Shown: one piece after another, positions 1 through 41,706 of the stretch
Position numbering within the stretch: position 1 is the first letter of the stretch
Layout of the letters: every line of letters begins with the position of its first letter
IMG/VR virus record: IMGVR_UViG_3300020202_000139
Location: 1 to 41,706 of that record
Reading direction: 5' to 3' (one strand)
DNA: 41,706 nt
DNA from: a virus
The notes under the pieces: generated by a model
Database searches by the model: none
What the model was told of the DNA's origin: nothing
Seen by the model: only the letters and a program-made list of their open reading frames with translations
Program-made: the position numbers and the translations under genes

Positions 1-581
1 AGTGGATCATTTATCCACTGATCGTGCGCGGCCTTCAGGATCGTGTCGAGCTTGTCGCCGATCTCGGGAGCGCAACCGGTGGCGACGGCCTTGAGGACGG
101 CGGCGATGTCGTCGACACCACCGACGTTCGACACGGTCTCGGCCTTCGCTTTGAGGACCTCGGTGAGCCGCTCGTCCTGCATCTTGGCGATGTCGGCTTC
201 GAGCTTCTCGCGGGCGGCCTTCTCGACGGCGACCGCTTCGGCGACGGCCTTCTGCGTTTCGGTCAGTTCGGGTTCGGGCTTGTCGGCTTCGGCCTTGAGG
301 TACTCGGCGACTTTGGCGTCGTGATCGGCGATCGCCTTGGTCACGGCCGCGGCGACGGCCTCATCGATCGCCTTCTGCGTCGCGGCGGTCTGCTCGGGGG
401 TGGGGTCGGTGTTCTCGGGCACGGGGGCTCCCTTGCGGGTCGTGGACGGGACGGTGCGCGTGTCGCGCTTGTACAACTCGATGTCAGAAAGACCGTTCGA
501 ACCGGCGAAGCACACGTCGACCCGGTCGACGATCAGCCCCTTCAGGCGGGCTTGCAGCGGCACGGCGTCGACGCGAGGCAT
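1..581 (-). CDS. Scaffold-like coiled-coil head protein, partial
   Basis: This reading frame starts at 581 and is open to the window edge, so its C-terminus is missing; 193 codons are visible. Its ATG shares one base with the stop of the XkdF-like protease gene (TGATG). After about 60 residues with a basic start (MPRVDAVPLQARLKG), the protein becomes very rich in Ala, Lys and Glu with heptad-like spacing (TETQKAVAEAVAVEKAARE), as in scaffolding or capsid-delta domains. In phage head operons the gene after an XkdF-like protease is commonly a scaffold or scaffold-capsid precursor; the order here is XkdF-like, then this gene. It is therefore most likely a head-assembly scaffold that the protease cleaves. 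I do not recognise a specific family, and a fused capsid domain could follow beyond the edge. Confidence 0.6.
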   Translation of the reverse strand, partial: MPRVDAVPLQARLKGLIVDRVDVCFAGSNGLSDIELYKRDTRTVPSTTRKGAPVPENTDPTPEQTAATQKAIDEAVAAAVTKAIADHDAKVAEYLKAEADKPEPELTETQKAVAEAVAVEKAAREKLEADIAKMQDERLTEVLKAKAETVSNVGGVDDIAAVLKAVATGCAPEIGDKLDTILKAAHDQWINDP

Positions 582-1045
582 CAGGCGGCCACCGGCACTC
601 GCAGGGACCGGCCCTGAATCGAGAACATGTGCTTCGTGTTCTTGATGCGGTCGTAGACGGCACGGTCCGGGTAGTGGAACCCGACCCACCAGCCCTGATG
701 CAGCGGCCATTCGCCAGCAGCGTTCTTCTCCAGGCCCATCGCCGCTTGCTTCTCGGGTGTGTAGACGACGGACTCGACGAGCGTGCCGAGCGCTTCGCCT
801 TGGTGGTCCTCGCCGGACTCGCGGAACGCCATCGTGAACAGGTAGGCGGCCGTTTCCAGATCCTCGATCGGGACGTTCTCGCCTTGGCTGTCAACGACCT
901 CGGTGCCGTCTTTGGCGACCGAGACGTTGGCCCAGCCGAACACGACCTGGTCGACGTCGGATTTGCGTACGGTGTCGAACGCGAGCGACAGCGCGACCGG
1001 TTCGAGATCGTCGGCGTTGGCTGCGATGTCGAGCGGTGCGGTCAT
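581..1045 (-). CDS. XkdF-like prohead serine protease domain protein
   Basis: A 154-residue protein that fits the XkdF-like family (putative phage head maturation protease, Peptidase_S78_2). Typical features are VVFGWANVSVAKDG near residue 35, the acidic DSQGE/IEDLE stretch, then GTLVESVVYTPEKQ, WWVGFHYPD and a C-terminal MFSIQGRSLRV. Family members process scaffold or capsid precursor during head maturation. It lies directly before a scaffold-like gene and after the portal and minor head genes, the usual order. A hairpin (1065-1110) and a possible promoter (1144-1177) lie in the 178-base gap upstream, so it may have its own transcription start. Family assignment is by sequence look; protease activity is inferred. 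Confidence 0.85.
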   Translation of the reverse strand: MTAPLDIAANADDLEPVALSLAFDTVRKSDVDQVVFGWANVSVAKDGTEVVDSQGENVPIEDLETAAYLFTMAFRESGEDHQGEALGTLVESVVYTPEKQAAMGLEKNAAGEWPLHQGWWVGFHYPDRAVYDRIKNTKHMFSIQGRSLRVPVAA

Positions 1046-1064
1046 GGGTCCTCAAACGGCGAAA

Positions 1065-1110
1065 GCCCGTCGAGCGACGACCGGATTGGAGACGGTCGTG
1101 CTCGGCGGGC
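1065..1110 (-). terminator. Long hairpin in the XkdF leader (terminator or attenuator)
   Basis: Arms at 1065-1083 and 1093-1110 pair over about 18 bp (GCCCGTCGAGC against GCTCGGCGGGC, then GACGACCG against CGGTCGT) around a 9-base loop. Read on the minus strand the stem is followed by CTTTCGCC, a short T-tract only. It stands 20 bases before the XkdF start codon, so it could act as a leaky terminator or attenuator, or shape the leader. Confidence 0.5.
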
Positions 1111-1143
1111 CTTCAGGGGGGCGCTGTGCCGGTGTGTGTTCTG

Positions 1144-1177
1144 GTTGTACGACAGGTCAGCGGCGCATGTGCGGAAC
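1144..1177 (-). promoter_or_regulatory. Candidate promoter for the XkdF gene
   Basis: Minus-strand GTTCCGC (1171-1177) runs into a weak -35 (GCACAT), a 17-base spacer and TACAAC as -10 (1144-1149). The TTCCGC block and the 17-base spacing match the stronger promoters at 1520, 5781 and 22754, but both hexamers are poorer. The transcript would have a leader of about 90 bases containing the 1065-1110 hairpin. Confidence 0.3.
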
Positions 1178-1203
1178 TTCTACGCCGCGGGCCACAACTT
1201 TTC

Positions 1204-1217
1204 GCAACCGTGGTTGA
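1204..1217. promoter_or_regulatory. GCAACC palindrome, copy 1
   Basis: GCAACCGTGGTTGA is a 14-base near-perfect palindrome (one end base off) in the gap between the HTH gene and the XkdF gene. Equivalent intergenic palindromes occur at 5822 and 20567. It is probably a protein-binding site for a late regulator; no function is proven. Confidence 0.5.
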
Positions 1218-1223
1218 CGGTCG

Positions 1224-1514
1224 TTACGCCGCTTCGGTGCTCGGGTCGGCCTGCACCGTGTCGCGCATCGGCCGGATCCGCTTGCCGGTGTTGGGGTCGA
1301 AGTCGGCGAGCAGTTTCGTCAACAACTGCCGGCTGTGGCCCGTTTCACGCTCGATCTTCGTCATCGGCACGCCGGCCTGGCGTAGCAACCAGATGCAGTG
1401 CAGGCGCCCGTCGAGCGCTTCCGCGGCGGCGTTCAGGTGGCGTTGCCGCACGGAGTCGTACTCTTTGGCACGGTTGAGGAGGCTGTTGACGTGGTCCGGG
1501 TTCGGTTTCATCAA
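1224..1514 (-). CDS. Small helix-turn-helix protein in the head operon
   Basis: A 96-residue protein with a convincing helix-turn-helix around residues 44-70 (LRQAGVPMTKIERETGHSRQ then LLTKLLADF), resembling resolvase- or sigma-region-4-type DNA-binding helices. The start may be the first or second of two consecutive ATG codons (1514 or 1511). A phage-type promoter (-10 at 1520-1525) sits about 5-8 bases upstream, so its transcript could be leaderless. It lies between head genes and just upstream of a palindromic site and another promoter, so a role as a late regulator is possible. The HTH is seen; the regulatory target is inference. Confidence 0.75.
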   Translation of the reverse strand: MMKPNPDHVNSLLNRAKEYDSVRQRHLNAAAEALDGRLHCIWLLRQAGVPMTKIERETGHSRQLLTKLLADFDPNTGKRIRPMRDTVQADPSTEAA

Positions 1515-1519
1515 CGGTG

Positions 1520-1551
1520 AGTATGAGCCATCGGCCGTGGACCGGCACGGA
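1520..1551 (-). promoter_or_regulatory. Phage promoter before the HTH gene
   Basis: Read on the minus strand: TTTCCGTGCCG, a 17-base spacer, then CATACT at 1525-1520, followed 5-8 bases later by the start codons 1514/1511. The same TTCCG...N17...CATA arrangement precedes the portal gene and the 74-residue HTH gene. It would give a nearly leaderless mRNA. Confidence 0.5.
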
Positions 1552-1556
1552 AAGGA

Positions 1557-1760
1557 TCACGAGGAGACCTCGATGCGTTCGAGCGCTTCAGTCCACCGGC
1601 GAACGAACAACCGGCGGTGGCGCTCCATCGCGCGGTTGATCCCCTTGTGTGTTTGCCGCTTCATGCCTGGGCGCCAGCCGGGTTGGAGTAGGTCGTACAC
1701 GTGCGGGCAGATGAACACGGGCCCGCACTCGGGGCAGCGGATGGGCTCGTGATGGGTCAT
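1557..1760 (-). CDS. Small basic protein with a cysteine cluster
   Basis: A 67-residue protein starting MTHHEPIRCPECGP. Cys9, Cys12 and Cys18 with His20 form a plausible small zinc knuckle, followed by a strongly basic helical C-terminus (HKGINRAMERHRRLFVRRWTEA). The ATG overlaps the previous stop as ATGA (1757-1760), so it is translationally coupled to the 98-residue gene. I recognise no family; zinc and nucleic-acid binding are guesses from composition. Confidence 0.65.
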   Translation of the reverse strand: MTHHEPIRCPECGPVFICPHVYDLLQPGWRPGMKRQTHKGINRAMERHRRLFVRRWTEALERIEVSS

Positions 1761-2053
1761 GGCCCGATCCGGTTGTACATGGTCCGGCAGAGTTTGCGGC
1801 GCTGCGTCAGCGACATCGTGAGCAGCGTCCAGGCGAGGAAGAACCCGGCCACGTCGCCGTTCTTCGCGGCGCTCTCCATGCAGTAGCGCACGTCGCCGTC
1901 CTTCACGTTGTAGTCGTCGAGCACGATGTGCAGGGAGCCGCCGGCGAGGTTGCTCTGGCCGTTGGCGCACAGGCGCGACGGCAGTTCCTGGTACCAGCGC
2001 ACCATCGGCCACACCTCGGGCACGGTCGGACGGTCGGGGGCGCGGCCGCTCAT
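1757..2053 (-). CDS. Hypothetical phage protein, 98 residues
   Basis: A 98-residue protein of unknown function in the head-gene operon. Residues 15-40 carry tryptophan and tyrosine (VWPMVRWYQELP), the middle is acidic (HIVLDDYNVKDGD) and the C-terminal half looks helical (GFFLAWTLLTMSLTQRR). That hydrophobic stretch is short for a membrane segment. Both ends overlap neighbours by ATGA, which fixes the start at 2053. The position between the minor head protein and the protease would suit a small head-completion or accessory protein, but nothing in the sequence proves it. Confidence 0.65.
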   Translation of the reverse strand: MSGRAPDRPTVPEVWPMVRWYQELPSRLCANGQSNLAGGSLHIVLDDYNVKDGDVRYCMESAAKNGDVAGFFLAWTLLTMSLTQRRKLCRTMYNRIGP

Positions 2054-2310
2054 GGCCGGACGATTGAGTAGCGCCCCACCGTGGCGGGGTCGGGGTGAAT
2101 CTCCATCGCGAGGTCGGGAGCCTCCTGCGTGATCTCGACGACGATCGACTTGCCGTCCTCGCCGACGGTCGCCTTCACCTTCGCGCCGACCACGCGCACC
2201 CCCAACTGCTTCACGACGGCGCCCGTGGCGTCGATCACCGCGCCGGGCTCCATGTTCGCGTCGGGCACCGGGATGATGGCAGAGAACCGGGGGGTCGTGT
2301 CGCCGCTCAT
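2050..2310 (-). CDS. Small beta-rich hypothetical protein
   Basis: An 86-residue protein, MSGDTTPRFSAIIPVPDANM onwards, with alternating hydrophobic residues (GVRVVGAKVKATVGEDG, then SIVVEITQEAP) that suggest a small beta-sandwich or barrel. The start at 2310 is set by the ATGA overlap with the gene before it; its stop likewise overlaps the next start. No recognised family. A virion decoration or accessory role would fit the operon position but is only a possibility. Confidence 0.65.
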   Translation of the reverse strand: MSGDTTPRFSAIIPVPDANMEPGAVIDATGAVVKQLGVRVVGAKVKATVGEDGKSIVVEITQEAPDLAMEIHPDPATVGRYSIVRP

Positions 2311-2501
2311 ATCGACCCCCGGAACGGTGGCAGGTTCGAATGCTCGGGCAGGTCCGCGTCGTCGTAGAGCGAGTCGACCACGTCGAGCTTGATCGTTCGA
2401 TGGTCGTCGGGCAGATCCTCGACCATGACCTCGGCGCGGTGCTTGATCCAGTCGGCGATGACGATGTCGCGACGGACGTTCTCGTACAACGGCGCGATCA
2501 C
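2307..2501 (-). CDS. Small acidic hypothetical protein, GTG start
   Basis: A 64-residue protein beginning at a GTG codon (2501) that overlaps the upstream stop as GTGA. A longer ATG-started version in the same frame would overlap the neighbour by 60 bases and has no matching coding signal, so GTG is preferred. Acidic middle (EVMVEDLPDDHR and VVDSLYDDADLPEH). No family recognised and no membrane or metal-binding motif seen. Confidence 0.6.
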   Translation of the reverse strand: MIAPLYENVRRDIVIADWIKHRAEVMVEDLPDDHRTIKLDVVDSLYDDADLPEHSNLPPFRGSI

Positions 2502-2815
2502 AGCACGCCCTCCATGACGTCGCGCGCCACCGACGTGATGACCTCGGCCCGCGTTGGACATCGGCGGGGGGACCGCTCGGCTCTGGCAACGGCAAGTTGC
2601 CAGCGGCGTTCGACCTCGGCGAACAACTCGTCAACGTCGTCCTGGTGTCGGCACAGCAGCGCGAGGCGCGTGGCAGCCAACTCCTCCTCCATGCGCTGAC
2701 GGTTCAACAGCACCGTGAGGGAACGCATCGACCCGTCGAGGTCGACGGCCGCGCGAGCGGCCGGGGCGTTCACTGCCCGTATCCGTGCGCCGATGCGTTC
2801 AATCTCGTCGCTCAT
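2498..2815 (-). CDS. Helical hypothetical protein, 105 residues
   Basis: A 105-residue, largely alpha-helical protein (MSDEIERIGARIRAV..., then MEEELAATRLALLCRHQDD and VDELFAEVERRWQLAVARAE), likely a coiled coil. ATGA overlaps at both ends fix the start at 2815. It follows a cysteine-containing 149-residue protein and precedes small acidic proteins in the head operon. No family recognised. Confidence 0.65.
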   Translation of the reverse strand: MSDEIERIGARIRAVNAPAARAAVDLDGSMRSLTVLLNRQRMEEELAATRLALLCRHQDDVDELFAEVERRWQLAVARAERSPRRCPTRAEVITSVARDVMEGVL

Positions 2816-3261
2816 TCGTGCATCTGCGCTTCGATCAGCACGCCGTGATCGGCGAGCACCGCACGCACCGCGGCATGCACGGCTTGGCTCAGCGTGTCGA
2901 TGGCCTCCGATGACGTGAGCGCCCAGCGCTCGCGGGAGCCGTAGTCCTGGATCGTGACGTAGCCGCTCGTTCTCGTGTGGACGACCTCGCGGCCGCCATC
3001 CTTCCACGCCGGCTGGATCTCTTCCCAGCACATCGGGCAGCGGTAGAAGCCCTCGGCGTCGCAGTCGTCGCCGTGGCCCATCGTGCACGGCAGGCCCTCC
3101 CACTCCAGCGTCGGGTAGCCGTCGTCGTAGAAGTGGCCGTGGCCGGCGGCATCGACCATGCGCCAGTCGGGATCGGGCACACGGCCAACGTCGATCGTCT
3201 CGTGGTCGCGGATGACCTCTAGCGTGATGTCCGGCCAGAACCTCAGCATGCTGGTTGCCAT
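2812..3261 (-). CDS. Hypothetical protein with zinc-finger-like centre
   Basis: A 149-residue protein. The N-terminus is beta-like (MLRFWPDITLEVIRDHETID). The centre holds Cys59, His63, Cys67, then CPMCWEE near residue 75, a possible zinc site. The C-terminal third is helical (SSEAIDTLSQAVHAAVRAVL). The start at 3261 is supported by a purine-rich ribosome site (GAGAGGGGAACGC before ATG). The 105 bases between it and the minor head gene hold only a 6-bp GC stem at about 3288-3315. No family recognised. Confidence 0.7.
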   Translation of the reverse strand: MATSMLRFWPDITLEVIRDHETIDVGRVPDPDWRMVDAAGHGHFYDDGYPTLEWEGLPCTMGHGDDCDAEGFYRCPMCWEEIQPAWKDGGREVVHTRTSGYVTIQDYGSRERWALTSSEAIDTLSQAVHAAVRAVLADHGVLIEAQMHE

Positions 3262-3366
3262 GCGTTCCCCTCTCGTTGGAGCCGGCCCGCCCGGGGCTTC
3301 ATGGGCACCCCGGACGTAGGCCGACCCCCCCCAACAGTACGCGACCCCCCAGACTCCGCCAACGCC

Positions 3367-4293
3367 CTACGTGAGCAAAATCACCGTGCAGCGGCATTTC
3401 TGGTGGATTGGTGGGAAAAGGAACGTCGTCTTCGCACCCTTGAACTCCTCGACGAACGACTCGCCAAATCCAACCACCGCGCCATCCAGCGGAGAACAAC
3501 GCGGACAGGTCCGGTCGTCGTACGTCACGACGATTTGGCGCCGAGCGTGCTGCGTGTTGATGAGCTCGTCACGGGCCGCCTGTTCCCACGACAGGTGAAC
3601 CCCTCGGTTCGCGGCGGTCATGATCTCGGTCCTCGCGATCGTTTCCGCCCGGGTGCGTAGCAGCCGTTTCGCGTACCGGTCCACCGCTGTCGCCCGCCCC
3701 CGCGCCGTCTTCGGTGCCGCCATCCCCGCCCGGTTCAACGTCGACACGCCCGCCGTCCCCGCGTCGACCGCGGCGAGCTGCACCGCGTAGTTCGCCAACG
3801 CCTGCGCCGAACGCGGATCCAAGCCGACGCTACGGGCAATCAGGCGGGCCGCTTCCTGCGCCGTCAACCGGCCCCGAACCGCCGACACGATCACCCGTTT
3901 CACCGCCTCACGCGTCACCCGTTTCTCGTGCGCGACCAGGTCGGCGGCCATCGTCCGGGCGGCGCGGATGGCGTACGGGTTCAGGACCGTGAACGACGAC
4001 CCCTCCACACCCGCGACCTTCGCCGCTTCGACCATGGTGCGCAGAAACTCTGCTTGCAGGTTGTCGCCGACCAGCGCCGCATCCGATTTGAACGTCGGCA
4101 TCACGTAGAAGTCGTTCCACGGGATCATGTCAACGGAGATCCCACGGTGCGCTTCGATCAGCTTGGCGACCTCGGCTTCGGGGAACGCTGCTTGTAGGCC
4201 GTTCATCGTTCGGCGGACCGCGGCGGCTAAACGCCGCTCGGCTTTGTCGGCGACGGCGAGCAGCGCGTCCGCTTGGTCAGTCGTTGTTGGCAT
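3367..4293 (-). CDS. Phage minor head protein (Mu F / SPP1 gp7 family)
   Basis: A 308-residue protein starting MPTTTDQADALLAV at 4293; the frame is open further upstream, but that part is an arginine/serine-rich shadow of the portal gene, so this ATG is used and overlaps the portal by 17 bases. The C-terminus has the hallmark of the Mu F/SPP1 gp7 fold: a helical RTEIMTAANRGVHLSWEQA, then DDRTCPRCSPLDG and PPIHQKCRCTV, with cysteine pairs that look metal-binding. These proteins sit near the portal, enter the procapsid and help DNA packaging or ejection. The location directly after the portal gene is canonical. Confidence 0.9.
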   Translation of the reverse strand: MPTTTDQADALLAVADKAERRLAAAVRRTMNGLQAAFPEAEVAKLIEAHRGISVDMIPWNDFYVMPTFKSDAALVGDNLQAEFLRTMVEAAKVAGVEGSSFTVLNPYAIRAARTMAADLVAHEKRVTREAVKRVIVSAVRGRLTAQEAARLIARSVGLDPRSAQALANYAVQLAAVDAGTAGVSTLNRAGMAAPKTARGRATAVDRYAKRLLRTRAETIARTEIMTAANRGVHLSWEQAARDELINTQHARRQIVVTYDDRTCPRCSPLDGAVVGFGESFVEEFKGAKTTFLFPPIHQKCRCTVILLT

Positions 4294-5773
4294 CGTCCGC
4301 GAGTTCGGGGTCGATGTCGGGGTCGAACTCCGGCTCGGGCTCGGGCTTGTCGTCGACCTCGCGCGTGTCCTCGCGCTCGGCGTCGTCGTCCTCCTCGGCC
4401 ATGTCCGCCACCGGGATCCCCGTGTGCGCCTGCACGTACTGGGCCAGCTCCGCCGACGGCCACATCGCCATCCCAGTCGAAGCGAGATCGACAAGCATCT
4501 TCACGATCTGCTCCGCCGTCGTCGACTCCGGCGGCGCCACCTCAAAAAACGGAAGCTCGCCCGTCACCCGACCGTTCAACCGCATCAAACGTGGGATCTC
4601 GTGCCGGTTGATCACATCAGCCATGCTGCCAAGCAGGCCCATCATCGACCGGCGCAGCATCTCATCTTTCGTCACCGCGACACCCTGCGACGACCCGATG
4701 CCGCCCTGCTCGTGACCCATCAGGATCACGTCGGCGAGCACGCTCATGGCCATCTCTCGGGCGTAACGGGCGATCGTGTTCCCGATATCGGAGCGGCCCT
4801 GCCCTGGCGACGCGAGCAACTCGAACTTGTACAACGGGTGGCCGGACACCTTGCCGTCGTCGTCGGTGGCGTACACCATCGGGAGCACGACGCCCATCTG
4901 CTCGTCGACGCGCACGTCCTTGACGAGTTTCTCGTACTCCGCTTTGGTCGTGTCGTTGGTGTAGGCCTCGACGTCGATGTAGCACACGGGCATGCCGGCC
5001 AGGTTGCGTTCGTGGCCGATGCCTTCGATCTCTTGGAGCCGCTTTTTTTGCCACCACGGTTCGTACGCCCGGCGCAGCATGGAGTAGCCCTGCGGGTTCC
5101 CTTTGCGGGTCGTGGTGCGGAACAGCAGACCGCGGCCGATCGGTAGGAACACCTTGCCTTTGTCCTGGGTTTGCTGCCACCAGCCCTTGACGCCGCCGTC
5201 CTCGTCGAACTCCCACTTCGTCAGGGAGTCTTGGCCTTTGAACGAGAACTTGCGCCACCCCCACCGGCCGTCCGTGTACTTCGACGAGTCGCCCGGCAGC
5301 GGCTGCTGGCCGTTGCGGGGCTTGTACACCATGTGCGCCCACGACCACCCGAACTGGACCATCGTGGCGGCCTCGGCAACCATCGCCGACCAGCTGTGCG
5401 ACATGTCGCCCATGCACTGCTCGACGAACTCGGCGTCCGCGACAGAGTCGGGGTTGTCCGGGTCGAACGGGGACACGGTCCAGGTGGCGCCGGTCATCCA
5501 TTCCGTCATCAGGAACAGGACACCGCCGGCGATCGGCGAGGCGCCCATCTCCTCGTACACCTTGTTGGCTTTGGTGCCGCGCAGGTTCCGGTCGAATTCT
5601 TCGATGACGATCCCGGAGGTCTGTTTGAGGCCTGACGATCCGATGTCAGCGGCCGCGTTTTTGGCGGTGAGGGTGTCGTCGCCGGTGTCGCGCTGTTGGG
5701 CTTTGCCGACGTACACGGTGCGGGCGAGGGTGCGGTCGAAGCGGTCTGTGGGCGCGTCGGCGACGTCGGTCAT
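4277..5773 (-). CDS. Phage portal protein (DUF935/Mu gp29-like)
   Basis: A 498-residue protein starting MTDVADAPTDRFDRT at 5773. The conserved middle includes VYEEMGASPIAGGVLFLMTEW, an aromatic-rich IGRGLLFRTTTRKGNP-type segment, and a helical GGIGSSQGVAVTKDEML with NRHEIPRLMRLNG and FFEVAPPESTTAEQ near the end, all in the style of DUF935-type portals; the tail is very acidic (DDDAEREDTREVDD). The portal forms the dodecameric DNA gateway at the head vertex. The next gene is the minor head protein, as expected. A phage-type promoter lies 8-40 bases upstream, so the message may be leaderless. Confidence 0.85.
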   Translation of the reverse strand: MTDVADAPTDRFDRTLARTVYVGKAQQRDTGDDTLTAKNAAADIGSSGLKQTSGIVIEEFDRNLRGTKANKVYEEMGASPIAGGVLFLMTEWMTGATWTVSPFDPDNPDSVADAEFVEQCMGDMSHSWSAMVAEAATMVQFGWSWAHMVYKPRNGQQPLPGDSSKYTDGRWGWRKFSFKGQDSLTKWEFDEDGGVKGWWQQTQDKGKVFLPIGRGLLFRTTTRKGNPQGYSMLRRAYEPWWQKKRLQEIEGIGHERNLAGMPVCYIDVEAYTNDTTKAEYEKLVKDVRVDEQMGVVLPMVYATDDDGKVSGHPLYKFELLASPGQGRSDIGNTIARYAREMAMSVLADVILMGHEQGGIGSSQGVAVTKDEMLRRSMMGLLGSMADVINRHEIPRLMRLNGRVTGELPFFEVAPPESTTAEQIVKMLVDLASTGMAMWPSAELAQYVQAHTGIPVADMAEEDDDAEREDTREVDDKPEPEPEFDPDIDPELADDANND

Positions 5774-5780
5774 TCTGCGC

Positions 5781-5813
5781 AGTATGAGGCCGGACGGTCG
5801 TCCTGTCGCGGAA
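5781..5813 (-). promoter_or_regulatory. Phage promoter before the portal gene
   Basis: On the minus strand: GTTCCGCGACA, a 17-base spacer, then CATACT at 5786-5781, 7 bases before the portal ATG (5773). A near-identical block precedes the gene starting at 22746. The transcription start would fall at about the start codon. Confidence 0.6.
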
Positions 5814-5821
5814 CCGTTCCC

Positions 5822-5835
5822 GCAACCACGGTTGC
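5822..5835. promoter_or_regulatory. GCAACC palindrome, copy 2
   Basis: GCAACCACGGTTGC, a perfect 14-base palindrome, lies 12 bases upstream of the portal promoter -35 region. That is a position suited to an activator site. Related copies are at 1204 and 20567. Confidence 0.55.
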
Positions 5836-5889
5836 TACGCGTATCGGACCCCCGGAGGGGCCCGGTGCTTGGGGCTGGCAGAGCCTTAG

Positions 5890-5962
5890 TGGCGGGAGGG
5901 GGATTCGAACCCACCGACCTCTTGCTTATGAGGCAAGCGTGCTACCGCTGCACTACCCCGCT
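5890..5962 (-). tRNA. tRNA with anticodon CAU (Met or Ile2)
   Basis: A 73-base cloverleaf: acceptor AGCGGGG against CTCCCGC, D-arm GTGC/GCAC, anticodon arm CTTGC-CTCATAA-GCAAG, T-arm GTGGG-TTCGAAT-CCCCC, A73, no encoded CCA. Two mismatches are visible, A1:C72 and one in the T-stem (T50:C64). The anticodon CAU could be elongator Met or lysidine-modified Ile2; the three stacked G:C pairs of an initiator are absent. It sits between a small-gene cluster and the portal gene. A GC hairpin at about 5846-5868 beyond the 3' end could terminate it. Confidence 0.85.
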
Positions 5963-6001
5963 GCGTCGATCGTACCGTCGTCGCCCGCGGGTGCGGCGGA
6001 C

Positions 6002-6307
6002 CTAGTCGCCGGTCACGACGGACGATCCGTCGGCCCGCCACTGCACCGCCTCGCGCGGCATCGTCAGGTACCACGTCGGCCGGCGCCGGATCTTGGCCCA
6101 CAGCCACCGCACCCCGCGGAGGCGCACCATCTTGACGTCCTTCGTCGCGACGTTGGCGACGTAGCGGATGCTGGCCGGCCGGACGGTGCCGGAGACCATG
6201 AACGTCTCCATGTCGCCCCGCTCTGCAAGGATGCGTTCAACCAGGGATTGCGCCTCGGCGAGCCGGTCGGGGTCGAACCAGTCGCTCATTCGTCGGGGCT
6301 CGTTCAC
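6002..6307 (-). CDS. Hypothetical protein, 101 residues
   Basis: Starts at GTG 6307, which overlaps the preceding stop as GTGA; an internal ATG at 6289 (MSDWFDPDRLAEAQS) is the alternative. The protein has a helical N-terminus, then a beta-like, basic half (VRPASIRYVANVATKDVKM, VRWLWAKIRRRPTWYLTMPR). It ends 40 bases before the tRNA. The family is unknown. It belongs to a chain of very small coupled genes between the terminase and portal. Confidence 0.65.
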   Translation of the reverse strand: MNEPRRMSDWFDPDRLAEAQSLVERILAERGDMETFMVSGTVRPASIRYVANVATKDVKMVRLRGVRWLWAKIRRRPTWYLTMPREAVQWRADGSSVVTGD

Positions 6308-6672
6308 GCTGCCATCCTTCCACGCCGCTGCGCGGCCACACATCGGCTCTTGATGGTGCGGAGCCGTTTGTCACGGTCGAAGTAGTTTTCGCCTTGCAGG
6401 TTCCGCAGGCACCGCACCCCTAGCTCCATGGCGAAGACGTAGCCGTCGAAGCGGTCCATGCCCCGCGACCGGCCGACGTGCCACGCTCCGCAGAACCCGC
6501 ACCGGTACGGCTCGACGTGCCGGCCGTCCTTGGCGTAGAGGGCGCGGGCGTGGCGTTGCGCCGTGGCCCGGTCCGGGTATTTGACTTTGCTCACCCATTT
6601 GCCGCGGTCGGACCAGCGGATGTGTTGGCGCATTTCCGGTGGGACGCGGTCGATGACCGTCGAACGTTTCAC
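6304..6672 (-). CDS. Basic protein with a single zinc-knuckle-like CxxC
   Basis: A 122-residue, strongly basic protein (VKRSTVIDRVPPEMRQHIRW...). The middle carries YPDRATAQRHARALY and RCGFCGAWHVGR, a CxxC with a nearby His, a pattern seen in small phage proteins containing a C-x-x-C-x(3)-H finger. I chose the GTG at 6672 because it overlaps the preceding stop as GTGA; an upstream ATG at 6702 (MARRPERVFHV) is possible. Function unknown; nucleic-acid binding is plausible from charge. Confidence 0.65.
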   Translation of the reverse strand: MKRSTVIDRVPPEMRQHIRWSDRGKWVSKVKYPDRATAQRHARALYAKDGRHVEPYRCGFCGAWHVGRSRGMDRFDGYVFAMELGVRCLRNLQGENYFDRDKRLRTIKSRCVAAQRRGRMAA

Positions 6673-6839
6673 GTGGAACACACGTTCGGGTCTGCGTGCC
6701 ATGCCTCGTGCCGGTCCTCCATGCCGCGAGGGATCGCAGCGCAGCACGTCGGACAGACAACAAGGCCAGATCGGGACATGATGCCGTGTTCGTCCCATGT
6801 CACGATCGGCCGAACCGGTGCCGGTTCCCACTCGTTCAC
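6669..6839 (-). CDS. Small protein with C-C and H-H pattern
   Basis: A 56-residue protein starting at GTG 6839 (GTGA overlap with the upstream membrane-protein stop). It contains VVCPTCCAAIP followed by RHEAWH, a CxxC...HxxxH spacing typical of a single C2H2-like finger, which also occurs in many tiny actinophage proteins. No specific function can be given. Confidence 0.6.
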   Translation of the reverse strand: MNEWEPAPVRPIVTWDEHGIMSRSGLVVCPTCCAAIPRGMEDRHEAWHADPNVCST

Positions 6840-7033
6840 GGGTCTCGCCTTTGGCCGATGACGAACAGCGTGGCGCCGGCCGCGTACATGAGGCAGATGA
6901 GCCCGCCTTGCAGGACCCGCACGCCGGTGTCGACGTCGTCTAGTTGCACGGAGCATGAGCGCCACAGCGCCCACCAGCACAACGCCGTCCACAACACGAG
7001 ACAGACGACACGGGCCGGCCAACCCCCCGTCAC
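6836..7033 (-). CDS. Small two-helix membrane protein
   Basis: A 65-residue protein with two hydrophobic segments, about residues 7-27 (VVCLVLWTALCWWALW) and 42-60 (LQGGLICLMYAAGATLFVI), and a short basic tail (GQRRDP). It is probably an integral inner-membrane protein with both ends on the same side. The start at 7033 is an ATGA overlap. Holin-like size and topology are noted, but it is far from the lysis genes, so a holin role is not claimed. Confidence 0.65.
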   Translation of the reverse strand: MTGGWPARVVCLVLWTALCWWALWRSCSVQLDDVDTGVRVLQGGLICLMYAAGATLFVIGQRRDP

Positions 7034-7293
7034 CGCTCGACCATCCCGTCTTCGACGTCTCGCGTCTTGCCGATCCCCGCGTGATGGTGAACGATCGACC
7101 GCGCGTTGATATCGACCATGGTCCCGTTCTCAAACAGGATGAAACCGCGGCCGACACCATGGCCACAGCACGCAGAGATGACGCCAGGCAGGACGCCGAG
7201 GCAGGGGTCGACGCCGCCGCGTAGTTGTTCGGTGGGCCGCTCGCCGCACTCCTCGCACACGCGACCGTCTGGCCACTGCCCGTCGCCCCTCAC
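7030..7293 (-). CDS. Hypothetical protein with cysteine pairs
   Basis: An 87-residue protein, MRGDGQWPDGRVCEECGERP at the N-terminus (CxxC), then CCGHG in the centre and a beta-like tail (GFILFENGTMVDINARSIVHHH). Four cysteines plus histidines could bind zinc. ATGA overlaps at both ends. No known family. Confidence 0.6.
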   Translation of the reverse strand: MRGDGQWPDGRVCEECGERPTEQLRGGVDPCLGVLPGVISACCGHGVGRGFILFENGTMVDINARSIVHHHAGIGKTRDVEDGMVER

Positions 7294-7550
7294 GGGAGCA
7301 CCGCTTCGAGGAACTCGGATGCGAACTCGTCAACGTTGCCGAACAGGTGTACCACGCCGCCCCACCCGTACGAGCTGTGCTCGCCCTTCGCCGCAGGAAC
7401 ACCAAGCCGCGCGATCAACTCGATCCTGAACGACACACCGCAGCAATCGCAGCCATCCATGCTGTAATCCAGAGAAGACGACTCGACCGCGTCGAGCGGA
7501 ACCCCGAACGTTTGGGCGGCCAAACGACGCACAGCCTCTTCGTACGTCAT
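7290..7550 (-). CDS. Hypothetical acidic protein, 86 residues
   Basis: An 86-residue protein beginning MTYEEAVRRLAAQTFGVP, with a central MDGCDCCGVSF cysteine cluster and an acidic, aromatic C-terminus (HSSYGWGGVVHLFGNVDEF). It directly follows the NeuB-like gene with a 4-base overlap, so the two are co-translated; whether it helps the sugar pathway is unknown. Confidence 0.6.
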   Translation of the reverse strand: MTYEEAVRRLAAQTFGVPLDAVESSSLDYSMDGCDCCGVSFRIELIARLGVPAAKGEHSSYGWGGVVHLFGNVDEFASEFLEAVLP

Positions 7551-8563
7551 CGCAGCACCGCTTCGACGACCGCTTCTTCGGCGTGCACGTCACGGGTCAA
7601 CTCGGCGCCAACCACCTCATCCCACTTGAGCGGCGACATGCCATCGGCGGGCCGCAGACAGATCAGATCGGCGGCGGACAGGCGGTGCCCTTTCGGCAGC
7701 GACCGCGCGAAGTGGATGGACCGGGACGCGCCGTACCGTGCCGCGGTTTCCTCGGGCAGCGGCGCCAACTTCCCGTCGCCCATCATCACCGCCGCGGTGT
7801 TCGCGGCCCGCACGTAGTCGGCGAGGTGTTCCGGGTCCAACGCCATCGCGTCGTCGGGGCAGTCCGTGTCCCCCGGGGTCAGCGTCGTGTGCACCTCCAG
7901 CACGGTGGCTCCCATGAACACGGCACCCATCGCCGACGCCGGTTTGCCGACGTGATCGGAGTAGCCGACGGTGGCTGAGCCCATCAGTTGCTCGATAACG
8001 CAGCGCAACGTCTTGATCCGCCGCAGCTCGGCCGTGTGGAGTGGTGCCGGATAGATCAGCGTGCATGCAAGCCACACCGTCTGGCTATCGCGCAACTCTC
8101 GCGCCGCCCCTATGATCTCCGCCTCGGTCGCCGCCCCAGTGGACACGATGATCGGCCGCGTCGCCACCTCCGCGACCGCGCGCAGCAGCGGCACGTTCGT
8201 CAGATCCCCCGACGCGATCTTGAACACGACACCGGGGATCCCGGCCAGGATCTCGACGGCGTACAGGTCGAACGGGGACGCCACGAAATCCAAGCCGACC
8301 TCGGTGCAGTGCTGCGCGACCTCCGTCCACTGCATGTACGGGACCGAACGCGACGCGGTGAAGCTGTCGCGTTGGGTTGGGACCTTGGCGTGCCGCCAGT
8401 ACGGGCGAGCGTCCGCGGTGGCGATCAGTTCGGGGGTGAGCAGCTGCGTCTTGAACGCGGAGGCGCCGGCGGCCCGCGCGGCGTCGACCATGCGGTGCGC
8501 GGCGTCGATGTCGCCGTGCATCGTCATCCCGTACTCGGCGATCACCTTGATTGGATCGGTCAC
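7547..8563 (-). CDS. Nonulosonic acid synthase (NeuB/PseI/LegI family)
   Basis: A 338-residue enzyme, the usual NeuB length, starting at GTG 8563 (GTGA overlap). The NeuB TIM barrel spans about residues 1-275: IAEYGMTMHGD in place of the common IAE-G-NHNG, AGASAFKTQ, DFVASPFDL, FKIASGDLTN, RPIIVSTGAA, and VGYSDHVGKP. The C-terminal 60 residues form a SAF (antifreeze-like) domain with SIHFARSLPKGHRLSAADL and LRPADGM. The family condenses phosphoenolpyruvate with an N-acetylated hexose to make sialic, legionaminic or pseudaminic acid in the cytoplasm. A fused PseF-PseG gene lies 2 kb upstream in the same operon, which favours pseudaminic-type chemistry. Exact substrate is inferred. Confidence 0.92.
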   Translation of the reverse strand: MTDPIKVIAEYGMTMHGDIDAAHRMVDAARAAGASAFKTQLLTPELIATADARPYWRHAKVPTQRDSFTASRSVPYMQWTEVAQHCTEVGLDFVASPFDLYAVEILAGIPGVVFKIASGDLTNVPLLRAVAEVATRPIIVSTGAATEAEIIGAARELRDSQTVWLACTLIYPAPLHTAELRRIKTLRCVIEQLMGSATVGYSDHVGKPASAMGAVFMGATVLEVHTTLTPGDTDCPDDAMALDPEHLADYVRAANTAAVMMGDGKLAPLPEETAARYGASRSIHFARSLPKGHRLSAADLICLRPADGMSPLKWDEVVGAELTRDVHAEEAVVEAVLR

Positions 8564-9045
8564 GCGGCTCTCCTTCGTTCTTGGTCGCGCAGCGAACGAG
8601 AGCGCTGGCACGTCCTGCAGAGCCGATGGCCCTTTCTCGTCCAGTAGATGTTCTCCGGCGCGTACTCGTGGCCTTGTGGACAGTGGGTCTTGCGAGCATT
8701 GCGGCCCGAGACGCTGAAGCCGCGCAGTTGGTTGACTTGACGAGTGACCGGTTCCAGATGCGCTGGCTTGACGCACCTCGGGTTGCGGCATAGATGATCC
8801 AACTCCAGGCCATCGGGGATGGGACCGACGAGCAACTCGTATAGGAACCGATGCGCCTGCCACCCGCGCTTTCGGTAGCGCAACCGTCCGTATCCCTTCC
8901 GGTCAAGCGACGCCTGCCACTCCCAGCAGCCGTCACCGATCGTGACCTTGTCCATCAGTCGGTCGAGGATCGGCTTACCCTCGCCGGACAGGTCACTCGC
9001 GCCTACCGCGATCTCGTGCTCGGCGATGTCTCGCAGTTCGCTCAC
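8560..9045 (-). CDS. HNH endonuclease with C-terminal zinc ribbon
   Basis: A 161-residue protein starting at GTG 9045 (GTGA overlap). It has an N-terminal CWEWQASLDRKGYGRLRY, the nuclease core ELDHLCRNPRCVKPAHLEPV (H-N-H and cysteine residues), and a C-terminal HCPQGHEY...CRTCQRSR ribbon. This is the HNH_3 type common as free-standing homing endonucleases in actinophages. A second, related copy is at 26772. Its insertion between the NeuB gene and a string of tiny genes is typical of a mobile intergenic nuclease that kept the reading-frame coupling. Confidence 0.88.
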   Translation of the reverse strand: MSELRDIAEHEIAVGASDLSGEGKPILDRLMDKVTIGDGCWEWQASLDRKGYGRLRYRKRGWQAHRFLYELLVGPIPDGLELDHLCRNPRCVKPAHLEPVTRQVNQLRGFSVSGRNARKTHCPQGHEYAPENIYWTRKGHRLCRTCQRSRSLRDQERRRAA

Positions 9046-9245
9046 GGCAGACCTCCCGGTGACGCGGCGACGATCGGGGTGGAGATCCCGCCGACCGTGG
9101 TCGGGTCCGCGTCGGGTTCGACCTCGCGGACGGTGATGCCGTCGGTGCGGGCCCAACCCAACCAGCACGCGACCTGTTCGACCATGTCGTCGGCGGACTC
9201 GGCCGCGTGGATGCCGTAGTCGACGGTGACCCGGAAGTGCTTCAT
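9042..9245 (-). CDS. Small hypothetical protein, 67 residues
   Basis: A 67-residue protein (MKHFRVTVDYGIHAAESADD...) with a beta strand, a helix (DDMVEQVACWLGWA) and another strand (GITVREVEPDADP). The fold order resembles small ferredoxin-like proteins. ATGA at its start and GTGA at its end couple it to its neighbours. Function unknown. Confidence 0.6.
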   Translation of the reverse strand: MKHFRVTVDYGIHAAESADDMVEQVACWLGWARTDGITVREVEPDADPTTVGGISTPIVAASPGGLP

Positions 9246-9454
9246 GTCTGGCCGCCAATGAACCGGCGCCACGCTTCGGCGGGCGTCAACGGAGCGGGCG
9301 GCGACGCGGGGCCGGTGGACACGATCACGTCGTCGTCGAGCCCGAACATGCACTGTCGGTACGAGCAGTACCGGTAGGTGACCTTGTTGACGGTGGTGAC
9401 GAGGGTGCCGGCACCGCAGCGTGGGCACTGGCCGTCATCCCACTCGGCGCTCAT
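9242..9454 (-). CDS. Small zinc-ribbon protein
   Basis: A 70-residue protein with CPRCGAGTLV near residue 10 and CSYRQCMFG near residue 30, a standard four-cysteine zinc ribbon, then a proline-rich linker and WRRFIGGQT. Tiny zinc ribbons are frequent in actinophage accessory regions, without known function. Start set by ATGA overlap. Confidence 0.65.
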   Translation of the reverse strand: MSAEWDDGQCPRCGAGTLVTTVNKVTYRYCSYRQCMFGLDDDVIVSTGPASPPAPLTPAEAWRRFIGGQT

Positions 9455-9660
9455 CGGTACCGCTCCATCAGCGCCTCGGCCTCCGCGTTGATGCGGTCCA
9501 CGTCGCTCCACACCTTGGCGGCGTACACCTGCATCACCGATGCAAACACCATCGCTGCGGTCGGGATCCAGAACCACGGGCTCACTGCGACGGCGGCCCA
9601 CGCGTAGATGAGTGCCGCCGCGCCGTACCCCATGGCCGCGAAGATCGACACCCACTTCAT
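9451..9660 (-). CDS. Small membrane protein with cytoplasmic helix
   Basis: A 69-residue protein with two hydrophobic segments close together (residues 2-24, FAAMGYGAAALIYAWAAVAV, and 27-46, FWIPTAAMVFASVMQVY) and a charged helical tail (DVDRINAEAEALMERYR). Likely a two-helix membrane hairpin. Overlaps a 31-residue membrane peptide gene upstream by ATGA. Confidence 0.65.
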   Translation of the reverse strand: MKWVSIFAAMGYGAAALIYAWAAVAVSPWFWIPTAAMVFASVMQVYAAKVWSDVDRINAEAEALMERYR

Positions 9661-9752
9661 GACGCGGCCCGGTTCTCTGCGATCAGAAGGAACGTCAACA
9701 CCAGCACCGTCACCACCGACCCGACCAGCACACCCACAACAAAACGGCTCAT
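9657..9752 (-). CDS. 31-residue single-helix membrane peptide
   Basis: A very short gene, coded MSRFVVGVLVGSVVTVLVLT followed by FLLIAENRAAS. Residues 4-24 are one uninterrupted hydrophobic helix after a positively charged start. Both ends overlap neighbours by ATGA (9749-9752 and 9657-9660), which is strong support that such a small frame is real. Function unknown; lysis-regulator or membrane-sensor roles are conceivable. Confidence 0.6.
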   Translation of the reverse strand: MSRFVVGVLVGSVVTVLVLTFLLIAENRAAS

Positions 9753-9940
9753 GACCCGAACTCGTTCGCGGTGATGTCGTACGCCGATTCCAACACGTCA
9801 AGCGCGGCGCACTCCTCGACGCCAAGGTCGATCAGACGGACAGCGAGTTTCGCCATGTCCTCGTCGCCGGTGTGGAACCATCCGTCGCCGCCGGCCATGT
9901 CCGTGATGCGTTGGCGCCCCTCGGCGCTGAGTCCGGTCAC
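9749..9940 (-). CDS. Small acidic hypothetical protein
   Basis: A 63-residue protein starting at GTG 9940, which overlaps the upstream stop as GTGA. Acidic and helical (EDMAKLAVRLIDLGVEECAALDVLESAYD). Its stop overlaps the ATG of the 31-residue membrane peptide. No family recognised. Confidence 0.58.
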   Translation of the reverse strand: MTGLSAEGRQRITDMAGGDGWFHTGDEDMAKLAVRLIDLGVEECAALDVLESAYDITANEFGS

Positions 9941-10131
9941 GACGAACCTGCGCTTGTCCTGATGATCGTCATGACCCGCGATTGGGCCCGATCCATCTCG
10001 TCCCGCGCCTCCCACAGCGCTTTCGCGGCAGCATCCGCGGCAGCAGCCTTGGCTTCGCTGTCGCGGCGACGGCCGTCGAACACGCGGATAGCCAACTGGC
10101 AGGCGGCCACCGCTTCTTCCAACTCGGTCAT
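9937..10131 (-). CDS. Small coiled-coil protein
   Basis: A 64-residue, Ala/Arg/Glu-rich helical protein (MTELEEAVAACQLAIRVFDG then SEAKAAAADAAAKALWEARD), probably a coiled coil. ATGA start at 10131. No further function can be assigned. Confidence 0.6.
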   Translation of the reverse strand: MTELEEAVAACQLAIRVFDGRRRDSEAKAAAADAAAKALWEARDEMDRAQSRVMTIIRTSAGSS

Positions 10132-10403
10132 GTGTCCTCCTCGATCTCGATTCGCCACAGGTCCACCCACCGGCGTTCCAACGTCCCGTCGTCGTTGGCA
10201 TGCTCAACCCCACGCACCGTCTCAACCACGTCCACGTCGGCCACGTCGGCCGGTGTGGCGCCCTGCGGCAGGATCACGTGATGCCCCGCCGGGTAGCGCT
10301 CCGCCGAGGGAACGATGACGCCGTGGTACTCGTAGCAGTCGACGTCCTCGACGACCCGCCAGGTGCCGCTGAACGCGACGAGAGCGCCCGTTTGGATGGT
10401 CAT
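10128..10403 (-). CDS. Small beta-rich protein (SH3-like)
   Basis: A 91-residue protein with a strand-rich N-terminus (MTIQTGALVAFSGTWRVVED, YHGVIVP, HHVILPQG) and a charged C-terminus with RRWVDLWRIEIEEDT. The GALVAF...WRVV pattern resembles SH3/KOW-type folds. It is the second gene after the PseF-PseG fusion and coupled by ATGA overlaps. Family not certain. Confidence 0.6.
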   Translation of the reverse strand: MTIQTGALVAFSGTWRVVEDVDCYEYHGVIVPSAERYPAGHHVILPQGATPADVADVDVVETVRGVEHANDDGTLERRWVDLWRIEIEEDT

Positions 10404-10636
10404 GGCGCATCCTCCGTGTCGTCCTCGACTTCGTGCCCGAGGACGAACGCTGCGAATTGCGCCGCACGAGTCAGGTAGTAATCCGTGCCGAGACCCACAC
10501 CCGCCGATTCGACGGCGAGACGCAGCGCCTCCATGCGCAGTTGGTCGTCGACGGTCAGGTCAACGGCCGGGCTGTACGTCCTGTAGAACATCGGCGGACT
10601 GAACACCCCGCCATGTGCTGGGTCGCCGTAGGTCAC
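10400..10636 (-). CDS. Hypothetical protein, possible RHH/copG-like C-terminus
   Basis: A 78-residue protein. From residue 24 it reads SPAVDLTVDDQLRMEALRLA and then a long helix (DYYLTRAAQFAAFVLGHE), a strand-helix-helix order like ribbon-helix-helix proteins. The extreme C-terminus is acidic. It overlaps the PseF-PseG gene by ATGA. DNA binding is only a possibility. Confidence 0.55.
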   Translation of the reverse strand: MTYGDPAHGGVFSPPMFYRTYSPAVDLTVDDQLRMEALRLAVESAGVGLGTDYYLTRAAQFAAFVLGHEVEDDTEDAP

Positions 10637-12225
10637 GCTGCTCTCCTTTGGTTGGCGAGGGTCGTGATCAGCCCCGCGATTCGTTCCGCACCGTCACGAG
10701 GCACCGCCGCCCGCAACGCCTCCCCCACCTCCGGTGCCCGCAACAAGCCGGCCACCGCCCCCACGATCTGCTCGTCTGTCACCTGCCACGCCGGCGGCAG
10801 ATAGGTCACGCCGTCGTGATGGAAGTGCGACAGTTCGCGCACGTTCGCGGCGATCGACACGACCGGGCGGCCCATCGCCATCGCCTCCGTCACCGTCCGC
10901 CCGCGTGATGTGACCACGACATCGGCTTTGCGCATCAACGCCGCCATCGGCACCTCGCGGGTCTTCACCCACGTGACCCCGTCGACCAGGTCGCCGTTGC
11001 TGACGTACAGGGACGGTGGGGCGACGACGGTCACCTTCGACATCCAGCCGCCCTCGAACACGAGCCCGGTCAACGCCCGCGCGACCCGCAGGTTCAATCC
11101 GGCCGGATCGGTGCCGCCGAACGTCACCAGCACACGCCCGTCCCCCGGCGGCGGGCACGGCGGCCCGCAGAACTCGGGGCGCAGCACCGACCACTCCGGG
11201 CCCGACAACGGGAACCCGGCGTACAGCTCATTGATCACGGCGTCGGCGAGCATGGAGCCAGGGCCGCGGTCCTCGAACGTCACCACGGACGCCCCCATGT
11301 AGTGCGCGGCCGCGACCTCGGTCACGGTCGTGTCCAGCCGGTCGAAGACCACCGCGTCGAACCCGCCGAGCACCAGCGCGTCCCACGACGGGTGCGCGTC
11401 CTGAATAACGCCGTGCGATTCGACGGCGTCCCACGCCCATTCGGGGGCGTCGTCCACGAAGCACACCTCGACGTGATGCTGCGACAGGTGATCGATCAAC
11501 GTCAACGCCCGGTGCAAGTGCCCGGACCCGGTCTGCTCGGATGCTTCGACCACGAACAGGATGCGGCGCCGGCCGGCGGCGGCCCGGGCCACATGCAAAT
11601 CCCACGGTGTGTCCACGTCCAAACCTTCGAGCGGGGTGACCTCCCAGCGGAGATGCTTCGACGACGACACCGGACAGGACTTCACGGTTGACGGCGTGAC
11701 CCACAGCCGCAGCCCCCCGGTTTCCCGCTCCGACACGACGCCCTGCTGTTGGCGGGACACGGCTTGGCCGTGCAGTTTCGGTTCGCCGTCATGCAACCAC
11801 CGCAACTCCCGTTCCATGACAACGGTGCTGCCTGTTGTCCACGACCCGCCGACGAACACGTCGAGCATCTGCGCGACGGTTTCGGCTCGCAGCCACGGGG
11901 ACGTGACCTGGGCGCAACCAACCCGGCCGGTCCACCCCATCGCGGCGACCGCGTCGGCGACCACCGCGGACAGGGTGACGTCGCCTTTGGCGAGGGAGGC
12001 GTCGCGGCGGTGCACGGGGACCTGATGTTGCGCGGCGATCTCGGCGACCACCGGGTCGTCGGTCGACACGACCACTGACAGTTCGTGGGCGGTGTATTGG
12101 CCGACGTCGGCGAGCATCGACAGGGTGCGCGACACCAGCGGCTGACCGTCAACCAGCTGGCTCGACTTTCGGGGAACGTCGACCGAACCGGCACGGCACG
12201 GCACCACGATCAGCAGGTCGCTCAT
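10633..12225 (-). CDS. Fused CMP-nonulosonate cytidylyltransferase and PseG-like hydrolase
   Basis: A 530-residue two-domain protein. Residues 1 to about 215 are a NeuA/PseF-type nucleotidyltransferase: VVPCRAGSVDVPRKS (family motif 1, with Val where Lys is usual after GS), VVVSTDDPVVAEIA, and GLDVDTPWDL at the end. Residues 220-530 are PseG-like (MurG-type GT-B fold): GSGHLHRALTL, GPEWSVLRPEF, VLVTFGGTDPAGLN, and TVTEAMAMGRPVV. PseG strips UDP from UDP-2,4-diacetamido-2,4,6-trideoxy-altrose; PseF loads the finished sugar with CMP. With the NeuB-like enzyme downstream this covers the last three steps to CMP-pseudaminic-type acid. Domain calls are from recognised motifs; exact sugar is inferred. 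Confidence 0.88.
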   Translation of the reverse strand: MSDLLIVVPCRAGSVDVPRKSSQLVDGQPLVSRTLSMLADVGQYTAHELSVVVSTDDPVVAEIAAQHQVPVHRRDASLAKGDVTLSAVVADAVAAMGWTGRVGCAQVTSPWLRAETVAQMLDVFVGGSWTTGSTVVMERELRWLHDGEPKLHGQAVSRQQQGVVSERETGGLRLWVTPSTVKSCPVSSSKHLRWEVTPLEGLDVDTPWDLHVARAAAGRRRILFVVEASEQTGSGHLHRALTLIDHLSQHHVEVCFVDDAPEWAWDAVESHGVIQDAHPSWDALVLGGFDAVVFDRLDTTVTEVAAAHYMGASVVTFEDRGPGSMLADAVINELYAGFPLSGPEWSVLRPEFCGPPCPPPGDGRVLVTFGGTDPAGLNLRVARALTGLVFEGGWMSKVTVVAPPSLYVSNGDLVDGVTWVKTREVPMAALMRKADVVVTSRGRTVTEAMAMGRPVVSIAANVRELSHFHHDGVTYLPPAWQVTDEQIVGAVAGLLRAPEVGEALRAAVPRDGAERIAGLITTLANQRRAA

Positions 12226-12473
12226 AGCTCCCCGCAGATGATCGCCATGAACGCCTCGCGCATTGTTTGCTCATCGCCCTGCGCGACGACGCCATCGGGA
12301 CCGGTGATGCGCCACAGGATGTGCTGGCCGCCGTCGCCGAGCCACCACCACTCCTCAAGCTGCGCCGCACCGAACACGCCATGAACCGTGTGGGTGTGGT
12401 TGCAGCCGCCGAGCGCAGCGGGGTCGATCGAGAAGTCGCTGAAGTCGACGGCGGCATAGTGGAAGTTCCCCAT
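12222..12473 (-). CDS. Hypothetical protein, 83 residues
   Basis: An 83-residue protein with a His/Asn-containing centre (GGCNHTHTVHGVFG) and an aromatic stretch (QLEEWWWLGDGGQHILWRIT). It starts at 12473, sharing one base with the upstream stop (TGATG), and overlaps the PseF-PseG start by ATGA. No known family. Confidence 0.62.
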   Translation of the reverse strand: MGNFHYAAVDFSDFSIDPAALGGCNHTHTVHGVFGAAQLEEWWWLGDGGQHILWRITGPDGVVAQGDEQTMREAFMAIICGEL

Positions 12474-12745
12474 CAGCACGCCTCTCGCCCGTCGGCACCC
12501 ACGCTCACCCAAACGCCTTGCGGGCCGCGATAGCCACCGAACGCCGCAATGCTGATGGCCTTGTGGGTGAACCCTTGGTGCCACCCTTCATGTTTCTCCG
12601 GGTTGAGCACCGCGGCGCCGCACTCGTCGCACTCGAACACGAGCGGCGCGTCACAGCCGTCGTGATAGTCGGACGAGTCGAACACGCCGAGCTTGCCGGC
12701 GGCCGCGTCCAACGCCGTTTCGATCAGGTCACGGCGCATACCCAT
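12473..12745 (-). CDS. Zinc-finger-like hypothetical protein
   Basis: A 90-residue protein starting MGMRRDLIETALDAAAG. The centre reads VFECDECGAAVL followed by KHEGWHQ, a CxxC...HxxxH finger of the kind also seen in the 56-residue protein at 6669. Start (TGATG) and stop (TGATG) each share one base with a neighbour. Function unknown. Confidence 0.65.
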   Translation of the reverse strand: MGMRRDLIETALDAAAGKLGVFDSSDYHDGCDAPLVFECDECGAAVLNPEKHEGWHQGFTHKAISIAAFGGYRGPQGVWVSVGADGREAC

Positions 12746-13158
12746 CACGCGAAGTCCTTCGCCGCGTCTCCGAACAGGAGACCAGCGATCTGCTCCACCG
12801 AACCGATCACCTGATGGATCCCGTACTGGTAGTTCACGGCGCACAACTCGGGGACACCCTCCCCCAGCTTCGACAGGTCGATGACGCCGGGGTTCGGTTT
12901 CGTCGGCTCGATATGCACCACGGCCCGCGGGTCGAACAACACGAGGTCACCGTCAGGGAACGACGGCAACAGCACATGCCCGGTCGGCAGGCGCTTCGCG
13001 ACGGCGGCCGGGTCGATGCCGCGGGCTTTGTCGAGCGCGTCGGTGAACTCGGAAGTCATCTCGGCTCGGAGTTGTCGTTCGGCGAGGGCTTGTTGGGCCG
13101 AGCCAGCGAGGTCGACGGCGCGGCCATTGATCGCGGGAGGGGTGCGCTTGTTGCTCAT
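12745..13158 (-). CDS. Hypothetical protein, 137 residues
   Basis: A 137-residue protein. The N-terminal half is helical (LAGSAQQALAERQLRAEMTS), the C-terminal half beta-like (HVLLPSFPDGDLVLFDP, AVVHIEPTKPNPGVID) ending in a helix (QVIGSVEQIAGLLFG). The start at 13158 overlaps the previous stop by ATGA. No family recognised. Confidence 0.65.
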   Translation of the reverse strand: MSNKRTPPAINGRAVDLAGSAQQALAERQLRAEMTSEFTDALDKARGIDPAAVAKRLPTGHVLLPSFPDGDLVLFDPRAVVHIEPTKPNPGVIDLSKLGEGVPELCAVNYQYGIHQVIGSVEQIAGLLFGDAAKDFA

Positions 13159-13832
13159 TCAGGGTTCCCTTCGGGGTTGGGGGTCTTGGCCGCGGCCTTG
13201 GCGTTGGCGCGACGCAACTGCTTCCGCACCTTGTTGATCTCGTACATGCGCTGGCCGACGTTGATGGTCTGGCCGCCGCGTAGGTGGATGAGCGCACCCA
13301 TGCCGTCATCGTCGGGTTCGACCGCGTCGATCGCCGCCTCGCGTATGTCGATCGGCTGGCGATGGCCGCGGGTCGTCAGGCACACGAACTGGTACTTGGG
13401 CATGGTTCTCCTTGTGGTGGGGACACAGAGCAGGCCGGCCAACTTCTCGCCGAACTCGGCGACGGAGCGGGCAGGATCTGGCGTGCGCTCGTGTCGCTCA
13501 TCGGTGGGCGACGGCTGGTAGGTGGCGTCGACGAGGCGGTCGTCGCGCTCGACCCGCGGCGGGAATCCGTGCCCCTCGATCATTTGCGCCAACGCCCGGC
13601 CCCGCTCCGCTTTCGGGCACCGCTCGAACCAACCCCGCTCCTGCGCGGTCAGCACGAACCATTCGCCGTCGTCGCGACGGGCGACCGCTACCCGGGCACC
13701 AGCGGTGAACGACCGGTTGCCGTTCTCGGGTTCCTGCTCGACCGGTTCAACGAACCATTCGACGGTCCAGCCGTCAGGCCATGTCGGATCGATCTCGAAC
13801 CGGGTCGGTTGACACTGGGTGCGGGGGTCCAT
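13155..13832 (-). CDS. Two-part hypothetical protein with internal start
   Basis: A continuous 225-codon frame from ATG 13832. The first 143 residues (MDPRTQCQPTRFEIDPTW...DPARSVAEFGEKLAGLL) and the last 82 (from MPKYQFVCLTTRGHR at 13403) look like two separate proteins, and the second ATG has a strong ribosome site, AAGGAGAACC, directly before it. No stop codon separates them. Either the upstream gene has lost its stop and is fused, or the second is translated both alone and as part of the long form. Neither half belongs to a family I recognise; the second has a strand-rich DAVEPDDDGMGALIHLRGGQ segment. The 55 bases up to the terminase stop hold a short overlapping frame of no clear value. 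Confidence 0.6.
   Translation of the reverse strand: MDPRTQCQPTRFEIDPTWPDGWTVEWFVEPVEQEPENGNRSFTAGARVAVARRDDGEWFVLTAQERGWFERCPKAERGRALAQMIEGHGFPPRVERDDRLVDATYQPSPTDERHERTPDPARSVAEFGEKLAGLLCVPTTRRTMPKYQFVCLTTRGHRQPIDIREAAIDAVEPDDDGMGALIHLRGGQTINVGQRMYEINKVRKQLRRANAKAAAKTPNPEGNPE
13404..13413 (-). promoter_or_regulatory. Internal ribosome-binding site
   Basis: Minus-strand AAGGAGAACC immediately precedes ATG 13403 inside an open frame. It is one of the best Shine-Dalgarno matches in a region where most starts rely on 4-base overlaps, so it argues for independent translation of the last 82 residues. Confidence 0.6.
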
Positions 13833-13887
13833 CGGGGTCGATCTTGAACACTTCCGGGCACACCGCAACGCGGTTTCTTCGGAAATC

Positions 13888-15462
13888 TCACCGCCACGCA
13901 GACGACTGCTTCGGACCCGCCGGACCCAACGGACCCGGCCTCGCGCGCCGCTGCCGCGACAGGCGCTGCAACGCCTGCGACGACGCATCCACCTGATCAT
14001 CATGCGACCCGTTCGGGAACGCCGCCACCTCATCCAGATACGTGTCCACGAACGACGCCAACGGACGAATCCGCACGTTCCCCGGTTCCGCCAACGGAGC
14101 GATGAACGCCCGGGCCCGCACCTTCTTGTCGCCCTTCACCGGATGCGGCAACAAACCCGGCATCCCCCGACGCCGCAACTCCTGCACCGCCACCCGCTCA
14201 CTGTCGGTCATCGACAGGCGAGCCGCCATGTCATCATCGATCACGTAATCCGGCAGCGCCTTGCCGAGCACCGGCAACACGTCATCATGCGACCCGGCCG
14301 CCTCCACCACATGTTGCATCACGTCCGGGTGACGCACCGACAACAAAGCGATCGCGTTCGCGGTGGTGGCGTGGTCGTACCGGCCGCGGATCTGGTCGAT
14401 CAACCAGAACGTCGACCCGCACCGCCACCACACCTGACCGACCACGTAGTCGCCGGCCTCCCGGTCCTTCAACTTCAGGTCCCATGACGTGATCGCCTCG
14501 TCGTAACTGTCGGGTGGGTCTTCGTCGAGCCGGAACCAGGCCCGCAGGATCTCGGTGCCTTCCTCCGGGGACGGGTCCTGCTGCTCCAACGCGGAGACGA
14601 GATACGACGACATGCCGAGGTGCCGCTGCCGGATGTCCGCGACGGGGAACCGCTCGGGCCAGTCCGATTCGCCTTCGGCGCGGCCCAACGGGTCGCGCAT
14701 CACCCCGTCAGGGTCGGGGGTCGCCAACGCCGGGATCTTCACCAGTTCCCACTGTTCGCCGCTGTTGTTCGCCATGCGGTCCAACAGGCGGCCGGTCAGG
14801 TCGTCCTCGTGCCAGCGGGTGTGCAAAACGACGATCGGGGTGTCTTCGGAGTCGAGCCGGTTGCGGAGCGTGCCGAGGTACTGGTTGAACACGTTGTCGC
14901 GGGCGTTCGCCGAGTGCGCTTCCTGCCAGTTTTTCATCGGGTCGTCGATCAACAACGCGCCGCCGTCGCCGGCCCCGAAGCCGGTGATGCCGGCGCCGAT
15001 CTGCGCGGCGAGCAGTCCGCCGCCTTGTTCGGTGGTGAACCTGTTCTGGGTTTGGCGGTCGGCGGTGAGTTGGCATGACAGTTGGTCGCTGTAGTTGCGG
15101 AGCTTGTCGCGCACGAAGATGCCGCCCTCCCGCGCCAACTCGATGCCGTATGTCGTGTAGATGGAGCGGGCGCCGGGGTTGCGGTCCAGCAGCCACACGA
15201 GGAACCACAGCACGACGAGGGTTTTGCCGCGCCTTCCGGCGACGTTGATGATGATGCGGTTGTGGCCGCCGCAGACGGCGGCGACGAGTTTGTCGGCGAT
15301 CAGTTGGGTGTGCCGGTAGATGACGAACCGCATGTTGGGTGGTTCGTTGCGGGTGAGGTGGGCGGCGAGGCTGGCGGGGTTGTCGCGCCACGGTTCGATG
15401 TCGCGGGTGGGTGGGTCGATTTGGTTGGCGACCAGCTCCCATAGGTCGGGGCGGCGGCTCAT
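13888..15462 (-). CDS. terL: Terminase large subunit
   Basis: A 524-residue packaging motor. The ATPase domain has the P-loop AGRRGKT at residues 75-81 (an R where G is usual, a variant common in terminases) and Walker B LIDDP at 171-175. The HTRWHEDDLTGR stretch near residue 215 is the coupling motif typical of the family. The nuclease domain shows TSWDLKLKD and the C-terminal SHDDQVDA acidic residues of an RNase-H-like site. It cuts and pumps DNA into the procapsid bound to the portal. Position upstream of the portal matches phage order, although 8 kb of accessory genes separate them here. The putative small subunit is at 19730-20548. Confidence 0.95.
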   Translation of the reverse strand: MSRRPDLWELVANQIDPPTRDIEPWRDNPASLAAHLTRNEPPNMRFVIYRHTQLIADKLVAAVCGGHNRIIINVAGRRGKTLVVLWFLVWLLDRNPGARSIYTTYGIELAREGGIFVRDKLRNYSDQLSCQLTADRQTQNRFTTEQGGGLLAAQIGAGITGFGAGDGGALLIDDPMKNWQEAHSANARDNVFNQYLGTLRNRLDSEDTPIVVLHTRWHEDDLTGRLLDRMANNSGEQWELVKIPALATPDPDGVMRDPLGRAEGESDWPERFPVADIRQRHLGMSSYLVSALEQQDPSPEEGTEILRAWFRLDEDPPDSYDEAITSWDLKLKDREAGDYVVGQVWWRCGSTFWLIDQIRGRYDHATTANAIALLSVRHPDVMQHVVEAAGSHDDVLPVLGKALPDYVIDDDMAARLSMTDSERVAVQELRRRGMPGLLPHPVKGDKKVRARAFIAPLAEPGNVRIRPLASFVDTYLDEVAAFPNGSHDDQVDASSQALQRLSRQRRARPGPLGPAGPKQSSAWR

Positions 15463-15485
15463 GGGTCGTGGGCGCGGCCGGTCAT

Positions 15486-15830
15486 CTACTTGTCTCCCTC
15501 GGGTAAGGGGGCGCCCAACGCGATGAGCAGATCGCGCATGTCCTCTGTGACGTAGCAGCCGAAGGGGTTGACGTCGAAGCGATAGCCGGACGAGTGCGGA
15601 TCGAACTTGCCGTTGACGGCCATCGACTCGCCCAACTCGCGGAGGTTCTCGTTCTCCCGTTTCGCTTCTTCTAGGTCTGAGAGCAGGCTGAGAATGGTGG
15701 AGGGATCAGCCGCGGCGGAGTAGTCCCAGCGGGCCTCCATCTCGTTTGACCTGTCAGAAAGACTGTCTGGCTTCGCGATTTCGTCGCGAAGCCTCTCCGC
15801 TGCGGCTTTGAGTCTGTCGTACTCGGTCAT
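15486..15830 (-). CDS. Coiled-coil hypothetical protein
   Basis: A 114-residue protein. Residues 1-22 and 48-70 are heptad-like helices (LKAAAERLRDEIAK and SLLSDLEEAKRENENLRELG); the C-terminus has YVTEDMRDLLIALGAP. It precedes the terminase gene by 24 bases and its start lies 83 bases from the divergent plus-strand gene. The family is unknown. Confidence 0.65.
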   Translation of the reverse strand: MTEYDRLKAAAERLRDEIAKPDSLSDRSNEMEARWDYSAAADPSTILSLLSDLEEAKRENENLRELGESMAVNGKFDPHSSGYRFDVNPFGCYVTEDMRDLLIALGAPLPEGDK

Positions 15831-15845
15831 GGGGCCTCCCCGATC

Positions 15846-15864
15846 TTGACAGCCGTGCGATAAT
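15846..15864 (+). promoter_or_regulatory. Candidate promoter for the plus-strand moron
   Basis: TGCGATAAT (15856-15864) is an extended -10 type element (TG-N-GATAAT). A TTGACA at 15846-15851 is too close (7 bases) to act as its -35. Start of transcription would be near 15871, 43 bases before the ATG at 15914. Confidence 0.35.
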
Positions 15865-15913
15865 CGACCTGTCCCGGTGTGGTAGCCGGACCCCTAGCGA
15901 AAGAAGGAAGCCC

Positions 15914-16168
15914 ATGACCTACGCAGAGTTGCGTCGAGCCCTCGAAAGTCTCCCCCTTGAGGATGACGAGGAGGTCGTCATCGAAGTCGACGTCTTCCAT
16001 CAGTACGACGGCTCCGAGAACGTGTTCACGCTCGGCCAGGTCGCCTACGAGGAACCCACCGAAGGTGGCGACGGTTTCCGGGCCGTGCTCGTCGGGGCCT
16101 TCAAGGACGATGACGGGATCTGGCGCAAACGCTACGACCTCGATCATCTCCAGGTCGCTTCCCGCTAG
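15914..16168 (+). CDS. Plus-strand moron, acidic 84-residue protein
   Basis: The only rightward gene between 1 and 33.8 kb. It has a good ribosome site (AAGGAAGCCC before ATG) and encodes MTYAELRRALESLPLEDDEE..., an acidic protein with helix-strand alternation (EEVVIEVDVFHQYDGSE, FRAVLVGAFKDDDGIWRKRY). A candidate promoter precedes it and a strong hairpin terminator follows. Gene, promoter and terminator inserted against the direction of the late operon are the signature of a moron, often expressed from the prophage. The protein family is unknown; the overlapping minus-strand frame is taken as a shadow. Confidence 0.75.
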   Translation: MTYAELRRALESLPLEDDEEVVIEVDVFHQYDGSENVFTLGQVAYEEPTEGGDGFRAVLVGAFKDDDGIWRKRYDLDHLQVASR

Positions 16169-16176
16169 GGGAGCTT

Positions 16177-16224
16177 CGCCCCGCCCCGCTACCACCGTCC
16201 TTCGGGACTGGGGCGGGGCGGTTT
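16177..16224 (+). terminator. Rho-independent-like terminator of the moron
   Basis: CGCCCCGCCCC (16177-16187) pairs with GGGGCGGGGCG (16210-16220), an 11-bp GC stem. The loop contains a second small hairpin, GTCC-TTCG-GGAC. The stem is followed by GTTTCG. It lies 9 bases after the moron stop codon. Confidence 0.75.
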
Positions 16225-16236
16225 CGCGTTCGGCGC

Positions 16237-16491
16237 TCACGGCTTCTCTGCTCCCTCTGAGTCAGGGACGGGCGTGGCGGGAACGAGACTCGGCCTGAAG
16301 CGCTTTGGTGTCCAGGCTTCGCCAATCCATTGTTGACCGCAGCGAGCGCACACGGGGAGGCCCGCGTACGCGACGACGTGTCCCTGTTCGTCCAGTTGGA
16401 CCGCATCATCGGGGTAGCCGGCGTTCTCACGTCGGCCGACGAAGGTGAACCAGTCGCAGCCGCAACCGGCGCATATCGCAAGTCCGCTCAT
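16237..16491 (-). CDS. Zinc-ribbon hypothetical protein
   Basis: An 84-residue protein with two CxxC pairs, ICAGCGCDWF near residue 8 and PVCARCGQQW near residue 49, a standard zinc ribbon, followed by a proline-rich tail. The start at 16491 is set by an ATGA overlap. Its stop lies just past the moron terminator. Function unknown. Confidence 0.68.
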   Translation of the reverse strand: MSGLAICAGCGCDWFTFVGRRENAGYPDDAVQLDEQGHVVAYAGLPVCARCGQQWIGEAWTPKRFRPSLVPATPVPDSEGAEKP

Positions 16492-16742
16492 AGCTTCTCG
16501 GGGGTGGGGACGACAGAGCCATCCGTGATGACGTAGACCGGGGTGCCGTCCTCGATGCCTTCGGGGACGTTGATGTACTGGCCCGCCACGTCGGACTCGA
16601 CGCGGTTGACCTCGGCCACCTTGACTACTGACCATCCGGCGTCCTTGATGGCGGTGAGCAATGTGGCCCCGGTCTCATGGTCGGGAACGGCGTCGGTGAG
16701 GCAACGAAGGAACGCTGCGTCTAGGGCTTCTTCAGGACTCAT
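16488..16742 (-). CDS. Hypothetical protein, 84 residues
   Basis: An 84-residue protein starting MSPEEALDAAFLRCLTDAVP, helical at first and then beta-like (WSVVKVAEVNRVESDVAGQY, TPVYVITDGSVV). ATGA overlaps at both ends. No family recognised. Confidence 0.62.
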   Translation of the reverse strand: MSPEEALDAAFLRCLTDAVPDHETGATLLTAIKDAGWSVVKVAEVNRVESDVAGQYINVPEGIEDGTPVYVITDGSVVPTPEKL

Positions 16743-16996
16743 GTCTCCCCAATCCACGGCTTGGCTTCCAAGGACAGCAACCAGCCGGCTCGATCGATCC
16801 CCACCAAACCCTGCGCCCGCCATTGAGCGATCAGGTCCGGTGGCCAGGGACGGCACTCCCACTCCTCACCGAACGGTCCTGCGTTCTCGGGTAGCGCACG
16901 GTCGTACTGGTGCTCCCACGCCGGATGACCGCAGTCATCGCAGTGGTTCATGGGTTGACCGACCCAACGGAACGCTTCGCACGCCTCTGGCTTCAT
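16739..16996 (-). CDS. Hypothetical protein with HCDDCGH motif
   Basis: An 85-residue protein. HCDDCGHPAWEH around residues 18-29 gives a compact Cys/His cluster that may bind zinc; the rest is aromatic and acidic (FGEEWECRPWPPDLIAQW). Start at 16996, coupled by ATGA to its neighbours. Family unknown. Confidence 0.62.
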   Translation of the reverse strand: MKPEACEAFRWVGQPMNHCDDCGHPAWEHQYDRALPENAGPFGEEWECRPWPPDLIAQWRAQGLVGIDRAGWLLSLEAKPWIGET

Positions 16997-17397
16997 TCGC
17001 TCTCCCCCTCTGGTACGGGCTCGGAAAGGGCGGCGGCGCGTAGGTGCAGCGCGGTGATGCGCGGCCCGATGTTCGCCACCCGGCCTGCCCTCCAGTCACG
17101 GCCAAGGGCGATGATGTCGGCGCCCAGGACCGCGACCTGCTGGCGTAGAGAGGCAAGCTCGGCGCGGGCGGCGTCACGCTCGTTCCGGGCGGCGGACGCT
17201 GCCACGTCGGCGTCCTGACGGTCGATCACCTGATCAAACAGCGCAACCCGGTGCTGCTCGTCTCGTTCGCGGAGTAGAGCGAGAGCCACGTCCGCGGCCT
17301 TGTCCGCGCATCGCACGTTGTCAGCGTGGTGGATGCACGACGAACCGCAGTGCACCTCCCGCATCCGTGCTCGGATCGCTTCGCCTTCGTTACCCAT
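16993..17397 (-). CDS. Coiled-coil protein with N-terminal Cys/His cluster
   Basis: A 134-residue protein. CGSSCIHHADNVRC near residues 17-30 may bind a metal. Residues 38-115 form a long charged coiled coil (ALLRERDEQHRVALFD, ARNERDAARAELASLRQQVA). ATG at 17397 overlaps the preceding gene by 8 bases. No family recognised. Confidence 0.65.
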   Translation of the reverse strand: MGNEGEAIRARMREVHCGSSCIHHADNVRCADKAADVALALLRERDEQHRVALFDQVIDRQDADVAASAARNERDAARAELASLRQQVAVLGADIIALGRDWRAGRVANIGPRITALHLRAAALSEPVPEGESE

Positions 17398-17647
17398 CGA
17401 TCGGGGCCTCCTCGGTAGCTGCTCTGGCTAGGTCGCTGTGGTTCGACCATCCAACGTGACCACACGAGCACTCGTACTCTCGTGAGGTGAGCGTGGAGCG
17501 GAGGCCCAGTGCGCTACCTGCCGAAGGTCGGTACGGTTTCGTCCGGCCAGTCAGCCGTACAGAATGCTTGCGCCGGTTCTTGGGCTCGCGGCGCTCGACA
17601 GCGCACATGAACCATGTTGGTGATCCAGTGCCGGCCGAGTCACCCAT
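17390..17647 (-). CDS. Hypothetical protein with C-terminal zinc-finger-like motif
   Basis: An 85-residue, basic protein from ATG 17647 (MGDSAGTGSPTWFMCAVERR). The C-terminal part YECSCGHVGWSNHSD contains a CxCxH cluster resembling the half-zinc motif of several small phage proteins. It overlaps the Ea22-like gene by 8 bases. Family uncertain. Confidence 0.58.
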   Translation of the reverse strand: MGDSAGTGSPTWFMCAVERREPKNRRKHSVRLTGRTKPYRPSAGSALGLRSTLTSREYECSCGHVGWSNHSDLARAATEEAPIDG

Positions 17648-18248
17648 TCGGGGCCTCCTTGGTAGAGAGCACGTCACGCAACAGGGCGACATCGCAGGGC
17701 CAGTCGTGATGGCAGTGCTCGCAGTAGTCATCGCCGGCTGGACGCTCGGGGTCGTGGCGTTCGTGCTGCACCGCCAACGCTCGCCACCGCTCGTTCTCGT
17801 CGCGTAGTTGCCGGCGTTCTTCCAGCAACGCGGCGGGGTCGTCGTCCAACTCGCCCACGTCCCACGCGTCAACAGCGTTCTTGAGGTCATGTTCCGGTCC
17901 CGTGCACCAGCCGCCGGACTCGTGGATGCGGTCAACCAGCGTCTTCGCTCGCCATGCGATGTTCACCAGGGCGGCGGCACGGTCCTCGAACACCTTGAGG
18001 CGTCGGCGTTCTTCCAGCAACGCCCGAACCGTCTCAGGGTTCGCAGCCGCGATGAATGCGGCGTCGTGGCCCTCGTTGTACTCCTCGCTGATCGCGACCT
18101 CTACTGGGTTGCCCCACTGGTCGTGACCGTTGACGGACCAGCCGTATTGCTCCTCGTCGCCCAGCCACTCCGTGACCCACGGTCCCGGTGTCGCGGCCGC
18201 GGTTTTCGCTTCGAGGTCCGCTATCCGCTCGTCCCCTAGACCAGTCAT
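17640..18248 (-). CDS. Ea22-like / Ead-type accessory protein
   Basis: A 202-residue protein with the typical start EAKTAAATPGPWVTEWLGDE, then DAAFIAAANPETVRALLEERRRLK, the pattern of Ead/Ea22-family phage proteins. The second half is a charged coiled coil (ALLEERRQLRDENERWRALA) ending with YCEHCHHDWPCDVAL, a small Cys/His cluster. Ea22-like proteins are common next to recombination or modification genes, of unknown function. It is coupled to the cytosine methylase by an ATGA overlap (18245-18248). Confidence 0.75.
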   Translation of the reverse strand: MTGLGDERIADLEAKTAAATPGPWVTEWLGDEEQYGWSVNGHDQWGNPVEVAISEEYNEGHDAAFIAAANPETVRALLEERRRLKVFEDRAAALVNIAWRAKTLVDRIHESGGWCTGPEHDLKNAVDAWDVGELDDDPAALLEERRQLRDENERWRALAVQHERHDPERPAGDDYCEHCHHDWPCDVALLRDVLSTKEAPNG

Positions 18249-19081
18249 GAAGCCCCCAGTTCGAGCACACGACGGCCAACGAGCTCAGCGACCTGGGGGA
18301 CTACGGCGTTTCCGAGGGCTCGCAGTCGATCAAGGTCCAAGTCGGTGAGAACCCCATCAACCACTCGACCCACGTCGGGTTCAGACTCCCAACCTCGCCA
18401 AGCGTCGCCATCTGATCGCTGAGCTCGTTGGACCGTTCGGGGTCCGTCCATCGCTCGGCCTTGCCCTTCGCGTGCGCTGGACGCTGCCCCAACCAGGCGG
18501 TCGGGGTCGCCCACTGCCCGGTTCTCGCCATCATCCGCAGACCAGGCCGAACCGCCGCGCCCGCGCTGGCTGACTGGTTGTACCCGCCCGTGTCCGTCGC
18601 CGTTGGCGTAGGCAAGAATGAACAGCCGATCACGGCGGTGAGGGGCACCGACGCTTGCCGCTGGTAGGCAATCCCACTCCGCGTCATACCCGCACGCGGC
18701 CAGGGACCCGACAACGGCCCCCATTCCTCGGTGAAGGAGAGCTGGAACGTTCTCCACGACGACGAAGCGGGGTCGAAGTGAGCGAATCGCTCGCAGGTAC
18801 TCCCACCAAAGGCCGGAGCGACCCCCCTCCAAACCGGCGCCTCGTCCGGCGAAGCTGATGTCCTGACAGGGGAACCCTCCACAAAGCACCTCCACGGGCT
18901 CGACCGAGCTCCAGTCGACTTCGGTGACGTCCTCGTACCGCACGGCGTTCGGCCAGTGCTTCGCGAGCACCTTCTGGCAGAACTCGTCTCGTTCGACCTG
19001 CCAGACGGTCTCCCCAACTCCGGCGCGTTCCAGGCCGAGTTCAAGGCCGCCGATTCCTGAGAACAGCGAGCCGATCCTCAC
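18245..19081 (-). CDS. dcm: C5-cytosine DNA methyltransferase
   Basis: A 278-residue enzyme with motif I SLFSGIGGLELG (5-16), motif IV catalytic GGFPCQDIS (Cys72), motif VI VVENVPALL (ENV at 110-112), motif VIII GAPHRRDRLFILA, a short, variable recognition region and motif X LRALGNAVVPQVAE. It would methylate the 5-position of cytosine in phage DNA, most likely to evade host restriction; no partner restriction enzyme is present. The length is compact for the family. About 700 bases of this gene are also open, and look coding, in the +1 frame (18301-19044). Coupled on both sides by ATGA. Confidence 0.95.
   Translation of the reverse strand: MRIGSLFSGIGGLELGLERAGVGETVWQVERDEFCQKVLAKHWPNAVRYEDVTEVDWSSVEPVEVLCGGFPCQDISFAGRGAGLEGGRSGLWWEYLRAIRSLRPRFVVVENVPALLHRGMGAVVGSLAACGYDAEWDCLPAASVGAPHRRDRLFILAYANGDGHGRVQPVSQRGRGGSAWSADDGENRAVGDPDRLVGAASSAREGQGRAMDGPRTVQRAQRSDGDAWRGWESEPDVGRVVDGVLTDLDLDRLRALGNAVVPQVAELVGRRVLELGAS
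18301..19044 (-). CDS. Conserved reading frame nested in the methylase gene (+1 frame)
   Basis: This frame overlaps the methylase gene and is shifted by +1. It encodes SASPDEAPVWRGVAPAF, then SSWRTFQLSFTEEWGPLSG and PWPRAGMTRSGIAYQRQASV, LPTPTATD, and near the end LNPTWVEWLMGFSPTWTL. These motifs are the same as those in a protein family I know from stand-alone or in-frame fused versions next to phage cytosine methylases (SWRT..., WPR.G..R.G.AY, LPTPTA, NP.WVEWLMGFP.GW). No clear start is seen; an internal start or a +1 shift from the methylase are options. Function of the family unknown; perhaps specificity or accessory. Confidence 0.5.
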   Translation of the reverse strand: MNSAWNAPELGRPSGRSNETSSARRCSRSTGRTPCGTRTSPKSTGARSSPWRCFVEGSPVRTSASPDEAPVWRGVAPAFGGSTCERFAHFDPASSSWRTFQLSFTEEWGPLSGPWPRAGMTRSGIAYQRQASVPLTAVIGCSFLPTPTATDTGGYNQSASAGAAVRPGLRMMARTGQWATPTAWLGQRPAHAKGKAERWTDPERSNELSDQMATLGEVGSLNPTWVEWLMGFSPTWTLIDCEPSETP

Positions 19082-19266
19082 GGGGTCTGCTCCAGTGCTT
19101 CACGCGCCCGGTCGGCCGCGGCTTTGAACCCCGCGTTGTACATGTGGTCACCGAACGCGTCGGCGGCGTCTTCCTGGCCGGGGAACGGTCCCGCTGACCA
19201 GCCGCACGTGCATTGGACGTGGGTCCAGTCCTCGTCGTCCTCAGCGAAACAGCACCCGTGGATCAT
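19078..19266 (-). CDS. Small Cys-rich hypothetical protein
   Basis: A 62-residue acidic protein (MIHGCCFAEDDEDWTHVQCT then CGWSAGPFPGQEDAADAFGD) with three cysteines in a CTCGW context, a motif common in tiny actinophage proteins that sense or bind zinc. The stop overlaps the methylase start by ATGA. No specific function. Confidence 0.62.
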   Translation of the reverse strand: MIHGCCFAEDDEDWTHVQCTCGWSAGPFPGQEDAADAFGDHMYNAGFKAAADRAREALEQTP

Positions 19267-19733
19267 CGGGCCTCCAGTGCTTCACGGCAGGCAGCCCGTA
19301 CACGATCGAAGTAGAAATCCTTCGCAGTGAGCGAGCGGCGAACGTCGTCGCGTGTCATCGCCTCGGCAACGTCCAACGGCAGCGTCACCGTGACTGTTCG
19401 CTGCGGCCCTTTCCACTTCGGTCCCCGGTACCCGGTAACAGGAGTGAGCGCAAGCCACGTCAGGAACTGCGCGACGAGGTAGACCTCAGCGGTGTTGAGG
19501 TTCCACGATTCGCTCGGGACCGTCTTCATCCGCGGCGGAGAGAACGGCCCCCACTCTTCCGGGTCTATCCACTGAGAACGGGAGACCAGACGGAAGCGGG
19601 AAGCAGGAGCGGACCACGTCAGCAGCGGAGCGCCCGTCGCCCCGAGAATCAGCCGGTCGTCTTCGATACCGAGCACCCGCGCATCAGGCACGCCCTCTCG
19701 CCGCACCACATCACCGATCTTGAACCTGTTCAC
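19263..19733 (-). CDS. Hypothetical protein with KOW/SH3-like start
   Basis: A 156-residue protein. Residues 1-50 (MNRFKIGDVVRREGVPDARV, LILGATGAPLLTW) look like a small SH3/KOW fold. Residues 105-156 contain TVTVTLPLDVAEAMTRDDVR and a helical end. Start at 19733 set by ATGA with the HGGXP gene. No family recognised. Confidence 0.65.
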   Translation of the reverse strand: MNRFKIGDVVRREGVPDARVLGIEDDRLILGATGAPLLTWSAPASRFRLVSRSQWIDPEEWGPFSPPRMKTVPSESWNLNTAEVYLVAQFLTWLALTPVTGYRGPKWKGPQRTVTVTLPLDVAEAMTRDDVRRSLTAKDFYFDRVRAACREALEAR

Positions 19734-20548
19734 GTTGTCTCCTCCCGGCCCACAGCCGCTTCAATCGCCCGGCGGGCGATCCCCGGCCACCTGTCCCGCA
19801 ACACCACCTCCGCCGCCACCCTGTCCAGGCCCGCCTCAATCACCGCGGCCACCATCCCCGCCGCAGCCACCTCCAACACCCGCGCCACCGTCCGCGCCTC
19901 GTTCTCCCGCAACTCCACCTGCCGCTGCTCGATCCCCAACGTCACCGCGTTCTTGCACAACTCGCCGTGCAGCCGCGTCCACCGGTGCAACTCGTCCACC
20001 AGGACGTGAGGCGCCGCGTCACCCAAATGGTTCGGCCCGAACAACGCAGCGTTCCGTGCCACCAACCGCGTGATCGGCTCACCCGACCGCGACTCACCCA
20101 CCACGACCTCGTCGACCGCCGGTTCCAGGTCCAGCAACTCGACCCGACTCCGATACACGCGCATCATCACACCCGACGTCAACAACGCCTGCTCCATCCC
20201 GTCCAACTCCAACACGTCACCCACCTCGGCCCGCACTTCCGCCATCAACCGGCCGACCTCACCCAACGCCCGCTGACGCTCCACGTTCCTCGCCGCTTTC
20301 GCCTCCACGGCTGGCGACCCACCGTGCCCGGTGCGGTTGTTCGCGCCGCCACCCGAGCACAACGTGCCGCCCTTGCGCGGCGGACGACGACACGGCCGCT
20401 GTCGCACCTCACCGCCGCACTTCACGCACGGCCTCGTCGGGTGGTTGTTCCCCCGCCACTCGCAGGCGATGCACTCGTCGACGTGGCCATGGCATCCCTT
20501 CGGGTGCACCTGACCGCAGGACGGGCAGTCGTACGGCGCGGCCATCAT
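19730..20548 (-). CDS. Probable terminase small subunit-like HGGXP protein
   Basis: A 272-residue protein. The N-terminus has several CxxC/CxxH clusters (DCPSCGQVH, CIACEW, PCVKCGGEV) leading to RPCRRPPRKGGTLCSGGGAN and the HGGSP motif near residue 75. The remainder is helical, ending ELHRWTRLHGELCKNAVTLG, IEQRQVELRENEARTVARVL. The C-terminal layout matches long HGGXP proteins that lie upstream of the large terminase in actinophages and are usually taken as small terminases. The start at 20548 (or 20545) has a palindrome-and-repeat element directly upstream. Function by context. Confidence 0.6.
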   Translation of the reverse strand: MMAAPYDCPSCGQVHPKGCHGHVDECIACEWRGNNHPTRPCVKCGGEVRQRPCRRPPRKGGTLCSGGGANNRTGHGGSPAVEAKAARNVERQRALGEVGRLMAEVRAEVGDVLELDGMEQALLTSGVMMRVYRSRVELLDLEPAVDEVVVGESRSGEPITRLVARNAALFGPNHLGDAAPHVLVDELHRWTRLHGELCKNAVTLGIEQRQVELRENEARTVARVLEVAAAGMVAAVIEAGLDRVAAEVVLRDRWPGIARRAIEAAVGREETT

Positions 20549-20553
20549 GCACG

Positions 20554-20593
20554 CTCCGAAGCGTCAGCAACCGTGGTTGCCTCCGAAGCGTCA
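20554..20593. repeat. Direct repeats flanking a GCAACC palindrome, copy 3
   Basis: CTCCGAAGCGTCA (20554-20566), then GCAACCGTGGTTGC (20567-20580, perfect palindrome), then CTCCGAAGCGTCA again (20581-20593): two identical 13-base repeats exactly abutting a 14-base palindrome. A further 10-base palindrome GTCACGTGAC is at 20596-20605. The block is immediately upstream of the small-terminase-like gene; it could be an operator, a pac- or cos-like site, or both. Confidence 0.7.
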
Positions 20594-20596
20594 CGG

Positions 20597-20839
20597 TCAC
20601 GTGACATCATGCCGCGTCTCTCGGTTCTTGTGGTTGGCTGCCGTCGGCGGCGTATTGGATGCGGGTGACTTCGGGTCGGAGCATGCTGTCTTCGTTGTCG
20701 GTGAACACGGCGTTGTCGGGCATGTCTTCGGTGAGCCGGCGCCGTGCATCTTGCAGACGGTCCCGCCGACGATCGCGGCGCGTTTGCAGCGTTCGCCGGA
20801 TTGTTTCGATGTGGCGGTGCATTGGCGTGTCTCATCCAC
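20597..20839 (-). CDS. Short HGGXP-type zinc protein, possibly frameshifted
   Basis: An 80-codon frame from GTG 20839, overlapping the helicase-loader-like stop by 8 bases. Residues 5-38, QCTATSKQSGERCKRAAIVG then GTVCKMHGAGSP, are the complete N-terminal HGGXP zinc signature. After that the frame becomes Thr/Pro-rich (KTCPTTPCSPTTK) and loses coding character, while the -1 frame (20607-20723) reads as good protein. A -1 frameshift, natural or mutational, or a short overlapping gene would explain it. HGGXP proteins are small phage proteins of unknown function, often near terminases. Confidence 0.6.
   Translation of the reverse strand: MDETRQCTATSKQSGERCKRAAIVGGTVCKMHGAGSPKTCPTTPCSPTTKTACSDPKSPASNTPPTAANHKNRETRHDVT
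20607..20723 (-). CDS. Overlapping small frame, C-terminal part of the HGGXP protein or separate gene
   Basis: A 38-residue frame, MPDNAVFTDNEDSMLRPEV then TRIQYAADGSQPQEPRDAA, with strong third-position GC, whereas the HGGXP frame loses it here. It is in the -1 frame relative to that gene. It may be a separate gene starting at ATG 20723 or the true C-terminus reached by frameshift. The acidic protein-like sequence favours real coding. Confidence 0.5.
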   Translation of the reverse strand: MPDNAVFTDNEDSMLRPEVTRIQYAADGSQPQEPRDAA

Positions 20840-21482
20840 GGGGTGCAACCTCGGTTGCGTCGTCCATGAGGTCCGCGAGGTTTTCCCCATCTCGGATGGC
20901 GTTGAGGTGGGTGCGTACTTCGGTGGGTGTGCGGGCGCCGAGCGGGTCCCGCAGTGCCTTGCGCATGTTGGCAAGTGACTCGGTTACGGGCGGCGACGGG
21001 CGTTCGCTGCCCGCGAGTTCGTCCATGACCGCTCCTAGCGCGAGGGGTTGCGGTGTGGATTCACCGATGGCTGGACGGCGGGGTGTGTGGCCGTTTTCGT
21101 GTTGGTCGAGTGCCGCGGCGTAGTGGTTGCGGAAGTCGTGGCGGGCCTTTTCGGGCTCGTTGTTGCGGTCCCAGTAGACCTTCTCGGCTGCGGTGCGGAT
21201 GAGTGGGTGTTCGTCCCATTCGCCAGCGAGGTAGAACCCGATGGCGGCGTTCATCGGTGGCGGGGTGGCGCCGTCTATGCGCTCGACTTCGGTTTTGATC
21301 TCACCGGGGTTGGGTTTGAACTTGGCGTCGCGGAGGCATAGCCGGCGGGTGGCTTCTAGTGCCATGGATCCGTCGAGGTCGTGGAGTAGTTCGTGCCAGG
21401 ATCGGAGTTCGAGTTCGTCGATGGGTGCGCCGTAGGCTTTGCATGCGAGCGTGTAGCAGGTGGCGGTTTCGGCGCGGTTCAT
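20832..21482 (-). CDS. Helicase-loader-like replication protein
   Basis: A 216-residue protein from ATG 21482 (ATGA overlap with the initiator). The N-terminal YTLACKAYGAPIDELELRSW, HELLHDLDGSMALEATRRL and FKPNPGEIK are in the style of phage loader proteins (G40P-loader or DnaC-inhibitor type): helical segments where a short loop is followed by a conserved PGEI. Its position directly after a replication initiator fits a role in loading the host DnaB helicase. The C-terminus has disordered, acidic segments. Family assignment is moderate. Confidence 0.6.
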   Translation of the reverse strand: MNRAETATCYTLACKAYGAPIDELELRSWHELLHDLDGSMALEATRRLCLRDAKFKPNPGEIKTEVERIDGATPPPMNAAIGFYLAGEWDEHPLIRTAAEKVYWDRNNEPEKARHDFRNHYAAALDQHENGHTPRRPAIGESTPQPLALGAVMDELAGSERPSPPVTESLANMRKALRDPLGARTPTEVRTHLNAIRDGENLADLMDDATEVAPRG

Positions 21483-22522
21483 GCGGTCGCTCCTTCGTCC
21501 TCGCTGATGAACGAAGTGATGACGTCGACCGCTTCGTCGCGTTTGCGGTCGCTGGTGGTGCGTGGAGGGCGGGGTGGTTGGTCGGCGAATTGGCGGTTGC
21601 GTAGGAACGTTGCGGGGTGCGGGATGAACTGTTCCTCGGTGTCGCTGGCTTGCCAGAATGTGACCCATCGGCGGACGCCGTTGACGATGTCGATGTCGGC
21701 GGCGCCGTTGCCTGTGACGGAGCGCCAGGCTTTTTCGGCGTCGGGTTTCTTGGCGTGTCGGGGGTATTCGCTCCAGAACCATTCGAAGCCGTATTTCGGG
21801 AGGCTGCCGGTTGGTGTTCGTGCCGGACCGGTGATGGGTGATAGGTGACCACTGACAGGTGATAGGTGAGTGGTGATAGGTGATAGGGGGTTCGGGTTAA
21901 CGGTTCCGTTTAGCGGTTCGGACCGCTGATCGGAACTAGCGGTTTCAATGGTGGTGACCTGCGCTTTTTCGGGCGGCGGGTGGGGTTCGGTGGCGGTGTC
22001 CTCTGTTTGAATGGGAGAGCCGCTTGGGTCGTCGTCCGGTTGGAACCGGTAGTTCGAACCGCTAGTTGCAATCGCTGATCGGAACGGCACCGCGTCTGCC
22101 GGTGGAGTCGCAGTCACATGGCACCAGATCGCGTCGGGTACTTGCCGCACTACCTCACCCTTGAGTACCTCCGAGGCGATCGCTTTCCACGCCGACCAGA
22201 GGCCCTTGATGAGGTTGCTGTTCAATCGGCTCAGCGAGATGTCGTGACGGACCAGTGTGCGGATCAACAACTCGTCGGTGTCGCGGTCGACGAGCACGAA
22301 CCGCGCCGCTTCAAGCGTGCCGACGGCGTTCTCGATGCGCTCAGCGGTCATGTCGGAGGTGTTGCGTGACCACCGCGCCGGCATGTAGTCGAGCACACCG
22401 GTGAGAGCGAGTTTCGGTTGTGAGAGCAGCATCATGTAGACCCATTGGGCGTCGGTGTCGAGTGCGAGGAAGTCGGGGTCGGACCAGATCGACGCGAGCA
22501 GCTTGCCGTGCGACCGGGCCAT
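21479..22522 (-). CDS. Replication initiation protein
   Basis: A 347-residue protein. The N-terminus MARSHGKLLASIWSDPDFLA followed by TDAQWVYMMLLSQPKLALTG and RWSRNTSDMTAERIENAV is the standard start of actinophage replication-initiator proteins (winged-helix). Residues about 175-245 are a low-complexity linker containing the iteron block, translated as LSPITTHLSPVSGHLSPIT. The end, PKYGFEWFWSEYPRHAKKPDAEKAW, matches the typical initiator C-terminal motif. It would bind its own coding region as lambda O does and recruit the loader encoded next. The start at 22522 follows a TGATG junction; the frame is open a further 39 bases upstream in a basic shadow. Confidence 0.82.
   Translation of the reverse strand: MARSHGKLLASIWSDPDFLALDTDAQWVYMMLLSQPKLALTGVLDYMPARWSRNTSDMTAERIENAVGTLEAARFVLVDRDTDELLIRTLVRHDISLSRLNSNLIKGLWSAWKAIASEVLKGEVVRQVPDAIWCHVTATPPADAVPFRSAIATSGSNYRFQPDDDPSGSPIQTEDTATEPHPPPEKAQVTTIETASSDQRSEPLNGTVNPNPLSPITTHLSPVSGHLSPITGPARTPTGSLPKYGFEWFWSEYPRHAKKPDAEKAWRSVTGNGAADIDIVNGVRRWVTFWQASDTEEQFIPHPATFLRNRQFADQPPRPPRTTSDRKRDEAVDVITSFISEDEGATA
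21831..22085. other. Candidate replication origin inside the initiator gene
   Basis: Four exact copies of GTGATAGG (21838, 21859, 21873, 21880) and one variant GTGATGGG (21831) form an iteron cluster. Further repeats follow: CGCTGATCGGAAC at 21924-21936 and 22073-22085, and inverted AACTAGCGGTT (21934-21944) and AACCGCTAGTT (22057-22067). The stretch 21890-21960 is poorer in GC than its surroundings. Iterons in the linker of the initiator gene recall lambda O. Confidence 0.6.
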
Positions 22523-22746
22523 CAGGAAACGCCGCCTTCGACGCGCTGGTTTTCGATCCATCGTTCAAGGTCGATTCGCCGGAAGCGGATGAACCGGCCG
22601 ACCCTGATGAACGGCATGCCGTCTTGGCGGAGCCGGCGCAGGTGGTGGATGGTGGTGCCGAGCACGGCGGCCGCTTCTTGCTCGGTGAGCAGCGGCTCGA
22701 CCTTGGGCAACGCCGACGACGTTGGTTCGTGTTCGTGTTCGTTCAC
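22522..22746 (-). CDS. HTH_17-type (excisionase-like) protein
   Basis: A 74-residue protein from GTG 22746. PLLTEQEAAAVLGTTIHHLR, RLRQDGMPFIRVGRFIRFR and RIDLERWIENQ form the complete MerR/HTH_17 domain typical of excisionases and other small DNA-binding proteins. It heads the replication operon and follows a phage promoter by 7 bases. Excisionase, or a replication-region regulator, are both possible; a second HTH_17 gene is at 33013. Confidence 0.75.
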   Translation of the reverse strand: MNEHEHEPTSSALPKVEPLLTEQEAAAVLGTTIHHLRRLRQDGMPFIRVGRFIRFRRIDLERWIENQRVEGGVS

Positions 22747-22753
22747 CTTCGGC

Positions 22754-22787
22754 ACTATGAGGCCTTGCGGCCATACCGTCGCGGAAC
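22754..22787 (-). promoter_or_regulatory. Phage promoter of the replication operon
   Basis: Minus-strand GTTCCGCGACG, 17-base spacer, CATAGT (22759-22754), then 7 bases to GTG 22746. It matches the portal promoter at GTTCCGCGAC, the 17-base spacing, GGCCT and CATA. An A/T tract (22790-22812) lies just upstream of the -35 as an UP-element would. Confidence 0.6.
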
Positions 22788-22841
22788 AATTTCGGGTTTT
22801 TCCTTTTTGTTGTGCTCCATGTTGTGCCCCCTCCACAGGGC

Positions 22842-22863
22842 GGCCCGTTCCCCTTGTCGGGCC
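22842..22863 (-). terminator. Weak GC hairpin after the RHH gene
   Basis: GGCCCG and CGGGCC (22842-22847, 22858-22863) pair over 6 bp around ACAAGGGGAA (minus strand). No T-run follows. It stands between the 58-residue gene stop and the replication promoter and may separate the early and replication transcripts. Confidence 0.35.
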
Positions 22864-22871
22864 TGGTTCGG

Positions 22872-23048
22872 TCAGGTCGTGTCGGTGCCTGCCTTGTCGG
22901 TTTCGTTGGTGGCCCACCGCCACCGTTCGACGTATTCGGTGATGGCTTTGCGGGCGAGGCCGCTGACGGTGAGTCCTTCGGTTTCGGCGCAGCGGGCGAC
23001 TTGCTGGTATTGGTCGGGTCGCATGCTGGTGCTGACGGTGATGCCCAT
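22872..23048 (-). CDS. Small ribbon-helix-helix-like protein
   Basis: A 58-residue protein, MGITVSTSMRPDQYQQVARC followed by AETEGLTVSGLARKAITEYV, a classic strand-helix-helix of CopG/Arc-type regulators. It starts one base before the WhiB stop ends (TAATG), so it is co-translated. Likely an autoregulator or operator-binding partner for early genes; targets unknown. Confidence 0.72.
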   Translation of the reverse strand: MGITVSTSMRPDQYQQVARCAETEGLTVSGLARKAITEYVERWRWATNETDKAGTDTT

Positions 23049-23332
23049 TAGGCGGCGCCACGGTGTCGTTGGGCGAGCTGGATGCGTTCGGTGGGTGTGT
23101 GGCCGCCTCGCATGCCGTAGCGGCCGCGGTCGAGGTCCATGGACCATTCGGTGTTGAGGGCGTCTGCGAGGCACACGGCGGCTACTGGGCAGGTCCGGCA
23201 GATGGCGCGGCGTGGTTCCCAGTTGGTGTTGGAGGTGGCGCCGGGGTTCCACCATTCGGTGCGGGCCGCGGTGGTCATGTTTTCGGGGAGTGTGCGGCAG
23301 GCGGCGCGGTCCTCCCATCCGGTGATCGTCAT
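23048..23332 (-). CDS. WhiB-family iron-sulfur regulator
   Basis: A 94-residue WhiB-like protein with Cys12, Cys45, Cys48 and Cys54, the 4Fe-4S ligands in the C-x(n)-C-xx-C-x5-C order, and the GRYGMRGGHTPTERIQL segment equivalent to the G-[VI]-W-G-G turn. WhiB proteins are redox- or nitric-oxide-sensing transcription factors restricted to Actinobacteria and their phages, which is the best evidence for the host. Phage copies can repress host whiB genes and interfere with septation. Next to an RHH protein in the early operon. Confidence 0.93.
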   Translation of the reverse strand: MTITGWEDRAACRTLPENMTTAARTEWWNPGATSNTNWEPRRAICRTCPVAAVCLADALNTEWSMDLDRGRYGMRGGHTPTERIQLAQRHRGAA

Positions 23333-23748
23333 TGCGTGGCCACCGGTCGGTACATGGGTTCACCGTTCAGCTGGGGTTCACCGTCGGCGTCGAACGTGAT
23401 CGTGTGCTCAGCGATCTTCTTGTCGGCGGTGAACCATGTGATCTTCGCGGCGACCAGTTGGCGCAGCGTTTCGGCTGCTTCGATGACGTCGGCGTGTTCG
23501 GTCAGCCGGTGGTCTTGGAACGGGTCTTCGCTGAATTCGCCGTCGTCGCAGATGGTTTCGTCGATCCGGTCGACGATGGTGTACGCGGAGGGGACTTCGT
23601 CGATGGCGCTGCGCACGGTCCATTCTTCGATCGTCCACGTCGGGCGTGGGTCGCCGTAGGGTTCGATGTCGGATTCCCACACGGTGGCAATGTCGGTGTG
23701 GAGCACTTCGGAGTGTGGGAGCCCGTAGAGGCGTTCGGGTTGGGTCAC
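23329..23748 (-). CDS. Hypothetical early protein, 139 residues
   Basis: A 139-residue acidic protein from GTG 23748 with a good ribosome site (AAAGGAGCAGAC before GTG). Residues 18-75 are helix/strand (DIATVWESDIEPYGDPRPTW, TVRSAIDEVPSAYTIVDRID), then a helix (VIEAAETLRQLVAAKITWF). No known family. Coupled to the WhiB gene by an ATGA overlap at 23329-23332. Confidence 0.65.
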   Translation of the reverse strand: MTQPERLYGLPHSEVLHTDIATVWESDIEPYGDPRPTWTIEEWTVRSAIDEVPSAYTIVDRIDETICDDGEFSEDPFQDHRLTEHADVIEAAETLRQLVAAKITWFTADKKIAEHTITFDADGEPQLNGEPMYRPVATQ

Positions 23749-23966
23749 GTCTGCTCCTTTGTTGGTGGTCGGCGCCGGTGGACTCCGTGTTGGCATCGCC
23801 AGTCGTTGTCGGCGATGGGGGTCCATGTACAGGGGTCCCCGGCCGGGGGAGGTTCACCGTTTCTGCCCGCCGTACACGCGGGCCGTCCCGGTATCGGTGC
23901 TCCCCCGGCAGGGGTTTCGTCGCACGCCGTTGGCTGGCCGGCGCGGGCGATCTCGTTCGGGTTCAT
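23745..23966 (-). CDS. Hypothetical protein, 73 residues
   Basis: A 73-residue protein from ATG 23966 (ATGA overlap with the methylase stop): MNPNEIARAGQPTACDETP, then a Pro/Gly/Cys-rich middle and DNDWRCQHGVHRRRPP. Three cysteines and histidines suggest a small metal site. Family unknown. Confidence 0.58.
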   Translation of the reverse strand: MNPNEIARAGQPTACDETPAGGAPIPGRPACTAGRNGEPPPAGDPCTWTPIADNDWRCQHGVHRRRPPTKEQT

Positions 23967-24754
23967 GCGGCCCCGCCGAAGTCGAGTGCGGTTTGGCTGA
24001 GGCGGCGCGCGGCCTGCTCGCAGTACCGCTCCGAGACGTCGATGCCGATCGCCTTGCGGCCGAGCGAGCGAGCCGCGAGCAACGTCGTGCCCGAACCCAT
24101 GAACGGGTCGATCACCGTCTCGCCTGGCCACGTCGACAAGCGGATGCAGCGCCTCGCCAGCTCGACCGGGTAAGGCGCGGGATGCCCGTTTCGGCGCTCG
24201 GTCGGCAACTTCCACACGTTCACGCAGAGGTGCTGCCAGCCGCCGATGCTGTCGCGCCACGACTCCATCCCGGGCGGCGCCACGCGGGTCCATTCGCCGT
24301 CGTAGTAGACGAGGATCGCTTCCCACTCGCCGCGCTGGTTCGGTCCCGAGGGCGACTCCCATGACCCCCACGCGCAGCCAGCGTCCTGGCGGTGCTGCCA
24401 CCACACGACGGTGTCTCGGTACGAGAAGTCCGCGCCGGCGAGCGCGGAGCCCCACAGTGCGGCGAGGTTGACGCGTGGCCCGTGGTCCTCGTGGAGGTCG
24501 GGGGCGTTCGGCATGACGTTGCACCACACCCGGCCGCCGTGCATCACGGCTCGGCTGAGCCGGTCGCTGACACGGTCGGCGAAGCGTTCGTACTCTTCCC
24601 ACGGCATCACGTCGTCGTGGTTGTCGTATTCGATGCCGACGTTGTAGGGCGGCGAGAACACGGCGCACGCGACGGAGTTTTCGGCGACGGGCCATGGGTC
24701 CATCACGCTGGCGTGGTAGATCGTGACTGTGTCGTCTTGGTAGTAGGGGGTCAT
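23963..24754 (-). CDS. DNA N4/N6 methyltransferase, beta class
   Basis: A 263-residue methylase from ATG 24754. The catalytic motif SPPYN is at residues 34-38, before the SAM-binding motif DPFMGSGTT at 216-224, the order of the beta class (N4-cytosine or N6-adenine). The region between, 85-190, is the target-recognition part (WWQHRQDAGCAWGSWESPSG). SPPY leans towards N4-cytosine, but adenine cannot be excluded. The role is protection from restriction; no endonuclease partner is nearby. Confidence 0.9.
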   Translation of the reverse strand: MTPYYQDDTVTIYHASVMDPWPVAENSVACAVFSPPYNVGIEYDNHDDVMPWEEYERFADRVSDRLSRAVMHGGRVWCNVMPNAPDLHEDHGPRVNLAALWGSALAGADFSYRDTVVWWQHRQDAGCAWGSWESPSGPNQRGEWEAILVYYDGEWTRVAPPGMESWRDSIGGWQHLCVNVWKLPTERRNGHPAPYPVELARRCIRLSTWPGETVIDPFMGSGTTLLAARSLGRKAIGIDVSERYCEQAARRLSQTALDFGGAA

Positions 24755-24942
24755 GGTGCGATTTCTCCGCTTCGGGGTGTGTGGGTCCAGCCGCAGCCGT
24801 CGGTGTCGCACACAACGGTGACGGTTTGGCGGGTGGCGCCGTAGCCGCCGTGCCGCAACAACGCGGGCTCTTCGACGATCACCTCACGGGTGAAGTGGCC
24901 GCAGCGGGGACAGAGGTCCGGTGGGATCGCGACAAGGCTCAT
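24751..24942 (-). CDS. Zinc-ribbon protein, 63 residues
   Basis: A 63-residue protein, MSLVAIPPDLCPRCGHFTRE with CPRCGH at residues 11-16, then strands (QTVTVVCDTDGCGWTHTP), with a second pair C...CGW. A two-CxxC zinc ribbon. Coupled to the methylase by ATGA. Function unknown. Confidence 0.65.
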   Translation of the reverse strand: MSLVAIPPDLCPRCGHFTREVIVEEPALLRHGGYGATRQTVTVVCDTDGCGWTHTPRSGEIAP

Positions 24943-25283
24943 CGGACGTCCCTCTCGTCGGGCGGGTCGGGTGTGTCCTCGGTGCGTGCGCCGTCCCATT
25001 GTGCGAGGGTCTGGTGGTTGTCTTCGGCCCATTGGCGCCACGCCTTCTTCGACGCGCGCTGTTGCCACCGTGTCTGCGGGTACATGGCGACGAACCAGCA
25101 GGCGAGGAGCACGTCGGCGCGGCCGATGTCGTAGCCGTCGGCGGTCGCGTTGACCGAGTCGCCGGCCCACACGCAGCCCGCGACGGAGTCGACGGGGATG
25201 CGGGTCGGGTAGACGCAGATCGCGCCGAACTGGTAGCCGGGGTGCGCCCACACGAACGAGCACTCGTCGCGTGCCGTGCTCAT
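24939..25283 (-). CDS. Hypothetical early protein, 114 residues
   Basis: A 114-residue protein: MSTARDECSFVWAHPGYQFG, then AICVYPTRIPVDSVAGCVWA, DIGRADVLLACWFVAMYP, and an acidic tail. It combines beta-like and aromatic segments and resembles hypothetical proteins common in actinophage early regions. Starts by ATGA with DUF4326. Function unknown. Confidence 0.62.
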   Translation of the reverse strand: MSTARDECSFVWAHPGYQFGAICVYPTRIPVDSVAGCVWAGDSVNATADGYDIGRADVLLACWFVAMYPQTRWQQRASKKAWRQWAEDNHQTLAQWDGARTEDTPDPPDERDVR

Positions 25284-25645
25284 CGGTTCGCCTCGATCAG
25301 CAAGAAGTCGGCATGGCAGGGGAGGTCGGCGGGGCAGGGGCACGCGAGGTCGTGGCCGCGGAGCAGGTCCAGTTGCTCGGCGAGTCCCGACGACGGGAAC
25401 CAGTCGCGGTAGTGCCTCACGGCGTCGGTGTGTGCTTCTTCGCGTGTAGGCAGGATGCCGATGACGAGGCCGCGGTCGAAGCCTCCGAGCGGTCGGTGTA
25501 GGTACACCTCGTATCGGGCGACCATGTAGCCGTCGGCTTTACGTACGGCGAACGGGTTCCCCCACCGCGACGACCGGTCAACGATCTTCGCGCCCTCCGG
25601 TAGACGCCACCCCTTCACGCGTTTGCGTTGAATCCGTTCAGGCAT
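25280..25645 (-). CDS. DUF4326 family protein
   Basis: A 121-residue protein. MPERIQRKRVKGWRLPEGAK, DRSSRWGNPFAV and the C-terminal GHDLACPCPADLPCHADFLL are the complete DUF4326 signature: a basic start, W-G-N-P-F, then a conserved C-x-C...C-H triad. The family is widespread in actinophages and mobile elements; its biochemical function is not established, though the Cys/His triad suggests a catalytic or metal site. Overlaps its upstream neighbour by 8 bases. Confidence 0.88.
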   Translation of the reverse strand: MPERIQRKRVKGWRLPEGAKIVDRSSRWGNPFAVRKADGYMVARYEVYLHRPLGGFDRGLVIGILPTREEAHTDAVRHYRDWFPSSGLAEQLDLLRGHDLACPCPADLPCHADFLLIEANR

Positions 25646-26273
25646 CGGAGCATTCCCTCGTGTGGGTCAGCCCGATCGCGCCGCAGCACGGCCACGGGTG
25701 ACACGTCCCGCAGATGCCCCACACGAACGGCCCGGGCCGATGCCGACGCAGGCTGAGCCCTTGGGTGCGCTGGCAGTCCCACCATTCGCTCGGTTTGCCG
25801 AGCATGTAGGGCCGCATCTGACCGCGGCGGGGTAGGACGTCACGCCACTGTGGAAGGTCGTAGATCCAGCCGCCGACCGGGTCGTGGCCACCGGTCCGCG
25901 CGCTGCCGCCGGTGCGGGTGATGCCGGCCACGTACAGCAGCGACGCCAGCCGGTGTAGCCAGCGGCTCCGGTAGATGGACCGTGGGCCAGGCAGGTTCAC
26001 GACGTCGCGGACGTCGAACAGGATTGAGCCGGCGGCGCGTCGTCGTGCTTCGTTGTCGTCGGCGGGTGCGAACTCTCGGCGCCAGTCGATGATGGTGGCG
26101 GCGGTGTAGGCGTCGTCGGTGTCGGTGATGTCGAGCATGCGGTTGAGTTCGTCGGCGGTTTGTTGGGCGTCGTGGGGGTCGTCCCATTGGGGCGGGGTCC
26201 AGTCGGCCAGGTGTTCGGCGACGATGCCGGTTAGGTCGACGTCGACGCGGGGAGTGAACCGGTCGCGGGTCAT
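25638..26273 (-). CDS. Hypothetical early protein, 211 residues
   Basis: A 211-residue protein: acidic helical first part (GIVAEHLADWTPPQWDDPHD, AQQTADELNRMLDITDTDD), a central basic-aromatic part (SIYRSRWLHRLASLLYVAGI, WIYDLPQWRDVLPRRGQM) and a cysteine-rich end (WGICGTCHPWPCCGAIG). The final cluster could bind zinc. Start at 26273 by ATGA overlap; no family recognised. Confidence 0.65.
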   Translation of the reverse strand: MTRDRFTPRVDVDLTGIVAEHLADWTPPQWDDPHDAQQTADELNRMLDITDTDDAYTAATIIDWRREFAPADDNEARRRAAGSILFDVRDVVNLPGPRSIYRSRWLHRLASLLYVAGITRTGGSARTGGHDPVGGWIYDLPQWRDVLPRRGQMRPYMLGKPSEWWDCQRTQGLSLRRHRPGPFVWGICGTCHPWPCCGAIGLTHTRECSDA

Positions 26274-26452
26274 GTCGTCACCGCCTCTGCGAGCGTCGCG
26301 GTCACGAACACGTCGACGATCGCGTTGCAGTTCGGGCAGTGGCCGCGGCGTTCCCATTCGGGCATCTCGTGGCCGGGGCCGTACTCGTCGCACCATTCGC
26401 AGTACCAGGCGTCCACGTCGTCTTCTTCCACGGTCGGTCGGATCTTGCTCAC
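26270..26452 (-). CDS. Zinc-ribbon protein, 60 residues
   Basis: A 60-residue protein from GTG 26452 (GTGA overlap): acidic start, WYCEWCDEYGPGHEMPEW, then GHCPNCNAIVDVFVTATLAE. Two CxxC pairs with intervening aromatic residues, a rubredoxin- or zinc-ribbon-like protein. Coupled to the VRR-NUC gene. Function unknown. Confidence 0.68.
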   Translation of the reverse strand: MSKIRPTVEEDDVDAWYCEWCDEYGPGHEMPEWERRGHCPNCNAIVDVFVTATLAEAVTT

Positions 26453-26775
26453 GCTGCCGCCTTTCGTCGCAGGATCGTGGCGATGGTTTGCAGGTCGTCG
26501 GGCCGCCACACGTACGTCTCGACCCCGGCGTCGTGCAGCGATGCGAGCACGTCGACCTGTTCGGCGGCCAGTGCCCCGGTCGCGGATTTCAACTCGGCGG
26601 CGATGAACCGGCCCGGGGTCCACAGCACAAGGTCGGGCCAACCAACGACCGAGGTTGTGGTCTGCCAGCGCCGGCCTTTGCCGATCGAGCGGCGCACGTG
26701 CATCGTCCGGTAACCGAGCATCCGCGCGAGGTCGACCACGGCGGTCATCAGTTCCGCTTCGGTCATGTCGCTCAT
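26449..26775 (-). CDS. VRR-NUC nuclease
   Basis: A 108-residue stand-alone VRR-NUC (PD-(D/E)XK-type) domain. Conserved elements are VVGWPDLVLWTPG (PD), AAELKSATGALAAEQV (the E-x-K pair) and YVWRPDDLQTIATIL at the end. Small phage VRR-NUCs are thought to be structure-specific, Holliday junction or flap type nucleases; here it would serve recombination or replication next to the Sak4-like and Gam-like genes further up. Two starts are possible; ATG 26775 has ATGA coupling with the HNH gene. Confidence 0.88.
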   Translation of the reverse strand: MSDMTEAELMTAVVDLARMLGYRTMHVRRSIGKGRRWQTTTSVVGWPDLVLWTPGRFIAAELKSATGALAAEQVDVLASLHDAGVETYVWRPDDLQTIATILRRKAAA

Positions 26776-27146
26776 GCGGCCTTCTTGCTTCGGCGGAGCC
26801 TGATGCACTCGCGGCACTCGCGGTATCCGCGGTTGTTGATGATCGTGTTCGCGGCGTCATACCGGTGCCCGCGATGACATTCGGACCGGGGCTCGCGAGC
26901 GGCCATCTCCCGGCTGCGGTTCTCCGCTGGCGTCACGGGCTCTAGATGGGTTGGGTTGACACACCGGGTGTTTCGGCACAGGTGATCCAACTCGAACCCG
27001 TCAGGGATGTCGGAGGCGAGTGCGTATGAGAACCGGTGCGCGAGCTCGAAGACCTCAGCGTCGATCCAGAAGTGGCCGTAGCCCTTGCTGGTCGAGCCCA
27101 TCCAGTCCCAACAGCCATCCCAACTCGTGGGCGGAGCGACCTTCAT
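26772..27146 (-). CDS. HNH endonuclease, second copy
   Basis: A 124-residue protein from ATG 27146 (ATGA with the 50-residue gene). CWDWMGSTSKGYGHFWID, then ELDHLCRNTRCVNPTHLEPV, the same nuclease core as the 8560 gene, and an ECHRGHRYDA...CRECIRLRR zinc part. A homing-type HNH endonuclease. The frame extends 48 bases further upstream, but the ATGA coupling at 27146 favours the shorter protein. Confidence 0.88.
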   Translation of the reverse strand: MKVAPPTSWDGCWDWMGSTSKGYGHFWIDAEVFELAHRFSYALASDIPDGFELDHLCRNTRCVNPTHLEPVTPAENRSREMAAREPRSECHRGHRYDAANTIINNRGYRECRECIRLRRSKKAA

Positions 27147-27295
27147 GGAGAACCGGTCGAGTGTCGCAGAACACAGTCGCCGCCGACGACCCAACCCAAG
27201 TCGCTACCGGTACGTCGTGCTTCGCTGATCGTTGCCCCTTGAACGGATGCATCACAAGCGGGCCAATCGCAGCGGATGAGTCGAACCGCGCTCAT
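27143..27295 (-). CDS. 50-residue hypothetical protein
   Basis: A short gene (MSAVRLIRCDWPACDASVQG, ATISEARRTGSDLGWVVGGD) whose stop overlaps the HNH start by ATGA and whose start overlaps a membrane peptide by ATGA. CDWPACD and the later GWVVGGDCVLRH look like the first half of a small zinc-binding domain; the HNH gene may have truncated it when it inserted. Function unknown. Confidence 0.55.
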   Translation of the reverse strand: MSAVRLIRCDWPACDASVQGATISEARRTGSDLGWVVGGDCVLRHSTGSP

Positions 27296-27396
27296 GCGTC
27301 ATCCTTCCGGTTGAGCCACCACAGGCCGGCGGCGAGCATCCCCGCGATGACGAACACGGACCCGACCGCGGACACGATCGCGACACTGGGAGTCAT
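27292..27396 (-). CDS. 34-residue single-helix membrane peptide
   Basis: A very short gene, MTPSVAIVSAVGSVFVIAGM followed by LAAGLWWLNRKDDA: one hydrophobic helix and a charged end. The ATGA overlaps on both sides (27393-27396 and 27292-27295) support it. Like the 31-residue peptide at 9657, it is too small to be certain of function. Confidence 0.6.
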   Translation of the reverse strand: MTPSVAIVSAVGSVFVIAGMLAAGLWWLNRKDDA

Positions 27397-27866
27397 GACG
27401 GATCGTCCCCGGCGAGCAGGCACGCCTCAGCGGCAAGGCACTCGCCGCGCATCCGGCAGTCGGACGCCTCGAAGCATTCGCCGTGCGGGTTGACCTTGCG
27501 GATCTGCGCCGGGAACCGCTCGGAAACGAACGTCAGCCGTGCCCGTAGGCACTGCTCCAGCGACCAGCCGCGCCGGTCAGCGACCGCGGCGAGCACGATC
27601 AGCACGTCCCCGATCTCGTCGTAAACCTTGGCGGACCAGTCCACGTCGGCGCGGCGGTCGTTCGCCCCGTGCGATTCCTTGAGGAACGCCCGCGTCAGGC
27701 TCGTGACCTTGCGGGTCAGTTCCTTCGCTGCCGCGGCGTCGTCCAGCGCTTCGGCCAACTCTCCCAGTTCCTCGGCGGAGCACAGCGCCAGTTCGAGCGG
27801 GTGCTCATGCGGGAACGCGCCCCGGTGCCAGAGCCCGACCGCGGCTTGCAGGTCGTCCATGCTCAT
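27393..27866 (-). CDS. MazG-like nucleotide pyrophosphohydrolase
   Basis: A 157-residue protein with the MazG signature: CSAEELGELAEALDDAAAAK (E-x-x-E-x-x-E) and VYDEIGDVLIVLAAVADRRG (E-x-x-D) followed by WSLEQCLRARLTFVSERFP. MazG proteins hydrolyse (d)NTPs or ppGpp-like nucleotides, and phage copies are thought to manipulate host starvation signalling. The C-terminal 30 residues are Cys-rich (CFEASDCRMRGECLAAEACL), an unusual addition. ATG at 27866 has an AGGAGG site upstream. Confidence 0.82.
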   Translation of the reverse strand: MSMDDLQAAVGLWHRGAFPHEHPLELALCSAEELGELAEALDDAAAAKELTRKVTSLTRAFLKESHGANDRRADVDWSAKVYDEIGDVLIVLAAVADRRGWSLEQCLRARLTFVSERFPAQIRKVNPHGECFEASDCRMRGECLAAEACLLAGDDPS

Positions 27867-28186
27867 GCGATGGCCTCCTGTCCTTGGGTTGTCGCTCGCC
27901 ACACCCGCAGGTGTCTGGTGCTCGATCCGGGTCGGGTCTGCTCGGTCGGTTCGGCGAACCCGAGGTCGCGCAGGTCATCGAGGCGACGGGCGACTACGTT
28001 CTGTTGGATCGGTTGCAACGTGATCGCGATTTCGTACGCGGTCGCGGGACCGAACCGGACGAGGGTGGCGAGCACGTCGCGGCGCTGACGGTTCAGGCCC
28101 GGCGCACGCGCGGCGTCGTGCGAGGTCTGCGGGTCAAGCTCGCGCACCGCGGGCTCGACATCGAACAGCGACGACTGGGCGATCAT
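27863..28186 (-). CDS. Winged-helix DNA-binding protein
   Basis: A 107-residue protein. LFDVEPAVRELDPQTSHDAA leads into RQRRDVLATLVRFGPATAYE, IAITLQPIQQNVVARRLDDL and LRVWRATTQGQEA, which is a winged helix-turn-helix like those of phage QTSxxAA-containing regulators. It overlaps the MazG-like gene by ATGA. Likely a transcription factor of the early region; target unknown. Confidence 0.72.
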   Translation of the reverse strand: MIAQSSLFDVEPAVRELDPQTSHDAARAPGLNRQRRDVLATLVRFGPATAYEIAITLQPIQQNVVARRLDDLRDLGFAEPTEQTRPGSSTRHLRVWRATTQGQEAIA

Positions 28187-28575
28187 GCGTCGACCTGCTC
28201 GGACGCGATGCGCTCTAAGTTGCGAAGGCGAGCAGCCATCGCCTCGTTCTCGGCCTTGAGCTGTCGGTAGGATTTGCGTGCAGCCTTCGACCCCGGCTCG
28301 TTGGGCGAGTGAGCGGCGCAGAGTGGACCACTGGCCGGGTTGCCGCAGGGGCGCCACAGCGCCCGGCCTTGGAACTGGATGGCGACTACGCAGCCAGGGT
28401 TGCGCAGCAGCTCGATGTCGCGATCGGTGACCCAGTCTGCGAGTCTGGCGTTGCGCCTCTTGACGTCGTCCTCACTCAGCCTTTCCTCGACGGGCACCGC
28501 CGACCACAGGCGGAAGCGCCGAGGTACCTCGATCCATCCGTTGCCGAGGTCGCGAACGTCGGCGGGAAGCGCCAT
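28183..28575 (-). CDS. Hypothetical protein with Cys/His motif and coiled coil
   Basis: A 130-residue protein. The middle WRPCGNPASGPLCAAHSP has a C-x(n)-C-x-x-H pattern related to the HGGXP signature; the last 45 residues are a charged helix (SYRQLKAENEAMAARLRNLE). The N-terminal GNGWIEVPRRFRLWS is beta-like. Starts at ATG 28575 sharing one base with the upstream stop (TGATG). Function unknown. Confidence 0.65.
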   Translation of the reverse strand: MALPADVRDLGNGWIEVPRRFRLWSAVPVEERLSEDDVKRRNARLADWVTDRDIELLRNPGCVVAIQFQGRALWRPCGNPASGPLCAAHSPNEPGSKAARKSYRQLKAENEAMAARLRNLERIASEQVDA

Positions 28576-28910
28576 CACGCCACCTCCGCCCGGTCGATGA
28601 TGCGGGCCAGGACACACGCCTCGATCAGCTGGGCACGCACCAGGCGCCCCCGGGGCCCGTCCAAACCGTGGTTGACCAGGCACACACCGGTCGCCATGTC
28701 CTCGACGACCTGACGGACCGTGCGCCCATCCTTCGGGAACGACACCGTCGTGCGACCCGACATCGACACCGTCACCTCGGGCGCCGTGTTGTCGACCGTC
28801 CAGAACGGCCGGCCATAGAACGCCGGCACCGTGAGCCCCAACTCGCGGGCCCGGACACCGATCGTCCGCGCCGCCGCCTGAAACTTGAGAGCCGTGCACA
28901 CATCGCTCAC
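28575..28910 (-). CDS. Hypothetical protein next to the Sak4-like gene
   Basis: A 111-residue protein from GTG 28910 (GTGA overlap with the Sak4-like stop). ALKFQAAARTIGVRARELGL, VPAFYGRPFWTVDNTAPEVT is a beginning often seen in actinophage hypothetical proteins; the remainder has TVSMSGRTTVSFPKDGRTVR and a helical end. No function assigned. Confidence 0.62.
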   Translation of the reverse strand: MSDVCTALKFQAAARTIGVRARELGLTVPAFYGRPFWTVDNTAPEVTVSMSGRTTVSFPKDGRTVRQVVEDMATGVCLVNHGLDGPRGRLVRAQLIEACVLARIIDRAEVA

Positions 28911-30202
28911 GCCGCCGCGCCTTCCATCCTCGGGGCGCCGTCCTTCCAACGATCCAACAGGCGCGACGCCTCATCCTTCGTGACGTCATTCGCAGTCGTG
29001 ATCTCGCGGCCAAGATGCCGCGACAGGTAGGCGTGCCGGTCCACCTCGGCGACCCCCGCCTCACCGATCAACGCATGCAGCATCTTCAACTGCGGTGCCG
29101 TGATCTTCGGACCGGTCGGAGCGACGGGAGGCTCACCCCCCGAATCGAGGGCGTCACCGCCAGTTGACGAGGCCGCGGCGACATCATCGAAGGGTTCACC
29201 TCCCTCCGCCCCAAGTGGGTCAGCGTGCGGTGCCTGGCCTTGCGGCTCAGGGTCCGACGGTTGACCACTCCCCCCATCGGGAGGGGAGTCCTCAGTGATC
29301 CGCGCCAACAACGCTGACAGGAACTCGGCGTCAACGGTGTCACCCGTAGTGTCACCGAACTCGGTGTTCCAACACGACGACGCGGCGTTCCGGTCCCCAT
29401 CGAACGCGGCGAGCAGCCGGCCCTTCGCCTTGCCAACCCCGATCCTGCCGTTGACGACATCAGGGTCGGCCGGCACCGGCCGCGGTGGCGGGACGAAAGC
29501 GTCGCCGTCCTCCAGCCACGACTTGAACATCTCGGCCGCTTCCTTCGAGCGGCCCGGCAGAAGCACAGCGTCAGCGAGTTCATCGCACCGCGACTTCGCA
29601 ACAACGAGCCGGTGCTCAAGGTCGAGATCACCGACGAGTGTGAACTCGTAGGCCACGCCCTCACGCATCACGGGCGCCATGCCCACCGCCCGCACTGTCG
29701 TTTTGCCGCGCGAGTCCTTCTCCTGGACGTACTCCATCTTCGAGCGCATCGTCGCGACCAAATGCAACGGCGAGCCGAGCATCGTGTCGATCAGATGGCG
29801 CAGCACGGGGGTCGCCGCGGACCATCCGGCGTAGTCGTTGCCGCCCAGCCGCTTCGCGGCGTTGTCCTTGATGTCGAGCGTGCCGCCCTCACCCTGCCAG
29901 AAGTGCGTGAGCGAGTCGACGACAACAACGGCGTAGCCGTTCTCCTCCGCGGCGACGATGGCCTCAGACGCACGATCAGGGTTGTACGGCGGCGCGATCT
30001 CCATCACGTCGAAGTCGAACCGGTCCGAGTAGATGCGGGCCGATCCGCGTTCGGTGTCGATGACAGCGATGGGTGCGCCGTCGGCGAGGACGGTGGCCCA
30101 TTGCAACGCGGTGTAGGTCTTGCCTGCGCCGGCCGGTCCGGTGAGGCCGAGACGGGCACGGAGCTGATGCTTGGTGGCCTTCTTGAATGGGTTGTTGCTC
30201 AT
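28907..30202 (-). CDS. Sak4-like RecA-fold ATPase
   Basis: A 431-residue protein. The P-loop GPAGAGKT lies at residues 22-29 and Walker B VVVVDS at 92-97, as in phage Sak4/AAA_24 single-strand annealing or RecA-like ATPases. Residues 280-365 are an acidic, low-complexity linker (SPPDGGSGQPSDPEPQGQAP), and the last 65 residues repeat a helical domain (KITAPQLKMLHALIGEAG, EITTANDVTKDEASRLLDRW) found behind phage recombinases. The role would be homologous recombination during phage replication. Start at 30202; AGAGGGGATCGAACG lies before it. It works with the Gam-like protein upstream. Confidence 0.85.
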   Translation of the reverse strand: MSNNPFKKATKHQLRARLGLTGPAGAGKTYTALQWATVLADGAPIAVIDTERGSARIYSDRFDFDVMEIAPPYNPDRASEAIVAAEENGYAVVVVDSLTHFWQGEGGTLDIKDNAAKRLGGNDYAGWSAATPVLRHLIDTMLGSPLHLVATMRSKMEYVQEKDSRGKTTVRAVGMAPVMREGVAYEFTLVGDLDLEHRLVVAKSRCDELADAVLLPGRSKEAAEMFKSWLEDGDAFVPPPRPVPADPDVVNGRIGVGKAKGRLLAAFDGDRNAASSCWNTEFGDTTGDTVDAEFLSALLARITEDSPPDGGSGQPSDPEPQGQAPHADPLGAEGGEPFDDVAAASSTGGDALDSGGEPPVAPTGPKITAPQLKMLHALIGEAGVAEVDRHAYLSRHLGREITTANDVTKDEASRLLDRWKDGAPRMEGAAA

Positions 30203-30411
30203 CGTTCGATCCCCTCTAGGTCGTTGCGGGCGCGGGCTCGGTCGAGCGCGTCGCGGTCGGTGATGTCCATGAACTCGTCCGGGTTGCACCACCGGCACTC
30301 GATGTACGTGTCGACGACCCATTCGCCGACGGTGTCGCGGCCCGCTTCGATGTGCTCCACCGCCGGGGCGTTGCATGTCGGGCACGTGATCTCGTGGACG
30401 GTGACGGTCAT
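30199..30411 (-). CDS. Zinc-ribbon protein, 70 residues
   Basis: A 70-residue protein: VHEITCPTCNAPAVEHIEAG, then a strand and YIECRWCNPDEFMD. Two CxxC pairs about 28 residues apart, a zinc ribbon. It stands between the Gam-like and Sak4-like genes, coupled by ATGA on both sides, so it may help DNA binding in the recombination module, but this is only position. Confidence 0.7.
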   Translation of the reverse strand: MTVTVHEITCPTCNAPAVEHIEAGRDTVGEWVVDTYIECRWCNPDEFMDITDRDALDRARARNDLEGIER

Positions 30412-30974
30412 GGCGTCACCTCCACCGTGAACTTGGGTGGGCGGTCACGGACCTCGACACCCGCCGCGACCTCGCCGAGCGGCGTAACCACCTCACCGTC
30501 AACGGGCTTGAGGAACTTCTTCGCGGCGGTCTTGTCGATCTCCGGCGGCGGCGGCGGTTTCACGCGCACAAACTCCGGCGCGTTCACTTCCGCCCACTCC
30601 ATGAACGTCGGCTCGTCGAACACCCACTCGGGCTGCTGCGCCCGCGCCTTCAACGTCCCGTTCGGGAAGCTCACCGTCTTCTCTTTCGGTGAACGTTCCA
30701 ACAGGCCGGCGTGCCACGCCGCGAGCGACCGTTCAAACCAGTCGATCTGGCCTTGGATGCGGGCCTCGTGACGTTCGACCCATTCGTCGATGCGTTGCCG
30801 TTCGGCGGCGGCCACCTCGTGCACGTTGTCGAGTTCGCGGCGCAGGCGGCGCAGATGCCGCAGCATCCGGTCGACACCGTCGGTGTGTTCCGGTGCGAGC
30901 GGTTCGCTGTTGTAGTCCGGTTCGCTGCCGGCCAGGTCGGCGTCGAGGTCATGGTGCAGGTCGGCGAGGCTCAT
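30408..30974 (-). CDS. Gam-like nuclease inhibitor (Mu Gam-like)
   Basis: A 188-residue protein. The helical part RMLRHLRRLRRELDNVHEVA, ERQRIDEWVERHEARIQGQI, DWFERSLAAWHAGLLERS, then VSFPNGTLKARAQQPEWVF is the Mu Gam/host-nuclease-inhibitor pattern: long helices with a beta-hairpin before a conserved W. Mu Gam coats double-stranded ends and blocks exonucleases, so it would protect linear DNA during recombination with the Sak4-like ATPase next door. The last 50 residues are acidic. Coupled to neighbours by ATGA. Confidence 0.82.
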   Translation of the reverse strand: MSLADLHHDLDADLAGSEPDYNSEPLAPEHTDGVDRMLRHLRRLRRELDNVHEVAAAERQRIDEWVERHEARIQGQIDWFERSLAAWHAGLLERSPKEKTVSFPNGTLKARAQQPEWVFDEPTFMEWAEVNAPEFVRVKPPPPPEIDKTAAKKFLKPVDGEVVTPLGEVAAGVEVRDRPPKFTVEVTP

Positions 30975-31174
30975 GTCGTTCTCCGTTCCGGTAGGCGGCC
31001 ACCGGCCGCCAGGTACTCGTCACGAGTTAGGAACTGGGGCCACGGCGCGTTGCGCGACACGAACCCGTGGCGCCGGTCGTTCACGGCCGCGTGCACAGCG
31101 GCTTCGTCGCGGGCCTCGACCCACATGAGCTGGCCCTCATGCCGCACGTAGAACATGCGCAACCCGCCCATCAC
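30971..31174 (-). CDS. Small hypothetical protein, 67 residues
   Basis: A 67-residue protein (MMGGLRMFYVRHEGQLMWVE, then AAVNDRRHGFVSRNAPWPQF, LTRDEYLAAGGRLPER). Beta-alpha-beta-like, basic. Starts at 31174 with ATGA or the adjacent ATG 31171. No family recognised. Confidence 0.6.
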   Translation of the reverse strand: MMGGLRMFYVRHEGQLMWVEARDEAAVHAAVNDRRHGFVSRNAPWPQFLTRDEYLAAGGRLPERRTT

Positions 31175-31785
31175 GACACCGCCCCGTCGACAACGTCACG
31201 GCCTACCGAGTGCGCCAAGTCGATGATCCACTGGCGGGCGCCTTCGATCCGTTCCGTTTCCTCGTGCTGCCGCCTGATGGCGTTGGCGAGGTTCCGGTGC
31301 AGTCGCTCCATTCGCTCGGCTTTGAACTGGGCCGCCGGCACGCGGTCGGGAACAGGCCAGTCGGACAGCTCCCATAGTGAGGAGCGCAACTGTTCGAGCA
31401 TGAACGCTTTGAGGTTCTCGTGGTCCTCAGTTGGTGGGTTCCACGCTTCGACCTTGGCGATCATCGCTTGCAGCGCTGCGTTCTCTTGGGCATACCGGTC
31501 GGCGCTTTCCTCGCGCTGTCGGTAGAGCCGTCCACGCTCAGCCGCCTCGGCTCTGTCGGCAGCCTCAAGCGACCACGCCTCGACCTCGGCCAATTCCTGA
31601 CGCAACCGGTCGATCTCCCGGTCGTTGTATGTGGTCGAACGTTCAGGGAGCCGGATCGGGGCGTTAGGCGCTTCGTCGCGCTGCTGGATGCACGCACCGA
31701 ACGCACGGGCGCACGACAGCACGAAGTCGGCTAGCTCGGTGACCTCGCCGGCCACGACGGGGTGCGTGTATCCGGTAGCCATCAC
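31171..31785 (-). CDS. Long coiled-coil early protein
   Basis: A 204-residue protein. The N-terminus GYTHPVVAGEVTELADFVLS is short and beta/helix-like; residues 50-190 are almost all charged helix (DREIDRLRQELAEVEAWSLE, RLHRNLANAIRRQHEETERI). The middle has ENLKAFMLEQLRSSLWELS. A coiled-coil dimer or scaffold is likely; no specific function is seen. Starts at 31785. Confidence 0.65.
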   Translation of the reverse strand: MMATGYTHPVVAGEVTELADFVLSCARAFGACIQQRDEAPNAPIRLPERSTTYNDREIDRLRQELAEVEAWSLEAADRAEAAERGRLYRQREESADRYAQENAALQAMIAKVEAWNPPTEDHENLKAFMLEQLRSSLWELSDWPVPDRVPAAQFKAERMERLHRNLANAIRRQHEETERIEGARQWIIDLAHSVGRDVVDGAVS

Positions 31786-32249
31786 GACACCGCCCGGCGC
31801 CGTGCCTGCGAACGCCGCTTGATGCGCTCCGGGCGAATCGACCGCAACCCCGCCCGCCCATGCGGACCGCCGTACACCTCGACGTACTCGACACGGCCAT
31901 TCACCGTTTTCGCGAACCGGAACGTCGCCTCGAACCCGTCACGACGCCCCGGCCGCGACGGCGACACGAACACGACGTCACCCTCACGAATCATGTTCCG
32001 GCCGCCCTGCGGATCCCGGATCTCGTTCACCCGCGCGACCACCGCCCGATCCTCGCGGCGCTGCTGCGCCGTCGGGCCGGTCACCTTCACCAGATGCGGG
32101 TTCGACGGGATCACGTGGCCGCGGTGCCGGCAGTCATGGCACAACGGACCCGACAGGTCCCGGCGATGCGGGCGGCCACACCGCTCACACGCCGCCGCGA
32201 GCACACACGACTCGGACGCCGCGCACACCGCATGACCACACGCGCTCAC
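31782..32249 (-). CDS. Cys-rich protein with SH3-like C-terminus
   Basis: A 155-residue protein from GTG 32249 (GTGA overlap). Residues 4-45 have seven cysteines and several histidines (CGHAVCAASESCVLAAACER, CGRPHRRDLSGPLCHDCRHR), probably two zinc fingers. The C-terminal part (MIREGDVVFVSPSRPGRRDG) is a beta-rich SH3/KOW-type sequence with basic tail. Nucleic-acid binding is plausible; family unknown. Confidence 0.65.
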   Translation of the reverse strand: MSACGHAVCAASESCVLAAACERCGRPHRRDLSGPLCHDCRHRGHVIPSNPHLVKVTGPTAQQRREDRAVVARVNEIRDPQGGRNMIREGDVVFVSPSRPGRRDGFEATFRFAKTVNGRVEYVEVYGGPHGRAGLRSIRPERIKRRSQARRRAVS

Positions 32250-32605
32250 AGCTCCTCGCCTTCCTGCTCTGCGTCGGCGTCGATCGCCCGCTGCAACACA
32301 TCGGTGATCGTGAACGGCGTGAACGTCGACTCGCCGGCCAGATCCCGGTCGCAACACGCTCGCAGCGCGAGCCCACCGAACGTGCGGTCCATCTGGACCC
32401 AACGGGCGCCCTTGTCGACGATCGGCAACACGTCGAGGTCGTCGACGAACTCGGCGACCGCCTGCGGCGTTTCCAGCCACACCGTCTCGAACTTCGGGAC
32501 CGGCACCCCGGGGTGCGCCGTCAAGAAATCGGCGAGCAGGCACAGGCCGTGGATCTGATCGAGACGCTGCAACGTCTCAGGGGATGGTGACGTGGTAGCA
32601 GACAT
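32246..32605 (-). CDS. Hypothetical early protein, 119 residues
   Basis: A 119-residue protein from ATG 32605 (AGGAGA lies 11 bases upstream, and a 7-bp plus 5-bp hairpin precedes it at 32633-32675). Sequence: LQRLDQIHGLCLLADFLTAH, PKFETVWLETPQAVAEFVDD, then GGLALRACCDRDLAGES. Helical and acidic. No known family. Confidence 0.62.
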   Translation of the reverse strand: MSATTSPSPETLQRLDQIHGLCLLADFLTAHPGVPVPKFETVWLETPQAVAEFVDDLDVLPIVDKGARWVQMDRTFGGLALRACCDRDLAGESTFTPFTITDVLQRAIDADAEQEGEEL

Positions 32606-32632
32606 GTGTACGCTGTCTCCTGTTGTTGAGGT

Positions 32633-32675
32633 GAAGCGGTCGCCCTTTCCCGGCAAGGACGGGGGCGGCCGCTTC
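32633..32675 (-). terminator. Leader hairpin before the 119-residue gene
   Basis: GAAGCGG (32633-32639) pairs with CCGCTTC (32669-32675), and CGCCC with GGGCG inside, giving 12 pairs with one mismatch around a 17-base loop. No T-run follows on the minus strand, so this may be a leader structure or processing site rather than a terminator. Confidence 0.4.
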
Positions 32676-32680
32676 GCTGT

Positions 32681-33016
32681 TTAAGGGTTGGTGCGATGAG
32701 ACCGATCAGGCACGGCCCACCGATTCGAACGGTGAGCGCCGGCACGCGAACACGTGAAGGCCATCTCGCAGGGAGGGCCGGCTTGGACTGCCCCGGGGTA
32801 GGGCGCCTGATCGGACAACTGACGGCAAACAATGCGGCCCACCTGGGCGCAATCCGCCGCACGATCCTCGGCACGCATGTCACGCACCTCCACCACCAGC
32901 CACACCAACCACACCGCCACAACAACGACACCGAACACGGCCGGCCAGTCATCACGCGCCAACCACACAACCAAGCTGACCGCGACCACGACCCGCAGAA
33001 AAGCGAGCGGCCTCAT
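32681..33016 (-). CDS. Membrane protein, 111 residues
   Basis: Two hydrophobic segments, about residues 3-20 (PLAFLRVVVAVSLVVWLA) and 25-43 (AVFGVVVVAVWLVWLVV), then a charged-cysteine stretch (EDRAADCAQVGRIVC). The C-terminal half (from about residue 60) is encoded by a strongly structured DNA stretch (32702-32814) and may not be needed. The start at 33016 is fixed by the ATGA with the HTH_17 gene. Function unknown. Confidence 0.6.
   Translation of the reverse strand: MRPLAFLRVVVAVSLVVWLARDDWPAVFGVVVVAVWLVWLVVEVRDMRAEDRAADCAQVGRIVCRQLSDQAPYPGAVQAGPPCEMAFTCSRAGAHRSNRWAVPDRSHRTNP
32702..32814. repeat. Perfect 10-base inverted repeat closing a multi-branched fold
   Basis: CCGATCAGGC (32702-32711) and GCCTGATCGG (32805-32814) are perfect inverted repeats. 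Read on the minus strand they enclose a 6-bp GCCGGC stem with a CACG/CGTG hairpin inside, and a T-arm-like CACCG-TTCGAAT-CGGTG. It looks like a tRNA-like RNA, but no acceptor stem or proper anticodon arm can be completed. It lies in the 3' half of the membrane-protein frame. Confidence 0.4.
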
Positions 33017-33240
33017 GACGCACGCTCCTGGGTGAAGGTCTCGCCGGCGATCGCCCGCTCAAACGCGACACGGCCGATGACCTTGCGGCGACCGATCACG
33101 AGCACCGGCAACGGGAACGTCCCCGCCTTGACCTGATCGGCGACCGTGCGTCGCGAGATCCCGAGACGCTCCGCCACGTACGCCAAGTCGTAGAAGTCCG
33201 GGTCGTCGTGCGGGTCGGTGTGATCGATGATCCCGGTCAT
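33013..33240 (-). CDS. HTH_17 / excisionase-like protein
   Basis: A 75-residue protein. DLAYVAERLGISRRTVADQV, KAGTFPLPVLVIGRRKVIGR and VAFERAIAG are the complete HTH_17 pattern (helix-turn-helix then a beta-hairpin), typical of excisionases and prophage regulators. It is the third gene of the early operon, so it is a good excisionase candidate to pair with the integrase at 35450; the 74-residue protein at 22522 is the other. Confidence 0.72.
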   Translation of the reverse strand: MTGIIDHTDPHDDPDFYDLAYVAERLGISRRTVADQVKAGTFPLPVLVIGRRKVIGRVAFERAIAGETFTQERAS

Positions 33241-33461
33241 GATGACGACACCAGCGCTTCGTCGTGTTCGAGGATCAGGGCGACGAGTTGACGGCACGCC
33301 GGTGACGGTTCCTGCTCGCCGGCCTGCTTCGCGATCCAACGCCAGTCCGTGTCGCCGAGGTTCTCGACGACGTGGCTCAACGGACCGACAGCGGTCCCAT
33401 GAGCCCGCAGGAACGACGCGAGACGCTCCGCCTTGCGGAAGCGGTTGCGGATCTCGCTCAT
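33237..33461 (-). CDS. Small early protein, 74 residues
   Basis: A 74-residue protein: MSEIRNRFRKAERLASFLRA, then SHVVENLGDTDWRWIAKQAG and ALILEHDEALVSSS. Helical, basic at the start and acidic at the end. It lies directly after the Cro-like gene and is coupled by ATGA. No family recognised. Confidence 0.6.
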   Translation of the reverse strand: MSEIRNRFRKAERLASFLRAHGTAVGPLSHVVENLGDTDWRWIAKQAGEQEPSPACRQLVALILEHDEALVSSS

Positions 33462-33688
33462 ACCGCTTCCTCCGCTGGAAACAGGAAGCGGCGCGATGTG
33501 CCTAACTCATCGGCTAGCAGTTGCTGGGTCGTCGGTGTCGGGGTCCATGTGTCGGACTCCCACTGAGCGACGGCGGGTTGGGTGACGAAGACCCGGCGGG
33601 CAAGCGTCTCCTGCGTCATCCCCTTCGCCTTGCGGAGAAGGCGGATGCGCTGGCCCGGTGTATTGACCTGGACGTCGGCGCTCCCCAT
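33458..33688 (-). CDS. Cro-like HTH repressor
   Basis: A 76-residue protein with an HTH_3 domain: TPGQRIRLLRKAKGMTQETL, ARRVFVTQPAVAQWESDTW, TPTTQQLLADELGTS. It heads the leftward early operon opposite the CI-like gene, as Cro does. Its promoter starts nearly at the ATG (33688), so it may be leaderless, and its operator overlaps that promoter. Likely blocks CI-type transcription and tunes early genes. Confidence 0.8.
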   Translation of the reverse strand: MGSADVQVNTPGQRIRLLRKAKGMTQETLARRVFVTQPAVAQWESDTWTPTPTTQQLLADELGTSRRFLFPAEEAV

Positions 33689-33696
33689 AAGGAGAG

Positions 33697-33725
33697 ACTA
33701 TTGCAGGATTCCTTGTCGTGGTCAA
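33697..33725 (-). promoter_or_regulatory. Early leftward promoter of the Cro-like gene
   Basis: Minus-strand TTGACC (33725-33720), 17-base spacer, AATAGT (33702-33697). The -10 ends 9 bases before the ATG at 33688, so the RNA begins 0-2 bases from the start codon. The operators at 33705 and 33724 lie in the spacer and over the -35. Confidence 0.65.
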
Positions 33726-33734
33726 GGACTCCTT
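33705..33734. promoter_or_regulatory. Twin operator sites between cro- and cI-like genes
   Basis: AGGATTCCT (33705-33713) and AAGGACTCCTT (33724-33734) are two odd palindromes whose centres are 20 bases apart, two helical turns. The whole stretch TTGCAGGATTCCTTG...CAAGGACTCCTTGCAA is also an imperfect inverted repeat. A further palindrome ACACAGGTGT is at 33748-33757. These are the expected CI/Cro binding sites. Confidence 0.65.
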
Positions 33735-33816
33735 GCAAATCTTCTGGACACAGGTGTAGTTACAACCCTTATGTGAACTTATATTCGCAGTTCAGATATC
33801 CTTTAAGCTGCTTGTC

Positions 33817-34242
33817 GTGGCACGGCTCACCACTCCCGAGCAGCGGGAGGCGTTCGGGGCGGCACTGGAGCGGCAGGTGCGATCATCAGGGATCGCACGT
33901 GCTGAATTGGCTGCACGCGTCGCTGAGATGGAAGGACGGGGCGACCGTCCACACTCTGCGACGCAGGTCGGCGCGTGGATCAAGGGTGAGAACATCTCTG
34001 ACCCCATCCGCGTGATCAACATAGAGCGAGCGCTCTCGGACATGCTTGAGGCGGCCGGCGAAGAGCGGCTGAAGCCAGGGGCGCTCACGCTACGGCTTGG
34101 CTTCCTGCCCCCCGATGCCGTCCCCGTCATGTCCGTCGAAGAAGCGATCGCGGCCGACGTCGACCTCGATGTCGCCGATCGATCCTATTTGCTGTCTGCC
34201 TACAGGCACGCGGCGCAGCGCGGTCGTCAGGACAGCGTGTGA
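33817..34242 (+). CDS. CI-like immunity repressor
   Basis: A 141-residue protein from GTG 33817. Helix-turn-helix at about residues 15-60 (EAFGAALERQVRSSGIARAE, LAARVAEMEG, HSATQVGAWIKGENIS) followed by NIERALSDMLEAAGEERL and an acidic dimerisation-type tail (VMSVEEAIAADVDLDVADR). Divergent to a Cro-like gene with shared operators, so most likely the lysogeny repressor. A weak promoter with TATCCT near 33797 would make the message nearly leaderless. The protein lacks a peptidase domain, so it is not LexA-like. Confidence 0.72.
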   Translation: MARLTTPEQREAFGAALERQVRSSGIARAELAARVAEMEGRGDRPHSATQVGAWIKGENISDPIRVINIERALSDMLEAAGEERLKPGALTLRLGFLPPDAVPVMSVEEAIAADVDLDVADRSYLLSAYRHAAQRGRQDSV

Positions 34243-34341
34243 CATGCCGATCGCCGAGACCAGCGCGTCGCGCTCACGTTCCAGCTCGGCCACCCTCGCA
34301 CGCATCCGCTCCATTTCGTGCTCCACCGCACGCTCCTTCAT
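34090..34341 (-). CDS. Possible antisense coiled-coil gene
   Basis: An 83-codon minus-strand frame. The first 45 residues (MKERAVEHEMERMRARVAEL, ERERDALVSAIGM) are a convincing coiled coil, but the remainder is antisense to the CI-like gene and there is no clear ribosome site. It may be a fortuitous frame. Confidence 0.25.
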   Translation of the reverse strand: MKERAVEHEMERMRARVAELERERDALVSAIGMSHAVLTTALRRVPVGRQQIGSIGDIEVDVGRDRFFDGHDGDGIGGQEAKP

Positions 34342-34509
34342 TCGATCCGCCCGGGTCTACTGCTACCACGCGGCTCGGTCGAGCGGTTCGGCCTACGCGG
34401 GATCTTCACAACTGAATCCTATCCATCCCCTACGACAACGAACCGAACGCAAGTTCGACCATCCACCACTCGCAGCAATGCAGGTGGTATCGGCACAAGG
34501 AGCGGACTC
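34243..34509. other. Gap between repressor and lipoprotein genes
   Basis: About 270 bases without a supported gene. It includes the first half of the possible antisense frame and, from 34395, sequence less rich in GC than the neighbours. Two small inverted repeats (CGAAC/GTTCG near 34450 and CCACC/GGTGG at 34462-34487) are present. No clear promoter or terminator was recognised. Confidence 0.4.
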
Positions 34510-34932
34510 ATGAGACGATTCGTAATCGCCCTGGTGGGACTGGCCGTTACGGCATGCGCTGGCGGCACCACAGCAGCCACCAGCGACACGACGCAGCCGC
34601 TCGCTGACACGCCGCAGGAGATCTCGGCCTACTGCCAAGTGTACGACGAGACTTCGCCGACGATCGCGAGGCTGATGCGCACCAACCCGAAGGGCCTCTC
34701 GTTCGACGAGGCGCAGGAAGCCATCGACGATCTCAACGCAGCGATCCAGCAGCGCCTCGACGCTGCCCCACCGTCGATCAAGCCGGCGTGGCGAACCTAC
34801 AAGGCGAAGCTCGACAGCCCCAAGGCATTGGAGGACGAACCGCTCAGCGAGCAGAAGAAGTACGCGGACGCGGTGGAGAGCATCAACCGGTTCGCCGAGT
34901 TCAAGTGCAAGCTTCCCGGCGACGTGAAGTAG
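34510..34932 (+). CDS. Lipoprotein, probable superinfection exclusion
   Basis: A 140-residue protein with ribosome site AAGGAGCGGACTC before ATG. Signal peptide MRRFVIALVGLAVTAC with a lipobox (VTAC, Cys16), then a Gly/Thr-rich linker and a helical domain (ISAYCQVYDETSPTIARLMR, ALEDEPLSEQKKYADAVE). It would be anchored on the outer face of the cell membrane. Lipoproteins next to the repressor are typical prophage-expressed exclusion factors, so this is the guess; no homolog named. Confidence 0.75.
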   Translation: MRRFVIALVGLAVTACAGGTTAATSDTTQPLADTPQEISAYCQVYDETSPTIARLMRTNPKGLSFDEAQEAIDDLNAAIQQRLDAAPPSIKPAWRTYKAKLDSPKALEDEPLSEQKKYADAVESINRFAEFKCKLPGDVK

Positions 34933-34938
34933 GTCGAG

Positions 34939-35187
34939 ATGGAACCGATGAAGGTGTGCCCGCAGTGTGCCGAGTGGGTGAAGGCCGACGCCAAACGTTG
35001 CCGGTACTGCGGGCACGAGTTGGTCACGAGCCCCGCGACAGTGATCAAGGTGGTGGCCGGCGTGGTGCTTGGCCTGATCCTGGCGGGAGTGGTCTTCGCG
35101 TGGTGGTCCGAGCAGCAGCGCCAGTCGGGTCGACGCCGGGCGAGCGAGATCATCGAGTGCATTAACGAAGGTCGCGAGCCTTGCTGA
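34939..35187 (+). CDS. Zinc-ribbon membrane protein
   Basis: An 82-residue protein. KVCPQCAEWVKADAKRCRYC is a standard N-terminal zinc ribbon, followed by GHELVTSPATVIKVVAGVVL and one membrane helix (about residues 36-55), then a basic stretch (EQQRQSGRRRASE). Follows the lipoprotein by 6 bases and probably shares its transcript. Zinc-ribbon-TM proteins of this type accompany prophage immunity regions; function unknown. Confidence 0.75.
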   Translation: MEPMKVCPQCAEWVKADAKRCRYCGHELVTSPATVIKVVAGVVLGLILAGVVFAWWSEQQRQSGRRRASEIIECINEGREPC

Positions 35188-35202
35188 CGCCCGACTTTGG
35201 CC

Positions 35203-35434
35203 ATCCCATGAGCTATCCCATGAAACAGCGCACGAATCCGCAAGGCATCCGCTGATGCTTGTTGTGAAACCGCAGGTCACAGCACTTTTCGGCATCGGCT
35301 CTCACCGTGTCTCCGTTAAGGCAGCGCTCTCTTAATCCGCAGGTTCTGGGTTCAAGTCCCAGGGGGCGTACTAGCAGGTCAGACGCTGGTTCCATGACCT
35401 ACCCAGCGGGGTGTCATCCCATGCGGATCCCATG
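35203..35434. other. attP: attP with core and paired arm-type sites
   Basis: The core 35329-35370 (CTCTTAATCCGCAGGTT, then CTGGGTTCAAGTCCCAG and GGGGCGTA) is the 3' end of a tRNA-Lys(CUU), from the anticodon loop through T-arm and acceptor; the 5' half is not present. ATCCCATG occurs as close pairs on both sides: 35203 and 35215 to the left, 35416 and 35427 to the right. These are the arm sites expected for a tyrosine integrase. Both arms are intact, so the phage DNA here is not integrated. Confidence 0.82.
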
Positions 35435-35449
35435 GACTACGTTGGCCAA

Positions 35450-36598
35450 ATGCAGGGAAGCATGCGGGAACGCACCCCCGGAGTGTGGGAACTACGGGTT
35501 TCGCTCGGCAACGACCCAGTCACCGGCAAGCTCCGCCAACGGTCGGTCACGTTCCGGGGCAAGAAACGTGCCGCGCAAACCGAGCTGAACCGGCTCGTCG
35601 CCATCACCGCAGACGCACGCGCCCCCGACACGGAGTCCACGGTGCGGCACCTGCTCGCCGAGTGGATCGATCACGCCGAACGGGACCTGTCCCCCACCAC
35701 GGCACGCGAGTACCGCCGCATCATCGACATGCGACTCGTGCCCGAACTGGGGCACCTGCGCATGCGGGACGTCACCCCCCGCCTCGTCGACGACCTGTAC
35801 CGCCGCCTCGGCCAACCCAAACCTAAGGGCGCTGGCCTGTCCCCAGCGTCGGTGATGCGGGTGCACGCCGTGCTGCGCCGCGCGTTCAACCAGGCGGTCC
35901 GCTGGGGATGGATCGAGAACAGCCCGATCGGCCGGGCCACCCCGCCCCGTCAGATCAAGGCTGAGGTCGAACCGCCCGCCGTCGAGGATCTGTGGCGCAT
36001 CATCGACCGGGCACGCGAGGAGGACCCCGCGCTGGCGCTCCTGTTCCTCGTCGCGGCCGGGATCGGTGCGCGTCGCAGCGAGTTGCTCGGGCTGCGCTGG
36101 CGCGACGTCGACGTCGAACGCGGCGAAGTGCGGATCTCTCGGGGTGTTGTTGATGTGGCCGGCCGGGTGATCGAGAAGGACACCAAGACACACGCCGCGC
36201 GCCGGGTCGAGTTGGATGCCATGACGACGGCGGCGCTGGCGGAGTTGCGGGTGATCGTCGAGGCGAACGCCGAGGCGGCGTCGGTGCGGCTCGGCCCGGC
36301 GGCGTTCGTGTTCTCCGGTGAGCCGTCATGCCGGAAGCCGTTGCGGCCCGAGCGTGTGTCGAAAGCGTTCGCCCGTATCCGTGACACGGTGGGCGCTGCG
36401 CCTACCGTCCGGCTTCACGATCTGCGGCACTTGTCGGCGAGCGTGATGCTGGCCGAGGGCGTGCAGATCACGGAGGTGTCGCGTCGGCTCGGTCACGCGA
36501 AAGTGAGCACGACTCTCGACTTCTACAGCCACCTGGTGCCCGGTCGGAAGGGCGATGGGCCCGCCGCGATCGAGCGGGGCTTGCGCCGGCCGGACTAG
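35450..36598 (+). CDS. int: Tyrosine integrase
   Basis: A 382-residue tyrosine recombinase. An AP2-like N-terminus (MRERTPGVWELRVSLG, RQRSVTFRGKKRAAQ), the SAM-like core-binding domain (residues 62-155) and the catalytic domain with R209 (GIGARRSELLGLRW), HDLRH (H323-R326), H349 (GHAKVSTTLDFY) and Tyr359. It would recombine attP with the host tRNA-Lys gene. ATG 35450 or 35462 is likely; starts at GTG 35411 and ATG 35432 fall within the arm sites. Its gene directly follows attP, as expected. Confidence 0.95.
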   Translation: MQGSMRERTPGVWELRVSLGNDPVTGKLRQRSVTFRGKKRAAQTELNRLVAITADARAPDTESTVRHLLAEWIDHAERDLSPTTAREYRRIIDMRLVPELGHLRMRDVTPRLVDDLYRRLGQPKPKGAGLSPASVMRVHAVLRRAFNQAVRWGWIENSPIGRATPPRQIKAEVEPPAVEDLWRIIDRAREEDPALALLFLVAAGIGARRSELLGLRWRDVDVERGEVRISRGVVDVAGRVIEKDTKTHAARRVELDAMTTAALAELRVIVEANAEAASVRLGPAAFVFSGEPSCRKPLRPERVSKAFARIRDTVGAAPTVRLHDLRHLSASVMLAEGVQITEVSRRLGHAKVSTTLDFYSHLVPGRKGDGPAAIERGLRRPD

Positions 36599-36810
36599 GT
36601 TTCGGTGAGTCTGGCGACGCGGGGCCCGGAGAGGCCGGCGGCGGCGCCGATGGCCCGTACGGGGACACCGCGGCGGCGTTCGCGGCGCATCAGCCGGTTG
36701 CGTTGCTGTTCGAGGTCGTCGAGCGCGGCGCGGTGCCGTTCGATGCGGCGGGCGAGTTTGGCGAGTTCGGCGGCGACGGCCGGGTTGATGGGTTCACCCA
36801 TGCGCGGCAT
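36595..36810 (-). CDS. Small HTH-like protein
   Basis: A 71-residue protein from ATG 36810 with a good ribosome site (AAGGAGAGGCA). A coiled-coil first half (ELAKLARRIERHRAALDDLE) and a C-terminal helix-turn-helix (RRGVPVRAIGAAAGLSGPRV, ARLTET). Convergent with integrase, stops overlapping by 4 bases. It is downstream of the Ser-type tRNA and an attenuator-like pair of hairpins, so it may be expressed from the tRNA promoter. DNA binding is likely; target unknown. Confidence 0.7.
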   Translation of the reverse strand: MPRMGEPINPAVAAELAKLARRIERHRAALDDLEQQRNRLMRRERRRGVPVRAIGAAAGLSGPRVARLTET

Positions 36811-36844
36811 TGCCTCTCCTTCGTCGGTGGGGCCTTGGTATGCT

Positions 36845-36902
36845 GGGGGCCTCGGTGAAGTTCAATCGTTTTGGTGAAGGCCCCCCGGCGACCTGGGGGG
36901 CC
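36845..36902 (-). terminator. Attenuator-like alternative hairpins after the tRNA
   Basis: Minus-strand GGCCCCCC/GGGGGGCC (36879-36902, 8 bp, loop 8) is a terminator-type hairpin after the tRNA. Its second arm can instead pair with AGGCCCCC at 36845-36852 (8 bp), so the two hairpins are mutually exclusive. Between them lies a near-copy (36851-36872) of the tRNA anticodon/variable-arm sequence. The HTH gene follows. Confidence 0.5.
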
Positions 36903-36911
36903 TTCTTCGTG

Positions 36912-36998
36912 CGGAGGGTGAGGGATTCGAACCCTCGGGACTCGGTGAAGTCCAATCGCTTTTCAGGCGATCCCGTTAGGCCGCTCCGGCAACCCTCC
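36912..36998 (-). tRNA. Serine-type tRNA with anticodon GAA
   Basis: An 87-base class II tRNA. Acceptor GGAGGGT/ACCCTCC, discriminator G73, D-arm CCG/CGG, anticodon arm ATCGC-CTGAAAA-GCGAT, long variable arm GGACT-TCACCG-AGTCC, and T-arm GAGGG-TTCGAAT-CCCTC, all perfectly paired. The long variable arm and G73 are serine identity elements read by SerRS, but the loop CTGAAAA carries anticodon GAA (36962-36964), which reads Phe codons UUC/UUU; the loop is identical to that of tRNA-Phe. No encoded CCA. Confidence 0.88.
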
Positions 36999-37008
36999 GA
37001 ACACAGAC

Positions 37009-37037
37009 ATCGTCTCACGTTTCCGACCGTTTGTCAA
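37009..37037 (-). promoter_or_regulatory. Promoter of the Ser-type tRNA
   Basis: Minus-strand TTGACA (37037-37032), 17 bases, then GACGAT (37014-37009), 10 bases before the tRNA 5' end at 36998. The -35 is perfect and the -10 weak. It faces the plus-strand promoter of the 37101 gene. Confidence 0.5.
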
Positions 37038-37073
37038 TGCCCGCAACAAACTTTCGTTGTTGGTATTGACAAA
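37030..37073. promoter_or_regulatory. Palindromic divergent promoter region
   Basis: TTTGTCAAT (37030-37038) and ATTGACAAA (37065-37073) are perfect 9-base inverted repeats, each containing the TTGACA -35 of one of two divergent promoters. Inside is CAACAA...TTGTTG. A regulator bound here could act on both the tRNA and the 37101 gene. Confidence 0.55.
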
Positions 37074-37094
37074 CTCCGGGGAAGGGTTCATAGT
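37066..37094 (+). promoter_or_regulatory. Promoter of the 37101 gene
   Basis: TTGACA (37066-37071), 17-base spacer, CATAGT (37089-37094), then GGAGAC and ATG at 37101. The transcript would start at about the start codon, again giving a nearly leaderless mRNA. The -10 is the same CATAGT as in the minus-strand phage promoters. Confidence 0.65.
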
Positions 37095-37100
37095 GGAGAC

Positions 37101-37403
37101 ATGAGCACGACGCACATCCCCACCGACATCACCGGCGCCGAGATGACGCTCCGCCAGTTCACCGCCCACATGCGCAACCGCATCAAGGTCGCCGGCATCA
37201 AGGCGCACGTGCGCGGCCAGGTCATCTGCGGCGACGAGCGCGTGTACGTCTCATCGGTCGCCTACGACATCGCCTTCACCGAAGACGAACAGCGCACGAT
37301 CCGCTCGATCGCCGTCGCCAACGGGTGCACGCTCGTGCAGGGAATGCCCATCGTCATCGAGCAGATGACCAACCCGCACGACTTCTTCTTCTACCGCCCA
37401 TGA
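37101..37403 (+). CDS. Hypothetical plus-strand protein, 100 residues
   Basis: A 100-residue protein, MSTTHIPTDITGAEMTLRQF, HMRNRIKVAGIKAHVRGQVI, then EDEQRTIRSIAVANGCTLVQ. Basic, alpha/beta. A strong promoter ends 6 bases before its ATG. The next gene begins only 14 bases beyond the stop. It may be expressed independently of late genes because it faces the opposite way; function unknown. Confidence 0.68.
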   Translation: MSTTHIPTDITGAEMTLRQFTAHMRNRIKVAGIKAHVRGQVICGDERVYVSSVAYDIAFTEDEQRTIRSIAVANGCTLVQGMPIVIEQMTNPHDFFFYRP

Positions 37404-37417
37404 CCGAGGAGGACACC

Positions 37418-37798
37418 ATGACCGAGCACACTCACGACACGGAGCCGATCTACGCTGACACCGTCTCGGTGGACTACGACAGCGCTTCAAACGAGTTGAT
37501 CATGCGCATCGTGCATGATCACAAACCGGGCAAGCCCTACACGACGACCGAGGTTCGAATTCCGGTTGACGCCGCCATCAAATTCGCCGGCCAGGTCGGC
37601 AACACGTTCACAGCCTTGATGAGACATGCACTTAGGCAGTCACGCATCGGCGACTGCCGCCGGTGCAACAACACTCGCCTAGTGCAGAACGACAAGAATG
37701 GTCGAAAGGTGAGCGAGCGCTGTCCCGAGTGCGGGAACCGGTTCGAGAATCTCCCGCCTGTCCCATCCGTTCGTTCGGCCGGGCCCCGCAAGCGTTAA
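37418..37798 (+). CDS. Zinc-ribbon hypothetical protein, plus strand
   Basis: A 126-residue protein from ATG 37418 with AGGAGG directly upstream; an ATG at 37400 overlapping the previous stop is possible. The N-terminal half is beta-rich (VSVDYDSASNELIMRIVHDH, TEVRIPVDAAIKFAGQVG); the C-terminal part has CRRCNNTRLV and CPECGNRFE, a zinc ribbon. Probably forms an operon with the preceding gene. Convergent with the lysis-region genes; stops overlap by 4 bases. Confidence 0.68.
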   Translation: MTEHTHDTEPIYADTVSVDYDSASNELIMRIVHDHKPGKPYTTTEVRIPVDAAIKFAGQVGNTFTALMRHALRQSRIGDCRRCNNTRLVQNDKNGRKVSERCPECGNRFENLPPVPSVRSAGPRKR

Positions 37799-38121
37799 CC
37801 GACTGAGGACAGCGGTTGGAGGTACGTGGACCCGCCGTGCACCGCGTCCCACGCGTCCCGCTGCGGGGTCCCCTTCTTATACGGGTTCGTCGTCCCCAAC
37901 GTCGCCAAGTACGTACTGTTCGTGCTATGCCGCTTGAGGTTGTACCTGTGCGAGCGCTGCTTCATCGTCTCCGGTTGAGCGAACGACGTCGACCCCTCAC
38001 ACCGCTCGGTGCGAGTCGCGACATGCATCCAGTCCGACCACCTGCCGTTACACGCCTCAATCGGGCGCATACACACACCGCAAAAGATCGCCTCCGTTTT
38101 GATGTCGAACGCGGTGCTCAC
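37795..38121 (-). CDS. Hypothetical protein at the end of the late operon
   Basis: A 108-residue protein from GTG 38121. FDIKTEAIFCGVCMRPIEAC has a CxxC...C cluster, followed by WSDWMHVATRTERCEG, a plausible zinc site; the remainder is polar (HRYNLKRHSTNSTYLATLG). It is the last gene of the lysis/tail transcript. No known family. Confidence 0.62.
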   Translation of the reverse strand: MSTAFDIKTEAIFCGVCMRPIEACNGRWSDWMHVATRTERCEGSTSFAQPETMKQRSHRYNLKRHSTNSTYLATLGTTNPYKKGTPQRDAWDAVHGGSTYLQPLSSVG

Positions 38122-38264
38122 GCCGCCGCCCTCCACCACCCGCGCAACCGCTCCGGCCACGGCACAACGCCCCGCAACGCGTCGTAGGCGTCGAACGCCA
38201 TACACGACACGAACCCGAACCCGACCAGGACCACCGCCCAACCCGCGACCGTTTCCGTTTTCAT
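38118..38264 (-). CDS. Small membrane protein after endolysin
   Basis: A 48-residue protein (MKTETVAGWAVVLVGFGFVS, CMAFDAYDALRGVVPWPER) with one membrane helix and a basic C-terminus. The start may be 38264 or 38282. The position behind an endolysin gene suits a second holin or lysis modulator, but a single helix alone does not prove it. Confidence 0.6.
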   Translation of the reverse strand: MKTETVAGWAVVLVGFGFVSCMAFDAYDALRGVVPWPERLRGWWRAAA

Positions 38265-38302
38265 GGTGACCGTCCGCCTCATGGTGCGATGAGGTCGGAC
38301 GG

Positions 38303-39088
38303 TCAGGCCGCCGCGAGAGGGCCGCCCACCTTCGGGTAGCGCTCCCACAGGAGATCGAGTGCATCATCACCGGCGGCAAGCAAACGCACCTTGGCGCCGA
38401 TCACCAACTGGTCACGGCCGTCAGGCTCAAACGACCAGAACCGGCCGGACCGGTCCGTTTGCAGCGAATAGATCGCCGGCTTGTCCGGGAACTTGACGAA
38501 CACCATGTCGGCGTCCTCCTCCTCGTTGAGCGGGGTCGGGTTGAGCGCCTGGCGGACCTCGTCGAGGAGCAGGAGCATCGGATAGTTCGCGCCCGGGTCG
38601 CTGCGCACATCACCGCCGAACGCCCGGTAACACTCGGCGTGCGTCGTGATCCCCGGTTCGCGGCGACGCAAACCGTCAGCCGGCACAAACCGGACCGGGA
38701 TCCGGTCGCGGCGGCACAGCGCAGCGACCAGCGGCGCGACCTGACCGCGCACCATGTCGAGGCTGTACCGGTCGTTCCACTCGCCCGCCGACTGGCCAGC
38801 AAACCCCGCCTGTTCGATGTGCCAGCCCTCGTCGTTCGCGCCGACCGCCGACGCGCCCCGCGTGTTCCAATCCATGCACCGGATCGTCGAGTTGTTGTCG
38901 CACACGAACTGTGTTGACGCGACACGGGAGCCGGGGTTGCGGAAGTAGTTGGCGCACGACTCGGCCGCTGACGGCGACTCGCCGATCTCGATCGTGTGAA
39001 GCACGATCCAGATGTGCGGGCCGCTGATCCGCCGGGCCCATTGGTCGCGGGCCGGCACGTACGGCAACGCCTCCAGGACGGCGATCAC
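38303..39088 (-). CDS. Endolysin, N-acetylmuramoyl-L-alanine amidase
   Basis: A 261-residue lysin. The N-terminal amidase_2/PGRP domain has zinc ligands His31 (IVLHTIE), His150 (GITTHAEC) and Asp164 (VRSDPGANYP), and the typical SRVASTQFVCDNNSTIRCM, WHIEQAG. It cuts the amide between MurNAc and L-Ala in peptidoglycan. The C-terminal 65 residues (VFVKFPDKPAIYSLQTDRSG) may be a cell-wall-binding module. The holin gene is next to it with ATGA, the standard lysis cassette. Confidence 0.9.
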   Translation of the reverse strand: MIAVLEALPYVPARDQWARRISGPHIWIVLHTIEIGESPSAAESCANYFRNPGSRVASTQFVCDNNSTIRCMDWNTRGASAVGANDEGWHIEQAGFAGQSAGEWNDRYSLDMVRGQVAPLVAALCRRDRIPVRFVPADGLRRREPGITTHAECYRAFGGDVRSDPGANYPMLLLLDEVRQALNPTPLNEEEDADMVFVKFPDKPAIYSLQTDRSGRFWSFEPDGRDQLVIGAKVRLLAAGDDALDLLWERYPKVGGPLAAA

Positions 39089-39441
39089 CGCTTCCTCAAG
39101 TTCGACTTGGAAGCGGCGACCGGGGCCGGCATCCCGGCGATCTGGTCGGCGCGGTCAGCCCGGTTGATCTTGTCGACGATCGCCTCGATGTCGTCGCCGT
39201 CTTTCGGGATCGGCTTGCGTAGACCGCGCACGATCTTGCGGCGCACTGTGGCGGGCGAATCGACTCGGCGGCGCACCCACCAGCCAGCGGCGGCGATCAG
39301 CGCGGCGACCGCGCCGAGGATGGCCTTGTACTGGTCGGGTGTGACCTCGATCCCGAACGCCTGGATGAGCGCCAACGTCGCGACGACGAGACCGGTGAGA
39401 ACAGCCGCGCCGGAGGCGACTGGCTCGTTCTTGATGTTCAT
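39085..39441 (-). CDS. Holin-like membrane protein
   Basis: A 118-residue protein with two hydrophobic segments, about residues 8-30 (ASGAAVLTGLVVATLALIQA) and 40-55 (YKAILGAVAALIAAAG), then a long basic cytoplasmic tail (WWVRRRVDSPATVRRKIVRG). FGIEVTPDQYKAILGAVAAL is found in several actinophage holins. Next to the endolysin and overlapping it by ATGA. A 9-bp hairpin ends directly at the ATG, which could delay expression. Confidence 0.78.
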   Translation of the reverse strand: MNIKNEPVASGAAVLTGLVVATLALIQAFGIEVTPDQYKAILGAVAALIAAAGWWVRRRVDSPATVRRKIVRGLRKPIPKDGDDIEAIVDKINRADRADQIAGMPAPVAASKSNLRKR

Positions 39442-39463
39442 GGCGACACCCCCCGGTGTCGCC
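39442..39463 (-). promoter_or_regulatory. Perfect hairpin abutting the holin start
   Basis: Minus strand GGCGACACC-GGGG-GGTGTCGCC, a perfect 9-bp stem with a 4-base G loop, ends right at the ATG at 39441. The only purine-rich ribosome site (GGAGG) is just before and inside the stem, so the fold would hide it. Probably a translation control for lysis timing. Confidence 0.65.
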
Positions 39464-39517
39464 TCCACGTGTTCGGCCGTCAACCGTAGGCGGCCACACA
39501 CGCCAGGTGGTGGATGG

Positions 39518-40690
39518 TCACGACTTGAACCCGCCCTCGGTGCGGCCCCGCACACCACGCAACTGAACCGCCGACGCCAACGACCGGATCGGGGCCCCGA
39601 CCTCCAGGGTCGCACCCGGCGACTCCCAATCCACATACGGGGTCAGATCGATCACCGCGGGCGACGACCCGTTCTTACGGAAGTACACACCCATCGGCAT
39701 TTCGAACGGCATCGTGATCGCCTGCACCCGCAACGTCATCGGCCGGATCAGCCGGCCCCGGAAATAGATCTCGGTCGTGACGTCATAAATGTTCTTGTCG
39801 GGGTGCCACGCGTACACACGGGCACCGCACGCGATCTTGTCCATCAACGCCCGCTGCTTCGACCGGACCGTGAGTTTCTGGTCGACCTGATCGAACCGGC
39901 CCAACTGTTGCGACGCCACCGTCGCGCCCGTGCCGGCAACAACGGTCGAGCTGCCATCGACGTAGCGTTTCCACACGTAGTCGGCGCCAAGCTGGTCTTG
40001 GAACGGGTTGCTACCGATCGTGGCGCCCTCGTATGTGCCGTCGTCCTCTTTGAGGAACACCCTGGTCGTGAAATCCTCGACCGTTTCGAGCAGGGTCATG
40101 TCCGCTTCGATCCCGGTGTACAAGATGTCTTGGCCGTCCATCCACGGGGTGAGCACCACCGACGGCGACCCGTACAAGTTGGCGGCCGTGTCCGCGTCGA
40201 GCGTCAGGTCGTCCTGAACGACCCATTCCATGCCGAAGTAGTCGCACACGTAGTCGATGGCGTCGCGGCGTGACTGGCCGGCTTTCCACGTCCAGTTCAG
40301 CGTCGACGCCGACGCCGAATACGAGCCGGTGGACAGCACCGACGCCGGCTTCAGGTGGTCCGTCAACCAGTTCGCGATGGTTTTCGTTTGGGTGACGTCA
40401 ACCTCGGGCAGCTGGCCTTTGCCGTCCTCGTCACCCAACAGCACAGAGGCGTGCGCCCCGGAGAACGAGGTGCGGGACTCCTGTTCGCGCATCACCCCGG
40501 TGAAGATCGACAGCGGCAGCAGGTTGGCGGCGGTGTCCAGCACATGCGACGGGACCGCGGCGGGTGTCACGATCACATGCCCGAACCCTTGCGTTCCGAT
40601 GGTCAGGTGATCGGTGATCGTCACGGGTGTGTCTTCGCGCAGGTTCAACTGGAAGGATCCCGGCGCCATCAGCCGTTTCGTTGCGGGCAT
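39518..40690 (-). CDS. gp37-like minor tail protein
   Basis: A 390-residue protein. Beta-rich segments such as FQLNLREDTPVTITDHLTIG, SASTLNWTWKAGQSRRDAID and GVYFRKNGSSPAVIDLTPYV are typical of the ReqiPepy6 gp37-like tail protein family of actinophage siphoviruses, usually located after the tape measure and distal tail protein. It probably forms part of the tail tip. The start at 40690 is 4 bases from the previous stop. Confidence 0.8.
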   Translation of the reverse strand: MPATKRLMAPGSFQLNLREDTPVTITDHLTIGTQGFGHVIVTPAAVPSHVLDTAANLLPLSIFTGVMREQESRTSFSGAHASVLLGDEDGKGQLPEVDVTQTKTIANWLTDHLKPASVLSTGSYSASASTLNWTWKAGQSRRDAIDYVCDYFGMEWVVQDDLTLDADTAANLYGSPSVVLTPWMDGQDILYTGIEADMTLLETVEDFTTRVFLKEDDGTYEGATIGSNPFQDQLGADYVWKRYVDGSSTVVAGTGATVASQQLGRFDQVDQKLTVRSKQRALMDKIACGARVYAWHPDKNIYDVTTEIYFRGRLIRPMTLRVQAITMPFEMPMGVYFRKNGSSPAVIDLTPYVDWESPGATLEVGAPIRSLASAVQLRGVRGRTEGGFKS

Positions 40691-40694
40691 CCGG

Positions 40695-41706
40695 TCACCT
40701 GCCGACGATGGTTTGGGCTTCGGTGTACGCCCCGAAATAGTCGTTCGACATTGCCGCCACCGTGAAGTCAGTAGCCGCCCCGGACCCGCCCCGCTCCAAA
40801 CCGAGAGCGAACGGCCACGATGTCGCCGCCGCGGTTTTCGTGAACGTCCCGTTCACCAGATCGTTCGATTTCGCTGACGGCGTGTACATCACGAACCGGT
40901 TCCCGGCCGCGTCGTTCGAAGTCGCCCGGATCCCACCGGTGATCGCTGTCGCAGCCTCGGCGGCGCTCACGCCAACCGAGCCCAGCACCGCGTCATCCGC
41001 GGTCCAATGGCACTCAGCCATCATCGACCCGCGCCGCAACGAGATATCAAGGTTCAAACGGTGGATCGCCGCCGCTGTGCCCGTGATGTTGTCCCCCATC
41101 GAGATCCGTGCGATGACTTCTTCGGGTGCGTTGCGAATGATCGAGAACGTCCCGAACCTGTCGATATCCGAACCGGCGTACGTTGTGCCGAACTTGAATG
41201 CTTTGGCGGTGTCCCACGCTGACCCGTCCCAACACGAAATGTCGATGCGGCCAGCAGTCGAGCTTGCGGTGATGCGGATCAGGTCGTTGGTGAGGCGCCA
41301 CACCACGGCCGACTGGTTCGACCAGATCTTCCGACCGATCGTCCGGTAGTAGGTGCTGTTCGCGTATTGGATTTCGATTCGTGCTGCACCGGTGTAGTAG
41401 TTGGCGGGGGACAGCGAAAACGAGGCGAGTTTGCGGGCCGCAGCGGACGTTGACCCGGACTGGTTCAGGCCCTTGAGCGTTCCCGATGACAGGCCGCGGG
41501 TCCGGTTGAAGTCCGTCACCCCGGAACTGATCGTGTTGTAGTAGTTGACGACGGTGGACGGCACCCAGTGGATCGGGACCGGGGTGATCGTGTGGCTGTT
41601 GGTGCGGAACCCGCCGATCAGCACCGATTCCATTGCGGGTAGCGCATAGTCGGGGATCCGTTCGAACTCCATGTCCCAGCGGAACCGGTTTTTGCCCCAG
41701 TCGCCG
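40695..41706 (-). CDS. Tail protein, 5' end beyond the window
   Basis: The frame is open to the right edge: GDWGKNRFRWDMEFERIPDY before the first internal ATG at 41672 reads as protein, so the true start is outside. The visible 337 codons are Ser/Thr/Asn/Gly-rich and beta-like (SFSLSPANYYTGAARIEIQY, MYTPSAKSNDLVNGTFTKTA), like tail fibre or tip proteins with jelly-roll, LamG-like folds (residues 90-200). It precedes the gp37-like gene, so a distal tail or receptor-binding part is plaus­ible. Confidence 0.75.
   Translation of the reverse strand, partial: GDWGKNRFRWDMEFERIPDYALPAMESVLIGGFRTNSHTITPVPIHWVPSTVVNYYNTISSGVTDFNRTRGLSSGTLKGLNQSGSTSAAARKLASFSLSPANYYTGAARIEIQYANSTYYRTIGRKIWSNQSAVVWRLTNDLIRITASSTAGRIDISCWDGSAWDTAKAFKFGTTYAGSDIDRFGTFSIIRNAPEEVIARISMGDNITGTAAAIHRLNLDISLRRGSMMAECHWTADDAVLGSVGVSAAEAATAITGGIRATSNDAAGNRFVMYTPSAKSNDLVNGTFTKTAAATSWPFALGLERGGSGAATDFTVAAMSNDYFGAYTEAQTIVGR

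Follow-up and report, generated by a model that had tools for sequence, protein, structure and literature searches.

A tRNA whose body and anticodon disagree, producing directed missense, is known from Streptomyces as tRNA-ProX/ProRSx (PMC10365949). The tRNA described here shares that disagreement; the two differ in that tRNA-ProX has a tRNA-Pro backbone and an adjacent ProRSx, whereas ours joins a Ser body to a Phe anticodon, is phage-borne and lies beside a putative antisense RNA. We found no dedicated synthetase among the neighbouring ORFs tested (int, HTH-like and small ORFs) in the window, by which we mean the whole stretch of DNA analysed, an IMG/VR virus record of 41,706 bases. Human tRNA-Ser(AAA), a G35A variant of Ser-AGA, likewise joins a Phe anticodon to a Ser body; it places Ser at Phe codons and has toxic effects (PMC9956149), but it is not a phage gene and has no antisense regulation.

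Among regulated toxins, the par/Fst type I toxin-antitoxin system of pAD1 produces convergent transcripts with a shared terminator, and direct repeats give the toxin and antitoxin RNAs their complementarity (PMC7472228). The window and a second phage (L003) also have a pair of direct repeats flanking a terminator-like hairpin; the par/Fst toxin, however, is a small hydrophobic peptide, whereas here the product in the toxin position is a tRNA and the convergent promoters are putative. Type VIII systems (CreTA, SdsR/RyeA; PMC12737573, PMC9424990) restrain an RNA toxin by an RNA, as we predict here from complementarity, but neither involves a missense tRNA: CreT acts by sequestering a tRNA, with Cascade mediating its repression, and SdsR and RyeA are overlapping sRNAs on opposite strands. 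In tRNA-dependent lysogeny, which also concerns temperate phages with an int and a tRNA gene, the phage tRNA is of the same isotype as the host tRNA that is disrupted, and attP and attB have only 8-17 bp in common (PMC10865867). A missense tRNA paired with an antisense RNA is not described in the literature searched, a coverage outside which most subscription journals fall.

Detection and identity of the GAA tRNA

ARAGORN detected two tRNAs in the window, both on the minus strand: tRNA-Met(CAT) at 5889-5962 and a tRNA with the anticodon GAA at 36911-36998. The latter is a Ser-type class II tRNA at 36912-36998 (anticodon 36964-36962, G73, no encoded CCA), so that the coordinates and strand given in the first-pass annotation are correct, as is its description of a clean fold with a long variable arm, G73 and the loop CTGAAAA. 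When checked by hand, the cloverleaf (GGAGGGT-TGCCGGAGCGGCCTAACGGG-ATCGC-CTGAAAA-GCGAT-TGGACTTCACCGAGTCCC-GAGGG-TTCGAAT-CCCTC-ACCCTCC-G) was perfect, with every helix closed (acceptor 7/7, anticodon 5/5, T 5/5, 6 bp in the 18-nt variable arm). With permissive filters (speed filter relaxed), Rfam RF00005 matched it at 53.0 bits (E 7e-11), a match absent under the default filters, and a class II GAA pattern gave one match in the window and none in 100 shuffles. The cloverleaf, the Rfam score and the shuffle result together establish the feature as real, and we consider it practically certain that the window carries a genuine, conserved and unusual Ser-type tRNA with a GAA anticodon.

The strong promoter of its own that had been claimed for this tRNA is only half there: a perfect TTGACA (37037-37032) is followed after 17 nt by a weak -10 box, GACGAT (37014-37009), and the consensus promoter scan of the window did not list the pair. 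We therefore annotate 37009-37037 (minus strand) as a putative tRNA promoter read from the letters. The scan did list a divergent plus strand promoter (TTGACA-17-CATAGT, 37066-37094). A 22-nt inverted repeat (82%, 37029-37074), found by repeat search, covers both divergent -35 boxes and is likely an operator at which a phage repressor would control the tRNA and the gene at 37101-37403.

The tRNA body was compared with 396 genomes of the Actinobacteria phylum, taking the isotype from the ARAGORN call at each match. The best matches retrieved were tRNA-Ser wherever ARAGORN called a tRNA. The nearest bacterial relatives were Ser CGA, UGA and GGA tRNAs at up to 80% identity (one at 80% over its full length), and in several Ser(CGA) genes the anticodon stem was identical by letter (GGGATCGCCTCGAAAGCGATTGG against GGGATCGCCTGAAAAGCGATTGG); a GAA anticodon appeared in none of the matches retrieved from these genomes. 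Bacterial tRNA-Ser is characterised by G73, G1-C72, G2-C71 and a long variable arm (PMC9976931). All of these are present in the GAA tRNA, and the earlier reading of a Ser body under a Phe anticodon thus holds. The resemblances of this tRNA to tRNA-Ser and of the attachment site (below) to tRNA-Lys suggest a host in the Actinobacteria, no finer.

A sequencing error in the loop (CTTGAAA, an ordinary Ser UGA tRNA), which the first-pass annotation had allowed for, is unlikely because GAA is retained in L003/L008 and in other phages. L003 and L008 are separate assemblies, from two metagenomes and 99% identical, of one phage unrelated to that of the window; relative to the window tRNA, two anticodon-stem pairs and one T-stem pair are altered on both sides, and the loop CTGAAAA is unchanged.

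Two DNA methyltransferases, one HhaI-like C5 and one of the amino-methyltransferase type, are encoded in the window on the minus strand (18245-19081 and 23963-24811). UUC stands at conserved Phe positions of both, in LFSG and GFPCQ (by comparison with HhaI) and in DPFMGSG (by comparison with amino-methyltransferases), and TTC is used 24 times per 1000 codons in the window phage. We accordingly rejected an altered genetic code in which UUC no longer means Phe, and with it the proposal of a recoding tRNA: since UUC is still Phe in the proteins of the phage, the tRNA would be a missense one.

SerRS does not read the anticodon. Together with the human tRNA-Ser precedent, this makes charging of the GAA tRNA with serine the expected outcome, and missense insertion of Ser at Phe codons would then be likely. 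A missense or toxin-like role is the best reading of this tRNA.

A second copy of a tRNA segment in the window and in L003

Three things had been overlooked by the earlier reader: a second copy of a tRNA segment, the nearby integrase with what is probably the true attP, and the recurrence of the arrangement in unrelated phages. Repeat searches located the copy at 36847-36872 (26 nt, 88%), where it repeats the 3' side of the anticodon stem and the variable arm. In both the window and L003 it sits on the tRNA strand, 40-60 nt past the tRNA and beyond a hairpin, so placed that the direct repeats lie on either side of the hairpin at a spacing of 90 (window) or 109 (L003). In the window, inverted-repeat search and folding of the plus strand gave an 11-bp perfect GC hairpin at 36876-36905, a candidate for the shared terminator of convergent transcripts; neither the window hairpin nor that of L003 has a clear U tract.

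A plus strand transcript of 36851-36872 (22 nt) would form a duplex with the tRNA made up of Watson-Crick and G.U pairs. The proposed antisense RNA would cover 36850-36910 (plus strand), with a complementary 5' part followed by the hairpin, and an extended -10-like TGGTATGCT lies ahead of it at 36836-36844. A consensus scan listed no antisense promoter in the window, L003 or the three further loci described below (L290, L305, L321). In L003, a 15-nt inverted repeat places tRNA-promoter-like sequence on the opposite strand beyond the copy, a suggestive hint of antisense transcription.

A small basic ORF of 71 amino acids with a weak HTH/HicB-like profile match (36595-36810, minus strand) follows the second copy, and cultured phages contain no homologue of it. 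L003/L008 have an HTH-like ORF of about 70 amino acids in the equivalent position, so that the order in L003 is tRNA, hairpin, a 31-nt copy (87%) of its own anticodon/variable segment, and the ORF.

The copies of the two phages differ, each agreeing with its own tRNA. Using 35-nt seeds, we obtained duplex energies with the own tRNA of -52 (window) and -50 kcal/mol (L003), against -28 and -30 kcal/mol for cross pairing, which is the level of shuffled sequences; tight seeds gave -41.8 and -48.9 for self pairing against -26.2 and -23.3 for cross pairing. Within the paired block (22 nt in the window, 20 nt in L003), all differences between tRNA and copy are G.U-compatible in the antisense:tRNA sense. 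When the variable-arm segment was tested across 451 distinct tRNAs with their flanks, more than 13/16 was found only in the window and L003. From this complementarity, we regard antisense control of the GAA tRNA by the predicted transcript as rather probable.

A second architecture with a copy of the acceptor end

By searching all tRNAs for a nearby copy we found L290 and L305, and an anticodon-blind pattern of the layout added L321. The L305 and L321 records seem to derive from isolates. This anticodon-blind search for the acceptor-copy layout returned these three loci only, all with GAA, and the layout was absent from 385 genomes of the class to which the genome of L186 (Labrenzia) belongs. 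The three carry Ser-type tRNAs ending in GCCA, and about 130 nt downstream the 3' acceptor strand and its CCA recur in a copy that follows the letters of each tRNA (ATACCCACCGCCAC, TTACCTACCGCCACC, TTACCCACCGCCACC). GAA is unchanged among them amid compensated stem changes. Cross pairing is about equal to self pairing in this group because the three loci are related. Their anticodon stems can be imperfect (two U.U in L290, one A.C in L321), and these two may be weak or decaying tRNAs. L290 and L305 are surrounded by tail-like genes, as read from the translations; such a place is a typical cargo position. We saw no HTH-like ORF beside the copy in L290-type loci.

Between tRNA and copy lies a 14-bp hairpin that forms a proper fold only when the opposite strand is read. 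All 42 of its 42 cells across the three loci are standard pairs on the antisense strand, where 11 are G.U and would be A.C on the other strand. Two double changes occur in this hairpin across the loci; taken by itself, covariation among three related sequences is weak (its level is reached by 53 of 500 shuffles), whereas the strand asymmetry is clear. A T tract follows the hairpin on the antisense strand (listed by the scan in L290 and L321, visible by eye in L305).

Occurrence in viral and cellular genomes

All four closing pairs were used in scanning 2.9 million viral contigs, and about twenty distinct class II GAA tRNAs were present among the matches listed, either as lone cargo in temperate phages of 35-45 kb or in large tRNA arrays. 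In 84,980 bacterial and archaeal genomes scanned with the C-G closing pair, only three clear candidates were found (L179, L195, L196). From these counts, the type is rare in cells and recurrent in phages. L195, on a bacterial contig of a Dehalococcoidia MAG, is a Ser-like GAA tRNA with A73 and a D arm near that of the window. The scan with the GCTGAAAAC closing pair yielded no true tRNA, and most class II matches to the first pattern were set aside as tRNA-Ser(UGA) with C33, not GAA; such tRNAs, with the loop CCTGAAA and C33 in place of the near-universal U33, occur in many viral contigs (for example L010, L036, L045, L059 and L086).

Complementary runs of at least 15 nt downstream of the tRNA were found for 4 of 21 class II GAA tRNAs and 12 of 536 others (Fisher p=0.002, to be taken as indicative since loci were gathered partly for being GAA); most of the 12 pair a T or D arm with other tRNA fragments. 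Class II GAA tRNAs without a second copy are L159, L294, L295/L309, L298, L107 and L100. In the provirus records of about 40 kb L294, L295 and L309, the copy-less Ser-like GAA tRNA stands alone in the middle of the prophage and has a poorly paired acceptor stem.

Cultured phages contained no similar DNA to window positions 28000-41706, the window tRNA region or the L003 tRNA region, and the matches listed for L305 in cultured phages were ordinary tRNA genes. An opposite-strand Rfam match to the plastid psbL-rps4 3'UTR fell below the gathering score and was set aside, probably reflecting resemblance to tRNA-Ser. Two further kinds of element were observed. At 1501-1591 of Pseudomonas phage inbricus (L322, MG018928), a 91-nt class II tRNA is annotated as tRNA-Arg(TCT), yet its body looks Ser-type (73.6% to the L305 tRNA); it is possibly a second isotype with a conflict of body and anticodon. 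In L084, L092 and L103, a tRNA-like element labelled tRNA-Phe(GAA) has a perfect anticodon hairpin of unusual length (CTCAAGACG-CCTGAAAAA-CGTCTTGAG in L103).

A proposed missense tRNA with antisense control, and the alternatives

The tRNA, its GAA anticodon and Ser body, second copies that vary together with their tRNAs and, in three phages, the terminator-like hairpin on the opposite strand can be read from the DNA; from these we infer the steps of charging, antisense transcription, toxicity and benefit to the phage. The phage would have captured a tRNA-Ser, most like the Ser-CGA/UGA of the host, and the anticodon loop of this tRNA would have become GAA. The anticodon-blind host SerRS would charge it with serine, and Ser would be inserted at UUC and UUU, giving missense and a toxicity in proportion to the level of the tRNA. 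Restraint would come from an antisense RNA transcribed off the strand opposite to the second copy. In the window and L003 this RNA would pair with the 3' strand of the anticodon stem and with the variable arm, so that both the anticodon stem and the arm recognised by SerRS are destroyed; in L290, L305 and L321 it would pair with the acceptor strand on the 3' side and with CCA, and the tRNA could then be neither charged nor matured. If the antisense RNA were lost or outrun, free tRNA would poison translation, and this might serve prophage maintenance, exclusion of rivals or a timed shut-down of the host.

We give a probability of about 0.5 to this reading, in which a missense tRNA restrained by an antisense RNA forms an RNA module of temperate phages. 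The par/Fst-like layout, with a tRNA replacing the toxin mRNA, makes an RNA toxin-antitoxin-like device the most likely function, and we propose a toxin-antitoxin role for the tRNA/antisense pair tentatively. More speculative still is a general RNA-only toxin-antitoxin class in temperate phages of several bacterial groups, with a missense tRNA as toxin and a partial-copy antisense RNA as antitoxin, which would have arisen at least twice (variable arm and acceptor end). If the module is real, mistranslation would be a phage-carried and regulated weapon or switch, missense tRNAs would join the short list of RNA toxins, and the pair would provide an example of an antisense RNA inactivating a tRNA. 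Annotation by anticodon alone hides such tRNAs, all of which are called tRNA-Phe. The signature (a class II body, the anticodon of a class I tRNA and a partial same-strand copy nearby) is searchable, can be used for other isotypes and makes the use of missense tRNAs by phages directly testable.

Missense without RNA control is the alternative that survives best, though we think it unlikely. Here a phage tRNA-Ser mutated to GAA would cause low-level mistranslation, for proteome diversity or host damage, and the copies would be decayed duplicates. A mistranslating bacterial tRNA-ProX is indeed known (PMC10365949), and copy-less class II GAA tRNAs exist (L159, L294, L295/L309, L298); the copies, however, keep step with their own tRNA across differing phages, are confined to one defined segment and, in three phages, adjoin a terminator-like hairpin on the opposite strand.

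An extra phage tRNA-Phe, charged by PheRS through GAA and supporting the decoding of UUC/UUU, is improbable. GAA is a major Phe determinant, PheRS mischarges a yeast tRNA-Tyr into which GAA has been placed (PMC9976931), and ARAGORN labels the window gene tRNA-Phe. Phe identity, however, requires A73 besides GAA, to which E. coli adds U20 and U59 (PMC9976931). Of these the window tRNA has G34, A35 and A36, but G73 in place of the strictly conserved A73 and, in its T loop TTCGAAT, A59 in place of U59, with the 18-nt variable arm where tRNA-Phe has a short variable loop. G73, not A73, is found in the window, L003, L290, L305 and L321, and these five copy-bearing members all retain G1-C72/G2-C71 with it; for a plain tRNA-Phe, moreover, an antisense RNA would be needless.

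The repeat could instead be a DNA operator bound by the small HTH protein, regulating its own gene and the tRNA gene, as the HTH-like ORF after the copy in the window and L003 and the presence of the 15-nt inverted repeat in both control regions of L003 might suggest. We judge this very improbable: the repeat within the tRNA falls in the transcribed body, the differences between copies preserve G.U pairing of RNA, and the L290 type, where we saw no ORF of this kind next to the copy, uses a different segment of the tRNA.

The decoy-like role also named in the first-pass annotation, here taken as protection from an anticodon nuclease of the host or another tRNA-targeting defence, would be in keeping with the proposal that phage tRNAs counter tRNA-degrading defences (PMC10865867). 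It is most improbable, since a decoy would be expected to retain the loop and body of its target and the Ser/Phe chimera does not.

Integrase and probable attachment site

A tyrosine integrase is encoded at 35411-36598 (plus strand; Pfam PF00589 6e-21, phrog_1 2e-65) and ends 300 bp from the GAA tRNA. Just upstream of int, the 43 bp at 35329-35371 (plus strand) match the 3' half of an actinobacterial tRNA-Lys(CTT) at every position, which makes them the probable attP. A tRNA 3' half upstream of int is the classical attP arrangement, restoring the host tRNA. The attachment site being a tRNA-Lys(CTT) half, the GAA tRNA is not one. We also rejected tRNA-dependent lysogeny for the window: the 43-bp match is to tRNA-Lys(CTT), in place of a core of only 8-17 bp, and the phage tRNA is a GAA one.

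A role in integration, with the tRNA and its partial copy as attP/attB remnants or the tRNA replacing a host tRNA lost on integration, is therefore as remote as the decoy. The proximity of the integrase in the window and the acceptor-end copies of L290, L305 and L321, which look like att repeats, speak for it, and a bacterial tRNA-Ser(UGA) (L234) has a similar 3' repeat. The tRNA-Lys half, however, would restore the host tRNA-Lys, and the distance between integrase and tRNA is roughly 10-35 kb in L003 (about 11 kb), L305, L321, L294 and L295, the integrase of the last four lying near a contig end with the tRNA well inside; on these positions the attP reading of the GAA tRNA was rejected for the proviruses as well. 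The copy in the window and L003 is, moreover, internal and not the 3' end of the tRNA. Old att repeats could account for the acceptor-end copies; the internal copies of the window and L003 and the antisense-strand hairpin would then still lack an explanation.

The L234 repeat is a 25-nt copy of the 3' end, 180 nt downstream, and resembles the att repeats of a tiny remnant element. Elsewhere in the window, 10633-12225 (minus strand) encodes a cytidylyltransferase of the CMP-sugar type fused to a glycosyltransferase domain, which may modify phage or host sugars.
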